A stretch of DNA of 49,690 nucleotides, from IMG/VR virus record IMGVR_UViG_3300017989_000161, positions 1 to 49,690 of that record; one strand, written 5' to 3'. Source of the DNA: a virus. The notes below the pieces were generated by a model. That model did no database searches. It was not told where the DNA came from and saw nothing but the letters and a program-made list of their open reading frames with translations. The translations under genes were made by a program, and so were the position numbers. Of this stretch, positions 1 through 49,690 are shown piece after piece (the first letter of the stretch is position 1; each line of letters begins with the position of its first letter).

Positions 1-398
1 ACGGGCAATGACGCTGATACACCTGACAACGTCACCCCAACAAACTCCGGTGTATCAGTCGTCTCCAGGTCCTGGTCCATAGCATAGACTTCATTGGCAC
101 CCTGACCGGTGTCAATGGTTGTAGATGTCATGTTACCGTCTTTGTCGATTTCAACAATCTCTCCCGAGGCTTTATCGTTGCCAATTCCAAACATTATAGA
201 ATCGTTGTTGTCACCCCCGGCATCCTCACGTATCCCGATCCATGCTTTTGTCTCCCCGGTTGTGGGGGGAGACAAAAATATCGTAGGATCTGGGTTGTAA
301 ATCCGAAGATCACCCAAAAGAGTTTTAGTTTCCGCATATGCAAATCCTCCAAAAAGTAGGGGGATTACCATCAAAGAAATTATCAATTTTCTGTTCAT
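1..398 (-). CDS. Partial secreted, tail-fibre-like protein with signal peptide (3' end beyond window)
   Basis: The reading frame opens at an ATG at 398 behind a strong AAGGAG site and stays open through the left edge, so the C-terminus is missing. The first 22 residues (MNRKLIISLMVIPLLFGGFA, then YA and E) look like a classical Sec signal peptide: Lys/Arg start, hydrophobic core, and an AYA-E cleavage site. About 95 residues later comes ETTDTPEFVGVTLSG, the 'TTDSPTFAGL' module common in phage fibre and appendage proteins; a related module ends the gene at 1168-1779. It is the last gene seen in the right-to-left fibre operon. A signal peptide is odd for a virion fibre. It may be an exported, lysogeny-expressed surface protein or a depolymerase-type appendage. 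The exact function is unknown. Confidence 0.75.
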   Translation of the reverse strand, partial: MNRKLIISLMVIPLLFGGFAYAETKTLLGDLRIYNPDPTIFLSPPTTGETKAWIGIREDAGGDNNDSIMFGIGNDKASGEIVEIDKDGNMTSTTIDTGQGANEVYAMDQDLETTDTPEFVGVTLSGVSASLP

Positions 399-413
399 CG
401 TTTTTTCTCCTTC

Positions 414-887
414 TTAACCGATAAGAATTCTTGTGAGATCCACCGTCCAATCATCGCTGGTCGCTTCGCATTTCAGTTGGACGTCATGGCCATCTTTTTC
501 AATTGAAAATGATACCGCTTCCAGAGTTGTGCCGATATCCGGGCTGGCTTCCTCTGGTATCGGGGCGATGGCCCCGTCCTCTTCTCGATCCCAACATGCC
601 TGGATTCGACCGGTCCGCATATTGGCCCCATCACCCTTGTCTACTACGTAATGCCAAATAGCCCCCCGGGCTACCGTATCGACAATTGTATCAACAGCAA
701 TTACCCCCGTATCTACAACTTGCGAATCCAGGGAAACCGCTCTCCCAAGAACATGCCCACCTACCGTTAACCCGTCCCCTACACGAAGCTCTTTACGTTC
801 CAGATCGAATACGGGCTCCCCTTCGACCGGTGTGTAGGCGTCTACATCATCCGCTTGTCCTCGTTTAAACTTAATTACATGGCTCAT
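414..887 (-). CDS. Tail-fibre protein with Mtd N-terminal-like (trimerisation) domain
   Basis: 157 residues with an AGGAGG ribosome binding site. Residues 1-50 (IKFKRGQADDVDAYTPVEGE, then PVFD and later LRVGDGLTVGG) match the small N-terminal domain of the Bordetella phage major tropism determinant and many fibre proteins: an 'IxFRRGTxxxW...L.EGEPGxxxDTxxLxIGDG' pattern. That domain helps trimerise fibre tips. The rest is an unrecognised beta-rich region with a Trp-His segment (IWHYVV) near residue 78. It sits among fibre genes and probably forms part of the adsorption apparatus. I see no C-type-lectin variable region, so there is no sign that it is a diversity-generating target. Confidence 0.7.
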   Translation of the reverse strand: MSHVIKFKRGQADDVDAYTPVEGEPVFDLERKELRVGDGLTVGGHVLGRAVSLDSQVVDTGVIAVDTIVDTVARGAIWHYVVDKGDGANMRTGRIQACWDREEDGAIAPIPEEASPDIGTTLEAVSFSIEKDGHDVQLKCEATSDDWTVDLTRILIG

Positions 888-888
888 T

Positions 889-1164
889 TTACAATTGACC
901 TCCTTCGATTATTCGCGGCAAAACCCCGCCGTCCCAGTTTTGAGCAACTATTTCTGTGTCTTCATTCCCCAATATTACATATTTTACAGTAGGACATCGT
1001 TCTACAAAATCAGACAATACATCAACCGCAATATCCGCTGGGATCTGACCGATTATCGCATCTTCCCCGAATGCAAACGCTGGTATGACGATATCCGTGT
1101 ATTGTGCTACTATATGTTTCTCACCGCCGCTAAAATTTTCCAGTTTAACGTTTGATACAATCAT
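889..1164 (-). CDS. Hypothetical protein, fibre cluster
   Basis: 91 residues with a GGGGA site upstream. The site overlaps the end of the preceding gene, whose stop lies at 1168. The protein is acidic and mixed alpha/beta by eye (KLENFSGGEKHIVAQYTDIV near the start), with no signal peptide, membrane segment or known motif. It lies between two fibre-like genes and is co-translated with them, so a small accessory or chaperone role for the fibres is plausible. This is inference from position only. Confidence 0.6.
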   Translation of the reverse strand: MIVSNVKLENFSGGEKHIVAQYTDIVIPAFAFGEDAIIGQIPADIAVDVLSDFVERCPTVKYVILGNEDTEIVAQNWDGGVLPRIIEGGQL

Positions 1165-1167
1165 AGC

Positions 1168-1779
1168 TTATTCCCCCAAAACGCCGCCATCCAGCGTGAA
1201 ATTCTCGACTGTGAGACCTGCAAAGGTAGGGCTGCTATCGGGTGATAACGTCTGACCCTGAGCTGCGACCATGGCGTAGTCCTCGGCCGTTAAATGATAA
1301 TGCTCATTGATTGCCCCCCCCAGCATGCCAGACAACTTTTCGTGCGCCTGCACCCATGTGATAATCTTTATCCATCGTTCGCCGTTCCACTTGACATGAT
1401 TTCCAGCATCCCAGGATGCAATGCCATCGAGGGGATGGGACCCAGGGACCGTCACGCGCCAATACCATCCAGCTTCCGGTAATTCGTGCGGGTCCTCGCC
1501 CGAACTGGCATCCCAAACACCTTGATAGTTTTCGTCAACCAGGTAATCAGGGGCAACATAGATGGTATCATTTGTTGGGACACCCTCTTCCACCCCGAGG
1601 GCTGTAATGGACAGATACGGGTGTTCAACCTCCAGATTTTGGATATTCGCAGATGCGTTTTCGGATGGAATTTGGGCCTCAAGTTCCACCGCATCACCCG
1701 GAATATTGATATAAAAGCCGGTCCCTCGAAAAACAACGGGAGACGATTTGTAATTCGTGATTTTGAGTTGTGTTATCAT
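1168..1779 (-). CDS. Tail-fibre / receptor-interaction protein
   Basis: 203 residues, SD AAGGAG. Residues about 85-140 contain YQGVWDASSGEDPHELPEAG followed by WYWRV...DGIASWDAGNHVKWNGERWIKI. This is the 'GxWDASSGxxPxxPxxGxYWxV...W..GDxxxWNGxxWxKI' module seen in many phage fibre and appendage proteins. The C-terminus has DSSPTFAGLTVENFTLDGG, a repeat of the SPTFAGL module also found in the partial gene at 1-398. The family link is from remembered consensus. Function in host adsorption is inferred from those modules and the surrounding fibre genes. Confidence 0.7.
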   Translation of the reverse strand: MITQLKITNYKSSPVVFRGTGFYINIPGDAVELEAQIPSENASANIQNLEVEHPYLSITALGVEEGVPTNDTIYVAPDYLVDENYQGVWDASSGEDPHELPEAGWYWRVTVPGSHPLDGIASWDAGNHVKWNGERWIKIITWVQAHEKLSGMLGGAINEHYHLTAEDYAMVAAQGQTLSPDSSPTFAGLTVENFTLDGGVLGE

Positions 1780-1780
1780 T

Positions 1781-2209
1781 TTATTTTCTCCTTATATTTT
1801 TGGATAACGCCCGTATTTCCATTTCCTCATCGCCGGAGGTATAATCAATCGAGTCTCCGTCCTCAGTTTCCAAAGCGTGGTAAGGATTCTCCGCCATTTG
1901 CCCTGGCATAAATCGCGTATCTTCATATGCCCATGCCGCCAAAAGATTGTAGACGGGATCGCCATAATCCAGAGCATCAAACCATTCTTGGTCAATATGT
2001 CCCCCAAAATCAGTGATGCCATGATCAATCAATATCGCCTTTACCAGCCACCAATACGGGCCATAGGTCCGATAACGCAAGGGCTGTTTTCGCAGGATGC
2101 CAGCGATCCCGCTCAACATTTTCGTTTCCCATTCGGCCGCGGTCTGATTTGCGGTCGCTTCAATAAAAAATGGGGTCAGTTCGTCTTTCGTGGGCTGTTG
2201 AATCCTCAT
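1781..2209 (-). CDS. Hypothetical protein downstream of the polyvalent gene
   Basis: 142 residues with a clear AGGAGG site 6 nt before the ATG. It is rich in Trp and Tyr (YRTYGPYWWLVKAILIDHG) and ends in an acidic stretch followed by a basic tip. No signal or membrane segment and no motif I recognise. It lies 10 bp after the giant polyvalent gene and 1 bp before a fibre-like gene, in the same orientation. It could be a fibre-assembly or virion protein, but nothing in the sequence decides this. Confidence 0.6.
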   Translation of the reverse strand: MRIQQPTKDELTPFFIEATANQTAAEWETKMLSGIAGILRKQPLRYRTYGPYWWLVKAILIDHGITDFGGHIDQEWFDALDYGDPVYNLLAAWAYEDTRFMPGQMAENPYHALETEDGDSIDYTSGDEEMEIRALSKNIRRK

Positions 2210-2219
2210 TCTTCGCCTC

Positions 2220-5200
2220 CTACTCTAAGAGTTCATAGACTTCTTTCAGATCGACGCTGCTTGGAATATGCCACCAGGCCCCCTGAAAATTATCGTCTGC
2301 ATTTTTAAAGAAACTCGCCCGATATCGCGTTTTCAGTATATCTTTAGCTCGGAAAAGTTTGCCGGATTTAGCATGCACGTCTTGTAAAAACCATCGCGCA
2401 AAGGGTTCATACTGTGTGCCGCGTCTTCCCTTAAATCCCGGTGCCACCATATTTGTCATGTTCGTTTTGACCGTAACTCCAAGGTTCTGAAACGCATCGG
2501 CAACATTGGCTGGGACTTCCTTATAGTTCGGGTCTTTTTTCAGATCTTCAAACGCCTTCCGTTTCTCTTCCTCTTCCCGCCGCTCTTTCTCCAGCATCAT
2601 CTTGTCGATTTCAATGTGCTGCAACTGCATCCAAATGTCGTCAAGCGCATCCAGGTTGTCTACGGCCCCCGCCAGGTTTTTTTGGGCAAGAGCTAAACCT
2701 TCATGATATTTCTCATTTAGCTTGTTCATCCGTGCTTTAACGATCATCACAGACCCATCATCGTCTGGAAGCAGTTCGTCCATGACATATCGCAAGGCCT
2801 CGGCCGCGGCCGTCCGCAGTTGCGTTTCCGTCGCCATTGTGCCGTATGACATAGCAGTTTGCCGCCAATCGCTGCCAAAAAGCACGTTCATCACATATAG
2901 TACACTACCTTTCACCAGGTTTTTCCGTTGATATTCAAGGAACATCTCACAGACTTCTTTCCGGAAATTTTCATCCTGGGGTTCCGGGTACACAATTTGG
3001 CGTTTATCTTCAATTTCGCTGAATCCCATTGCATCCAGTCCATCATTGGTGCGCACCAGACAATCATCTTGTCGCGCAATATTGATTTCATGGACGTGAT
3101 CCAGGAATAACTCCTTACTGAGCTTCCCCTCGACCAGATCAATATAATGCCATTCCTGACTCATCATCTTTTTCAGTGCGATTTCGTCTTCGGAATACGA
3201 AACCTTTTTCATATCTTTCGCGGGCCACATGCCAATAGGCGTTACACTACCGCTACCCTCTTGATATTCTTGGGGTATATTGATGTAATTCGTCACACTT
3301 TCAAACTTAATCCATTTCTGTTTTGGGTTCACTTCGGTGATTTGCAATAGCCTCCCGCCATACATTTGCCGCAACCGGGGGGCTGCATGGTCGTTGTCAT
3401 CCGCCGTGAGGATTTCGTAGGTATCCCCCTTTGCCACCACCACGCCGGTCAAGGACGCCACCGCGTTTTCAGGATGGTCAATTAGGGATTCGTCAAACGG
3501 AAGACCCTCTTTCTGTGCTCTGTGACGCAACATTCCCGACACCTGCTTGACACGGGCTTCCAGGGTGGTTTTCTTTTTAGCGTAATCCACATCCAGGCTT
3601 GATAAACGGTTTTTAGCGTTATCCAGGGACCGTTTGGTTGTTTCGATTAGCCCTCTCAGCTTCGCCCGGATTTTCTCACCTTCATATATATCCGCAACCC
3701 GCACCTCATACTTCCGCAATTTCTCTTCCCGGACCTGGATATTCTTTTCCAGTTTGGCCCGATCCGCCTCTTTAGTCGCATCCAGATTTTGGAGCGTGTG
3801 CGAAGCACTGGCCAACACCTGCAGGCTGTTGACAGATATCATAGCTTCCCGGGCCTTCCGTTCCGCCGCCTTTTTTGCCAGCTTTTCCATCCGGTGTTTT
3901 TTAGCCTCTTCCGGGTCAGCATCCAGCATGTCCACATAATCGTCCTGATCCAACGCATTGGCGTTTTCGGCCCGCGCGCCCTTGCCCTTAAACAACTCCG
4001 TCATCCAATTGGATTTCTTCTTTAAAAGATCCAGACGGTACTGGTCGAATGATCCTTTCCCTAAATAGTAGTAAATATCAATATGCTCTGCCGTATTCCC
4101 CTGTCTGACGCCGCGCCCGTTGCGCTGCTGGATGCTGGCCGGGGTCCATGGCAGGGTCAGGTGGTGTACAGCAGTGGTCCCTTTTTGCAGATTCACCCCC
4201 ACCTCGGCTTTTTTGTTCGCCACAATGATTTTCAGCTTGCCGCTGTTATACAGGTTGGATATCTGTTGCAGCTTCGCGCCGTTGGCAGTATCCGCATTTA
4301 TAATGCCTATCACATCTTTCCAGAGGGGAACCTCATTCACAATCAACCGCCGTATTTTATCATGCTGTGATTTTTCCTCCGTGAACACAAGTTGCTTTCC
4401 CTTCTCCTCAAAATGCTTTCTCAATCTCTCAACCAGCTTGGCGTATTTCGGGGTTATCGGGTGCCCGACGTCAGCTTCATCAATGTGCATCTCGGGGAAT
4501 TTTGAGACAATCAGATTTTCAAAATCCTCCGGCACTACCAACACATAGGTATCCCCTTCCATCCGGGTCGAGTGCTCAAATGGGATATTCTGTGTTATCC
4601 GCTCGCCTTCTTCTACGATTTTGGCCGTAATTGCATTTGGCATCTTGTCAATAATGGCGTCCACCTTGTCCTTGTCTTTCACCGCAAAATGAAAAGTCAT
4701 GGTGTGATGATACAGGTCCATGTCTGTAGTCACCCTGTCCATGTCGCGCATCACCGTAAACATGCTTTCCTCGGAACCGGGTTTTGCAGCAGCCTTAGCC
4801 CTTTCCCTAAGTTCGTCGTACACTGCCTGTTGTTCATCCGTCAGATCTACCATGTCGTTGTGTTCGTCGTGAGGAGGTAAGGGCAAATCCACGTCTTGTG
4901 CATTCTTCATAATGGTGTATTTGTGGTACAGGTTTCGTAGACCGTCCAGATTTTGAAAACCGGTCAAACCCTCCACGCTCGCCACGTCCCCGGAAACCTT
5001 TACTTTATCGACTATTTCGATATATCCAAACACCCGCACGAAATCATCCACAGTATAGATGCCAAATCGCTCAAATTCATCTATAGGGCAGCACAGTGAC
5101 AGTATATTATAGATTTCAAATGGGCTGTTGGTCACAGGAGTGGCCGATAGCAGGTATGCCCCCCGACCGCCGTTGGCACCCCGGAGGTAGTTCATTTTCA

Positions 5201-8200
5201 TCGCCATGTCGAGGGCTCGTTGTGCAGAAGGCGCTGTTGGCAGGTAGGCGATTTGTTTAGTGTTCTCACCTGCTTCATAGGAATTTTTGAATTCGTGGCA
5301 CTCGTCTACAATCACATCAGTGAAACCCATGTCCTCAAAAAACGGAAGTTCACCCTTCTTCTGGGTGCCTTCATCGGAATACTTCTGCGCCAGGTTCAAC
5401 CGGTCCTTATCGCCTTGATAGGATCGGCTGCGTTCACGCCCACCACCAGCAGCAGCACCTTGGCTGTTTTCATTGACCGCCTTATCCGCCTGCTTTTCGC
5501 TGATTAGCGCCCTGTCAACCATCTTGTTAGCAAACCCGCGCTTCGTGCTGGGCCGCATGGGAATGGTGCCATACTTCTCTTTTGTCATAATGACTAAACT
5601 GTAATTTCCCTGGGGTATTTTCCACATATCTTCCCATACTTGTTCCTTGCTGTCTGTACGGACCAGCGCGTCACGGTACTCCAGTTCCCCCGTATGCTTG
5701 TTCTTTTTCGGGTTTCCCCGCTCGTCTTTCACAACCTCCCGCTTAATATTGCCATCCTTATCGGTTTTCGGTTTAAAACCGACTGTGAGCACGCCATCAT
5801 GGTTCCCTAAGAATTTCTTGGACGAATGATACCAGTTGGCTAACACGGCATTCGGAACTACGATACAGGTCTTTTTTGACCGGCCCATCTGTTTGTTGTA
5901 GGCGTAAAGGCCCAAGGCAGAGAAGGTCTTTCCGAGTCCCACGTCAAAGGCCAAACATCCCCGGCCCTCTTCCGACAGCCGTTGTATGGCCGCCGATTGG
6001 AAATCGTGGAGCTTCACCTGCGGAGAAACCCCTTTAAGTTTCAGTCCTACGCCGCCATATTCATGTTCCAAATATCCATTAAATTTCTGATTATACCTCT
6101 CTACCAGTTCAAGGATATCCCCATGCTGCTGCATCCACACCTGGAATTGTTCCTCAAGCGCCCTTGCGTTCCCCTGGTATGCCTCTTTGGTATCTTTCTT
6201 GGATGATGTGACATTTTTGCCGTTCAGGTACTTATTGAGCTGCTTCATCCAACCAGAAGCGGTTTCATACCCAATAAATTTCCCAAACGGGTCGGTGGGG
6301 TCTTCAACAAACTGGTCTTTTAACGTCTTCTCACCGGTAACTGGGTCCTCCTCCTCAATTTTCTTCCATACACCATATCGTATACTCGGATATCCGTTGT
6401 CTCGGAGAAAATCCACTACGTATTTCCGGCTGAACCATTTTTGCCTCAGACCAAAATCAATGTCCTCCGATTTCGTGCTTCTCCGCCGCTTCATGATGTA
6501 ATCGATCTGTTTTTGGTATTTGGCCGTAATCCGGGGGTCTGTTTCATCGGCCATAGCTTTTGTCATTTCCTGCAATTTCGGATAAATGTCCCCGCTGCAG
6601 TACCGGCCCAGGGGCATAATCATGCCTTCCGGGGTAACAGCCACGGCATCGTCTTCTGCGATATCCCCCAGGGATTCGATTTTGCGATTCCCCGCATATA
6701 ATTTTTGTACATCCTCCAGTTCGATGTTCTCAATACCCTCCCGGATATTCAGGTGTTCTACAATCGACCGCAGATTGGTTACGTCAAATTCCATGTGATC
6801 GTTCGCCACCTGGCCGGATAGCAGGTCTGAAAAATTCCCGGTTTCGTCCATCGCATTCAGAAATAAGCCAAACATCCGTGAGCTTTCCCCGGTCAGGACC
6901 AAACCCTTATTGTTCTTCGGGTGGCCGTATTTCTCGACTTCCGCCACAACAATATCCTGCAATTCGGACCGCATGGCGTCCGCATCAGTCGCATCATCAC
7001 CCTCCGCCGCCGCCTTCAACCGACCGATCATGCCGCCGATAACCGATCCACGCCAGACCTGTTCGCGGAATTCAGCCCTGGGTTGAGACATGGCAAATTC
7101 AATCGATTGTGCATGGAAGGGGCTCATGAGGTCCGGGAAGGCCTTCCACGAGGCAAACGCCTGATCCGCCGTGAGCTGTAAGGCCGTTTTAGGGGATGAT
7201 AGAATGCTTTCCAATTCACCATACGTTTTTGCGCCATACTTGGCCGCCTCCAACACCATGCCGTCGCCGGATCCCGCCTTATGGATTTTCACCCAGTCAC
7301 CGGCTTGCAGTTCGTACTCTTCACTATTGATAATGCGCCGATCTCCCTCGGCATAATTCTTTACCACGGGTTCCGCTATTTCCAGAGCATCCCAATCAAT
7401 CCGGCTGGAGAACCGTATTGCAAGCTTGCGCTTGAGGCCCTCGTTATCAATATCTCCATCGACTGTTTCCCTGCTCCAACGATCTCCCTCAACTTTGGGG
7501 GTGTACTTGCCCATAATGTATTTCCGGCCTTCACCCTTCCAGTATTCCCCGGATATAAACTGATCCCACAATACACTGGCTTCCTGCAGGGTTTCCAGGT
7601 GGATGCTATCAATCTTTTCCAGGAGATCCCTGGGGTGTTTTTTGAACACCACGATATCAACTACAGTATCCGTCCCTTGGGCCGCAAACGTCTTGCTGGG
7701 GAGTTTGTGCGCGCCCAGGAATTCCGCCTTTTTCGATACCGCTGTACGAAATTGCGTCCATTTCCCACCCTTAGCCCCTACGATATTGACCGGTGCCACG
7801 AAACACGCCAGCTTTCCTGGCTTAATTTTGTCCAGGGCACGGAGGATGAAATATCGCTCGATCCGCTTTTCGTTTTTATACGCCGGATCATCATGAGCAC
7901 AGGCCCCCCGGGCATCCCCGAATGGCACGTTGGTGATACACCCATCAAAGGTATCATCCGGGGTTTCCATCACAAGCTGTTCAAAGGGCCTATTTTGGAT
8001 ACTATCTTCAGGATTCAGAAGTTGTGCGATTTTCGATCCCGTTGAATCCAGGTCGCACCCGGTCATAATAGCGCCCTTGGGTTTGGTCCCGGAAAACACG
8101 CCAGCCCCTGTCGATGGATCCAGGATATTTCCGTTCTCGAAACCGTTCGCCAAAATGGCATCCCACACCCCTTCGGCCACATGGGTAGGTGTGTAATACT

Positions 8201-11200
8201 CATATTGCGAGTTCTCTGTCAGACCACCCTTCCCAGAATACTGTTTCAGAATCCCGATTTCTTCTTGCGTCAGCTTTCCCGGATCATTCACACGCGCAAT
8301 GATTTCACGTGCCTTGGTGTTCAACTCTTCACGGGCCTTTTTCCCTTTCATCTTCAGACCGTAATCGCTATTTCCATCATCCTTGTAGTCGGTGATGCTT
8401 TTCTTGATTTTCATGGCCGCGACGCCAAACAGCCTGACGAACACAGACTTGATGTCATCCAGGGTTTTCGCTCTTTTTATCGGGATTGACCATGACACTA
8501 TGCCGGATGTTTCAAAAATGGGATCATCCTGTTTCATTGACAGTTCTCCGCTTGCCGACTCAAAAAGGTTTCCGTTTTTATCTGAGTATTCTTCTTCCAC
8601 TTGTGCAATCGCCCGATTGATGATTTCCACCTCGGTGGGAGGTGCTGGTTTTTCGAACAAGGACTCTTGATCACGCATGGATAGATGATCCTGGAGGATA
8701 TCCGCCGCCACCTGGAGCACCCTGCCGATCCGTTTCCCGCTTCTGATATGCTTGTCAATAAACCGCGCAAACGCCTCTGTCCCTTCCGGAATATCCCCAA
8801 ACAGGCCCCCTTGGGATAAAATTTCATCGATTACGACATTCTCTTCACGGGATTTTCGCACCAGCGCCCCGGCTGCAATCGCATGTTTAGGAATATCGAT
8901 CCCGTCAAAATCTTCTGCAAACGCCCGGGCTTTCACGAAATCTTTTGCCGCAAACGTGAGGCCGTTCAGGATGTTTCGTAGATCCGGGTTGGTCTCTTCT
9001 GCTACCAGGGCCAACACAGACTCATCTTCATAGGCTTTTTGGAAAATGGCTGCCTGAATCCGGTCAATCAACTGTTTCGTGGGCCGTCCGTCCGCCGTCA
9101 AGTATCCCGCCGACTCGTTTACCCCTAATTTCTGGATATATCGTTTAATGAAAGCCGTATTAGAAGAAGCCGCTATGTTGCCGTCCTCGGAAGGCGCGAA
9201 TATGGAAAGATCCGATTCCGTGAGGGTCTCTGCGTCCATCTTGGCAACCTCAACGGGTGACATTTGCGCCAGTTCGTCTTTGTTGGCATCCCGCGCAAAC
9301 TGAGCACGATCCGCCACTTTCCCCACGCGCATACGCACCAGGACAGGCATTTCCATGTTCGCCACGTCAGTTCCGGCCATGCCGAATTCTTGAGAGTGTT
9401 GGATTAGCCATTCACGGTATTCCTTCCCCTTTTCCCCAACGCTATAGGCGGCCCGGAGCGCCATAGTTCGCCCGTTCCCGGATTCCACTGCCAAATCCGG
9501 CCCAGCAATAGGAGCACCGGTCGATGCTTGGGGGCTCGCCGCCATCCTTTCGGGATTTAGCTTGTTTGCCATCTCTTTAATTTGTAGCTGCATAGCCCCC
9601 CGGTCACGTTGCCGGGGTTGTACTTCTTGAGGATAATCCTTGGATAATGCCATGCTGTCATCATGGGAAGTCTTTAAGTCCCCTACTTCCACAATCGCGT
9701 ATTGCATCTTGACAGGCGTATTGTCGAACAAAAAAGCAGATGTCGGATTCCCTACAATGTGCTTGACTTTCGACATTGATTCTGTTAGATTTTCTGTAAC
9801 ATTATCACCGGGAGGAAAACTTATGGTTGAATATTTATTGTACGATGAAGAGTCCCCCTTCGCCTTTGATAAGGATTCTTGGGAGACATTCTCCATGGGG
9901 GGAAGCGACAGGTCTACTTGGGCTAAAGTTGATGATCCTGACATGGCTTTCAGGATCAGGTCAAACTCTCGCGTCATTTCCGAGACAGAAGCTAAAGTTT
10001 TAGCAGACGATTTGACACGGGAAGAGGAGGAAGAGCGGGCCGCTTCAGCATAAACCTTCCGACTTAAATCGTTTAATTCTTCCATCACTCCCCGCGCCAC
10101 AAACCGGGTATCCCCCTCTGCCTTTTCCGCAACCGGGGATAGCTGTCTTGTTATGTCATAAATCTCATGCCCCAACCCCTTTTCCTTGGCATCGATCATT
10201 GACTGCGTGTTTAGTTGCAACTCTGCAATGTGACCGTTTGGGAGAGAAATGTTCATGAAGATATCCCGATATCCACTTGGCAGGGGTGTTTCGTAACGGT
10301 TTTTGAGCCGGAAAACGCAGTCTTCATGTTCCAGCATCCTGAACGCCCTTGCTGTCTCATTGACAGTATCGAACACCAACGTCCCGGCCAGGATGTCTTT
10401 CAGCCCAGCAAAGGTTCCGTGCTTATCCGCATTAACCTTTTCTATGGAACGTTTCTTGCTTTTCAGCCCCGGCCTTATCATCACTTTGCCGCCGGTTTTG
10501 GCACCCCACTTTTCCATGAAATCCGTGAACAGGGGTTGCGCTTCGGCTGCCTGCTCATACAGATCGTCCATGGTCTCGACGCCCTGCTGTTTCAAGGTTT
10601 TCTTGACCTCGACAACCGCATGCCCCTCGCCAAGGTCTTTGAGTGCCTGCAATGTCGTGTTGCCGTCCAGGATCTTATATTTCCCGTTTCCCATAGCCAG
10701 GGCATGAATAGGGCCGCGCTTTTTTCCGGTCCCTGCCTGGACGTCTTTCATGTATTGGTGGGCATGTTCAAGACGTTTAGGGGTCGGCTTTTCACGCCGA
10801 ACCAATTTATCAATCGGCACGATAATGCTGCGGTCAGTGGCCTCGAAATAGGGAGACGCCTCCGCATCTGTGGGCACCCGAAACAAAATTTTGAAAATGT
10901 TAGAAATATCATAAAAACTATCGGCTTCGTCCAAGGCATATTCCCAGTTGGAAGAATCAATTACATCCGGATCTGCCATTTCAAAGATAGTCTCTGCTGA
11001 TTCCATAATGTTCCTTTGGCCTAATAGTTCTTCCACTTCCTGGAAGGTCTTGTTTTCAAAGTCGTGAAAAAATGATTGTCTTACCGAATCCTTGTTTCTC
11101 ATGAATGCTTCGATTACATCAGCGTCACTATTGAGATCGGCAGCTTTCGCCCTGACATATGCGTTAACTTCCTCCTGCGACACACATTTGAGAACCCATC

Positions 11201-13880
11201 CATCCAAATCTTTATTTTGCTGGATTCGCCATTCCGCGCCAGGGGGTTCATCGTTATTCGGGTCAATGGCCGCATAAAACACACCATGGCGGAAATCCCC
11301 CTGCCATTCCTTATCCCCTATAAGAGGCCTTGGGGCATTCATAATAATCCAGCCTTCAGGTACATCCTGCAGCCTTTCATCTTCCAGGGAGACTATGGCC
11401 TTCATGCCGGAGACCATGGATTTTACGGTAGGCTTTTGGGACCTCTCGAAGTCTGTTTCAGGGTAATGCTGCCCTTGACCGTTCACGGCAATGTATTCCA
11501 CACCCTCACTCCTGGTTATATGGGTGATTTCACCGCCCCAAAACTCAGGATTCAGGCCGCTTTCTTTCGTGGGTCGGACATAATCCCCGATATTGAAGCG
11601 GGGCCCTTTTTCCTGCCTTGCTTCTTTGAGGGTCCCGCCGTTTTGATTGACCATTTCGGCATATTTGGCAAGGGACTTTAAAAATTCAGGGTGTTTTCCG
11701 ATCCCGACCACGTTCCCGGACTCTGCATCAAATATCCGCCATGCGCCGGTGCCGGTCTTTTCATCCTTGTAAAGTTCGTAATCCACGTCATCTAAGCGGA
11801 TCGCATGCGTGACAACCGCATCTTTCAATCCCAATATGTCTTGTTTTTCGCCTACTTTTCGCAGCGGGGGAGGGCTGTTATCCAGGTCACGCAGTTTTTT
11901 GATGTTCGGGTATTCGGCTAAAACTGATTCAGGGATGTCCTTTCCCATTTGATATGCCATGGTTACTTGTTCTTCATGAGAGAGGGTCAAAAGGTCAAAC
12001 GATCCGTCACTAAACGCTGCATCAATCTCTTCTCTTGCTTCTTGCGCCGCTTTGTTAACTGCCCTTTCATTTGCCTGGCTACCGGAAGGTGAACCACTGA
12101 TAACATCCGACATTGCGATAACTGCATCCCTTTTAGCTTTTGTGTAACGATTGTAGGCAGGGAACTTATCTTTTTTAAGAGATAGATTCGTAGCAAATTG
12201 GATATTTGCAAAGTCCTCACTTGTCATCTCCCAGGGTTGTTTGGGTTTTTCTTTCAGTGATTCTCCCCTTATCGCACTCAAAACTTTTTCGATGCTTTTA
12301 ATTTCACCACTATTCAAGTCATGAGTAATGAGGGCCTTCACTTGGTCGGGGGCAATTGCTTGTAATCCAAGTAGACGTGATTGCAGTTTTTCCTTGGGTT
12401 CGAAAAGATAGTTGGGAGACAGATCACTAATCATAATTCCGCCGTCTTCGGTGTAACTGACGGGTCCGTAACCTGCTTCTTCCGCCCTATCTGCTGCTTC
12501 TACGAAAACCAACAGCGCCTCCAACGCTGCTTTCGATTCGTTATCCGGGTTGCTACCCATTTCACCACGGATTATTTTTTTCCAGGGTTTTTCGTTCCTG
12601 CCTACAATCTTGAAAAAAGATTCCTTGTCGTAATCATAAACCCCTGAATTCTCTATTTTTTTAATAGTGTTTTCGTCTAATGCATCTTGGTCTCTTAATT
12701 TTCTGATATGCGATTCCAGTTCGGAGTACAAAGCATTTTCTATCTCAAAGCCCTTGTCTTTTTTTAATGTTCGTTCCAGCTTGGAAAGAATTTTAAGGGT
12801 TTCACGAACCAGAGTGTCCCATCCAAACAACCCGTCAAAAACCACCAGGATATCATCCAGGGTTTTCGCGTTTCGAATTTGGGTTTTCCAATCACCCGCT
12901 GATTCCAGTACCGCATCCCCAACAGGCTTTTTGGTATTCCCGGCTTTTAGCCAGTCCTTGAATTCATCAACCGTCATTTCGGCCATACTCCCCAATCCCT
13001 TCCAACCTTTCTCATAATTGGATAGATAGGCTGCCTTAGCCTCTTTTTCGGTCTCGAATCCCATCAAACACTTGTGCTCGTCAAACTTCCTTGTTTCGGG
13101 ATTGATCTGGTTCACGACGAACACCTTGTCAGCGCCTTCTGGGTCCGGTCCAAGAAACACGTCTACATGGTCACCGTCATTGCCTTCACTGCGCTTGATA
13201 TAACCATAGTGGTGATGTATCTTCGAAGTCCATTTCTTCCCGTTTTGGTCTGTCCCGGATCGGTCGGACCCTGCCGGGTTCTCAATGGCGATATCCAGCC
13301 CCAAGATTCTGACATGGCCTTTCTTGTAGTTCCCAGATTTCTTTTGCGCTTCCGTGGGTTCGGGTTCATCGTTCTTCGGCGAAGACGCGGCATTATCGGC
13401 CTCACGGTCGATCTTGGCCGATTCGATAACAGGATCCTCTTCCGGTTCCACAACCAAACCCGGCCACCCGGCCAGGTACCAGGTTTTTCGACCCCTATGC
13501 CATGCCAAAAGCGAGATAAAACCCTGCCATATGATCTCTATGCGTTTGTTCCCGGGAGGACCGTACTTCCGCTTTATGCGGCCTCTCGCAAGGGATTCCA
13601 CGGCCTGCATAAGATCATCTTCCGTGGAAGCACCCCCCTTAGCAAGAATATTAGCAATGCCGTACCCGTCCATATAGTCGGAGGATTTAGAACCCGCTCG
13701 CCCCCACAAAAAGGCGATCCATCCCGTATCCGGCCGGAACATGGCATCTACATAGTTTGCCTGCCTGGCCAGGACCCACTGAAGATTGTCCTGAGCAGGC
13801 ATGACCATTTCGGTAGGCTTGAGGCCCTGTAGGTATGAGGCCCCTTCAAAAATTTGGGTCGCTTTTGGGCTAACAAACAT
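2220..13880 (-). CDS. Giant polyvalent protein: nuclease-InPase-ParB-RelA/SpoT-DdrB-methyltransferase-SNF2 helicase (DarB-like)
   Basis: 3886 residues, SD GGAG, in one unbroken frame. Regions in order, from visible motifs: about 60-145, a Barnase-EndoU-ColicinE5-like nuclease domain (LARGRIKRK..., KTWYLAGWPG); about 190-310, an InPase-like domain (HHHYGYI, GDHVDVFLGPDP); about 1020-1100, ParB-like (KILDGNTTLQAL); about 1110-1240, RelA/SpoT synthetase-like (SGYRDIFM...AELQLNT); about 1400-1720, DdrB-like ParB (LAVESGNGRTMALRAAY); about 1830-2080, N6-adenine methyltransferase (DPSTGAGVFSG, TNVPFGD); about 2600-3330, SNF2 helicase (FDVGLGKT, DECHEF, LLSATPVTNSP, QQRNGRGVRQGN); then coiled coil. 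This matches the 'polyvalent protein' concept and P1 DarB, which enters the cell with the DNA and protects it from restriction. Virion packaging here is inferred from the late-gene context. NVPF replaces the classic NPPF/Y, which I recall as usual in this large helicase-methylase family. Confidence 0.9.
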   Translation of the reverse strand: MFVSPKATQIFEGASYLQGLKPTEMVMPAQDNLQWVLARQANYVDAMFRPDTGWIAFLWGRAGSKSSDYMDGYGIANILAKGGASTEDDLMQAVESLARGRIKRKYGPPGNKRIEIIWQGFISLLAWHRGRKTWYLAGWPGLVVEPEEDPVIESAKIDREADNAASSPKNDEPEPTEAQKKSGNYKKGHVRILGLDIAIENPAGSDRSGTDQNGKKWTSKIHHHYGYIKRSEGNDGDHVDVFLGPDPEGADKVFVVNQINPETRKFDEHKCLMGFETEKEAKAAYLSNYEKGWKGLGSMAEMTVDEFKDWLKAGNTKKPVGDAVLESAGDWKTQIRNAKTLDDILVVFDGLFGWDTLVRETLKILSKLERTLKKDKGFEIENALYSELESHIRKLRDQDALDENTIKKIENSGVYDYDKESFFKIVGRNEKPWKKIIRGEMGSNPDNESKAALEALLVFVEAADRAEEAGYGPVSYTEDGGIMISDLSPNYLFEPKEKLQSRLLGLQAIAPDQVKALITHDLNSGEIKSIEKVLSAIRGESLKEKPKQPWEMTSEDFANIQFATNLSLKKDKFPAYNRYTKAKRDAVIAMSDVISGSPSGSQANERAVNKAAQEAREEIDAAFSDGSFDLLTLSHEEQVTMAYQMGKDIPESVLAEYPNIKKLRDLDNSPPPLRKVGEKQDILGLKDAVVTHAIRLDDVDYELYKDEKTGTGAWRIFDAESGNVVGIGKHPEFLKSLAKYAEMVNQNGGTLKEARQEKGPRFNIGDYVRPTKESGLNPEFWGGEITHITRSEGVEYIAVNGQGQHYPETDFERSQKPTVKSMVSGMKAIVSLEDERLQDVPEGWIIMNAPRPLIGDKEWQGDFRHGVFYAAIDPNNDEPPGAEWRIQQNKDLDGWVLKCVSQEEVNAYVRAKAADLNSDADVIEAFMRNKDSVRQSFFHDFENKTFQEVEELLGQRNIMESAETIFEMADPDVIDSSNWEYALDEADSFYDISNIFKILFRVPTDAEASPYFEATDRSIIVPIDKLVRREKPTPKRLEHAHQYMKDVQAGTGKKRGPIHALAMGNGKYKILDGNTTLQALKDLGEGHAVVEVKKTLKQQGVETMDDLYEQAAEAQPLFTDFMEKWGAKTGGKVMIRPGLKSKKRSIEKVNADKHGTFAGLKDILAGTLVFDTVNETARAFRMLEHEDCVFRLKNRYETPLPSGYRDIFMNISLPNGHIAELQLNTQSMIDAKEKGLGHEIYDITRQLSPVAEKAEGDTRFVARGVMEELNDLSRKVYAEAARSSSSSRVKSSAKTLASVSEMTREFDLILKAMSGSSTLAQVDLSLPPMENVSQESLSKAKGDSSSYNKYSTISFPPGDNVTENLTESMSKVKHIVGNPTSAFLFDNTPVKMQYAIVEVGDLKTSHDDSMALSKDYPQEVQPRQRDRGAMQLQIKEMANKLNPERMAASPQASTGAPIAGPDLAVESGNGRTMALRAAYSVGEKGKEYREWLIQHSQEFGMAGTDVANMEMPVLVRMRVGKVADRAQFARDANKDELAQMSPVEVAKMDAETLTESDLSIFAPSEDGNIAASSNTAFIKRYIQKLGVNESAGYLTADGRPTKQLIDRIQAAIFQKAYEDESVLALVAEETNPDLRNILNGLTFAAKDFVKARAFAEDFDGIDIPKHAIAAGALVRKSREENVVIDEILSQGGLFGDIPEGTEAFARFIDKHIRSGKRIGRVLQVAADILQDHLSMRDQESLFEKPAPPTEVEIINRAIAQVEEEYSDKNGNLFESASGELSMKQDDPIFETSGIVSWSIPIKRAKTLDDIKSVFVRLFGVAAMKIKKSITDYKDDGNSDYGLKMKGKKAREELNTKAREIIARVNDPGKLTQEEIGILKQYSGKGGLTENSQYEYYTPTHVAEGVWDAILANGFENGNILDPSTGAGVFSGTKPKGAIMTGCDLDSTGSKIAQLLNPEDSIQNRPFEQLVMETPDDTFDGCITNVPFGDARGACAHDDPAYKNEKRIERYFILRALDKIKPGKLACFVAPVNIVGAKGGKWTQFRTAVSKKAEFLGAHKLPSKTFAAQGTDTVVDIVVFKKHPRDLLEKIDSIHLETLQEASVLWDQFISGEYWKGEGRKYIMGKYTPKVEGDRWSRETVDGDIDNEGLKRKLAIRFSSRIDWDALEIAEPVVKNYAEGDRRIINSEEYELQAGDWVKIHKAGSGDGMVLEAAKYGAKTYGELESILSSPKTALQLTADQAFASWKAFPDLMSPFHAQSIEFAMSQPRAEFREQVWRGSVIGGMIGRLKAAAEGDDATDADAMRSELQDIVVAEVEKYGHPKNNKGLVLTGESSRMFGLFLNAMDETGNFSDLLSGQVANDHMEFDVTNLRSIVEHLNIREGIENIELEDVQKLYAGNRKIESLGDIAEDDAVAVTPEGMIMPLGRYCSGDIYPKLQEMTKAMADETDPRITAKYQKQIDYIMKRRRSTKSEDIDFGLRQKWFSRKYVVDFLRDNGYPSIRYGVWKKIEEEDPVTGEKTLKDQFVEDPTDPFGKFIGYETASGWMKQLNKYLNGKNVTSSKKDTKEAYQGNARALEEQFQVWMQQHGDILELVERYNQKFNGYLEHEYGGVGLKLKGVSPQVKLHDFQSAAIQRLSEEGRGCLAFDVGLGKTFSALGLYAYNKQMGRSKKTCIVVPNAVLANWYHSSKKFLGNHDGVLTVGFKPKTDKDGNIKREVVKDERGNPKKNKHTGELEYRDALVRTDSKEQVWEDMWKIPQGNYSLVIMTKEKYGTIPMRPSTKRGFANKMVDRALISEKQADKAVNENSQGAAAGGGRERSRSYQGDKDRLNLAQKYSDEGTQKKGELPFFEDMGFTDVIVDECHEFKNSYEAGENTKQIAYLPTAPSAQRALDMAMKMNYLRGANGGRGAYLLSATPVTNSPFEIYNILSLCCPIDEFERFGIYTVDDFVRVFGYIEIVDKVKVSGDVASVEGLTGFQNLDGLRNLYHKYTIMKNAQDVDLPLPPHDEHNDMVDLTDEQQAVYDELRERAKAAAKPGSEESMFTVMRDMDRVTTDMDLYHHTMTFHFAVKDKDKVDAIIDKMPNAITAKIVEEGERITQNIPFEHSTRMEGDTYVLVVPEDFENLIVSKFPEMHIDEADVGHPITPKYAKLVERLRKHFEEKGKQLVFTEEKSQHDKIRRLIVNEVPLWKDVIGIINADTANGAKLQQISNLYNSGKLKIIVANKKAEVGVNLQKGTTAVHHLTLPWTPASIQQRNGRGVRQGNTAEHIDIYYYLGKGSFDQYRLDLLKKKSNWMTELFKGKGARAENANALDQDDYVDMLDADPEEAKKHRMEKLAKKAAERKAREAMISVNSLQVLASASHTLQNLDATKEADRAKLEKNIQVREEKLRKYEVRVADIYEGEKIRAKLRGLIETTKRSLDNAKNRLSSLDVDYAKKKTTLEARVKQVSGMLRHRAQKEGLPFDESLIDHPENAVASLTGVVVAKGDTYEILTADDNDHAAPRLRQMYGGRLLQITEVNPKQKWIKFESVTNYINIPQEYQEGSGSVTPIGMWPAKDMKKVSYSEDEIALKKMMSQEWHYIDLVEGKLSKELFLDHVHEINIARQDDCLVRTNDGLDAMGFSEIEDKRQIVYPEPQDENFRKEVCEMFLEYQRKNLVKGSVLYVMNVLFGSDWRQTAMSYGTMATETQLRTAAAEALRYVMDELLPDDDGSVMIVKARMNKLNEKYHEGLALAQKNLAGAVDNLDALDDIWMQLQHIEIDKMMLEKERREEEEKRKAFEDLKKDPNYKEVPANVADAFQNLGVTVKTNMTNMVAPGFKGRRGTQYEPFARWFLQDVHAKSGKLFRAKDILKTRYRASFFKNADDNFQGAWWHIPSSVDLKEVYELLE

Positions 13881-13895
13881 CCCTATAATCTCCGC

Positions 13896-14726
13896 TTATT
13901 CTGCCCCTTCTATCACACCGAAGGTTTTCCAGGTCCCTGGCTCCCCGGCTTCTGTACATACCCATCCAATATTCCCGCCAGCCGTGGGGGCCGTATTGAA
14001 GACGATATCGCCCTGCACCCATGCGCCGCTGTCGGGGGCCGCTGTGTTATAGGCTGTCCGTTTCCCTGCGGAGTTCTTAAAGTCAGCTTCGGTAATGGTT
14101 TGATTACTGAGGTCCATCCCAATAGCGCTTTCCCCACCGGTCAATTGGATACCAACGTCCAGATTTCCAAAGAGACGCAATCCGAAATCAATCACAACAG
14201 AACTTCCGGAATGTTGATGGAGGGACAAAAGGGCAGATTTGGCACCACCCGCCAAGGCAGCCAACTGCTTCAGGAAAACAGCAAGGCCAGCGAATTCGTC
14301 GGAGTCAACGACAACACTATCGTCCTCCATATAATTTTTGGCGATCAGGGCGGCTACGGTCCCGGAATAGGACTCCCCCGCCTTCAGTTCACGTTTCAGA
14401 AGGTTCTCTTCTTCGCTATCCACAGCGAGAGGTTCGATCACATGGCCATCGGAGTCCAGAGACGCGACCCCACCCGCTTCCCCCTTCTCAAAATACGGGA
14501 TATTGCTCAACGGGTCCGGGTTTACGCCGTCATCAGTTGCGGCCCCAGCCGATGCAGACAATAAATTGGATTCACTATTAATTTTCAAAACAGCGGCCGC
14601 GGCCAAACTCGAATCAATGTCAAAGGTCGTGGTTGCATTCCCTGCACAATACACATGAAACCCTTTACCTATGATATCTTCTGCCTCTCCACCGGCATTC
14701 ACAACTGTAATGGTTGATTTCAACAT
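13896..14726 (-). CDS. Virion structural/fibre-like protein
   Basis: 276 residues, SD AAGGAG. The N-terminal half has Ala/Ser-rich stretches (DIDSSLAAAAVLKINSES). The C-terminus reads YNTAAPDSGAWVQGDIVFNT then APTAGGNIGWVCTEAGEPGTWKTFG. This is a terminal module frequent in phage tail spikes and other surface proteins ('GD.v.N..P.....GWvCt..GtpGtWk.fg'). It is the gene directly upstream of the giant polyvalent protein and follows a small unknown gene. I read it as a virion surface or appendage protein; whether it belongs to head or tail cannot be told. Confidence 0.6.
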   Translation of the reverse strand: MLKSTITVVNAGGEAEDIIGKGFHVYCAGNATTTFDIDSSLAAAAVLKINSESNLLSASAGAATDDGVNPDPLSNIPYFEKGEAGGVASLDSDGHVIEPLAVDSEEENLLKRELKAGESYSGTVAALIAKNYMEDDSVVVDSDEFAGLAVFLKQLAALAGGAKSALLSLHQHSGSSVVIDFGLRLFGNLDVGIQLTGGESAIGMDLSNQTITEADFKNSAGKRTAYNTAAPDSGAWVQGDIVFNTAPTAGGNIGWVCTEAGEPGTWKTFGVIEGAE

Positions 14727-14751
14727 TTTGTAATTCTCCTTTTTTATGGTG

Positions 14752-15114
14752 TTATTCTTTTATACCATCATCGTCCCGTTCTTCTTCCCGGGTTTCCCCG
14801 TCATCGCCCACTTGGGCCGGGGATTCCTTCGGGACGTAGCCAATAATTGAAAAGCTGATAATAAGCTTCCTCTGCGATAAATCTGCAAGTGCCGCGCTTA
14901 TGCCCATAGGGGTTGCTCGATCAATATTTACCAGAGTGCCGTACATACCAATGGCGCTTTGCATATCTTCCCTTAGCATCCTGACAGCTATCCCTGAACC
15001 CCTCATTTCGACATCTTTCGCGATATGCCATTCCGTTACAGGCAGTTTTATCAGCACATCACCTAACGGGGCCTGCACTATAAAAAGATATGGCGTTTTA
15101 ATTTCTATTTCCAT
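14752..15114 (-). CDS. Hypothetical protein, beta-rich
   Basis: I place the start at the ATG at 15114. It forms a TAATG overlap with the stop of the zincin gene and has GGAG upstream. A longer version would overlap that gene by 58 bp with no better site. This gives 120 residues: a beta-rich body (MEIEIKTPYLFIVQAPLGDV) and a very acidic tail (TREEERDDDGIKE). No family recognised. Coupling to the peptidase gene upstream suggests joint production, perhaps as a head-internal or decoration protein. That is inference from position. Confidence 0.6.
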   Translation of the reverse strand: MEIEIKTPYLFIVQAPLGDVLIKLPVTEWHIAKDVEMRGSGIAVRMLREDMQSAIGMYGTLVNIDRATPMGISAALADLSQRKLIISFSIIGYVPKESPAQVGDDGETREEERDDDGIKE

Positions 15115-16934
15115 TACGGCAACTCCGGTATATGGTCCAGGCTCTTTGGGTTTTCGGGATTTTTGTACCAATTGGGGACAATGCTTTTCAAGACGGTTTC
15201 CATGAGTTGATATAACGCCTGTTTAGTATGCGTATGATTATCTAACAACCACAGGTATGCAAACCCATAGGCATTACTCTTGGTCCCAAACAACAGTCGT
15301 ACCATCTCATCGGGATTCTCATTCACACTGGCATGTACTCTGTAGTGAGAAGGGCGCTTCCCGCCGAATTTCGCTATGGGTATGACCTGAACCCTGTGTT
15401 CATTTCCTTCCAGGAATTTGCCGGAACCGGATTTTTTGGATAACTCATCGTAAAAATCGGATTTTCTTTGTACTCTCTGTAAGTGCTTACCCCCCATTTC
15501 AACCCGTTCCTCCAGCATTTTGATGGGGGGGGGTGAAAGCAGAAGACCGTTGATTATATGGAACATCTCGGGATCGTCCTTATATAGTCGTCCGAGAGAT
15601 TGAGGTTTTGCATACATCTGGACGCCCATGGACATCACTTCGGTGATCGCATCGGGATAGATCTTGCCAATGTATGGTGAAAAAAACTCATCCTCATAAG
15701 CTCGCTCATCTTTTCTATACCGTTTTCCGGGGTCCAGCTTGCTTAGGGGCTTGATGGATTTCCCAGCGCAACGGTTAGCCAAAAACTGATTTGACAACAT
15801 CTTTATCGGTTGATCGTTTTCGAGTAGATGGGCCATTTCATGAAATAAAGTTACCTTGCTAAAATCTCCGTCTATCGAAACTTTGTTGTTCTTCATCCAG
15901 GCACATGCTCTCCGCCTGCCTTCCGTCACAATAGACACATAAGGCAGGCGGCCTCCGGTCAACCGATAGAATTCGGCCATATCCTTGCGAACGTCTTCAA
16001 TCAGATACCCTTGTGTCTTAAGTCGCCTTTCCGCGGCCGGGCTCACCTCCTGGGCATCGGCCCACACTGTGGCCTGTGATTCAGACACCGGGCTCGCCTG
16101 CAAGATCTCATCTGCCACACGGGCATAAAATTCACGTTGCACGTCATGGTGTTGAGCCAATAAGGGTCTGAGCTCCCTATCTTGCCGAGATTGTAATAGA
16201 TGGAGTGCTTTGGGCTTATTTTTCAGCTCAAATCGTAGTGCTTCATCGTGTAACTTCGCGATATCGTCGGCAATTTCCCCTGCTTGCAATTTAAGCTCTT
16301 CATATCGTTGATGTTCTTGAGCATCAAACGAAATATCAATTGCTTCCGCACGGAGGTGGTCATATTGCGTATTCAGCGCCGAAAGCCGGTTAGCGTAATC
16401 GTCAAGTCCTGCCACATACGTCTCCCGGGCCGCGTCTATCTGTGGTGCAAATTTTTTAATAATCTCATCCTGTTTCTTCAGGATCTCTGTTTCGTGTGTC
16501 AGCAGCCCGTCAAGATCTGCTTCAGAAACCGCCTCTTGACTTCTTTTCGAGAATTCTTGATTTAGTATGGTTCCAATTTGCTCAGGATTTGGTACGGATT
16601 CCAGGTCATACCTCAATTTCGTAATATCAACACGGGCGACCACGGTCATCGCTTCTGCATTTGGGTCCTGCACAAAATTTTTCAGATCATGGCCCAGCTG
16701 ATACCGGCGCTCAAGATGCTCTGTCGTATAGAATTCCGTGTACTTCCTTTTCATAATCATGGCGCTTTCCAGGCCAACCCTGTCGAGCCCTATTTTATAC
16801 GCCCGCTTCACATCAGGGAAAATCTTTCGAAACAGGTCAAGAATATCTCCTACGGACTCAGAGATCTTGATATGTTGTCGATATGAAGACGGGTCAGTAT
16901 AGGGTTTAATTCTGATCGACGGATTAGTAGGCAT
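15114..16934 (-). CDS. Zincin-type metallopeptidase, probable virion/polyvalent protein
   Basis: I choose the ATG at 16934, which overlaps the upstream gene by only 11 bp. The longer frame (to 17045) overlaps it by 122 bp and begins with an Arg-rich stretch unlike coding sequence. That leaves 606 residues. The middle (about 170-280) is a long alpha-helical, coiled-coil-like region. Around residue 365, VTLFHEMAHLLEND carries the HExxH zinc site, and ERAYEDEF about 65 residues later could supply the third ligand. Zincins of this kind are a recurring component of polyvalent and MuF-type phage proteins. The gene sits with DarA-like and DarB-like genes, so it is probably packaged with the DNA. The substrate is unknown. 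Confidence 0.7.
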   Translation of the reverse strand: MPTNPSIRIKPYTDPSSYRQHIKISESVGDILDLFRKIFPDVKRAYKIGLDRVGLESAMIMKRKYTEFYTTEHLERRYQLGHDLKNFVQDPNAEAMTVVARVDITKLRYDLESVPNPEQIGTILNQEFSKRSQEAVSEADLDGLLTHETEILKKQDEIIKKFAPQIDAARETYVAGLDDYANRLSALNTQYDHLRAEAIDISFDAQEHQRYEELKLQAGEIADDIAKLHDEALRFELKNKPKALHLLQSRQDRELRPLLAQHHDVQREFYARVADEILQASPVSESQATVWADAQEVSPAAERRLKTQGYLIEDVRKDMAEFYRLTGGRLPYVSIVTEGRRRACAWMKNNKVSIDGDFSKVTLFHEMAHLLENDQPIKMLSNQFLANRCAGKSIKPLSKLDPGKRYRKDERAYEDEFFSPYIGKIYPDAITEVMSMGVQMYAKPQSLGRLYKDDPEMFHIINGLLLSPPPIKMLEERVEMGGKHLQRVQRKSDFYDELSKKSGSGKFLEGNEHRVQVIPIAKFGGKRPSHYRVHASVNENPDEMVRLLFGTKSNAYGFAYLWLLDNHTHTKQALYQLMETVLKSIVPNWYKNPENPKSLDHIPELP

Positions 16935-17313
16935 TAACCAGTTCCCGTAAGGCGCTTTCCATAACCGCCGCATCCGCATCCTTGACCATCTTATCCTGGT
17001 TTGCATCACAATAGTTAATGGTCGGGGGTTTGATGGGCTCGACATCTTTGATCTCCGAAACTATTTCTTTCAAAACACCTACAAACTCCAACGGTTTCAG
17101 ATTGTTGTACTTTCCAGCCACAAGTTCCCTAAGCTTTTCGTTTTCGCCCGTGTCTTTCTCTTTGATTTTCACGGACAGTTTTTCAAAGGTGTCTTTCAAT
17201 TCCTTCTGCGCTACACGTTTCTCTTTAAATGACAGGTTCCCTGCCTTCAGTTCGTCCATCTTGGCCGCTACGACCTTTTGCAATTCCCGTTTTTGCTTGA
17301 AAGATAAACCCAT
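16924..17313 (-). CDS. Small helical protein of the polyvalent cluster
   Basis: 129 residues with GGAGG upstream; the start lies just after the stop of the DarA-like gene. The N-terminal two thirds is charged and helical, with a duplicated motif: LSFKQKRELQKVVAAKMDEL near residue 3 and LSFKEKRVAQKELKDTFEKL near residue 27. The repeated LSFKxKR unit suggests an internal duplication, as in a coiled-coil scaffold or DNA-coating protein. The end is non-repetitive. It overlaps the zincin gene by 11 bp. No family recognised. Confidence 0.65.
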   Translation of the reverse strand: MGLSFKQKRELQKVVAAKMDELKAGNLSFKEKRVAQKELKDTFEKLSVKIKEKDTGENEKLRELVAGKYNNLKPLEFVGVLKEIVSEIKDVEPIKPPTINYCDANQDKMVKDADAAVMESALRELVNAY

Positions 17314-17315
17314 AG

Positions 17316-19457
17316 TTATGCTGCCTCCTTCATTTGTTCAAGGACCACAGTATAGTGGTCCGCTGCTTCGTTTAGCAGATCGTCAAACTCTTCCATACGG
17401 CCAGCATTTTCCAGCTCATCAGCTGCTTGGTCCAGTACTCTGTCAATGGCGTCCGGGTCGTCATCCAGGTCCCCGTTAAGAATACGGTTCAGCATTTTGA
17501 CTGCCTCGGGTTCTTCGGTTTCTGGGGTGGGCTCGGGTGCTTTTTCCTGATCCGGCTCTGGCTCAGGTTCGGGGGTAGGTTCACTTGCGTGGGATATAGC
17601 CACCTTATCATTCCCATCAAATTTCCACGTTTTACCCTCTTCTCCCATTCGTCTCGTAAACTCGATGCTCTCATCGTCAATATTGCCTTTTTTAGTTTCG
17701 AGAGATCGCTTTAGACTCGCTGTAGTCCGGTTTTCAAATTTGGCCCGAACCTTTTCGACTAATGAAGGTTTCACGTTGCCCATCCCCTTGTATGTATCGA
17801 CATAATCCATCGCAGCATCCACGGCTGCTTCTATATCCGAATGGAATTTTTCACCATAAAAGGATTTAGATTCTTTGTTTACAGTTGCCAAGAAAGAGCT
17901 ATCTATTGGAGTGAGATACAAATGAACTTGGATTCGCGACTCAAAGCCATTTTCGCCTTTCAGATCAAATGCGGTATGGATGGATTGTCCGCTCACAGAG
18001 CCCCCGGCATTTGGATCTATGACATATCCCCGTGCCTCCATTTTTTGCTCGACCTTATCGAATTGCAATTGCAACTCTTCCGAGGTCATCGCTTCTGATA
18101 ATTTTGTAATGGTTCCTTCATGCGCCCATGCCGCGATTTTTTGCCCTGCATTTGTTTGGATCTGATACTGAACCTTTCCAGAAACATCATCTTTTGTGAT
18201 CTCTTTAATCCAACCCTTATATGATTTCCCATCAGGCATTTCATAACGCACCATATCATTTATCTTGACATCCACTTCCGGTCCGGGCTCCGGGGTAGGT
18301 TCCGGCCGGTTCGCATACCCACGGACATACATGTCGTCTACATATTTATCCCATTCTTCTTGTGTCATTTTCCCGTTCTGGAAATACTCCCATACTCGCC
18401 CAGCCGATTCCGCATTCCCTAAACGGATACCAGGGATCTTTTCTCTGCCAATATTTGCAAGCCTAAGCCTTTCCGCCGCTTCTTCGTCGTATCCTCGCTT
18501 TGTTTGCAAGTCCTGTATTATCCGTCGGAGTCCATCGACCCCTTTATCTTCTATCACTGCCTGGATATTCACTTCCGTCATTCCCAGGTCCAGAGCCTCC
18601 CGTTCAAGGGCGGCGATAGCGGCATCTTCCTCTCGCGCTTTTTCCTGCTCCCGCGCTTTTTCTTCCGCCGCCTTCCAGCCATCAATTTGTTTTTGCAGAT
18701 CCGCATTTAGCGCAATAGCCGCGCTAAGTTGCGCCTGTACGTTTTTGATGGTCATATCCATGTCCTCGGAGTCTTCCCTTTGCGCCGTGATTTCCATCAT
18801 GAGGTCATCCCGTGCGGCCGAGGTAATCTCCAGATCTGCCTGAGCCGTCCTCAATTCGGCTTTTTGTTTCCCCACCTCTTTTTGGCGTTTCTGGAATCGT
18901 TCGGAGTTCTTGGCCGCGATCTGAGTAATCCGCTTTGAAATTTGCTCCAAGGAGACCTCTCGGTCCTCTTCAGGCGAAACAGCTTGTGTAATATCGCGCT
19001 TGTTCAGTAGCCATCGGAAAGCGATGATCTTGTCATCGGGCATAATTTTGAGATTATCGTCGTCAGGAGAATGGAAAACGATACTGATTACCTGCCCGTC
19101 TGAAAGCGGGATTTGGACAGTGATTGACGCGAAAAGGCCGGATCTCTTGACCTTACCAATTATGGCCTCCTGTGCGGTAATCTCATCAAAATTCTTGTTC
19201 AATGCCCGGACCAGCGCAGCCATTCTCCGTTTAGTTTGGGAGAACTTACGCACAATCACGGCCTCCAGGAGCATCTCAACACCTGGGTTGTATTCTGTCT
19301 CGATTTCGTCCATGGTCGCGGTTTCACACAAAAGTGCCTCATCTTCCGCATCAGCAGACAGCTTGTAATAGATGTCTGCCAAATCCTTGTCGGAGAACGG
19401 CTTTGCGAGTAAATCAAGCGTCATGTTTACCTTTATACCTTCACTTATTGGATTCAT
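17316..19457 (-). CDS. DarA-like antirestriction/virion-internal protein with long coiled coil
   Basis: 713 residues. AGGAGG site; start codon in a TAATG overlap with the upstream stop. Residues about 75-160 (DGQVISIVFHSPDDDN, then FRWLLNKRDITQAVSPE) resemble the DarA N-terminal domain named after phage P1 DarA, as I remember its 'WLLNKRDIT' core. About 175-300 is a heptad-rich coiled coil. Two proline-acidic linkers follow (PEPTPEPGPE and PTPEPEPEPDQ). An SH3-like stretch (NDMVRYEMPDGKSYKGWI) follows the first. The C-terminus is acidic and helical. P1 DarA is an internal head protein needed for protection against type I restriction. The same role here is inferred from the N-terminal resemblance and from the DarB-like gene downstream. 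Confidence 0.6.
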   Translation of the reverse strand: MNPISEGIKVNMTLDLLAKPFSDKDLADIYYKLSADAEDEALLCETATMDEIETEYNPGVEMLLEAVIVRKFSQTKRRMAALVRALNKNFDEITAQEAIIGKVKRSGLFASITVQIPLSDGQVISIVFHSPDDDNLKIMPDDKIIAFRWLLNKRDITQAVSPEEDREVSLEQISKRITQIAAKNSERFQKRQKEVGKQKAELRTAQADLEITSAARDDLMMEITAQREDSEDMDMTIKNVQAQLSAAIALNADLQKQIDGWKAAEEKAREQEKAREEDAAIAALEREALDLGMTEVNIQAVIEDKGVDGLRRIIQDLQTKRGYDEEAAERLRLANIGREKIPGIRLGNAESAGRVWEYFQNGKMTQEEWDKYVDDMYVRGYANRPEPTPEPGPEVDVKINDMVRYEMPDGKSYKGWIKEITKDDVSGKVQYQIQTNAGQKIAAWAHEGTITKLSEAMTSEELQLQFDKVEQKMEARGYVIDPNAGGSVSGQSIHTAFDLKGENGFESRIQVHLYLTPIDSSFLATVNKESKSFYGEKFHSDIEAAVDAAMDYVDTYKGMGNVKPSLVEKVRAKFENRTTASLKRSLETKKGNIDDESIEFTRRMGEEGKTWKFDGNDKVAISHASEPTPEPEPEPDQEKAPEPTPETEEPEAVKMLNRILNGDLDDDPDAIDRVLDQAADELENAGRMEEFDDLLNEAADHYTVVLEQMKEAA

Positions 19458-20047
19458 TATGCTGCCTCCTTTAGGGCGTCCAATTCTGCCTGGAGAGTTT
19501 CAGACCTCTGTGTTTCCTCGTCAAGCCGCGCCCGTAAATTGGCCAAGGTTGTTTGTTTATCTTCAATCTCTTCAGTTAAACCCTGTAATTCTTCCCCAAG
19601 GGCCTCATTTTCTTCTTTTGCTGATGTCAAGGCCCCCGAAACTTGTTCCAACTGTTTTTTCGCGCTTGTTGTGGCTGGTTTCGGTTTCGGGATCTGGACC
19701 CTCTTCTTTGCCAAGCGCGTTTGTTGCTGTTTCAGGAATTTGGGCTCATTCTTTTTGACAAAAGTGATGACTTCCCCAACCGCCTTTTTCAGGTCGTCTA
19801 CATGCTTAATGGGGATAGCTTTGTTGTTTAGCTTCACCTGGAAAATAGAACCATTGGCTTTGGCTTTCAAAAGTAGTTTCTGCCCACTTTCAAAGTGCAA
19901 AGTGGCTGCCTTTGTTTGGTAGCCAGACTCCCGTTTAGGTCGGTTGTTGGCAACCACCTCTTTGATGTGAAGATCCTGTTTCTCGAAGGCATTGATAACC
20001 TTCTTCAAACCTCTCTCGTTGAAGTTCTTAAAATCTATTGAAATCAT
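19457..20047 (-). CDS. Basic N-terminal / coiled-coil C-terminal protein, DarA-cluster
   Basis: 196 residues, AGGAG site. The N-terminal 100 residues are basic and beta/alpha (FESGQKLLLKAKANGSIFQV then KLNNKAIPIKHVDDLKKAVG). From about 125 onward it is a regular coiled coil (heptads with LEQV, LGEELQGL, LANLRARL). The arrangement, a small domain about 'FxSGQxxxL' followed by a coiled coil, parallels the larger DarA-like neighbour. It could be a second, shortened member of the same group. It overlaps the papain-like gene by 4 bp (ATGA type) and the DarA-like gene by TAATG. Head-internal location is inferred. Confidence 0.6.
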   Translation of the reverse strand: MISIDFKNFNERGLKKVINAFEKQDLHIKEVVANNRPKRESGYQTKAATLHFESGQKLLLKAKANGSIFQVKLNNKAIPIKHVDDLKKAVGEVITFVKKNEPKFLKQQQTRLAKKRVQIPKPKPATTSAKKQLEQVSGALTSAKEENEALGEELQGLTEEIEDKQTTLANLRARLDEETQRSETLQAELDALKEAA

Positions 20048-20574
20048 GATGCTTTCTCCTTTTCAGGCAGTAGCCCCTCGAATACAATTTTAAAGCCTTT
20101 CCAATGATGAAAATTATCGGATAAATCGTCAGGGGTTACTCCTATCCAATAATCGAAAATACCCGCAAAATAGAAGAATTTAGCCACCAATTCAGAGCAT
20201 ACTGCCCCCCTAAACCCTCGAATCCTTGACAGAGGCGGAAAAAGGTGGAAAAACAATCGATATAGGGGGAACTCATCCCCTTTATGCCTCTGGATATTGT
20301 CAAACGCAGCCAGGAACACGTTTAGATCAATAGAATCATGCCTGGCAATCAACATGGGTTTTCCGGCATAATCGCTTAAGCTCCCGCAGTTAACACCGGC
20401 CCGTCTTGTTGTCTCAAATGTTGAGCCATCGCAATCCGTAATAATACCACCATGGGTATATCGTGACTGACCGTCACGTGCCCAGAAGCGCTGTATGGCA
20501 TTGATTATGCGTGACACTAAACCGGGGCTTAGAACGAGGAAAGAGTCACCAGGGTTTAAAATGAACGGATACAT
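20044..20574 (-). CDS. Permuted papain-like (NlpC/P60-related, YiiX-type) hydrolase
   Basis: 176 residues, AGGAGG site. SRYTHGGIITDCDGSTFETT holds a His (41) and a Glu (54). RGAVCSELVAKFFYFAGI holds a Cys (126) at the start of a helix. This His-before-Cys order is that of the circularly permuted NlpC/P60 group (YiiX/YebB-like), whose members hydrolyse amide or ester bonds. No signal peptide or membrane segment is seen. It begins the polyvalent gene group, directly after the tail-fibre genes. It may be a virion-borne hydrolase acting on cell wall, lipids or a host protein. A lysis role is possible, since no other endolysin is evident in the window, but there is no holin beside it. Confidence 0.7.
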   Translation of the reverse strand: MYPFILNPGDSFLVLSPGLVSRIINAIQRFWARDGQSRYTHGGIITDCDGSTFETTRRAGVNCGSLSDYAGKPMLIARHDSIDLNVFLAAFDNIQRHKGDEFPLYRLFFHLFPPLSRIRGFRGAVCSELVAKFFYFAGIFDYWIGVTPDDLSDNFHHWKGFKIVFEGLLPEKEKAS

Positions 20575-20588
20575 ATCGATGTCTCCTC

Positions 20589-20918
20589 CTAATAAAATTC
20601 AATAACTTGCCATGCAACTATTGTATCAACATGCACTTCAGGAAGTCCTCCATATCCGGCCTGGCCACAAACTGTTATTTGAGTGGCTGAATCAATGGTG
20701 ACCCATCCTCCTATAGCCCCAGTACCTTGATTAGTCGCAGCGTTGTAGACATCACATAACAGCATGACTTTTGCGGGATCGACAGCATTTATTGAGACTA
20801 CTTCATATTGGTACGGACCGCCCGCCCCGCCCTCGAATGGGGAATCGCCATCGATTGCCGTAATTCCCCTCTGTATGCTCTTAACCCCGCTCCCTGAAAA
20901 TTGGCTCAAAAATGACAT
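20589..20918 (-). CDS. Small tail-associated protein (fibre-cluster type)
   Basis: 109 residues with AGGAG upstream. The start MSFLSQFSGSGVKSIQRGIT and the end VDTIVAWQVIEFY match the form of small phage tail proteins that usually follow fibre genes ('...S.FGgGGvkSiQRGt... v.fqViEf'). The body is beta-rich. It lies right after the long fibre gene, so a fibre-tip or fibre-attachment role is likely. The resemblance is from memory of the consensus and is not proof of function. Confidence 0.6.
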   Translation of the reverse strand: MSFLSQFSGSGVKSIQRGITAIDGDSPFEGGAGGPYQYEVVSINAVDPAKVMLLCDVYNAATNQGTGAIGGWVTIDSATQITVCGQAGYGGLPEVHVDTIVAWQVIEFY

Positions 20919-20937
20919 TAGATTTCATCTCCTTTCT

Positions 20938-22566
20938 TTATGCGATACGCCATCCCGCAGGGTCTCTCACCAACCGGAATGCGGCGTATTTAAGGTCACA
21001 AATCATATCCTCCGAAAGTCCCATGATTTTCATACCATTCCGGCCTATAGTGAGGTAGTGGGTATCAAACGATGCTCCTACATCTATGATTTCAACTGCA
21101 TCCCCCACGTCCGACTCACCGCTTGATGGTAGCGTACAGGTAAAAGCGCTCCCGCTGGTATCTGCTAAAATTCGATCCCCCACCGCAATATTCAGGTTGG
21201 ATGAGGCCTGCCGGATCGTTTTGAGCGCCCCTCGTTCCCTGATCTCTGAGTGGGAATTGGCGCTACTGTTGTGAGCTGCGATATCGGTCCCGATTTTGTT
21301 TTGGATAAAGGTGTGGGCAATCTCGCTTGCGTTGTGAGCAGCTATATCAGCATCTATCTCATCTGAAACACCACCAAATAGGTCGGAATGGGCATCCACA
21401 TCGACGTTGTGGGCAGCAATACTTTCAGGTATCCCGTGGGCATCGGTCAAAGCATTGTGACTTGAAATGTCAGAATCAATTTCAGCCCTGATATCTTGAT
21501 GGGCGATCTCATTCACATTATGAGCCGCGATATCAGAGTCGATTTCACCGCGAATGTCTGTATGAGCCGTACCATTCGAGTTATGCGCCAAGATGTCATT
21601 ATCGATCTCGGTTTGCAGGTTCCCAATTTTTGTAGCCAGATCATGGGAATCCGGGTCGGCGTTGTGGGCACCGATATCGGTCCCAATTTTATTTTGGATA
21701 AAGGTGTGGGCGGCCTCATCGGCGTTGTGAGTACCGATATCGGTCCCGATTTTGTTTTGGATAAAGGTGTGGGCAATCTCGCTTGCGTTGTGAGCAGCTA
21801 TGGCCTCATCAATATCGTCATCCCATGGCGGCGGGTCCCCGCCAACACCACCGTGGGCGTCCGGGTCGTTGTTATGCGTCTCGATGTCTGTATCGATTTC
21901 CGTGCTGATATTGGCGCGAATAGGCGAGTGAGCGGTTTCATCATTATTGTGGACCGTGATATCATCATCAATCTCTTGACGAATCAGGGGATGGGCGTCT
22001 CCGTCCGCATTGTGTGCCGCGATATCATCATCTATCTCAGCACTGATATTGATTTGGATCGGTTCATGAGACTCGGGGTCCAGGTTGTGAGCTTCCAGAT
22101 CAACATCTGTGAGGTAGTGATCCCCGTCAATCGTAACCACCACATTCGTGGCATTTGAAACCACAACTATCAGATCAATAATTTGCTCAACGGCTGTGGA
22201 GCCGCCGCCAGCAGGTAGATAATCAGGGTTGGAGGCATATGCGACAGCATAAAGAATCTCTGCTTCTTCGTCGTCCGGGTCTTCGGCAAACAAGCCGATT
22301 TCACGAATGAAAAAACCGGTTTCCATCCCCTCGTTAGTCAAGGTTCCCCGTATCCGTGCCGTGCCGTCCCCGACGACCGTGGCCTCCGTTGGAGACACAG
22401 ATTTCCGTTCGTTTGCGAGTTCCGTATAGCCCTCAAGGTCACCACCGGGGTCTAACGCCCCATCCCCCAATGCGATCCTTACAAAGTTCAACTCTTCGCC
22501 CGTCTGGACAAGGGCCTGGAGGTTTCGCCCTACATCCGTTAATACCATACCCCCGAAATCTGCCAT
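20938..22566 (-). CDS. Long tail fibre with tandem HN-AH repeats
   Basis: 542 residues, GGAG site. Residues 1-150 look like the N-terminal, baseplate-attaching domain of phage fibre proteins of the tail-collar (DUF3751-like) type: MADFGGMVLTDVGRNLQALV, then FVRIALGDGA and FIREIGLFA. Residues about 155-440 are some 13 tandem units of about 20-25 residues of the form I(A/G)AHN-x-(D/S)-x(2-3)-AH-x(2)-I-x(3)-I. The final about 90 residues are a non-repeated beta-rich cap. The repeated His pairs suggest a slender trimeric shaft, perhaps metal-binding as in T4 gp37 (HxH sites). It lies between gpI-like and small tail genes. Confidence 0.85.
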   Translation of the reverse strand: MADFGGMVLTDVGRNLQALVQTGEELNFVRIALGDGALDPGGDLEGYTELANERKSVSPTEATVVGDGTARIRGTLTNEGMETGFFIREIGLFAEDPDDEEAEILYAVAYASNPDYLPAGGGSTAVEQIIDLIVVVSNATNVVVTIDGDHYLTDVDLEAHNLDPESHEPIQINISAEIDDDIAAHNADGDAHPLIRQEIDDDITVHNNDETAHSPIRANISTEIDTDIETHNNDPDAHGGVGGDPPPWDDDIDEAIAAHNASEIAHTFIQNKIGTDIGTHNADEAAHTFIQNKIGTDIGAHNADPDSHDLATKIGNLQTEIDNDILAHNSNGTAHTDIRGEIDSDIAAHNVNEIAHQDIRAEIDSDISSHNALTDAHGIPESIAAHNVDVDAHSDLFGGVSDEIDADIAAHNASEIAHTFIQNKIGTDIAAHNSSANSHSEIRERGALKTIRQASSNLNIAVGDRILADTSGSAFTCTLPSSGESDVGDAVEIIDVGASFDTHYLTIGRNGMKIMGLSEDMICDLKYAAFRLVRDPAGWRIA

Positions 22567-22569
22567 GAT

Positions 22570-23286
22570 TTAAGCTCCTTCCGCTATCGTTATCGTACTC
22601 CCAAGCCGGATGCCGCCGCCAAAATACGGGGTAGCCCCCACATCGAATGTCGGCATGGGCGGGTTTATTGTGTAAGTCGTGGAGAAAGATTTAATGATAC
22701 CAAGATACATCAAATTTTCTCTCCTACGCTCATAGATGGTCCCTTCATAGAGTATATGCAGGGGCTTTATCGTATCCAAACGGGCATCCACATGAGCCAC
22801 AAAATCATCGATAGAAATCCCCCTGGCCGTCATTTCATCGATATTGACTGTCAGCTTGCCACGGGACGTAAGGTAATAGTCATCAAAATTCGACACTTCA
22901 TCTTGAGGGTAATAGGCGACACCGTAATCTTCGCTTTTCTTTGCCCACAACGGCATCCATGTAACCGGCAGCCCTAAAAATTTCCGGGCAAATGTTGATA
23001 CAATAATGTATTCGCGATCTTTGAAGAGAAGCTCCAGCTTTCGCCATGCCACGGCAATAGCCATGTCCTCTTCTTCCGGGATTGCCTGGAAGAAGTCTCC
23101 TAAGCCCCCAATTTCTCTTTGCATGTCTACGCTGTCGGCAGTGTAAATCGACTTTGCCCGCTTCATCCTGTCTGAAGCAGGGTCAAAATACGTCTCCCAA
23201 AGTTCCTGGATTGCCTCGGAGAACTGTAGCCATCTCGGAGTATCATCCTTGACAGGAGAGAGACGTTTTTTCAGCCAGTCAATCAT
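22570..23286 (-). CDS. Tail protein, P2 gpI-like baseplate/fibre connector
   Basis: 238 residues; overlaps the baseplate J stop by 4 bp. In contractile phages the order J, I, fibre is standard. The N-terminus (LSPVKDDTPRWLQFSEAIQE, then WETYFDPASDRM) and central FLGLPVTWMPLWAKKSED fit a gpI-type protein. This family is poorly conserved, so the assignment relies on order and size. It would link the baseplate wedge to the fibre. No signal peptide or membrane segment. Confidence 0.65.
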   Translation of the reverse strand: MIDWLKKRLSPVKDDTPRWLQFSEAIQELWETYFDPASDRMKRAKSIYTADSVDMQREIGGLGDFFQAIPEEEDMAIAVAWRKLELLFKDREYIIVSTFARKFLGLPVTWMPLWAKKSEDYGVAYYPQDEVSNFDDYYLTSRGKLTVNIDEMTARGISIDDFVAHVDARLDTIKPLHILYEGTIYERRRENLMYLGIIKSFSTTYTINPPMPTFDVGATPYFGGGIRLGSTITIAEGA

Positions 23287-24836
23287 AGATACCCCAACGT
23301 AATAGTGGTCGCATCCATATCAATATGCACCATGTCATTAAGATCGCTCGGTTCTGTTTCTCCCGTAATCTCAATGCTGAAATAGGCACTGGAATCCGCG
23401 AAATAGCCGCTCGCGCTAATTAGCGCGTAAAAATCTTTAAGGTAAATTTCCGTTTTCCGGTTGGCGGAATCCTTACTGTAATTTTCCGTCAAAAGATCAA
23501 TAATGGCCTGTTCCACGGTTGCCAATACAAGCGTCCGGGAAACCACCCCCGTAATCGCAAGAGAGAACGTCACGAAATTAGGATCTATCCATTCATATTT
23601 CCGGTTCAAAAGCGGGACCTGTTCAAGAGCCTCGATACACCGGTCTTCCAGGGTCTCAAACAATACCCAGTAATCATCCGCGCCGGTCGGTTCCGTGTCG
23701 CTGGTGTGGGCCTGGATACAAACCAGGGCCACACCGCCAGAAGTCGTAACCGTGTCATCAACTACATAATCCGTTTCGGTTGCCCATACCCCTTGATCAT
23801 TGTTTTGTTCGTAGGCGGATATGAAAATCTTATTGATAAAATTTACGTTCGGCTCTCCGGCCGCCTCTTCCGCCTCCTGTTCCCCCCAGACCTTACACCA
23901 TAGGATGTTAGGTAACTGCCTACGAAGAAAAAAACGGTAATCCTCCCGCCATACTAACCGCTCGTTGTAAATCGGCCAGTAATGGAGGTTTCGGCGTAGT
24001 TCTTCGCCTTCTTCCCCGCTTATGCCGCCGGTAATAGAATTGAGTGTCGTAATGGTAATGGCAGCCTGCTCCTCGTTGAAATCAAGAAGCTCACCCACAA
24101 TATGCAATTGCTGACCAGCGGCCAAGTAGGAGGTCCCCTGTGTCAACCACAACGTGATTTCAACCTGTGTTCCGGCCGGTAAAATCATCCCGAAAACACC
24201 ATTTCCAAATCGAATACCGGATTGACCCGTATGTGCGTAGAACTCGTCATAAACAAGACTTTCCGCGTCCACATTTTGAAACAGACGCGAGTAAGTCATC
24301 TCCTGGAAACCATTTCCATCCTGGAGATCCACGGCTACGGAAAACGATTTGATCTGTCTGGTTACATCAGATGAGAGGAGTATCTCGTAAAACGCTTTTT
24401 CTTCGGTGACCGTATGCGTAACCACACTGCTCTGTATTTGCCAGATTTCAACCAAACCACTCTCGGCGGCCGATAAAACCAGTGGGGCACGGGTCGCATA
24501 GTACAGTTGCGCACCGGATTCAAATGCCTGATCTTGGGGAATGGAAATCTGGTAAGCCCCATTGTTGACGATATTGACCTTCCCTGTTGAGGGTATCGGT
24601 TTCCGTGGCAGGTACTCCCGGTCCTCAGCATGAGACCGTATACTGGATTCGTTTAGTGCCGTGGACAGGAAAAACTCCTGCATAGACCGTTCAATGGCGA
24701 AAAGCCCTTGACGAAGCGCCCAACTCTGAAATATCGAAATATGGTCAACGAATTGGGAGTCTTTCAGGACATCCCAACCCGCTTTCCCTTCCAGGATTTC
24801 TTTGAATTTCGCGAGGGCCTCATCCTTGCCGATCAT
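23283..24836 (-). CDS. Baseplate wedge protein J with an inserted carbohydrate-binding-like module
   Basis: 517 residues, GGAGG site, between gp25-like and gpI-like genes. It has the usual baseplate J course: helical N-terminus (WALRQGLFAIERSMQEFFLS), a beta-barrel with SIPQDQAFESGAQLYYATR, FGNGVFGMILPAGTQVEI, and GEEGEELRRNLHYW. Residues about 347-396 (DQGVWATETDYVVDDTV, then LVCIQAHTSD...DYWVLFE) form an extra module of the small 'W..Y..gd.V...G..y.c...H.s....P.....W' type. The tail sheath gene carries two copies of it. J builds the outer ring of the baseplate that triggers contraction. Confidence 0.85.
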   Translation of the reverse strand: MIGKDEALAKFKEILEGKAGWDVLKDSQFVDHISIFQSWALRQGLFAIERSMQEFFLSTALNESSIRSHAEDREYLPRKPIPSTGKVNIVNNGAYQISIPQDQAFESGAQLYYATRAPLVLSAAESGLVEIWQIQSSVVTHTVTEEKAFYEILLSSDVTRQIKSFSVAVDLQDGNGFQEMTYSRLFQNVDAESLVYDEFYAHTGQSGIRFGNGVFGMILPAGTQVEITLWLTQGTSYLAAGQQLHIVGELLDFNEEQAAITITTLNSITGGISGEEGEELRRNLHYWPIYNERLVWREDYRFFLRRQLPNILWCKVWGEQEAEEAAGEPNVNFINKIFISAYEQNNDQGVWATETDYVVDDTVTTSGGVALVCIQAHTSDTEPTGADDYWVLFETLEDRCIEALEQVPLLNRKYEWIDPNFVTFSLAITGVVSRTLVLATVEQAIIDLLTENYSKDSANRKTEIYLKDFYALISASGYFADSSAYFSIEITGETEPSDLNDMVHIDMDATTITLGYL

Positions 24837-25180
24837 ATCAGGACCTCCCCCGCGTAAGTACCGATTTTATGAGATATCGCCACGTGGAACAAATCGATTT
24901 CCCTAAATTCTACTGCAATCTGTGTGATGATTAAGTTTCTAATATCAATTGGCATTTTCTTCCTTATGGAAATTTTCACTACTACTTCAAGGCTTGTCGT
25001 CATAGGAGAATGTTTAAACTGTGTCAGGTTGTGTCCCCATGATGGGAGGTCTGCAACAGTGCCTTCCGGTGTCTCAAACCATTCTCTAATTCGATCATCC
25101 ATGGCCGGACCATCGACAAGACGTTCAACCCCTGTGTCCGGGTTCAGCTTTATCAAATGTTGTAGCTCTTCGATGAGCAT
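24833..25180 (-). CDS. Baseplate wedge protein, gp25/gpW-like
   Basis: 115 residues with AGGA upstream; overlaps the baseplate J start by 4 bp. Size, order (right before J) and features such as RIREWFETPEGTVADLPSWG and a mid-protein EVVVKISIRKK strand fit the gp25/gpW lysozyme-like fold family of baseplate wedges, which joins the wedge to the sheath. The classical EPR-type core motif is not obvious, so the call leans on context. Confidence 0.65.
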   Translation of the reverse strand: MLIEELQHLIKLNPDTGVERLVDGPAMDDRIREWFETPEGTVADLPSWGHNLTQFKHSPMTTSLEVVVKISIRKKMPIDIRNLIITQIAVEFREIDLFHVAISHKIGTYAGEVLI

Positions 25181-25185
25181 TACGT

Positions 25186-27963
25186 TTAAATCCTGTCATA
25201 CGCCATTAGGGTCAACATCGAGTCGTCAAAATCTGATTTGATATTCGTTTTAGGTGCTATAGGTTGCTGGTTCGGTTTTTCAAAGGGATACGACGGTTTT
25301 TTTGCAGTGTTCTCCAGTGTTCGGACAAGCCGGTTGATAGCGGCATTATCAACGTTTTCAGGTGCCTTCTTGACATTGGCAGCAAGCTCTTTTGCCCTGG
25401 ATCGTATGGGGAGATCCCCCTGTATCTGCTCGATTTTGGGCAGCGGCCTTACATGCTCAATCGTAGGGATGGGATCGCTTTGCACTTGCGGTTTCGCGAC
25501 CGCTTGTGGGGATTCAATTGGTTTAGCAGTCTTGACCTGGGCTTTTTTGTCTTTTTTCCCCGTAAACCAGCCCCAAATGGATTTGACACCTTCTGTTACA
25601 GTAGCAATGGGAGCGGTTATAGTCTTTTCGATAATCCCCTTTTCGCCTTTTTTGGTGTCTCCTTTTTTGGTGTCTCCTTTTTTGGTGTCTCCTTTTTTGG
25701 TGTCTCCTAAGCCAAAAAAATCTCCGATTTTGGATCCAAACCCATGTATGCCTTTGGCGATATCAGATGTATCGGCATCGACGCCAAGCATACTAAGGAG
25801 GCCTGTGCCAAGCCCCCCCATGTCTAAGACGTTTGCCAGGGCGGATGATGTTTTTTGACCTGTTGTCGCATCCTGCCCTTTCTGTAAACCAAATGCCCGC
25901 TCCTGCATACCTCGGTCATGCCATCCTTGAAAGGCATCAAACCCGGCCATGCCAACAGCGGCTATTTGGCCAAGAACTGGAACCGCGCGAAGTGCCCCGC
26001 CTGCCAGCTTCCCGCCCATTTTCAATGCCGCCTTGCCACCCAGCTTGGTTGCGCCTCTGCCCCCTAATTTCGTTGCTATTTTGGTGGAGGGCTTTGCTAT
26101 AGGTTTGGCCGCCTTTGGGGCCGCTTCCGGGATGATATTGGTCGTTCGCGATGCTGCGCTTGTCACGGCTTGTTCTGCGACCATATCCGGGATAGATGAT
26201 TCACCGCCCCCGAAAAGTCCTCCCAATAACCCCCCTCCAAGACCGCCAATCCCTAAACCACCAATCCCTAAACCACCAATCCCTAAACCACCTGATATAA
26301 GGCCAGCAATTTTTCCAAACTTACCTCCCCCACGAAGACCCATCATCCTACGAGACAGGGACGGAGTCGGGGTCCTTTGTATTTTTGGGACCTTTATTTT
26401 CCCCATGGCCCCTGGCCGTTTTCGTTCGACCAGTTCGATGGACTTCGGGACCTTAACAGCCTTCGGAACCTTAACAGTCTCCGGGACCTTAACAGCCTTC
26501 GGAACCTTAACAGTCTCCGGAACCTTAACAGTCTCCGGAACCTTAGCAGCCTTCGGAACCTTAGCTGGCTTCGGGATCTTAGCAGCCTTCGGAACCTTAG
26601 CTGGCTTCGGGAGCTTAGCAGCCTTCGGAACCTTAACAGTCTCCGGAACCTTAGCAGCCTTCGGGACCTTAACAGCCTTCGGAACCTTAGCTGGCTTCGG
26701 AACCTTAGCTGGCTTTTCTACGTAAGCTTTCTTTGCGATAGGCTTCGGGACCCTTGGAGTTGTCTTCGTTCTGGGTACCGTCTTGCTTGAACGTCTCTCC
26801 GTTCTCCTTCGGGATAAATCCCGAAATATCCCGCCGTCGATACCCTTTACAGCTTTAATCAATTCCTTGTGGTGGGTTTCGTCTTCGCGTTCAGTGTCCT
26901 TCAGAGCATCGACAGTCTGTATCCCTAATTTGGAAAGCTGTTCAGTGACGCGCTTATGGTCTTCAATATTTTGCGCGTTCTTCTGCTCTATTATGCGGGT
27001 TTTGGCTTCACTTTTAGCTGTAGTTTTTCCTGCTTTGATGGGTATGTACTTCCCCCGACTATCCCTCAGCCTGCCTGCGGCGTCCTTTTTGACACCATCT
27101 GGCAACGAATCTTCCTTCGATATTTTTCGTTTTCGTAAAAGACTTGAGGCGGCACCCTTTAGCCTTCCGAAATCGGTATTATCTGCTACCTCCTTAGCTT
27201 CCTTGACAGCCCCCCACAAAGGCCCGCCGATAGCTGTCCCCGCAATATCTGTGATATCCTGATTTTCAAGGGCATCCCGGGCAATCCCCATGCCTGTAGT
27301 GCCCGCGCCTGCCAATACAGTCTTGATCCCTGATACTATGGATTTCCGGTCCTTAACTCGTTCTGATTCATTCTTGCGGGTTTCAAGAGCTGTTTCGCTT
27401 TTTGATCGTTCGATATTGGTATGATGGCCAGTATTATTCTCTGCCGTTTTCGGTCGTGGCTTGACAGATTTCGGTAATCCGGTCTTACTCGATAATCCCT
27501 TACTCTTTGTGGCTTTTGACTCTCGAACAGTGTCAGCCTTTGCAGCATCCTGGATTTCTTTAGATAGGACAGCTTTCGCTTTTTGGAGATCCTTCGTATT
27601 CCTGCTACGTTCAATTTTACGGGTTTTTTCTGCCCCGGCACGGTTTGTCTTTTCAATGTATTGATTTTCGGTCTTAGCAGTAGGTGTTATAGCAGTAGCC
27701 TTTTTGGCTTTAGGATGATCTGAGAGTTGAATGAGTGTCCCGGTAGGTCGTTTTTTGATTAGATGCGAAATATCGCGGGTGTCCTTGCGGATATCGACCA
27801 GCACACCATAAACATTAGCATTGGAGGAAATGATGGAATCCAGCTTGTCAGCGAATGCAACAAGTTGATTCCCGCTTTCATAATCGCGTGAGGCCTCTTC
27901 CGGCATGGCCGGGATAGCGACATCCTGATGAACAATAATTGTTGCGTCTTTGATAGCAGCCAT
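25186..27963 (-). CDS. Tail tape-measure protein
   Basis: 925 residues. It follows the tail-assembly chaperone and precedes the baseplate genes, the usual place of a tape measure. The N-terminal 400 residues are charged and helical. About 418-515 is a run of 6-residue units (KVPKAA, KVPETV and variants), about 16 copies. About 555-590 is Gly-rich (LGIGGLGIGGLGIGGLGG), followed by a hydrophobic Ala/Gly stretch (KMGGKLAGGALRAVPVLGQI) that could span a membrane. About 760-780 has four KKGDT units. By the rule of about 1.5 angstrom per residue the tail would be near 140 nm. The start ATG lies 1 nt after the TGA of the frameshift extension. Confidence 0.8.
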   Translation of the reverse strand: MAAIKDATIIVHQDVAIPAMPEEASRDYESGNQLVAFADKLDSIISSNANVYGVLVDIRKDTRDISHLIKKRPTGTLIQLSDHPKAKKATAITPTAKTENQYIEKTNRAGAEKTRKIERSRNTKDLQKAKAVLSKEIQDAAKADTVRESKATKSKGLSSKTGLPKSVKPRPKTAENNTGHHTNIERSKSETALETRKNESERVKDRKSIVSGIKTVLAGAGTTGMGIARDALENQDITDIAGTAIGGPLWGAVKEAKEVADNTDFGRLKGAASSLLRKRKISKEDSLPDGVKKDAAGRLRDSRGKYIPIKAGKTTAKSEAKTRIIEQKNAQNIEDHKRVTEQLSKLGIQTVDALKDTEREDETHHKELIKAVKGIDGGIFRDLSRRRTERRSSKTVPRTKTTPRVPKPIAKKAYVEKPAKVPKPAKVPKAVKVPKAAKVPETVKVPKAAKLPKPAKVPKAAKIPKPAKVPKAAKVPETVKVPETVKVPKAVKVPETVKVPKAVKVPKSIELVERKRPGAMGKIKVPKIQRTPTPSLSRRMMGLRGGGKFGKIAGLISGGLGIGGLGIGGLGIGGLGGGLLGGLFGGGESSIPDMVAEQAVTSAASRTTNIIPEAAPKAAKPIAKPSTKIATKLGGRGATKLGGKAALKMGGKLAGGALRAVPVLGQIAAVGMAGFDAFQGWHDRGMQERAFGLQKGQDATTGQKTSSALANVLDMGGLGTGLLSMLGVDADTSDIAKGIHGFGSKIGDFFGLGDTKKGDTKKGDTKKGDTKKGEKGIIEKTITAPIATVTEGVKSIWGWFTGKKDKKAQVKTAKPIESPQAVAKPQVQSDPIPTIEHVRPLPKIEQIQGDLPIRSRAKELAANVKKAPENVDNAAINRLVRTLENTAKKPSYPFEKPNQQPIAPKTNIKSDFDDSMLTLMAYDRI

Positions 27964-27964
27964 T

Positions 27965-28111
27965 TCAACCCGTTTGCTTTCCCCTGGATCGTCTTACAAT
28001 CTCATCGTGAAGCGTAACAACAAATTTTTCCGGCGTATCTAAAAGGTTTTTCAGGTCTTGATTTGCAAAAATGCAAAGATTTTGAAGAATTTTATTCCAA
28101 CCGCGTGCGCT
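27965..28111 (-). other. Predicted +1 frameshift extension of the tail-assembly chaperone
   Basis: Between the chaperone stop (TAG, 28110-28112) and the tape-measure start lies a coding-like frame of 48 codons. It has no ATG, GTG or TTG start and is in the +1 frame relative to the chaperone. The junction reads ATC TTT TAG C. A +1 slip lets the P-site Phe tRNA re-pair perfectly with the overlapping UUU before a slow UAG, and reading continues AGC GCA CGC. The extension (SARGWNKILQNLCIFANQDL, then KNLLDTPEKFVVTLHDEIVR and R) looks like a real helical domain. It stops with TGA 1 nt before the tape-measure ATG. Tail chaperones upstream of tape measures often make such fused products (lambda G/GT, -1). 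The +1 type here is inferred. Confidence 0.65.
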
Positions 28112-28907
28112 AAAAGATTGGAATGTAGTCGATATCCCGAAAGGGGACCCTCAATCGGGTCTCTGCCTCCTTTTGCTCGTCATTCGGGCATTTATGGGGC
28201 GGCGTAAAAAGATATATCGTCCCCAATTCATCCATAGTCGTATCTAAACCGTGCTGCATATCGGCCAAACAGTCCCCCACCTGTTCCGCCATTTCCCCGA
28301 ATTCAGTTGTGGTCATCAAAAGAATTTTTTTCTCTGTAGCATCTACCCTGCGGCTTAGGGTTTCGGGTTCCTCTTTGCTATGCAGGCACAAAAGCAACCT
28401 TAAGAGGCGGATCTGAGCCTCCTTCTTTCGATATGCCCCGCTTTTTTCGCCATGCTCTTCTGCTGCAACCCCTAATGACAATCGACCCCGCTCCAAAAAT
28501 TCCATGTCTTCGCCAGTCAAGGGCCGCACCAACATACCATTTCTCAACTCCCGCTCGGGCTTGCCATCCAGATTCCGGTATCCCTCCCCCAATATCCTCA
28601 TATCTTGCAGTAGCGAATGGGTTTCCCCGCAAAAATCGCACTCATAGGAGAGGGCAATGCTTGGATCTTTCGCCGTATGAATCCAGTACCAGAATAGGAT
28701 AGCCCGCCGGTCATCAGCGGTCCACATTTTAGCATCAAGCTGGGTCGCCCTGTCCTGGTGGTCCTGCATCCGGTTTAGGAATAAAGTAGTTACCTGTTCC
28801 TCGTGCCCCTGGTCGATATCAGTAAAATCGATCACGTCTTTAACAGTTGCCTCACGGAGGCAAATCCTTCTGTCGGGATTACTGGGTAAAGAAATTTCGG
28901 GAATCAT
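28110..28907 (-). CDS. Tail-assembly chaperone / T4 gp26-like baseplate hub protein
   Basis: I place the start at the ATG at 28907 because AAGGAGGAG lies just before it; the longer frame would overlap the upstream gene by 43 bp. That leaves 265 residues. A CxxC-H zinc-knuckle-like site occurs in the middle (ALSYECDFCGETHSL), and the text around it (RAILFWYWIHTAKDPSIALS) resembles T4 gp26-type baseplate hub or assembly proteins, as I recall them. It lies directly before the tape measure, the position of tail chaperones, and its stop codon is at a perfect +1 slip site. It should bind or fold the tape measure during tail assembly. Confidence 0.65.
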   Translation of the reverse strand: MIPEISLPSNPDRRICLREATVKDVIDFTDIDQGHEEQVTTLFLNRMQDHQDRATQLDAKMWTADDRRAILFWYWIHTAKDPSIALSYECDFCGETHSLLQDMRILGEGYRNLDGKPERELRNGMLVRPLTGEDMEFLERGRLSLGVAAEEHGEKSGAYRKKEAQIRLLRLLLCLHSKEEPETLSRRVDATEKKILLMTTTEFGEMAEQVGDCLADMQHGLDTTMDELGTIYLFTPPHKCPNDEQKEAETRLRVPFRDIDYIPIF

Positions 28908-28918
28908 ACTCCTCCTTT

Positions 28919-29422
28919 TTACAGAGATCTGAATTGGATGAACGTGATAGGAAATTCGCAAAATCCCGGCTCATCCCGGGACTCTGTTACATCGCCTAAT
29001 TGAGTCGGATACATGACCCATGTATCCGTCAAGACACCTCCTGTACCTGAGCCTGTCTGCAGAACCGTATATCGCTCGACATTAAGACAATATTCTGGAG
29101 GTAAAGCAATTGTGCCGTCCTCTAAAAGGACCTTTGATACAAGGCCTGCAAACCAATTGTGTATCCTGCCATCCTCATGGTCCCTCATTGTCATTGACAA
29201 CTGTACCGGCGCGGAGGCTATAGGATACGTAATCGTCAAAGCCGATGGCCCTATTTTTTCGGGCTCCGTCTCAACCTCAATGGGACCGTAAGAAACGTCC
29301 TTAACATAAAAATCGAAATCGTCCGGCGCTTGCGGAATCTCGAACCTAAATTGCCATGACTGCCGGAATTCTTTCTTGATCGCCTGCTTCGCAATCAATC
29401 GCATTGCCGCAAAATCTTCCAT
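28919..29422 (-). CDS. Tail tube/baseplate-associated protein
   Basis: 167 residues. The site upstream is only a G-run (CCGGGGGG) at the end of a tandem repeat, so the start is less sure; a later ATG has no better site. The body is beta-rich with DFYVKDVSYGPIEVETEPEK and FIQFRSL at the end, similar in texture to tail-tube and tube-initiator proteins. It lies between tube-type genes and the chaperone. I would place it among tube-capping or tube-initiating proteins at low certainty. Confidence 0.5.
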   Translation of the reverse strand: MEDFAAMRLIAKQAIKKEFRQSWQFRFEIPQAPDDFDFYVKDVSYGPIEVETEPEKIGPSALTITYPIASAPVQLSMTMRDHEDGRIHNWFAGLVSKVLLEDGTIALPPEYCLNVERYTVLQTGSGTGGVLTDTWVMYPTQLGDVTESRDEPGFCEFPITFIQFRSL

Positions 29423-29425
29423 CCC

Positions 29426-29476
29426 CCCGGAAAACCCCTCTCTACTCCCCCGGAAAACCCCCCTCTACTCCCCCGG
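29426..29476 (-). repeat. Tandem duplication in a gene leader
   Basis: In the short gap before the 28919-29422 gene, a unit of about 23 bp occurs twice (plus strand: CTCTACTCCCCCGGAAAACC with small variation). On the coding strand it gives two G-rich tracts, the nearer of which serves as the ribosome binding site. A recent local duplication is likely. Confidence 0.85.
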
Positions 29477-29479
29477 CCA

Positions 29480-30043
29480 TCACATTATTACCACACCGGG
29501 GATGATGGCCTGACTCTCTTCCATCGCAAGAGCCGCGGTATCCAATCGCTCGCGCAACTCTTGATCGCTCGGAAATTCCAGGTCAAGCCCGGTTGATTGC
29601 GCCACGGCCCTGCCGCGTTCGGAATTTAAAACGTCAATCAATGCGATCAGATATTTTGAGATCAAATGGATAGATTCAGGCGGCAAATCCGCATCCGAAT
29701 CCCAACCCTGAAAATCCTGGAAATACCAGACACGAAACGGTTTCACACTGGAATACAAAAACGGACAAATTCCACCCGGCTGTTCCGTAACCGTAATCAC
29801 GCCCTCTGACTCTTTGGCTTCATGATAGACACAACATTCATCCATGGCGATTGCCAAGGACATGAAATCTTCAGGGGTCTCTATCTCAGTTACATCTACA
29901 GGAAAAGTGAGATTGGCAACCGGCCCCACTTTTTCTTGATAGGCCTCCAAAGCTTTTGCCAACAATTGATTCTGTATTCCCGTATCCAAATACATCACAG
30001 GGAAATCGGATACTGCCCTGGCCAAAAGTTCTGTAGGTGACAT
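29480..30043 (-). CDS. Hypothetical tail/neck protein
   Basis: 187 residues; its start abuts the stop of the tube gene. Mixed helical, acidic. There are pairs of Cys (DECCVYHEAKESEG, GGICPFLYSS) and aromatic clusters (FRVWYFQDFQGWDSDADLPP). No known motif. It is part of the tube-to-chaperone gene run and is likely to be a tail-completion or neck component. That is from context alone. Confidence 0.6.
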   Translation of the reverse strand: MSPTELLARAVSDFPVMYLDTGIQNQLLAKALEAYQEKVGPVANLTFPVDVTEIETPEDFMSLAIAMDECCVYHEAKESEGVITVTEQPGGICPFLYSSVKPFRVWYFQDFQGWDSDADLPPESIHLISKYLIALIDVLNSERGRAVAQSTGLDLEFPSDQELRERLDTAALAMEESQAIIPGVVIM

Positions 30044-30532
30044 TTAGCTGTCCCATCCAACCCAGTTCGCGTGCAGTGTACCTGTAGGCTTGACCAAGGT
30101 TGAATCTTCCACTGAGAGATCCACCCCCTCAAGCTCAAGCCAGCAATCCTCAAGCACTACATTTACCCCTGATCCGCCGCTTTCAGACACGAGGGCTAAT
30201 TCTACTTCCAGGTATTTCTTTTCTTTCACCCAACTGCGAATCGCTTCATATGCGATACCCTCAATCACTTCCTTGATCGATATAGGTACCTCAACAGCAT
30301 TCTTGTAACGCCCGGCCTGCACAAACTGGACACCATGGGGGCCATACGTCTCAATGGGTTCCCGCGCCATTGCTGGCAGCTGTGTCGTTTGGACTAAAAA
30401 CGACAGGTCCGGAAACTCCGCGATCGTCATTTCAAAATCATCGGCCGTAGCCCCTTCACCGTAACCCAATAAGCGTGTGTACGCCTCTTTTGCCAAGGGG
30501 ATATTCCCCACTACATTGCTGATATTTGACAT
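30044..30532 (-). CDS. Tail tube protein (likely)
   Basis: 162 residues. It begins NVVGNIPLAKEAYTRLLGYG and carries FLVQTTQLPAMAREPIETYG, then the beta-rich VEVPISIKEVI and VVLEDCWLELEGVDL. The theme 'x-V-x-x-(T/L)-x-L-P-x-(M/I)-x-R-x-x-(I/V)-x-x-x-(G)' followed by a strand-rich end is typical of phage tail tubes. Size and place (downstream of the sheath, with two genes between) fit. It would polymerise into the inner tube. Confidence 0.65.
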   Translation of the reverse strand: MSNISNVVGNIPLAKEAYTRLLGYGEGATADDFEMTIAEFPDLSFLVQTTQLPAMAREPIETYGPHGVQFVQAGRYKNAVEVPISIKEVIEGIAYEAIRSWVKEKKYLEVELALVSESGGSGVNVVLEDCWLELEGVDLSVEDSTLVKPTGTLHANWVGWDS

Positions 30533-30556
30533 ATTATTTTCCTCATTTAGGAGTTA

Positions 30557-31138
30557 TCATTGATACATTGCATCAACATCTGACCTGTTTTGCATTTTGA
30601 TTGACCCTATCTGCATACTCACTGAAGCCCGTATAAGACGACCATTTTTATCCCGCTCTTTGTCGATCGGCATGCTTAATGATTTGATATAGGAATCAGG
30701 GAGAGACATCCGGCCCAGTTCAATCATTACAGGTTGTGGAACCCTGCCGCCTGGGAGTATTTCAGACACTTCAGGAGCAATCATTTTCTCAAGGGCCATC
30801 ATGGCACCCTCTACCTCCCTCCATGGATCGTATAAAGCATAGAACTTAAGGGCGAGATCGAATAGATACGGCTCATTCCCCCCCCACGTTTGGACAGAAG
30901 AAAAAGTTGACAGGGACGTCAAGTCCGTAATCTTCTGAACCATCCCTCCCACTTTTTTAAACATAGATCCAATACTGGAATCCTCGAACGGCGACTCCCA
31001 GTTCGCGACAATCTCTTTGGATGTCCCCTCATCGATCATTCCGACAACGCACAGAATTTCACCTTCAAAATCCTGGATGAGATGACACTTTAGATACGCA
31101 GACAAGGCCGTGTCTGCGTTTCCCCATTCGGTGAGCAT
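30557..31138 (-). CDS. Baseplate/tail-tube-cap-like protein
   Basis: 193 residues, GGGGG site. Contains TWGGNEPYLFDLALKFYALY and DPWREVEGAMMALEKMIAPE, then PDSYIKSLSMPI. This resembles tail-tube terminator/initiator proteins of contractile phages, whose texts run 'W.G..p..i.l.l.f.Ay.D...ev..p...L...'. It lies between the sheath-side unknown gene and the tube gene. A T4 gp48/gp54-type role is possible but not proven. Confidence 0.55.
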   Translation of the reverse strand: MLTEWGNADTALSAYLKCHLIQDFEGEILCVVGMIDEGTSKEIVANWESPFEDSSIGSMFKKVGGMVQKITDLTSLSTFSSVQTWGGNEPYLFDLALKFYALYDPWREVEGAMMALEKMIAPEVSEILPGGRVPQPVMIELGRMSLPDSYIKSLSMPIDKERDKNGRLIRASVSMQIGSIKMQNRSDVDAMYQ

Positions 31139-31142
31139 ACAA

Positions 31143-31805
31143 TTAAAGCCCCCGCGATTTCCTTATCCGCATGGCTTTTTGCCTGGCTTTTCTTGCTGCG
31201 CCAGTATTAGCTTTTCTACGTGCTTTTTTTAGCGCAGCACGCTGTTTAGCAGACAACCGCTTAGGTTTGCCTATTCGCTTTTTCCTGAAAACGACCTTCC
31301 CGTTTTTTATGACTTTTACCCGTCGGTACGCCGCCTCCAAAATCGTATCATCTGACACGGCAAAACCGGAGACCAACTCATCATCATCGATTTCAACATC
31401 ATGCATCTTGTTGGACAGGTATTCCCCCAGCTTTTCACCCGCGGGATCATCTTCATCATCAATAAACCCCTTAACGTTCTTTTCATCGGCACCCAATTTC
31501 ACAAAAGCAGCACCAACAGCAGAAAAGAGGTCGTTGTAGAGATCCTCTTCTTCTTCATTGATTTCGGCATCCCCGTCCAGGTCTGCCATGCCGACAACTA
31601 AGGCATCCAATGCAGTATAGCTAAAATCCTGGTCCTCCAGCCACACCAGGGCTAAGGACATCCCCTGCGCCCTTGCCTGCATAGCCGCAAAATCAGCAAT
31701 CTTTTCCGACGTGGCTGTTTCAAAAACAATGTCTTTTTCGTGGTCCTGTAAGTAGTCAAACTGCGCCCCGAAAATATCAGTCCCCACAATATCCTGATGT
31801 TCCAT
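31143..31805 (-). CDS. Structural protein with acidic middle and very basic C-terminus
   Basis: I set the start at the ATG at 31805, 8 nt after AAGGAGA; the longer frame would overlap the sheath gene by 64 bp. That leaves 220 residues. The middle is acidic with an EF-hand-like stretch (DLDGDAEINEEEEDLYNDLF), which could bind calcium. The last about 60 residues are extremely basic (RLSAKQRAALKKARRKANTG and onward), like a DNA- or RNA-binding tail. No family recognised. It sits directly after the sheath gene. A neck or head-completion protein touching the packaged DNA is one reading. Confidence 0.65.
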   Translation of the reverse strand: MEHQDIVGTDIFGAQFDYLQDHEKDIVFETATSEKIADFAAMQARAQGMSLALVWLEDQDFSYTALDALVVGMADLDGDAEINEEEEDLYNDLFSAVGAAFVKLGADEKNVKGFIDDEDDPAGEKLGEYLSNKMHDVEIDDDELVSGFAVSDDTILEAAYRRVKVIKNGKVVFRKKRIGKPKRLSAKQRAALKKARRKANTGAARKARQKAMRIRKSRGL

Positions 31806-31816
31806 TTGAAATCTCC

Positions 31817-33676
31817 TTATTTGATCAGCCGCGGCTGTCCTGCAATACGCCGTGCGCTGCCTGTAGGGCAAAAAGACCAATCAACCAGCCAGAGATCGAT
31901 CTCCTGCTGAGTCACAGTAAATTGATAGGGGCTGTCACCATCGATATCCGGTTCGCGTGGGGACGAAAGCGCCTCCGATGTCACGAGCTCGTCCAAAATG
32001 GCTTTAATCCCCTTCGCGAGGCCGCGATAGGTAATCCCGTCCGGTTCATGTTTAAATTGGTTTGCGAGCTCCACAAATCGATGATCGATATAATTGGCAA
32101 TCCGGTTGACCCACACGAAACGGCTATATGACTGTAAGAAAAAAACTGTCAGCGAATCGTCAATCACGAGGCCTCCGTCATCCCATGCAATAACCGGGTT
32201 GATTCGACCGGTATAGAAATCATCTCTGTTTAAATTATCACCGGGGAAAAGAGGTGTGACTCCTACTCGTTCCAGCCTTCCCCGCTTTACTCCAGCCGGA
32301 GAATAATGAATGCCAGGCGTGGATCCGGTAAAATTCGCATCTCCTTGGGCGCAAGCCGCTGCAACCGCGCCGGAGGCCCCCCATGCGGTTTTCCCGCCAT
32401 ACCACTCGTCGGTGGCCCCAAACGGACAATAATAGCAAGAGGCCTGTCTGCTGGAGAGAGAGGTAGACTTCAACCAGAGCAGGGCGGCCGCCGCATCCAA
32501 GTAATAGGGCACGTCAAAGAAAAAATTGACATGACGCGCTTCGGCTATGTCAATGCAATTGGCAAGGACCGACTCGTCATAATTTCCGGCCGCAAACAGC
32601 AAAAACATCGGGATGGATTCATCTCGGAACATATCCCAAGCATCTATCCAATCCTGTGTCTCGGGTTCGCCGCCATTCGACCCCCCGGCAAAGGCGGTTT
32701 TACTGACCTCATCCAGAGTATCCTGGATTTCGTCCCACTCAAGGCTTACACCCAAATCACACCTAAACCGGTCACTTTGCTGTTGTAGAACCGACTCGAT
32801 AAAGTTTGGTCGGCCCATATCATCCCGGTCAGTCTCAACAATCCCGACCACATACGACTCCAGCAGATATTCTTCACCAGAAATCGTCTTATCATAGAAA
32901 TTGATTTTAAACCGCTTGTCTTGATTGGTGAGCAATCGCCAGTTCGGGCTATCATCGGGGTCAGGAGCTTCTTCCTCGGAGGAATGATCATTGCGGCATA
33001 GATACTCATTACCATCTGGGAATTCTGCCACATCATTTTCGCTATAGATGGTTTCAGCCTCCCAATCACCCTTGTGATTGATAAGCTTTTCGATCTCGAA
33101 AGACCTGTTAGTACTGGGGTCCCCATCAACCGGCCAAACTTGCAACAGATAACCATCACCAAGGGCCAATGTCGCACCGTAGGCATGGTTATCCTGTTCT
33201 TCGACTCCGGGATACTCTTCCCAGTTGACCCCCGGGACTTCCACAGTTGGGGCCGGGTCATCACTGGTATGAGCCAAGATGCAAATTAACTGTCCATCAG
33301 CAACAGTGACAACATCGTTTGCAAGATATGCCGTCTCTGTGGCCCAATCCCCTTTATCATCGATGTGCTTTATAGCTAATGAAGGGAATCGTGCATCATC
33401 CGCGACAACCCTGACCACATTGACATAAGCACAATCTTGAGCCGCGTCATTCACATGCCGGAGACCCTCCATATGCTGCCCCGCTTTGGCCGGGTACGGC
33501 ATGCCAAAATAGTCCTCCCAATTGTTGTAGGTTACCTGGACAATCTCACCGACAGGCCCTTTTGACGCACGTACAACCGTAGCACCAATAGTCGTGGGGC
33601 CGCCGCCGGTTTTAAATGTTTGATCAATTAAATCCAGAACGGTGATTTCCGCAGCATTCGTGATAATATTCTTCAT
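31817..33676 (-). CDS. Contractile tail sheath protein with two inserted carbohydrate-binding-like modules
   Basis: 619 residues, GGAGG site. The N-terminus has the sheath opening (GGPTTIGATVVRASKGPVGE, then NNWEDYFGMPY and AQDCAYVNVVRVV). The C-terminal half has WVNRIANYIDHRFVELANQF and a final beta-strand. Residues about 107-156 (DKGDWATETAYLANDVV... ICILAHTSDD) and 201-250 (HKGDWEAETIYSENDVA... YLCRNDHSSE... NWRLL) are two copies of a small 'W..Y...D.V...g..y.c...H.s....P....W' module, like CBM5/12 (chitin-binding-type) domains. A third copy is in baseplate J. The sheath contracts around the tube; the modules should project outward. Confidence 0.88.
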   Translation of the reverse strand: MKNIITNAAEITVLDLIDQTFKTGGGPTTIGATVVRASKGPVGEIVQVTYNNWEDYFGMPYPAKAGQHMEGLRHVNDAAQDCAYVNVVRVVADDARFPSLAIKHIDDKGDWATETAYLANDVVTVADGQLICILAHTSDDPAPTVEVPGVNWEEYPGVEEQDNHAYGATLALGDGYLLQVWPVDGDPSTNRSFEIEKLINHKGDWEAETIYSENDVAEFPDGNEYLCRNDHSSEEEAPDPDDSPNWRLLTNQDKRFKINFYDKTISGEEYLLESYVVGIVETDRDDMGRPNFIESVLQQQSDRFRCDLGVSLEWDEIQDTLDEVSKTAFAGGSNGGEPETQDWIDAWDMFRDESIPMFLLFAAGNYDESVLANCIDIAEARHVNFFFDVPYYLDAAAALLWLKSTSLSSRQASCYYCPFGATDEWYGGKTAWGASGAVAAACAQGDANFTGSTPGIHYSPAGVKRGRLERVGVTPLFPGDNLNRDDFYTGRINPVIAWDDGGLVIDDSLTVFFLQSYSRFVWVNRIANYIDHRFVELANQFKHEPDGITYRGLAKGIKAILDELVTSEALSSPREPDIDGDSPYQFTVTQQEIDLWLVDWSFCPTGSARRIAGQPRLIK

Positions 33677-34026
33677 TATTCTTCACCTCCACTATCATCA
33701 GAGGGTTTAATTCCTAATCCGGTCAGGTCGGCTTCGACTTCTGGTTTCTCATTAAACTCTGTTTCTTCCTTAGCCTCCGTCTTTTTGGCCGGTTTGCGTT
33801 TTTTTGTAGGTCGGCTCCCTCTTTTCTTCGGTTTCGGGGTGGGTTCGTCTATGACTACTCTGATTTTGACATAGGGTGCCCGCCGTTCCATTGCTTCAAT
33901 AAACGATTTTACGGATGCATCCGGGATTTCCAATGTAGCATCCCCGGGCTTAATTAAAATTTTCCCCAGGCTGTCCGCGTAGGCGACCTCTGCACATCCG
34001 TTGTTTTTTACTACGATTGTTGCCAT
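33676..34026 (-). CDS. Small Lys/Glu-rich virion protein
   Basis: 116 residues, AGGAG site. The first about 65 residues form a compact beta/alpha region (VVKNNGCAEVAYADSLGKIL). The rest is low-complexity: a Lys/Pro-rich stretch (PTPKPKKRGSRPTKKRKPAK) then acidic. It lies between the major capsid and sheath genes and overlaps the sheath start. It could be a capsid decoration or head-tail connector protein. No family recognised. Confidence 0.6.
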   Translation of the reverse strand: MATIVVKNNGCAEVAYADSLGKILIKPGDATLEIPDASVKSFIEAMERRAPYVKIRVVIDEPTPKPKKRGSRPTKKRKPAKKTEAKEETEFNEKPEVEADLTGLGIKPSDDSGGEE

Positions 34027-34051
34027 GATGAGATGCTCCTGTTAGTGGTTA

Positions 34052-34071
34052 GCCCTGCCCGAAGGCAGGGC
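34052..34071 (-). other. 8-bp hairpin with UUCG loop between capsid gene and next gene
   Basis: On the coding strand GCCCTGCC TTCG GGCAGGGC forms a perfect 8-bp stem capped by the very stable UUCG loop. It lies 21 nt after the capsid stop codon. There is no U-run on either side, so it is not a full intrinsic terminator. It may stabilise the abundant capsid mRNA or cause partial attenuation of the downstream gene. Confidence 0.7.
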
Positions 34072-34091
34072 CAAAGAAAGGAGGATAATAA

Positions 34092-35687
34092 TTAAGACGA
34101 CTCAATTTCCAGGTCCATAAAGTACTCACGACCGTCAAACGGTTGTAAGTCCCTGTAGGCCTGGCCCCACAGGGTATTCCGATATTTAAGGTCGGTTTGG
34201 ATTGCATGTCTGAACGGCATGGGAGGAATGGCATCGCCGGTAACGTACCCGGCCTCACCCACGCCGCGGCCTTTGGCATAACACAGGCACTTATATTGGG
34301 ACTTTTGCGGATCCTCGAAGACATCCCACATGCCGAAGAGTTTACCAATATAGTGCGGTTGGGGTATGCGCCTATAGCCCGCGGCTGGCACGAAAAAAGG
34401 CTGCTTCATGGCTTTAAAAAGCGTAGCACTCTTTGAATCGGCTACGATCCCTACTAACCCAGAAGTACCGGTACGTTCCATCAGGACAGCATCAATTTCA
34501 AGCAGCGTTTCGCGTACTGTTTCGTAATGCTCTTGGAAATACAGACCAGTAGGCACCACCATGCTCCAGGCCCGCTCGCCCTTGGAGTAAAAGTACAGGT
34601 CGCGGAGGATCTTCCGATCACGGTCAGCGGCTAAAACATTACGCATTGCGGCCATGGCCATGGAGTCAGCATCCATAGAAAACTCACGACGTAGTGCCCA
34701 CAACGCCTGCAGTGTGGTACTGGCTGAAATGGCGTTCTCGTGCGGATAAATCACGCGGGAATCCATCTCATGGTTGATTACGGGGATCAAAGTAGGATCC
34801 TTTTCAATATCTACATCAAATCCGACATGAATCTCGATACCGTCCGCCGGGCCGGTACTAAAGATCGGGTCGATATTGCCGGTTGCGTAATCCACCGTTC
34901 CTGTCACTGTTATTGTGGTTTCCCCTACGACAAACGATCCATGTAGATTCCCCGCGCCGTCGTCTTTTGCAACGATATTGTGGTCATGAAAAATCTTGAT
35001 GGACTGCTTTTTAAATGGGTAAACTCCAGAGAATATGGTTTCGGAATCAAACTCGAAATCCCCTGTAAGCGTGGGGGTCGCCTCGCTATCAGCCTCTTTG
35101 ACCAAATGGCGTTGGTCCATCGATGCATACTGGCCATTGAAAGAGTGATCAATTTTTTCTCCCTGTGTCAAGTCCCCAAAAGTAGACCCGGCCACTCGCC
35201 AGACTTTGAAAATTTCACTCTGGTTGTAATGCCCCGGGATATGCGACACCATCCGACTGGTAATCGACATTAAGGCAACTGGCAGGATCAATGCGATCAT
35301 CCGGTCCCGCATCAAAATCCCTTCTGTGGTCTCCAGATTAGATGACTCCAGAACCATATTGTCCGGGCCATTTCCAGCAGAGATTTCAATTCCGTTCTGG
35401 ATTGCCTGGTAAGCACTGGCTAACATTTCATCAGATGGCATTTCACCATATTGCCGCTGGTAAGGTATTAGGGCATTGGCCGCAATGCGGGCTACAGTCC
35501 CTTTACCCTTGCCGATAGATTCAAAAACGCTACCTTCGACAGATCTGTCCAGGGCCTCAACAAGTTGGTTTTCGTTTGAGATAACCTCCCCGCTATCGCC
35601 GTCGATGATCGGGGTGATAATGGCATGGCGCATGGAAGCAGCCTTCTGACCGATCTCGACCATTCGTTTTTTATATTTTTCGGGCAT
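34092..35687 (-). CDS. Major capsid protein (likely)
   Basis: 531 residues, SD GAGGAG. The N-terminal segment is helical, as in capsid proteins with a delta-like region. Then come TTEGILMRDRMIALILPVAL and VSHIPGHYNQSEIFKVWRVA (the approach to an HK97-type E-loop), a central beta-rich insertion, and a C-terminal half with LRDLYFYSKGERAW and a P-domain-like helix ALWALRREFSMDADSMAMAA. The closing PFRHAIQTDLKYRNTLWGQA, then YRDLQPF, is also capsid-like. Length and position support this. Its leader holds a CRISPR-repeat-like hairpin. Confidence 0.7.
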   Translation of the reverse strand: MPEKYKKRMVEIGQKAASMRHAIITPIIDGDSGEVISNENQLVEALDRSVEGSVFESIGKGKGTVARIAANALIPYQRQYGEMPSDEMLASAYQAIQNGIEISAGNGPDNMVLESSNLETTEGILMRDRMIALILPVALMSITSRMVSHIPGHYNQSEIFKVWRVAGSTFGDLTQGEKIDHSFNGQYASMDQRHLVKEADSEATPTLTGDFEFDSETIFSGVYPFKKQSIKIFHDHNIVAKDDGAGNLHGSFVVGETTITVTGTVDYATGNIDPIFSTGPADGIEIHVGFDVDIEKDPTLIPVINHEMDSRVIYPHENAISASTTLQALWALRREFSMDADSMAMAAMRNVLAADRDRKILRDLYFYSKGERAWSMVVPTGLYFQEHYETVRETLLEIDAVLMERTGTSGLVGIVADSKSATLFKAMKQPFFVPAAGYRRIPQPHYIGKLFGMWDVFEDPQKSQYKCLCYAKGRGVGEAGYVTGDAIPPMPFRHAIQTDLKYRNTLWGQAYRDLQPFDGREYFMDLEIESS

Positions 35688-35730
35688 TTTACTTTCTCCT
35701 CATATCGTAAAGGTTTTAGTTGGTAAGTTT

Positions 35731-35762
35731 GTTTCAATCCACGCCCCTATACGAGGGGCGAC
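35731..35762 (-). CRISPR. Solitary type I-C-like CRISPR repeat in the capsid-gene leader (candidate RNA anti-CRISPR)
   Basis: Read on the minus strand, these 32 nt begin GTCGCCCCTCGTAT and end AGGGGCGTGGATTGAAAC. This is the form of a type I-C CRISPR repeat, with its stem and the ATTGAAAC end. The stem CGCCCCT/AGGGGCG (7 bp) closes a 5-nt loop. There is no second repeat nearby, no cas genes and no spacer phase, so it is not an array. It is co-oriented with the late genes, 43 nt before the capsid ATG. A second hairpin (CGGAAA/TTTCCG, 35762-35778) touches its 5' side. Phage solitary repeats are known to act as RNA anti-CRISPRs that occupy Cas proteins. That role here is inferred. Confidence 0.8.
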
Positions 35763-35823
35763 GGAAAAAATCTTTCCGCACCAACGTGCTACAAAGAGAA
35801 AAGCGAAGTAAATGATGTTGACT

Positions 35824-35868
35824 CCAGATACGCCGTATCTGCCGTATCTGCCGTATCTGGATTTTTTT
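35824..35868 (+). terminator. Hairpin with T-run on the plus strand; triple 9-bp direct repeat
   Basis: CCAGATAC and GTATCTGG pair around a 21-nt loop and are followed by ATTTTTTT on the plus strand. That is intrinsic-terminator form for rightward transcripts, although no rightward gene precedes it. The loop consists of direct repeats of CCGTATCTG (three copies in all), which offer alternative stems. On the minus (coding) strand there is an A-run before the hairpin and no U-run after it, so late transcripts should pass through. Confidence 0.4.
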
Positions 35869-35897
35869 AGGACTTTTTACTGCGTTAGAGCCCTGGA

Positions 35898-36767
35898 TTA
35901 GAGCCCTGGATGGGAATGGTGATTTGTGTTCCCGTCTCCGTCAAGGATCTCGCCGTCCGCTTCGATACTGCCTTCAGAATGCATGGAACCAACAGCCTCA
36001 ATGCCACCGCCAACAGTGAGTTCTCCCGAGATGTGAACATTGCCGTTCAGGTAAATCTCAGGAGCCGTAAGGGAAATTGATACACCTGCAACGCCATTGA
36101 TTTGATTAAGGGCACTAACTAAGACATCACTTTTAAGGGATGTGATTAAGATACTGCCTTTTTCAGACAAAATGATGATGTTCTGGTCGGCAGTCAGGAA
36201 AGCGGCTTTTTCACTATGCAGGGTGATATCGCCCTCCGGTGTTATTTCGATAGCCGCGCCGGTTTCTCTCTGTGTTACAATAATCGATCCTATTTTTATC
36301 CCATTGACATTCTGCTTTTTTGGTATTTCGACTATAATACCATCCTGGGAATAAACGTTGTTTTCGTAGTAGTCTCGATCCGCTGGTTCAGGTTCGCCAG
36401 CACGACGTTTATGGACCAAAGCTTCCGGCCCAAGCCACATTTCGTGTGGTGCCTGGGGCGATGCTTCCGGGCAATAGTGTACGCTCCCCAACAACCGGGG
36501 TCGCCGGGTATTCCCGACAAACGGAAAATCCACCCATACATAATCCCCCACCTCCACGGACGTTACAAACCCCTCATTCTCCCTCGATCCAGGCGGAAAC
36601 GCATATTCAGCCCACGGTAAATCCTCATCCGGGACATTATCCGTAAAAACCCCATACACACGGATCTGCACCCGTAGCTGATGGTCCGGGTCGTCTGTAT
36701 TCACAACACGTCCGATATATCGGTTGTCAAATCTCATAGTCGGCCGATCTGGTAAATTCTTTTGCAT
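35898..36767 (-). CDS. Baseplate central spike (gp5/gpV-like)
   Basis: 289 residues. Residues about 15-100 form an OB-fold (RVVNTDDPDHQLRVQIRVYG and WAEYAFPPGSRENEGF). EVGDYVWVDFPFVGNTRRPR is the typical 'VGDxVWVxFxxGDxxxPxxxG' core. After it comes a repetitive beta-helix (ITPEGDITLHSEKAAFLTAD...GVSISLTAPEIYLNGNVHIS). The very end is NHHSHPGL, with the H-x-H metal-binding tip typical of these needles. It pierces the outer membrane when the sheath contracts. It follows the hub gene. A 13-bp tandem duplication lies at its stop codon. Confidence 0.88.
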   Translation of the reverse strand: MQKNLPDRPTMRFDNRYIGRVVNTDDPDHQLRVQIRVYGVFTDNVPDEDLPWAEYAFPPGSRENEGFVTSVEVGDYVWVDFPFVGNTRRPRLLGSVHYCPEASPQAPHEMWLGPEALVHKRRAGEPEPADRDYYENNVYSQDGIIVEIPKKQNVNGIKIGSIIVTQRETGAAIEITPEGDITLHSEKAAFLTADQNIIILSEKGSILITSLKSDVLVSALNQINGVAGVSISLTAPEIYLNGNVHISGELTVGGGIEAVGSMHSEGSIEADGEILDGDGNTNHHSHPGL

Positions 36768-36770
36768 TGG

Positions 36771-37811
36771 TCACCTCGACACTTGCGATCCATCCAACGG
36801 GACCACGATTTTTGTTCTGCAGTTATACTGGTCACCTGTATGATAATGGCAAACAACACCCACCACACCAGTCGTGGGCAAGCTCTCATCGAAGGGCCTC
36901 GCCTTGTCATCCAAGTGCCACCCAAATTTTAGGGCAAGACCAGGTTCAAGACGCCCATCGCCGATCATAGCTAAATCGATTAGGAGGAGGGTAAATTCAA
37001 CCATGTTACTTAATGTGATTTCATGTCCTACCCCCGCAAATTCCACAGGAGCATCAGTAGAGATGCAATCCCCGGACACAAATCCTTTTACCATGTGCCA
37101 TCCAATATATTTCCTGAGAATTCGGTCACCCACGACATGAGCGACATTCATGACATCCATATGGACGATCTGGTTTTCAGCTTGTATATTATTCCACTCG
37201 TAATATATTCGCTCCTCCTCATTCAAATTCCGCAGGTCAACTAACCGCTGGAAACAAAATACATTGCGACTGAAGAACGCGACAGCCCCATGCTCTTTTG
37301 CCATTTGTCTTATTAGTAGAGATGGACGCATCCCGGGCAACAAGTGATAATCTTCTACAACAGGGAAATTGCCGATTCGATCCTGTATCACCCCAGACTT
37401 CAACCCTGGAATCAACTCTCTCAGGATTTCCCTGACCGGTTTTTGCACGAATAGCCGGGCTTCAGGGGCGGGCATTTTCAATTTGTAAACATCTTCCTGG
37501 AAACAATGCATAGTCAATCTGATCCCGTCTTTCGGCATAGTCAGGATTATAAATCGGATAACAACATTCAGCCCCTTTCGATATGTAGGATCTTCGAATA
37601 TGATCTCCAATACATCCCCGATTTTGATTTTAAACCATGGCGAGTCAGTTAAAATCGAGTCTGGATCGTCAAACAACAAACTTAGACGTGGCCCGGATAA
37701 ATCAACCGTTTCAGTGTATATGCATTCCTTCAGAAATGACCTGTCAATCTCCTCCCCGGTACCTATCCACCAAATTTTCTGTATAATATTACCAATCTGC
37801 GTACTACCCAC
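36771..37811 (-). CDS. Baseplate hub protein (gp27/gpD-like)
   Basis: I choose the GTG at 37811, which has GGAGG 6 nt upstream and overlaps the preceding stop by 8 bp. A TTG at 37838 has no such site. That gives 346 residues. Near residues 155-215 there is PGMRPSLLIRQMAKEHGAVA and FFSRNVFCFQRLVDL, the 'sxxxxixxlaxxxGxxfyxxxg' theme of gp27/gpD hub proteins. The spike gene follows directly, as usual. The hub joins tube, spike and baseplate wedges. Confidence 0.75.
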   Translation of the reverse strand: MGSTQIGNIIQKIWWIGTGEEIDRSFLKECIYTETVDLSGPRLSLLFDDPDSILTDSPWFKIKIGDVLEIIFEDPTYRKGLNVVIRFIILTMPKDGIRLTMHCFQEDVYKLKMPAPEARLFVQKPVREILRELIPGLKSGVIQDRIGNFPVVEDYHLLPGMRPSLLIRQMAKEHGAVAFFSRNVFCFQRLVDLRNLNEEERIYYEWNNIQAENQIVHMDVMNVAHVVGDRILRKYIGWHMVKGFVSGDCISTDAPVEFAGVGHEITLSNMVEFTLLLIDLAMIGDGRLEPGLALKFGWHLDDKARPFDESLPTTGVVGVVCHYHTGDQYNCRTKIVVPLDGSQVSR

Positions 37812-38523
37812 AAGGTACCTCCAATCCGCAATATCCAATAAGCCTGAAATGAATTTCTACGTCCCCAACTTCAACGGCCTCGCCGAAGAGGACTTGACTG
37901 GCAACCGTCAATGTGTACTCTACCCCGAAAACTCGACCCTCTTCTTTCGTCAAACTGATATCCGTAGTCTCAATGGCCCTCGGTTCTTGGATGAATGCAT
38001 TGACCGTAAGGGGCGACCCGTCAATCAGATAGGCCACCTGGAAAACGTGATTCTTAGATCGCCGTTTAGTGAGATACGCGTACCAAGCCAACTGGAGCTT
38101 ATCCAAGGTCGGTTTATCCCATGACAGCATGATCATACGATATTGCAGGTACAACGGGAAAACCGACAACCGAAAGGCGGTCTCCAGATCCTCATCCCAC
38201 CGAACCTTATCATGGATAATGCCCCGGTTTTCATTGTTCGTAATTCCTGGTTTCCTGCAATATGCGACCAAAGGCAGATCCAAAACGTTTGCTGTAGTGT
38301 TCGGATCAACAACCCTGGACCCTTTCCGGCCGCCCACATAGGAGGAAATGAAGTCCTGTGGAGTATCGAAATCATGTCTGAAAACCTGTTTGTTAGAATT
38401 ACGGCCCAAAAACTCCTCATAATCCGCAGGGCCTACCGCTGCCAATCCATCAAAGGCCGCACAAATGGTGCGGCCAAGGCCGAAATCAACCGCCTGCAGT
38501 TCTGAAAACTCGTTCGCCATCAT
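37804..38523 (-). CDS. Hypothetical tail/baseplate protein
   Basis: 239 residues; overlaps the upstream gene by 4 bp (ATGA) and the hub gene by 8 bp. Contains a helical start and LSWDKPTLDKLQLAWYAYLT; the C-terminal half is strand-rich (VEYTLTVASQVLFGEAVEVG). No family recognised. The tight coupling to the hub gene suggests a hub-proximal or tail-completion role. Confidence 0.6.
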   Translation of the reverse strand: MMANEFSELQAVDFGLGRTICAAFDGLAAVGPADYEEFLGRNSNKQVFRHDFDTPQDFISSYVGGRKGSRVVDPNTTANVLDLPLVAYCRKPGITNNENRGIIHDKVRWDEDLETAFRLSVFPLYLQYRMIMLSWDKPTLDKLQLAWYAYLTKRRSKNHVFQVAYLIDGSPLTVNAFIQEPRAIETTDISLTKEEGRVFGVEYTLTVASQVLFGEAVEVGDVEIHFRLIGYCGLEVPCG

Positions 38524-38999
38524 TCAATTCCTTCCGGGTTAAAACCAAAAAACGGTATAAGGTAATACTTCGTAATACAGGATGGAGACTCCCCCACCGG
38601 TTCCGATTTTAGCACATAGTAATAGCGGTCCTCGGTCTGCTCATCGTTCACATACTCCTCGAACCACACCACACTCTGTTTTCGGATATCATCGGCTCGA
38701 ATCAGCATAACAATGGGTTCTTCTCCAGGGACCAGGCTCTCTCCATCATCAGCCATACCGAAAATAAGAGATTCATCTCGTACAATAATCCCCTTTGTAT
38801 TCTCCGGGTCATCATATTCGATTCGCCGCTCCCTCCCCTCCATAGTCCCCACAACGTCCGCACCCTCGGCAACAACTTCCTCTGTGCCGGGCAAAGCTCG
38901 GAACAAGACGATATCAATCGCATTCGGGGACTGATCCAGTAAGGCGTCCAGGGAATCCGAAAGCGCTTGATTTGTATCGCGATAATCTCTTGCTGTCAT
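38520..38999 (-). CDS. Hypothetical virion assembly protein
   Basis: 159 residues, acidic; overlaps both neighbours by 4 bp. Visible parts are LDALLDQSPNAIDIVLFRAL and an aromatic C-terminal section (DRYYYVLKSEPVGE). No signal peptide or membrane segment, and no family recognised. It belongs to a chain of coupled genes between terminase and hub, so a neck or tail-completion part is plausible. Confidence 0.6.
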   Translation of the reverse strand: MTARDYRDTNQALSDSLDALLDQSPNAIDIVLFRALPGTEEVVAEGADVVGTMEGRERRIEYDDPENTKGIIVRDESLIFGMADDGESLVPGEEPIVMLIRADDIRKQSVVWFEEYVNDEQTEDRYYYVLKSEPVGESPSCITKYYLIPFFGFNPEGIE

Positions 39000-40129
39000 A
39001 TGTCAAGTCCTCCCGCCATGGCTGTTACGTTTTTCAGTGTAATATTGTTTTTGGTTGCGAAACGATCCAATGCCTCTTCTTTTGTTTTTTTGAGTTTGTA
39101 GACATCGCGAAGCAGGGACGCTTCGAGTTTAGACAAAAGGATCTTTTGCTTGTTTTCCTCTTTTTTCATCAACCGGGAAAATCCTTTTTTTGACGCATTG
39201 AAATTATTGAATTCGTCCCATACCTTTTTGTCAAACTCGGCATCCCCGGCCTTTTCGGCACCTTCAAGTTCGGTTTCGCGCAAGTCCTGCCCTTTATTAA
39301 GCCTAAGCCCCAGCCTATCCGCAAGTTTCCCGCGCCAACCCTTATCTTTGGCCTCCTTAGCCATCTCCTTAGCAATCCGGGCATGGATGAAGGGCGATTG
39401 CAGGACCGCAACCACCTTGATCGTATGTTTACAGGCGCATCCTAACAATTTCGGATTACGGATTTTGGGGAACCCGTGCTCCAAGGGATCGAGCGCAAAC
39501 CCGCCAATGGTCGCCAGATACCGGAACCAGTATTGATGACGGCCACAAGCGCAATCAAAGGAGATTTTCCCTTTACAGGCCCTTTGCGCCGGCGTGATAT
39601 ATGTGCCCGTGCTTCGGGTCATTTCCTTCTGCCAGTCTTCCAGGCGGACGCGGACCTGATAATGGGTTTTGCCTGGATGGTTGCCGGAAGCGGTCACACG
39701 AAAATAAAGAACATGGTCTTTGATTTTGTATAGGGTCGCGTTTCGAATGCTTTTTGCTTTTGTGAAGTCTGTTGCACCACGCCGGATACCATCCATGTCC
39801 ACAGGAACTCTGGATGCTCGGAGTAAAGCGGCAATTTCAACACCCCTCTGGGACTCCTTGAATCTTTCCTGTTTTTGTTCCAGGGCCTCGGCCATTTTGT
39901 CGAGTTCCTGCAATGTGTACTCGACCGTCCCGCCTTTTCGCCCGTACTGGAGGACAAGATTTTGTTTGCCGTGCTTAGTGAGTTTCTCCCTCTTCGCCAG
40001 CATGTCCGGCGGAAGGATGCCCACGGCACCTTTCCGCTTACTGGCTTTTTTCTTCCATATCCGGCCGAACATCCGCGAGAATTTTTTAAATTCGTTCAGC
40101 TTTTTATCTTTTTTACCGAAGAGGGCCAT
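38996..40129 (-). CDS. Virion-cluster protein with a Cys/His cluster
   Basis: 377 residues, GGGGA site. The ends are Lys-rich and helical. The middle (about 185-240) carries FDCACGRHQYWFRYLATIGG and later ARRANGED Cys residues in KLLGCACKHTIKVV, giving a C-x-C-G-x-H ... C-x-C-K-H set that could bind zinc in a SWIM-like way. No portal signature is seen, although the gene stands where a portal could be expected. I cannot name its family. The chain of 4-bp overlaps with its neighbours shows co-translation with tail/neck genes. Confidence 0.65.
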   Translation of the reverse strand: MALFGKKDKKLNEFKKFSRMFGRIWKKKASKRKGAVGILPPDMLAKREKLTKHGKQNLVLQYGRKGGTVEYTLQELDKMAEALEQKQERFKESQRGVEIAALLRASRVPVDMDGIRRGATDFTKAKSIRNATLYKIKDHVLYFRVTASGNHPGKTHYQVRVRLEDWQKEMTRSTGTYITPAQRACKGKISFDCACGRHQYWFRYLATIGGFALDPLEHGFPKIRNPKLLGCACKHTIKVVAVLQSPFIHARIAKEMAKEAKDKGWRGKLADRLGLRLNKGQDLRETELEGAEKAGDAEFDKKVWDEFNNFNASKKGFSRLMKKEENKQKILLSKLEASLLRDVYKLKKTKEEALDRFATKNNITLKNVTAMAGGLDI

Positions 40130-40423
40130 TTAAGGTTTCCCCGCATAATAAATAATCCGTTGCCTGATCCATTGCACGGGCGGAAGCTGCAATTCCACGC
40201 CCGCTTCCATCGCCCCCCTGGGTTCATCCAGGCCCGCCGCGATCATGACAACCCATTTCAACCCTTCGATGCCGTAATACCGGTATGCGGTCAGTTCCGG
40301 CATTAAGGTTTCATTTGGTTGGATAATGTATGTGGGCCACGAAGGATCACCGTTTCGGATTTCCCGATATAGTTCCGTCCGCATAAGCGGGTCCGTAATA
40401 TTGTACGGGCTCAGTCTGTCCAT
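40130..40423 (-). CDS. LysM/gpX-like small tail protein
   Basis: 97 residues, overlapping the upstream gene at the start codon. The run YIIQPNETLMPELTAYRYYG, then IEGLKWVVMIAAGLDEP and VELQLPPVQWI, follows the pattern of P2 gpX and LysM-type baseplate proteins ('yxvxxgDTlxxIaxryyG...xxxixxaNpg....LpaGtxlxlP'). Such proteins bind peptidoglycan-like surfaces or clamp the baseplate hub. The motif is weaker than a true LysM. Confidence 0.6.
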   Translation of the reverse strand: MDRLSPYNITDPLMRTELYREIRNGDPSWPTYIIQPNETLMPELTAYRYYGIEGLKWVVMIAAGLDEPRGAMEAGVELQLPPVQWIRQRIIYYAGKP

Positions 40424-41091
40424 TATTGTTGTTTTCCTTTATTGATAAACGCCTGCTTTCGGATTTCATCCAGTTCCAAGCCACGCTTACGATCAAATCC
40501 ATGCGTGATTGCTCGAAATGATTTATATGGGTTCGCTTCCTCTTCCGGTTTCCCGCCGTCGAGACCGCCAAAATACTGATCCAGGTAAACGCTCGAAACC
40601 GGATTCGCGCCCAACGCTGCCATGCAACAAAGCAGCATGGCCCTCTGTGCCCCGGTAAAGCTGTCCCAATTAATATTGTACTTGACCCGCCCTTTTTCAT
40701 CTTGTTGGATGTCAATCCGGTTTGCCCTGATGGCATAATGCTGGCTTTCGGCTGGTAAAATGAGATTCCCCATATTTTCCAGTGCGAAATACCAGTCGAG
40801 GGCCTCATAGTAATTCACGCGGCCGGTTTCCGTATCCACGTCCTCGAACGAAAACTGAGTGCCGTGTTGTGAAATGTGTTCCGTCCGCTCCTCCACCAGA
40901 ACAATAAACCCTCGCTTCTTCCTGGTTTCGATCTCTTCCTTCAGCGCATCTTTCCAGTCAGAGAACAGACCTTTGATCTGTTGAATGATCTGGAAGACCA
41001 GCTGTTCTCCATTGTAGACTGCATAGGCCTTGAATTTCTTTTTCTGGGTAAGCGATATCGCGAATATTTTTTTCATAAGTTCTGGTGTCAT
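40423..41091 (-). CDS. Hypothetical protein between terminase and tail genes
   Basis: 222 residues. ATGA overlap with a possible 29-residue gene upstream. Its middle is beta-rich (RGFIVLVEERTEHISQHGTQ, then QHYAIRANRIDIQQDEKGRV), with a helical C-terminus. No motif recognised. It has no visible strong ribosome binding site of its own, so coupling from upstream is probable. A role in head-tail joining is possible by position only. Confidence 0.6.
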   Translation of the reverse strand: MTPELMKKIFAISLTQKKKFKAYAVYNGEQLVFQIIQQIKGLFSDWKDALKEEIETRKKRGFIVLVEERTEHISQHGTQFSFEDVDTETGRVNYYEALDWYFALENMGNLILPAESQHYAIRANRIDIQQDEKGRVKYNINWDSFTGAQRAMLLCCMAALGANPVSSVYLDQYFGGLDGGKPEEEANPYKSFRAITHGFDRKRGLELDEIRKQAFINKGKQQ

Positions 41092-41177
41092 TGTTTAAAA
41101 CAATCCTGTTTCAGGGAAAACGCCAATGATTTCCGAGGGAAAAAGGGGGCGCATTGGAGTTCCCCTCCTCCGCACAT
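41088..41177 (-). CDS. Possible 29-residue peptide (Cys-containing)
   Basis: MCGGGELQCAPFFPRKSLAF followed by SLKQDCFKQ. The stop overlaps the next start in an ATGA junction. AAAGGGG lies immediately before the ATG, which is closer than ideal. In another frame a 19-codon ORF from 41154 (MRPLFPSEIIGVFPETGLF) has a better GGAGGAGGGG site. Only one, or neither, may be real; either could carry ribosomes to the next gene. Confidence 0.3.
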   Translation of the reverse strand: MCGGGELQCAPFFPRKSLAFSLKQDCFKQ

Positions 41178-41199
41178 CCCCTTTATGAAATTTCCCTAA

Positions 41200-41352
41200 T
41201 CAGTTCGAATCTTCTTCTTCCCGGGACATCCTATCCTTGTCCCAATCCGGAACGCTGATAGGGGCGGAAAGAATTTCCTCATCACAGTGCCCTAACCCAC
41301 GCCCTGTTTTCGGCCCTTGGCCATTCGGCCCTGTTCCATCTCTATTCGGCAT
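41200..41352 (-). CDS. Small DUF5320-like protein
   Basis: 50 residues with a very strong AAGGAGGTG site before the ATG. The start MPNRDGTGPNGQGPKTGRG, then LGHC, matches the small 'MPxGDGTGPxGxGPxTGRGxGxC' family (DUF5320) common in anaerobic bacteria and archaea. The rest (DEEILSAPISVPDWDKDRM) is acidic and not conserved in my memory. Function unknown. In this phage it sits right behind the large terminase, 31 bp downstream. It may be a remnant acquired from a host, or a small structural factor. Confidence 0.7.
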   Translation of the reverse strand: MPNRDGTGPNGQGPKTGRGLGHCDEEILSAPISVPDWDKDRMSREEEDSN

Positions 41353-41383
41353 TGTTTTTCACCTCCTTCCTTGGTCTCGATCA

Positions 41384-42853
41384 TCATCCATCCAATATCT
41401 CCTCTGCCCATTTCAAGAGTTCATTTTTTTCTTGGGTGATATCCTGTTCGCCCGCCGGGACGTAATCAGCCAGATAAAAAAAACAGTGGGTATCAAAAAT
41501 ATCCGGGGACCGGATACCCTGTGACCGCATTTGCTGCTTAGACATAATCACATAGCGCCCCCGCCGATCAAAATCATAAGGGATTTTAGACGCTTGATCT
41601 ACTATTTTATTCCCTGCTGCCAACTTGAGGCGTCCCTCAAAAATTGCCTGCCGCGCTTGGACAGACGAATAAGCCCTCTGATCCTGGTATCGTTTCTTGT
41701 CCCGATCCGAATGAGGCGGACGTCCCCAGTGGATACGCACCACATCATGGCCCAGGTCCTCAAGTTCCAAAGCCGTTGCCAGTCCGGGACCATCACTGTC
41801 AACAGCAATAGTTACATTGGGATAATCCACAGCCCGCTGGTGTATGAGCTGCCCAAACCGTTTGGGGTCCATTTCGTTCGTTTCCACGCAGTCAACCACT
41901 TCAATCGTTCGGGTTTCGTCATACCCAGCAACCTTACCGACAGTGTACACGCTCGAATCCCGGTAAACCCCTTCCCCAACATCAACCGTGATTACCCAGC
42001 CCCACTCCATTGGATGTACGATGCGGAGCTTTTGAGCGTCCAGACACCATGACCGCGGGATAAGATACCCTGAAAGATTATCTGGAAACCGGCCCAGAAC
42101 TTTAATTTGATATTCCGGACTGTGGTGCCCGCCATACTCAATCAGCTTCTCGCGAATGAATTCTTTGCTGACAAGAGGACTTTCTTCCGCGTTAAAAAAA
42201 AACGTTGTATAAAGATCCCGGAGGGTAGAAAACGCATCCGCAAAATGACCGCTGGCCCGCATCGGCTGGGAGACCATAATAAAGCGATTGTGTTTATCGG
42301 TCAATGCACCCCTCAACACGCCAAGGACATCATCTTCCACGCCTGACGCCTCATCAACCAAAACCGTATACCATTTGCGATGTTGCCCGGAAACAGCGTC
42401 AGGTTTGTGTTTGGGTGCCGTCCGGGGCATAACGTACCATGAATCTTTTTTCCCTTTTGCGTAGTACCGTTTCGTCTCCTTGATGAAACATCCCGACATC
42501 CAGGGATAAGTAGCATCTACAGCACTTATGACATCATCCAGCTCCTTCCAAACCACAGACCTCACCTGTTCAATGTTTGTTGCGGTAATAAGGGTATTCG
42601 AGGCAAAATAAGTCCGTAGCATCCAGTCGCAAACAGCGGCATAAAGCCTGGATTTCCCCGTTCCATGGCCGCTCGAAATCGCAACCCTTGACCCCGGTTC
42701 CTGGATTGCCGTTGCCGCAGCCAATTGCTGCCAGGTCAAAGTCATAGAACACGCTTCGAGGCAGTATCGCACTAAATCATGGCGATACCGTAGGCAAAAA
42801 TCCCGGTATCTGGGGTCCGCTCGAATATCTTTTTTTCGGATCGTTTTTCTCAA
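41384..42853 (-). CDS. terL: Terminase large subunit
   Basis: 489 residues. Walker A GHGTGKS at 62-68, Walker B VLVDEAS with D167/E168, coupling-type motif FIMVSQPMRASG near 191-202. The nuclease domain has ITVDVGEG (D291), IAVDSDGP (D352) and DIFDTH near the end. All catalytic parts are present, so it should be active. It pumps DNA into the prohead and cuts the concatemer. It overlaps the small-subunit-like gene by 4 bp. The subtype (headful or site-specific) cannot be told. Confidence 0.92.
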   Translation of the reverse strand: MRKTIRKKDIRADPRYRDFCLRYRHDLVRYCLEACSMTLTWQQLAAATAIQEPGSRVAISSGHGTGKSRLYAAVCDWMLRTYFASNTLITATNIEQVRSVVWKELDDVISAVDATYPWMSGCFIKETKRYYAKGKKDSWYVMPRTAPKHKPDAVSGQHRKWYTVLVDEASGVEDDVLGVLRGALTDKHNRFIMVSQPMRASGHFADAFSTLRDLYTTFFFNAEESPLVSKEFIREKLIEYGGHHSPEYQIKVLGRFPDNLSGYLIPRSWCLDAQKLRIVHPMEWGWVITVDVGEGVYRDSSVYTVGKVAGYDETRTIEVVDCVETNEMDPKRFGQLIHQRAVDYPNVTIAVDSDGPGLATALELEDLGHDVVRIHWGRPPHSDRDKKRYQDQRAYSSVQARQAIFEGRLKLAAGNKIVDQASKIPYDFDRRGRYVIMSKQQMRSQGIRSPDIFDTHCFFYLADYVPAGEQDITQEKNELLKWAEEILDG

Positions 42854-43605
42854 ATCACCTCAAAAGATGTGTCCTTAAAGCTGTCCTGGTCGGCGAGTTC
42901 CTTTTTGAGCTTTTCAACGGCTTCCTTCCGTTCAGGGACAAATTCTTTTTCTTGGCATTTAGAGGCCACGAGACGCTCCTCGTAGAGCCGGTCCAGTTCT
43001 ATTTCAGATATCGCGCCCTTGCTATCATCCTCTCCCGGCTCTTCCGGGGGTTCCTTCGCCAACATGATTTCAACGGCTTTTGGTAGCGGTAAGCCCTCCT
43101 TGTTGTAGCGAAGCGCCGCCTCACGCACTGTGATCTCACCGGCTAACAGAGCCTCGAAAATATCATGAGAAACCGGGGTTGACAGCACATTGTCACCGAA
43201 TTCGAGGCGTGCTTGATTGGAAAGCGTCTTGATACCGGTCATGATTTCCCCAAACTTAGCAGATTCGGGATCGCAACACTGCAGGCCCTCCCGCAGCTTA
43301 GCAATCCCCTCTAAAATCAATTTCTTTCTTTCATCTCGGGCTCTTTGCCTGAGCTTTTCGTTTTCTTTTCGGATCTTTTTTTGCTCGTTTAAGTCCCATG
43401 CTTCGGCTCGCTGTTTCCAGTCGTATTTATCGAAAGCATTCCTCCAAGAAGAAGGCACGTTCCTAATCTGTTTTCGTCCTTTTTCGACCTGATAGTGCCG
43501 GAATGCAACTTGTAGCTTTCTTTCCGGTCCCAGCAAACGATAGACTTCGAAACGAGCAAACCACATAGTGTTTTCACCTTTCATCCTATCCCAATTAGCA
43601 GCCAT
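42850..43605 (-). CDS. Terminase small-subunit-like protein
   Basis: 251 residues, GGAGGGG site. The N-terminal part WFARFEVYRLLGPERKLQVA, then APSSWR-like VPSSWRNAFDKYDWKQRAEA, fits the 'W..Rf..Yr..G..RSl..ay......k.....W...a..f.W..Ra..wd' theme of phage terminase-small-type DNA-binding proteins. Then a Lys/Glu-rich helix and an acidic C-terminus. It overlaps the large subunit gene. It should recognise the packaging site and regulate the large subunit. Confidence 0.7.
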   Translation of the reverse strand: MAANWDRMKGENTMWFARFEVYRLLGPERKLQVAFRHYQVEKGRKQIRNVPSSWRNAFDKYDWKQRAEAWDLNEQKKIRKENEKLRQRARDERKKLILEGIAKLREGLQCCDPESAKFGEIMTGIKTLSNQARLEFGDNVLSTPVSHDIFEALLAGEITVREAALRYNKEGLPLPKAVEIMLAKEPPEEPGEDDSKGAISEIELDRLYEERLVASKCQEKEFVPERKEAVEKLKKELADQDSFKDTSFEVI

Positions 43606-43610
43606 ACGTC

Positions 43611-43799
43611 TTACCCCTCCTCACACCGTTCCGGTTCTACTGGACCAACCTGTTTGATTATGCGAGTGACCTCCTCGGTTGTCTCCGCCACAAAACCGCA
43701 GGCGGGGCAGGATCGATACCGAAAGGTTAACCCCGACACGCCCTCAATATTGCGCGTCGAATCCGTTTTCATTTTGTTTGTGCAATTGGGGCAATACAT
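43611..43799 (-). CDS. Zinc-ribbon regulator-like protein
   Basis: 62 residues. MYCPNCTNKMKTDSTRNIEG then RYRSCPACGFVAETTEEV gives CxxC at residues 3-6 and a second CxxC about 25 residues later. This is a zinc ribbon similar in layout to P2 Ogr/Delta late activators and to the NrdR N-terminus. It overlaps the nuclease gene by 56 bp but the CPNC at the start fixes this frame. As it stands directly before the terminase genes, a late-transcription activator role is attractive but unproven. Confidence 0.6.
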   Translation of the reverse strand: MYCPNCTNKMKTDSTRNIEGVSGLTFRYRSCPACGFVAETTEEVTRIIKQVGPVEPERCEEG

Positions 43800-44175
43800 C
43801 CGAATGTCTACTATCCTTCATTAGCACATCTAAAAAACGTTTATACGATCTCACTACATGCACCGTATGTCCAAGGTACATCATTTGGCGTCTGAGGGCC
43901 TGCTGTTCCGTTCGCAACCTCCCCCCTGCAGCTTTCAACTCGATGAGGGCCATCGTCCCACCAGGCAGGAAAACAAAGAGATCCGGGAAGCCGGGTTTAT
44001 TCTTTTTTTTGCTGCGGTCGTGAAAACACGGCCAGCCTTGCTCCCGGCAATATCTCTCACACCGGGATTGCAACCGCGCTTCCGGTCCCGGATCAGGTAT
44101 TTCGGGTGAAACGGCCTCCCTGCCCCTGTGTCTTGCCGCCATGTATGCATCGCGCTGATCTTCCGTCCAATTCAT
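43744..44175 (-). CDS. VRR-NUC domain nuclease
   Basis: 143 residues. The core KKKNKPGFPDLFVFLPGGTM, then ALIELKAAGGRL, is the PD-(D/E)xK-type VRR-NUC domain: GxPD, and E-x-K in IELKA. Small phage VRR-NUC proteins are thought to cut branched DNA (Holliday-type structures) in replication or before packaging. The gene is coupled by ATGA to a 34-codon peptide upstream. All catalytic residues seem present. Confidence 0.88.
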   Translation of the reverse strand: MNWTEDQRDAYMAARHRGREAVSPEIPDPGPEARLQSRCERYCREQGWPCFHDRSKKKNKPGFPDLFVFLPGGTMALIELKAAGGRLRTEQQALRRQMMYLGHTVHVVRSYKRFLDVLMKDSRHSDVLPQLHKQNENGFDAQY

Positions 44176-44276
44176 CGGTTTCGCCTCCTGGACATCGCTG
44201 CAGCCCTGTTCCGTCTTCGCCGCCGCCTTTGATATTTCGTCAATAGACTCGTGCTGCCCGCCACTTGTTTTTTCAT
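44172..44276 (-). CDS. 34-residue Arg-rich peptide
   Basis: MKKQVAGSTSLLTKYQRRRR then RRNRAAAMSRRRNR. It has an AGGAG site and its TGA overlaps the VRR-NUC start as ATGA. Eleven of the last 19 residues are Arg, which suggests nucleic acid binding. No family recognised. The overlap and ribosome binding site are good evidence that it is translated, if only to couple the nuclease. Confidence 0.55.
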   Translation of the reverse strand: MKKQVAGSTSLLTKYQRRRRRRNRAAAMSRRRNR

Positions 44277-44284
44277 GCCGTCTC

Positions 44285-44599
44285 CTATTCCTGCTGGGTA
44301 ATGTCTACCAAACCCCGCCTAAATTCTTTCTCCAGTCTCTTGGCCCTGTTGAGGAGCTTCCGCGCCCGGGATTTCAGTGAGTTTCGCGCATGCCAAATCT
44401 CATCAGGGTTTGCAAGATCTGTACGTTTATATCCCTGGTTCCCCCCCACCAATTTCCCAGTTTTTTCGGCAACGAGCCGGACCGTCCGGGCTTTGACTGC
44501 CGCGTACTGCTCAATCTCACCAGACTTATGCCATTCTCCATCGGACAGAAACAGCATGATTCTATGGACCTGGGGGAGGGGGAGTTTGATGCTTGTCAT
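44285..44599 (-). CDS. Winged-helix-like DNA-binding protein
   Basis: 104 residues. Residues about 10-60 (LPQVHRIMLFLSDGEWHKSG, then EIEQYAAVKARTVRLVAEKT) look like a winged helix with a recognition helix at RTVRLVAEK. The second half is helical and basic. It sits between SSB and the nuclease genes, in the replication block. A replication-related or regulatory DNA-binding role is inferred. Confidence 0.6.
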   Translation of the reverse strand: MTSIKLPLPQVHRIMLFLSDGEWHKSGEIEQYAAVKARTVRLVAEKTGKLVGGNQGYKRTDLANPDEIWHARNSLKSRARKLLNRAKRLEKEFRRGLVDITQQE

Positions 44600-44610
44600 G
44601 GTGTGTCCTT

Positions 44611-45027
44611 TCAGAACGGGATCTCATCTTCGGGGTAGCTCGTGCTCGGTGATGATGGCGATTGAGTAGGGGGCGGCCCTTCCTGCCCGTCGCCCTTGCT
44701 CCCAAGCATCTGCATCTGGTTCGCTGCGATTTCCGTCGTGTAACGCTTGTTACCGTCCTGATCCTCCCAGGAACGCGTCTGGAGCTTGCCCTCAATATAA
44801 ACCTGCATCCCCTTCCGCAGATATTCCCCGCAAATTTCGGCAAGACGCCTCCATGCCACAATTCGATGCCATTCTGTTTTTTCTTGTTTATCGCCGGTGT
44901 TCTTGTCCTTCCAAGTCTCAGATGTTGCAATGGAAAAGTTACAAACCGCTGTTCCGTCCTGGGTGTACTTGGTCTCGGGATCCTTTCCGAGCCTGCCAAT
45001 TAGGATAATCTTGTTGACTCCAGCCAT
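44611..45027 (-). CDS. ssb: Single-stranded DNA-binding protein
   Basis: 138 residues with the full SSB OB-fold: [20 protein letters not shown], then [48 protein letters not shown], and a Pro/Ser linker ending in the acidic tip EDEIPF. That tip recruits host replication and repair proteins. It follows the helicase gene directly. It protects single-stranded DNA in phage replication. Confidence 0.95.
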
Positions 45028-46320
45028 TTAGAAAGTCCCTCCCTCGTCTTCTTCTGCCGCATCCCGGAAAACCTGTCTACTCCCGTCGAAATAAAGGCCA
45101 ACCTTTCCCGTCCCGGTATTCCGGCCTTTAGCAATTTGCAATAGTGCCTGATGTTTATTTTCCTCTGTTTCCACGTATTGCGCCTGCCGCCAGATAAACA
45201 TCACAGTATCCGCATCCTGCTCGATAGACCCGCTCTCCCGGAGATCGGAAAGCATCGGCTTCTTATCGCCCCCCCTAATCTCACATGCGCGGTTCAGTTG
45301 GGCCAGACAGATAACGGGAATATTCAAGCTACGCGCCAGGCCCTTCAGCTTCGCAGAGATCATGGCGACTTCCCGCTCCCTGTGTTCGACTTTCCCGTTA
45401 GATCTAATAAGCTGGAGGTAATCAATAACAACCATCCCGACATCCTGTTTTCGTTTCCTCGCTTCGCACGTCGCTATCAGTTCATCAATCGACATATTGG
45501 CCTTATCGTTGTATGCGATAGGGAGCTTATCTAATTCGTTTGCGGCTTTAATAATCCTGACCATCCCGTTTTTGTCTATCCGCGACCGCCGTATTGACGT
45601 GTAGTTGACGTTGGAATGCGCCGAGATCTGCCGTTTAACCAACTGATCTATTGGCATTTCAAGGGAGAAGAACAGGACCGGGACCCCCGAGGCTTCGGCA
45701 AAATCCTTCGCGAGAACGCTTTTGCCCATTCCCGGTCTGCCAGCCAGGATAATCAGGTCCCCCGCCTGCCAACCCCCTATTAAGGCATCAAGTCTGTAAA
45801 ACCCGGTAGATATTCCGGGGTTCGTCTGCCCATCCAGACTTGACACCACATCGGGAAGGACATCGCTTATTTCAACAACATCCTGACCTGCATCACCCGC
45901 CTTAATCCCGGCAATCCGCTCTTTGACCTGTGCTAACAGGTCTCGCGCATCAGACTTGGCGGCTCCTTCGGTTATATCGCTTGAAAGGCCCAATAAGGCC
46001 TGTGTTAATTTATAGTTTTTGATTTGCTTGATATGGTACCGCCAACCCGCTGAGGTGTGGACGACTGATAGAATGTCGGCCAGGTAATCAGAACCGCCAG
46101 CTTTTATGAGGTTTTGTTTTTTCCGGAGGTCGTTGACGATCGCAGTAGGCAACAGGGGGTCTCCGTTGTCGGCCAAATCGAGAAAGGACTGGAATAGGTA
46201 TTTGTTTTTCTCGCTGGAAAAATCGTTTGGTGCCAACTCAGCCCTGATTTCACGCAGACAGTCCGGGTTGATTAAAATTCCGCCGATTAGACATTGCTCA
46301 GATTGTGGAATGGAAAACAT
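45028..46320 (-). CDS. DnaB-like replicative helicase
   Basis: I choose the ATG at 46320 (TAGGAGG upstream; MFSIPQSEQCLIGGILINP is the usual DnaB opening). The longer frame overlaps the upstream gene by 55 bp. That leaves 430 residues. The N-terminal domain is followed by the RecA core: GRPGMGKS (about 194-201), the Walker B and hydrophobic strand VGMVVIDYLQLI, RGGDKKPMLSDLRESGSIEQ, and AKGRNTGTGKVGLYFD. It unwinds DNA at the fork. It works with the upstream replication protein and the downstream SSB. Confidence 0.93.
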   Translation of the reverse strand: MFSIPQSEQCLIGGILINPDCLREIRAELAPNDFSSEKNKYLFQSFLDLADNGDPLLPTAIVNDLRKKQNLIKAGGSDYLADILSVVHTSAGWRYHIKQIKNYKLTQALLGLSSDITEGAAKSDARDLLAQVKERIAGIKAGDAGQDVVEISDVLPDVVSSLDGQTNPGISTGFYRLDALIGGWQAGDLIILAGRPGMGKSVLAKDFAEASGVPVLFFSLEMPIDQLVKRQISAHSNVNYTSIRRSRIDKNGMVRIIKAANELDKLPIAYNDKANMSIDELIATCEARKRKQDVGMVVIDYLQLIRSNGKVEHREREVAMISAKLKGLARSLNIPVICLAQLNRACEIRGGDKKPMLSDLRESGSIEQDADTVMFIWRQAQYVETEENKHQALLQIAKGRNTGTGKVGLYFDGSRQVFRDAAEEDEGGTF

Positions 46321-46328
46321 GTTGCCTC

Positions 46329-47318
46329 CTACCAGTAGTTGGGTTGCTCTTTTGGCGGAACCGAGGATCTCGGATCTGGGCAATTAGGGATAACGCTTTG
46401 CTCATCTTCCCACCGTTTGCCGTTTAGCCAACCTTGAGCCCATTTGGGTGATTTACCTCTGGCTACCAAAGAAACCCTTTCTTCTGCTTCTATCGTAGCG
46501 GCCTCAATTATCGTGGGTATTAAATCTTCATTGGGGTTAAGAAGATACCATGCACCCGCAGCCTCAGCTTTCCCTTTTTGGAGATTAAAAGCCAACCAAA
46601 AGCGATTAAAAGCATCTAAAAGTTCACCCTTCAGTACAACTTCTTTTTTGCCAATTTTTCCGACGTAGAAATTTCCATTTCCAGGGAAATGCGGTTGATT
46701 TGCAGCTTGCGGTTCTTTGCGGTTGATTTGCGGTTCGACCTCAACCGCAAATGCGGCAGCATTTTGCGGAAGGTTTTTATATACTTTACTCTCCTTTCCT
46801 TTCCTTTGTGTACCGATGTCAGCATTTTTAGAGGTTATTGTTAACATTCTGTTTACATTTACGGGGGCTTCTGTTAACGTTTTGTATGTATTTATCTCAT
46901 TAATGTTTACATTAACCGCAGCCGGATACCGTTTTTCAACATCCTTGATGAGCAGGTATTCACGAATAAAATCAACCTCTTTTCTCCTTTTTGATGCTTC
47001 GACGAAACGTTTCTGGATGCCATGACTGGTGAGAACCGCAAATTTGCGGTAGATCGCTTTATTAAAAATATCCCACCTGCATGCATCATTAATGATATCA
47101 CTTATCTCATTAATGTTTACATTAACCCTCTTTCCGAACAACAATAACCGTTCTTCTGTTAGCATTAAAAAATAGCCATTTCTGTAAATACGCTGATATA
47201 ATTTTATAATAACAGCAAACCCTACGAGGCCAAATTTCGCTTCGATAAGCTCCAATTTTTCATCAACACTAACGTCCAATGGGAAATAATCTAAACCGGT
47301 TTTATTAAGCCTCGGCAT
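46329..47318 (-). CDS. Replication initiation protein (DUF4373-type N-terminus)
   Basis: 329 residues. The N-terminus (GLDYFPLDVSVDEKLELIEA, then KFGLVGFAVIIKLYQRIYRN) matches the winged-helix domain of the Lin1244/Lin1753 (DUF4373) group found before phage helicases. The C-terminal SPKWAQGWLNGKRWED is common in phage replication proteins. The middle holds repeated NVNINEI and NRKE-type stretches. It lies just upstream of the DnaB-like helicase, so it likely binds the origin and loads the helicase. Direct and inverted repeats within the gene (around 46860-47120) could include the origin, but I cannot prove this. Confidence 0.78.
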   Translation of the reverse strand: MPRLNKTGLDYFPLDVSVDEKLELIEAKFGLVGFAVIIKLYQRIYRNGYFLMLTEERLLLFGKRVNVNINEISDIINDACRWDIFNKAIYRKFAVLTSHGIQKRFVEASKRRKEVDFIREYLLIKDVEKRYPAAVNVNINEINTYKTLTEAPVNVNRMLTITSKNADIGTQRKGKESKVYKNLPQNAAAFAVEVEPQINRKEPQAANQPHFPGNGNFYVGKIGKKEVVLKGELLDAFNRFWLAFNLQKGKAEAAGAWYLLNPNEDLIPTIIEAATIEAEERVSLVARGKSPKWAQGWLNGKRWEDEQSVIPNCPDPRSSVPPKEQPNYW

Positions 47319-47494
47319 TTTCTTTTCCTCTTTCCTAAACTTCGCACCTGTTCCAATAAGACCGCCTTCCGCTTAAGAAAATCCTGCAATGTCATTCCCA
47401 GGAAATCGGCAGTTTTTCGCTCGCGATCGTGGATGTAAACAACCTTCTTTTCCACACCCTCCCTAACCGTGACCCTGTCTGTCTCGACCATCAT
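47291..47494 (-). CDS. Small early protein
   Basis: 67 residues. AAGGAGG abuts two tandem ATG codons, so the second ATG (47491) may be the one used. It overlaps the replication gene by 28 bp and the gene upstream by 32 bp. Charged, with an FLGMTLQDFLKRKAVLLEQV helix. No family recognised. Confidence 0.5.
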   Translation of the reverse strand: MMVETDRVTVREGVEKKVVYIHDRERKTADFLGMTLQDFLKRKAVLLEQVRSLGKRKRKCRGLIKPV

Positions 47495-47657
47495 CCTCCT
47501 TAAAATGCAACGCCTGTCTTCGGCGCTGACGATTAGCCTCCAACCGGGCTCGTAATTTGCGCCGTTTTCGGTTCTTCAGCCAACCAAAAACCCTAAGAAA
47601 ATTCACGCTAAAGCTTTTCTTCGGCGGATCATACGGATTGTTAGATTCGTTGATCAT
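47463..47657 (-). CDS. Small Arg-rich early protein
   Basis: 64 residues. Its ATG overlaps the stop of a 27-residue gene (ATGA). It has a basic middle (LKNRKRRKLRARLEANRQRR) suggestive of nucleic acid binding. No family recognised. It is the second in a chain of three overlapping small genes before the replication protein. Confidence 0.5.
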   Translation of the reverse strand: MINESNNPYDPPKKSFSVNFLRVFGWLKNRKRRKLRARLEANRQRRRQALHFKEDDGRDRQGHG

Positions 47658-47737
47658 CGCTCATCCTGCTTGTAGATGATGATAATCGCGGCAATTGTAA
47701 TGCATATGGCCATTGCTATATATCCACCTAATGTCAT
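47654..47737 (-). CDS. 27-residue single-span membrane peptide
   Basis: MTLGGYIAMAICITIAAIII then IYKQDER. It has a GGAGGTG site at 6 nt and an ATGA overlap with the next gene. Residues about 4-21 form one hydrophobic span with a short charged cytoplasmic tail. Such peptides can block superinfection or alter a membrane protein. Its place in the early operon would let it be made soon after infection or in lysogens. Function unknown. Confidence 0.65.
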   Translation of the reverse strand: MTLGGYIAMAICITIAAIIIIYKQDER

Positions 47738-47749
47738 TTCGCACACCTC

Positions 47750-48073
47750 CTATAAACCCATTCCCTCTTTCGTGAGCTCCGAGAGGGTAATAATCGTATC
47801 TACCAACCGCTTGTAACGCTGCCTTTGAATTAAAATTACCTGTCCATAATTCAATAAGTTATCTAATTTATCTAAAGTGAGTCCCGTCTCTCCGCTGCGG
47901 AACCGGGAGAGGGCTGCTTTGTCAATATCTAACTCGTTGGCCAGGGTGGTAAGGCCCACCTCGTCAACAAGCTCGAATACCGCGTCAGTGATGGTTGTGG
48001 CGGATCGAGACATGGTGGCGTCAATTCCCTTCAATTTTTGTTGTTTGTTTTTGTTTGGCATAATCCGTACCAT
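47750..48073 (-). CDS. HTH transcription regulator (CII/Cro-like)
   Basis: 107 residues from the first ATG; starts at 48061 or 48013 are also possible, since no good ribosome binding site is seen. A helix-turn-helix lies at LTTLANELDIDKAALSRFRS and GETGLTLDKLDNLLNY, of the lambda-repressor-like class. It lies in the early operon as the third small regulator, where CII-like proteins usually lie. It likely controls early or lysogenic promoters. Confidence 0.7.
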   Translation of the reverse strand: MVRIMPNKNKQQKLKGIDATMSRSATTITDAVFELVDEVGLTTLANELDIDKAALSRFRSGETGLTLDKLDNLLNYGQVILIQRQRYKRLVDTIITLSELTKEGMGL

Positions 48074-48082
48074 GAAAACAAA

Positions 48083-48313
48083 TCAAGCCCACGGGAAAAA
48101 CCCCAGGGCTTGAGAAACGGCATCCTCGACTTTCTGAGATGTTCGAGAACCCGACAAAACCATGTTAACATATTGTGTGGTGCAGCCCGCTTCCCGGGCA
48201 ATATCGCCCTTGCGTATCCCGGACTCTTTTAACAGGAGTGAGATAATGTTTGAGAACGTAAATCCTGTTGTTGTCAGGAATGAAAACGCGAGACGGTTTT
48301 TTCTTGTTGTCAT
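48083..48313 (-). CDS. Small HTH regulator, divergent to the CRISPR-repeat unit (Aca-like position)
   Basis: I place the start at the ATG at 48313 (AGGG 5 nt upstream), giving 76 residues. A longer frame to 48385 begins FQSTPPHRGAT, which is just the antisense translation of the CRISPR repeat and not protein. The HTH is IISLLLKESGIRKGDIAREA, then GCTTQYVNMVLSGSR. Its start region overlaps the rightward promoter of the repeat unit, so it could repress that promoter, as Aca regulators do for anti-CRISPR genes. Alternatively it is an ordinary early Cro-type regulator. Confidence 0.65.
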   Translation of the reverse strand: MTTRKNRLAFSFLTTTGFTFSNIISLLLKESGIRKGDIAREAGCTTQYVNMVLSGSRTSQKVEDAVSQALGFFPWA

Positions 48314-48334
48314 TTCAACCCTGTGGTATAGAAT
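48307..48334 (+). promoter_or_regulatory. Sigma70-type promoter for the solitary CRISPR repeat
   Basis: TTGTCA (48307-48312), 16-nt spacer, TAGAAT (48329-48334): five of six matches in both boxes. The start would be near 48341, about 10 nt before the repeat. It points rightward, opposite to the early operon. Confidence 0.6.
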
Positions 48335-48345
48335 ATTTATTGTGC

Positions 48346-48513
48346 CTACTGTCGCCCCCCTATGCGGGGGCGTGGATTGAAACACGGTTCCGCAACCGAA
48401 AGCTTATGGGTGGAGGGGGTGTGGCCCGTGCAAGTACACAGTACCCGCCGGTTACGGCTCCCGGCGGCGAACGTGGGTAAGCCGACCACGGTTACTTCCG
48501 AGAAATTCGTCAT
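48346..48513 (-). CDS. Doubtful 55-residue ORF antisense to the repeat unit
   Basis: An ORF starting at the ATG at 48513 with a moderate AGGGGG site encodes MTNFSEVTVVGLPTFAAGSR, then NRRVLCTCTGHTPSTHKLSV. Its last dozen residues (CFNPRPRIGGRQ) are the antisense of the CRISPR repeat. It has two Cys and two His but no recognisable fold. It could be a real small early gene whose end was fixed by repeat insertion, or noise. Confidence 0.3.
   Translation of the reverse strand: MTNFSEVTVVGLPTFAAGSRNRRVLCTCTGHTPSTHKLSVAEPCFNPRPRIGGRQ
48351..48383 (+). CRISPR. Solitary type I-C-like CRISPR repeat with its own promoter (candidate RNA anti-CRISPR)
   Basis: The 33 nt begin GTCGCCCCCCTATG and end CGGGGGCGTGGATTGAAAC. 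The form is that of a type I-C repeat: CGCCCCC/GGGGGCG stem of 7 bp, 6-nt loop, and the ATTGAAAC end. A good promoter lies about 10 nt upstream on the same strand. A small hairpin (CGGTT/AACCG, 48385-48398) follows at once. There is no second repeat and no cas gene. The transcript would be antisense to the early operon. The Racr role (occupying Cas5d/Cas7 of a host I-C system) is inferred from precedent. A one-repeat mini-guide is the alternative. Confidence 0.85.
48445..48467. other. 7-bp GC-rich hairpin downstream of the repeat unit
   Basis: CCGCCGG and CCGGCGG pair around a 9-nt loop. No U-run follows on either strand, so it is not an intrinsic terminator. It could form the 3' end of the rightward RNA or pause the early leftward transcript. 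Confidence 0.5.
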
Positions 48514-48545
48514 TAAGGAGTCCCCCTCTAAATAAACCCCACCCA

Positions 48546-48779
48546 TTATTTATGCAGCTCCGGGTCTGGTAACGAATCCAAATGTCTAAATAACCGCTCC
48601 AGCAGCCTAATTGAGCCAGGCCCGTTCCTGTACCCCGTGAGGGCCATACAGAGAGAGTTGCTGTTGACAGGTTCCTCCGGGGTGGCTATGGCCGCCGCCA
48701 GGGCCTTTTGAGATCCCTGGCCGTCAAGACTCAGATCCACCAGAAGGTGCTTTATTTGTTTTCTAAGATCGCTTTCCAT
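48546..48779 (-). CDS. Cro-like early regulator (likely)
   Basis: 77 residues. It is the first gene behind the leftward promoter opposite the repressor, the Cro position. Contains QKALAAAIATPEEPVNSNSL and LTGYRNGPGSIRLLERLFRH, which can be read as a small HTH. The AGAGGT site better fits a 13-codon ORF (48752-48793, MVRTLWKAILENK) in another frame that overlaps this start, so translation may be coupled. A GTTCGAAC palindrome (48783-48790) lies in the leader. Confidence 0.55.
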   Translation of the reverse strand: MESDLRKQIKHLLVDLSLDGQGSQKALAAAIATPEEPVNSNSLCMALTGYRNGPGSIRLLERLFRHLDSLPDPELHK

Positions 48780-48839
48780 AAAGTTCGAACCATAAGTACC
48801 TCTATTAAATTAAATGTCTTCGATCGTTCATGGAGTGAG

Positions 48840-48868
48840 ATGCTACACGAAGCGTGAATTGTTGTCAA
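48840..48868 (-). promoter_or_regulatory. Leftward early promoter (PR-like)
   Basis: On the minus strand TTGACA (48868-48863, perfect -35), 17-nt spacer, TAGCAT (48845-48840, four of six). It drives the early operon and lies in the gap before the repressor, so the CI protein should act here. Nearby symmetrical sequences (ACGAAGCGT, CGATCG) are operator candidates. Confidence 0.6.
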
Positions 48869-48880
48869 GGAAATAATCAC

Positions 48881-49399
48881 ATGCTGAATATGATGGAAGT
48901 GCTAAACCGCGTTTCTGAGGTAATAGGGCTGACTGCCAATAAGGATATTGCTACTGAATTAAATGTCGAACCGAACGTATGTTCAAACTGGAAAACCCGA
49001 AACACTGTCCCATGGGAAAATTTGTTCCGTTTTTGCATAAAGCGTAGCGTCTCTATGAACTGGCTCCTAACCGGCAAAGAGCGCACCGAACCCGAGCCCC
49101 TCGAACCCGAGACCAGCCAGGCCATAGATGCCGTGAAGGAGATCATGGCATCAGAAAATGATTATGCAAAGGCAGCCCTGGCGTCGAACTTGATAGCGTT
49201 CAAGGCAATGGTTGCGGCCGAGAAAGATGCTGCTAAGAAGTTGACAAATAAAGAAAAAGAGATAAAAAAGAAGAACGAACAGATCGAAGGATTGGAAAAG
49301 CGCGTTGACAAGTTGGAAAAAGAACGTACGCATATTAGGTATATAAACGACCCTCCTGCAATCGCTGCTACCGGAACGGAGAATGGTACCGATACATAA
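48881..49399 (+). CDS. CI-type phage repressor (Bac_CI_repr domain)
   Basis: Start chosen at the ATG at 48881 with AGGA upstream; 172 residues. Residues about 1-65 have the CI-repressor HTH: NKDIATELNVEPNVCSNWKT, then RNTVPWENLFRFCIKRSVSM and NWLLTGKE ('W..R..iP...l..f......s..WLltG'). The C-terminal half is a long, Lys-rich coiled coil and there is no S24-type self-cleaving domain, so SOS-driven autocleavage is not expected; induction must work otherwise. It is divergent to the Cro-like gene. Confidence 0.8.
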   Translation: MLNMMEVLNRVSEVIGLTANKDIATELNVEPNVCSNWKTRNTVPWENLFRFCIKRSVSMNWLLTGKERTEPEPLEPETSQAIDAVKEIMASENDYAKAALASNLIAFKAMVAAEKDAAKKLTNKEKEIKKKNEQIEGLEKRVDKLEKERTHIRYINDPPAIAATGTENGTDT

Positions 49400-49453
49400 A
49401 CAAAGGGAACGTGGTGACGTACGTGGATTTCAGGTATGGGATGAGGTGATGCA

Positions 49454-49690
49454 ATGACGCGCAAGAAGTTAGATCTTTACACGGTTTTTGAGATGGTAGA
49501 GCAGATTGTGGATCATACGGACAAACACGAATATTACGCGGTAGGTTTTAAAAATTGCAGACAACGCTCTATAACGCCTAAATCAGCCGCGCGGCTTTTT
49601 GCGTCGGCTGAATTAGCCTTGTTAGCCGTTTTACACATAGCCCGGTATTCTTCTATATTCATTTGCCTTGATGATGTATTCAGCCCTTGG
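49454..49690 (+). CDS. Partial gene running off the right edge
   Basis: GAGGTG lies 5 nt before an ATG that opens a frame of 79 codons to the window end (MTRKKLDLYTVFEMVEQIVD, then HTDKHEYYAVGFKNCRQRSI). It is co-oriented with the repressor, 54 bp behind it. Within it a hairpin (TCAGCCG/CGGCTGA, about 49582-49610) encloses a GCCGCGCGGC palindrome followed by TTTTT. That could be a terminator, in which case the end of the frame is non-coding. The family is unknown. Confidence 0.5.
   Translation, partial: MTRKKLDLYTVFEMVEQIVDHTDKHEYYAVGFKNCRQRSITPKSAARLFASAELALLAVLHIARYSSIFICLDDVFSPW

Follow-up and report, generated by a model that had tools for sequence, protein, structure and literature searches.

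Two solitary type I-C CRISPR repeats, candidate RNA anti-CRISPRs, in a phage with P1-like capsid and terminase

The window analyzed here, 49,690 bp of viral DNA, is the full length of IMG/VR record IMGVR_UViG_3300017989_000161 and derives from a phage with a P1-like capsid and terminase, as judged by sequence comparison. The terminase is 35-38% identical to the PacB proteins of P1-type phages. The major capsid protein gene (34092..35687, minus strand) encodes a P1 gp23-like product of 531 aa, recognized through PHROG 1014, a weak match to Pfam Gp23 and a tblastn alignment to P1 gp23 (30% identity over 98%). The right end of the window harbors an immunity region with a small HTH regulator of 76 aa (48083..48313, minus strand; PHROG transcriptional repressor, E 4e-6), a 77-aa ORF without family match (48546..48779, minus strand) and a CI-type repressor (48854..49399, plus strand; Pfam Phage_CI_repr, E 6e-10). 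The genome carries two solitary type I-C CRISPR repeats, designated R1 and R2, the former within the immunity region and the latter in the leader of the capsid gene. A second contig, IMGVR_UViG_3300029267_003234, differs from the window by 1 base across the 29.3 kb that they share and was hence counted as the same phage. This twin (L163) extends about 14 kb beyond the right end of the window, and some of the additional ORFs resemble, by eye, an SbcC/D-type nuclease pair, a helicase and an ASCH-like protein.

R1 (48351..48383, plus strand; GTCGCCCCCCTATGCGGGGGCGTGGATTGAAAC) is an intergenic 33-nt repeat, placed between the ORFs at 48083-48313 and 48546-48779, and consists of a 7-bp stem, a 6-nt loop and an 11-nt 3' tag. 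With as many as 3 mismatches allowed, it occurs once in the window, against 0 occurrences expected from shuffles, and it folds at -15.4 kcal/mol (z -2.5) into the canonical 7-bp I-C hairpin, with the 11 nt at its 3' end left single-stranded. The hairpin is retained in a 215-nt fold; in an 80-nt fold, a competing structure pairs the R1 handle with bases 3' of it. Other readings of the site were considered and discarded. A larger structured RNA at 48336-48550 is no more stable than shuffles (z -0.32), no tRNA was found, and no Rfam family reaches its gathering score, CRISPR-DR9 scoring 23.2 bits against a cut-off of 45 bits. A 66-aa minus-strand ORF across R1 (48346-48546) has non-coding-like codon usage and was rejected as a protein. 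The C-terminus of the minus-strand ORF running across R1 (48546-48384), FNPRPRIGG, is the antisense reading of a I-C repeat, and databases may contain such antisense ORFs as spurious proteins.

The signals around R1 agree with the preliminary description of this DNA, which had reported the 33-nt repeat with its 7-bp stem, a TTGTCA-16-TAGAAT promoter ending 16 nt before it and a small hairpin just after it. The promoter-like site (48307..48334, plus strand) is a consensus match only, with 10/12 sigma-70 positions in its hexamers TTGTCA (48307-48312) and TAGAAT (48329-48334), and the first of these, the -35 element, overlaps the start codon of the divergent ORF at 48083-48313. Four sites of this 10/12 type occur in a 1.6-kb region where 2.4 are expected, and hence the promoter-like site alone constitutes weak evidence. 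The small hairpin CGGTT-CCGC-AACCG (48385..48398, plus strand) lies directly 3' of R1 and, since it lacks a T-run, is not an obvious terminator. On the plus strand, the sequence beyond R1 shows neither a terminator nor a transcript 3' end, so that the R1 RNA may be long. A long R1 RNA would be antisense to the ORF at 48546-48779 and head towards the CI-type repressor, the next gene on the R1 strand.

The same description held that the window contains no second repeat, and in this respect it was mistaken. A search of the window with the 12-nt tag returns two exact matches, one in R1 and the other in a complete repeat, R2 (35731..35762, minus strand; GTCGCCCCTCGTATAGGGGCGTGGATTGAAAC), and the correction strengthens the case. 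R2 spans 32 nt between two genes and sits 43 nt 5' of the ATG of the capsid gene, upstream of its ribosome-binding site. Its fold reproduces the 7-bp stem and free 11-nt tag of R1. Its loop, of 5 nt, differs from that of R1, and its stem is otherwise the same but for the seventh pair, which is C-G in R1 and U-A in R2, a compensated difference indicating that pairing at this position has been maintained between the two copies. No promoter was identified within 250 bp upstream of R2. The two repeats are 12.6 kb apart, on opposite strands and each single; local alignments of their 100-bp flanks reveal no other full or partial repeat.

The assignment of both repeats to type I-C rests on their likeness to the CRISPR arrays of Nitratidesulfovibrio vulgaris. 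Among plasmids, R1 matches arrays on those of N. vulgaris (pDVUL01) at 93.9% over 33/33 nt (48 bits), and in strain DP4 the array adjoins a complete I-C operon, cas3-cas5c-cas8c-cas7c-cas4-cas1c-cas2. The N. vulgaris repeat has the same stem and tag as R1, and the common 7-bp stem is seen in the folds of R1, R2 and the N. vulgaris repeat; the latter, however, forms long arrays with spacers beside cas genes, whereas R1 and R2 are single and have other loops. For R2, the nearest full-length match in plasmids is again to the N. vulgaris arrays, at 87.5% and 41 bits. SRUFinder, the published procedure for detecting solitary repeat units (SRUs), asks for at least 90% identity and at least 90% coverage to a known CRISPR repeat, with a 41.1-bit limit (PMC10651486). 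R1 exceeds the identity and coverage values under BLAST settings that differ from those of SRUFinder, and R2, measured against plasmids, falls slightly under the 90% and 41.1-bit limits; as that procedure also requires, both are intergenic and devoid of a further repeat within 100 bp. As to the alignment to arrays of the host group that the preliminary description had put forward as a check, no cognate host array was found, since no exact repeats with the TAT-loop forms are present in the GTDB species genomes. An approach to the host through capsid relatives in genomes was abandoned, because all that it reached were Vreelandella, Vibrio and a Kiloniella MAG, which with identities of 43-44% are too distant.

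Repeats of this kind are not confined to the window. A stem-constrained pattern, GTCGCCCC(5-10)GGGGCGTGGATTGAAAC, is found in 33 IMG/VR stretches, and a looser one, GTCGC(11-17)GCGTGGATTGAAAC, in at least 119, against 0 for a control of the looser pattern with the tag reversed, which excludes chance at the level of the class. The removal of arrays, contig edges and duplicates from the matches listed left 97 solitary copies, and the figures that follow refer to copies among those matches. The search pattern itself prescribes the tag, whose conservation hence provides no independent evidence here. Stem sequences, on the other hand, vary widely among the 97 copies, and at the four stem pairs left free by the pattern an average of 3.68 of 4 are paired, a value that falls to 2.70 (sd 0.06) once arms are exchanged at random among copies. 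Where long ORFs of the same direction lie on both flanks, the copies among the matches listed run along with them in 35 cases and against them in 11 (p 5e-4). Promoter-like sites (at least 9/12) are present in the 80 nt upstream of 15/97 of these listed copies and on the opposite side of 4/97 (p 0.014), and in 5% of random stretches. Several viruses among the matches listed contain two or three separate copies, some of them with different stems.

Taken together, these results establish that the repeats are real rather than chance occurrences and that their kind had been correctly recognized. We consider it probable, if still well short of assured, that R1 and R2 are RNA anti-CRISPRs (Racrs) directed against a type I-C system. 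Repeat cleavage by Cas5d in such systems leaves handles of 11 nt on the 5' side and 21 nt on the 3' side (PMC5965380). If transcribed, R1 and R2 would each fold into the I-C repeat hairpin; following the 11-nt handle rule (PMC5965380), Cas5d would be expected to cut R1 after 48372, and the handle TGGATTGAAAC would stay on the downstream RNA. A lone repeat would in this manner generate an RNA whose handle is followed by a meaningless guide, with no further repeat to close it, and this useless RNA would, by analogy, tie up Cas5d and probably Cas8c and Cas7. The putative role of Cas5d as first binder, already proposed in the preliminary description, agrees with the I-C biology reported in PMC5965380. 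The two copies would presumably act in different settings. R1, in the immunity region, would be expressed independently of the late genes, as a separate RNA driven by its own promoter, and R2 would be carried in the capsid mRNA and hence supplied in a large late dose. We infer in this way their transcription and timing, as well as the Cas binding and inhibition that they would bring about.

The array match of R1, the I-C operon beside that array and the intact hairpin and tag of both copies argue for the Racr reading, as do their solitary state and, across the class, the covariation of the stems and the biases in strand and promoter-like sites. The reading is also consistent with the claim of the preliminary description that no cas gene is present, which stands for the families searched: no homologue of Cas5d or of Csd2 (Cas7) is found in the window or in the longer twin contig. 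What the description had advanced as a I-C Racr is therefore partly supported: it fits the array match, solitary state, hairpin, tag and lack of Cas5d and Csd2, as well as the promoter-like site, weak as this is by itself, and is amended as to the number of repeats. Several observations weigh against it. No exact cognate array with the TAT-loop forms is found in the GTDB species genomes, R2 reaches only 87.5% identity to its nearest array, no independent relative retains either repeat, the R1 handle has a rival 80-nt fold, and occupancy of R2 by Cas proteins could mask the ribosome-binding site from which the phage translates its own capsid protein. If the Racr reading is true, type I-C immunity is countered by two RNA inhibitors that this phage has placed in separate parts of its genetic programme.

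R1 and R2 are, then, a candidate addition to the known group of Racrs and SRUs. Their closest counterpart in kind is RacrIC1, from a prophage of Bifidobacterium pseudocatenulatum (Camara-Wilpert et al. 2023, PMC10651486), which is likewise a solitary I-C repeat on a longer transcript in a phage without cas genes and which has been proven experimentally to inhibit I-C interference, the activity for which R1 and R2 are candidates. RacrIC1, however, lies 11 nt downstream of acrIC5 on a bicistronic RNA, whereas no acr gene was recognized here and there are two candidate copies with different loops, one of them before a capsid gene. RacrIF1 and other SRUs (PMC10651486) share with the present case the arrangement of a promoter-like site followed by a lone phage repeat, and the expected competition with crRNA for Cas proteins. 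Such competition is the mode of action of RacrIF1, and in type I-F a lone repeat traps Cas6f and Cas7f and competes with true crRNAs in a dose-dependent manner (PMC10651486). In type I-F, Cas6f keeps the upstream part of the RNA, whereas in type I-C it is Cas5d that processes the repeat and leaves the handle on the downstream part; the trapped RNA would hence differ between the two. Viral CRISPR mini-arrays also bring host-like repeats into viruses without cas genes, but in these the repeats enclose one or two spacers, and the targets are related viruses. The repeats described here are single, with no target found, and their assignment to the mini-array class was rejected, since no two repeats flank a spacer and R1 and R2 lie far apart on opposite strands.

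The position of R2 has parallels in the class. Among the matches listed, 24/97 copies have an ORF start with a ribosome-binding site within 70 nt downstream, with genes called by a simple ORF rule, compared to 4/97 on the opposite side and to about 9 expected at random positions. The recognizable genes behind such leader copies, some of them weak matches, encode portal, sigma factor, tail assembly chaperone, tail lysin, head decoration, endolysin and SbcC-like families. Leader copies often show an aaacaaac-like linker between tag and ribosome-binding site (the R2 locus and IMG/VR L018, L055, L057, L070, L086, L088 and L104). Here we tentatively suggest, as a possibility rather than a probability, that phages equip their own mRNAs with I-C repeats in the 5' leader, as decoys for Cas5d or Cascade, or as Cas5d-controlled leaders, amounting to a distributed, mRNA-borne RNA anti-CRISPR. 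Such a reading would cover capsid, portal, tail and lysis genes, often with several repeats per genome, and lone repeats ahead of phage genes suggest that ordinary viral messages can serve as CRISPR decoys. The embedding of repeats in mRNA leaders is the less familiar part of the picture, and the main text of the Racr paper (PMC10651486), its supplements aside, makes no mention of leader or UTR placement.

The same positional data bear on a different and rather unlikely explanation, namely that the repeats are sensors or switches more than decoys, with host Cas5d cutting or coating the RNA and thereby altering expression of the phage gene behind: the capsid gene for R2 and, for R1, the immunity genes through antisense or read-through effects. 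The excess of copies close to gene starts and the short distance between R2 and the capsid ATG are in its favor, as is the finding that multi-copy viruses among the matches listed have repeats ahead of several genes. Nonetheless, the genes behind the listed leader copies are of many kinds, so that no single regulatory logic is visible, R1 heads no near gene, and around three quarters of the listed copies lie outside such leaders.

An alternative that we regard as unlikely is that R1 and R2 are non-functional remnants, pieces of host arrays acquired by the phage and not yet lost. The only close contig is the twin, and neither R1 nor R2 was found in an independent relative; hence, purifying selection at the two sites cannot be shown. 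Relatives with 54-64% identical capsid proteins contain no tag at all, and the known phages of INPHARED have no repeat like R1 and, for R2, nothing beyond partial matches of 20 nt in Klebsiella phages (E ~3). The remnant explanation must contend, however, with two complete and differing copies whose pairing is intact, one of them in the tight leader of an essential gene, and with the stem covariation and orientation bias seen across the listed matches.

It is quite improbable that the repeats act as guide RNAs, in which each repeat and the bases following it would form a crRNA-like molecule and send the host's I-C Cascade against a competing phage, a host gene or a phage promoter. Cleavage by Cas5d would yield the correct 11-nt handle, and there are known precedents in viral mini-arrays and in repeat-like RNAs that bring about Cas-dependent repression. 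The best non-self matches in the window, however, are at the level of shuffled guides, and there is no second repeat for closing a crRNA. In IMG/VR, the R1 pseudo-spacer matches only the twin contig, and that of R2 matches one AT-rich phage family at 22-24/35 with a flank of CAC/TAC type, not TTC; no target with a suitable PAM was found for the post-repeat sequence in the window, the twin extension or IMG/VR. An inverted match between 47888-47905 and 48385-48402 was discarded as a guide target, whole-guide matches being at chance level, and a guide function of the post-repeat sequence is thus unlikely. Least probable is a role as DNA sites, through which the phage would integrate into host CRISPR arrays or recombine with them: the two copies occupy different locations, one of them the leader of a gene, the preference for gene leaders and the gene strand among the matches listed is unneeded by a DNA site, and the capsid and terminase are P1-like, P1 being a plasmid prophage.

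Elsewhere in the window, a single ORF of 3,886 aa (2220-13880, minus strand) matches DarB-like antirestriction, DNA methyltransferase and helicase families and recalls the Dar system of P1. Self-comparison of the window off the diagonal reveals internal DNA repeats inside coding regions (26439-26715, 25643-25708 and 21268-21801, minus strand), some of them with a period of about 36 bases. The tail sheath protein (31817-33676, minus strand) matches a CBM_5_12 chitin/carbohydrate-binding module at residues 111-140.
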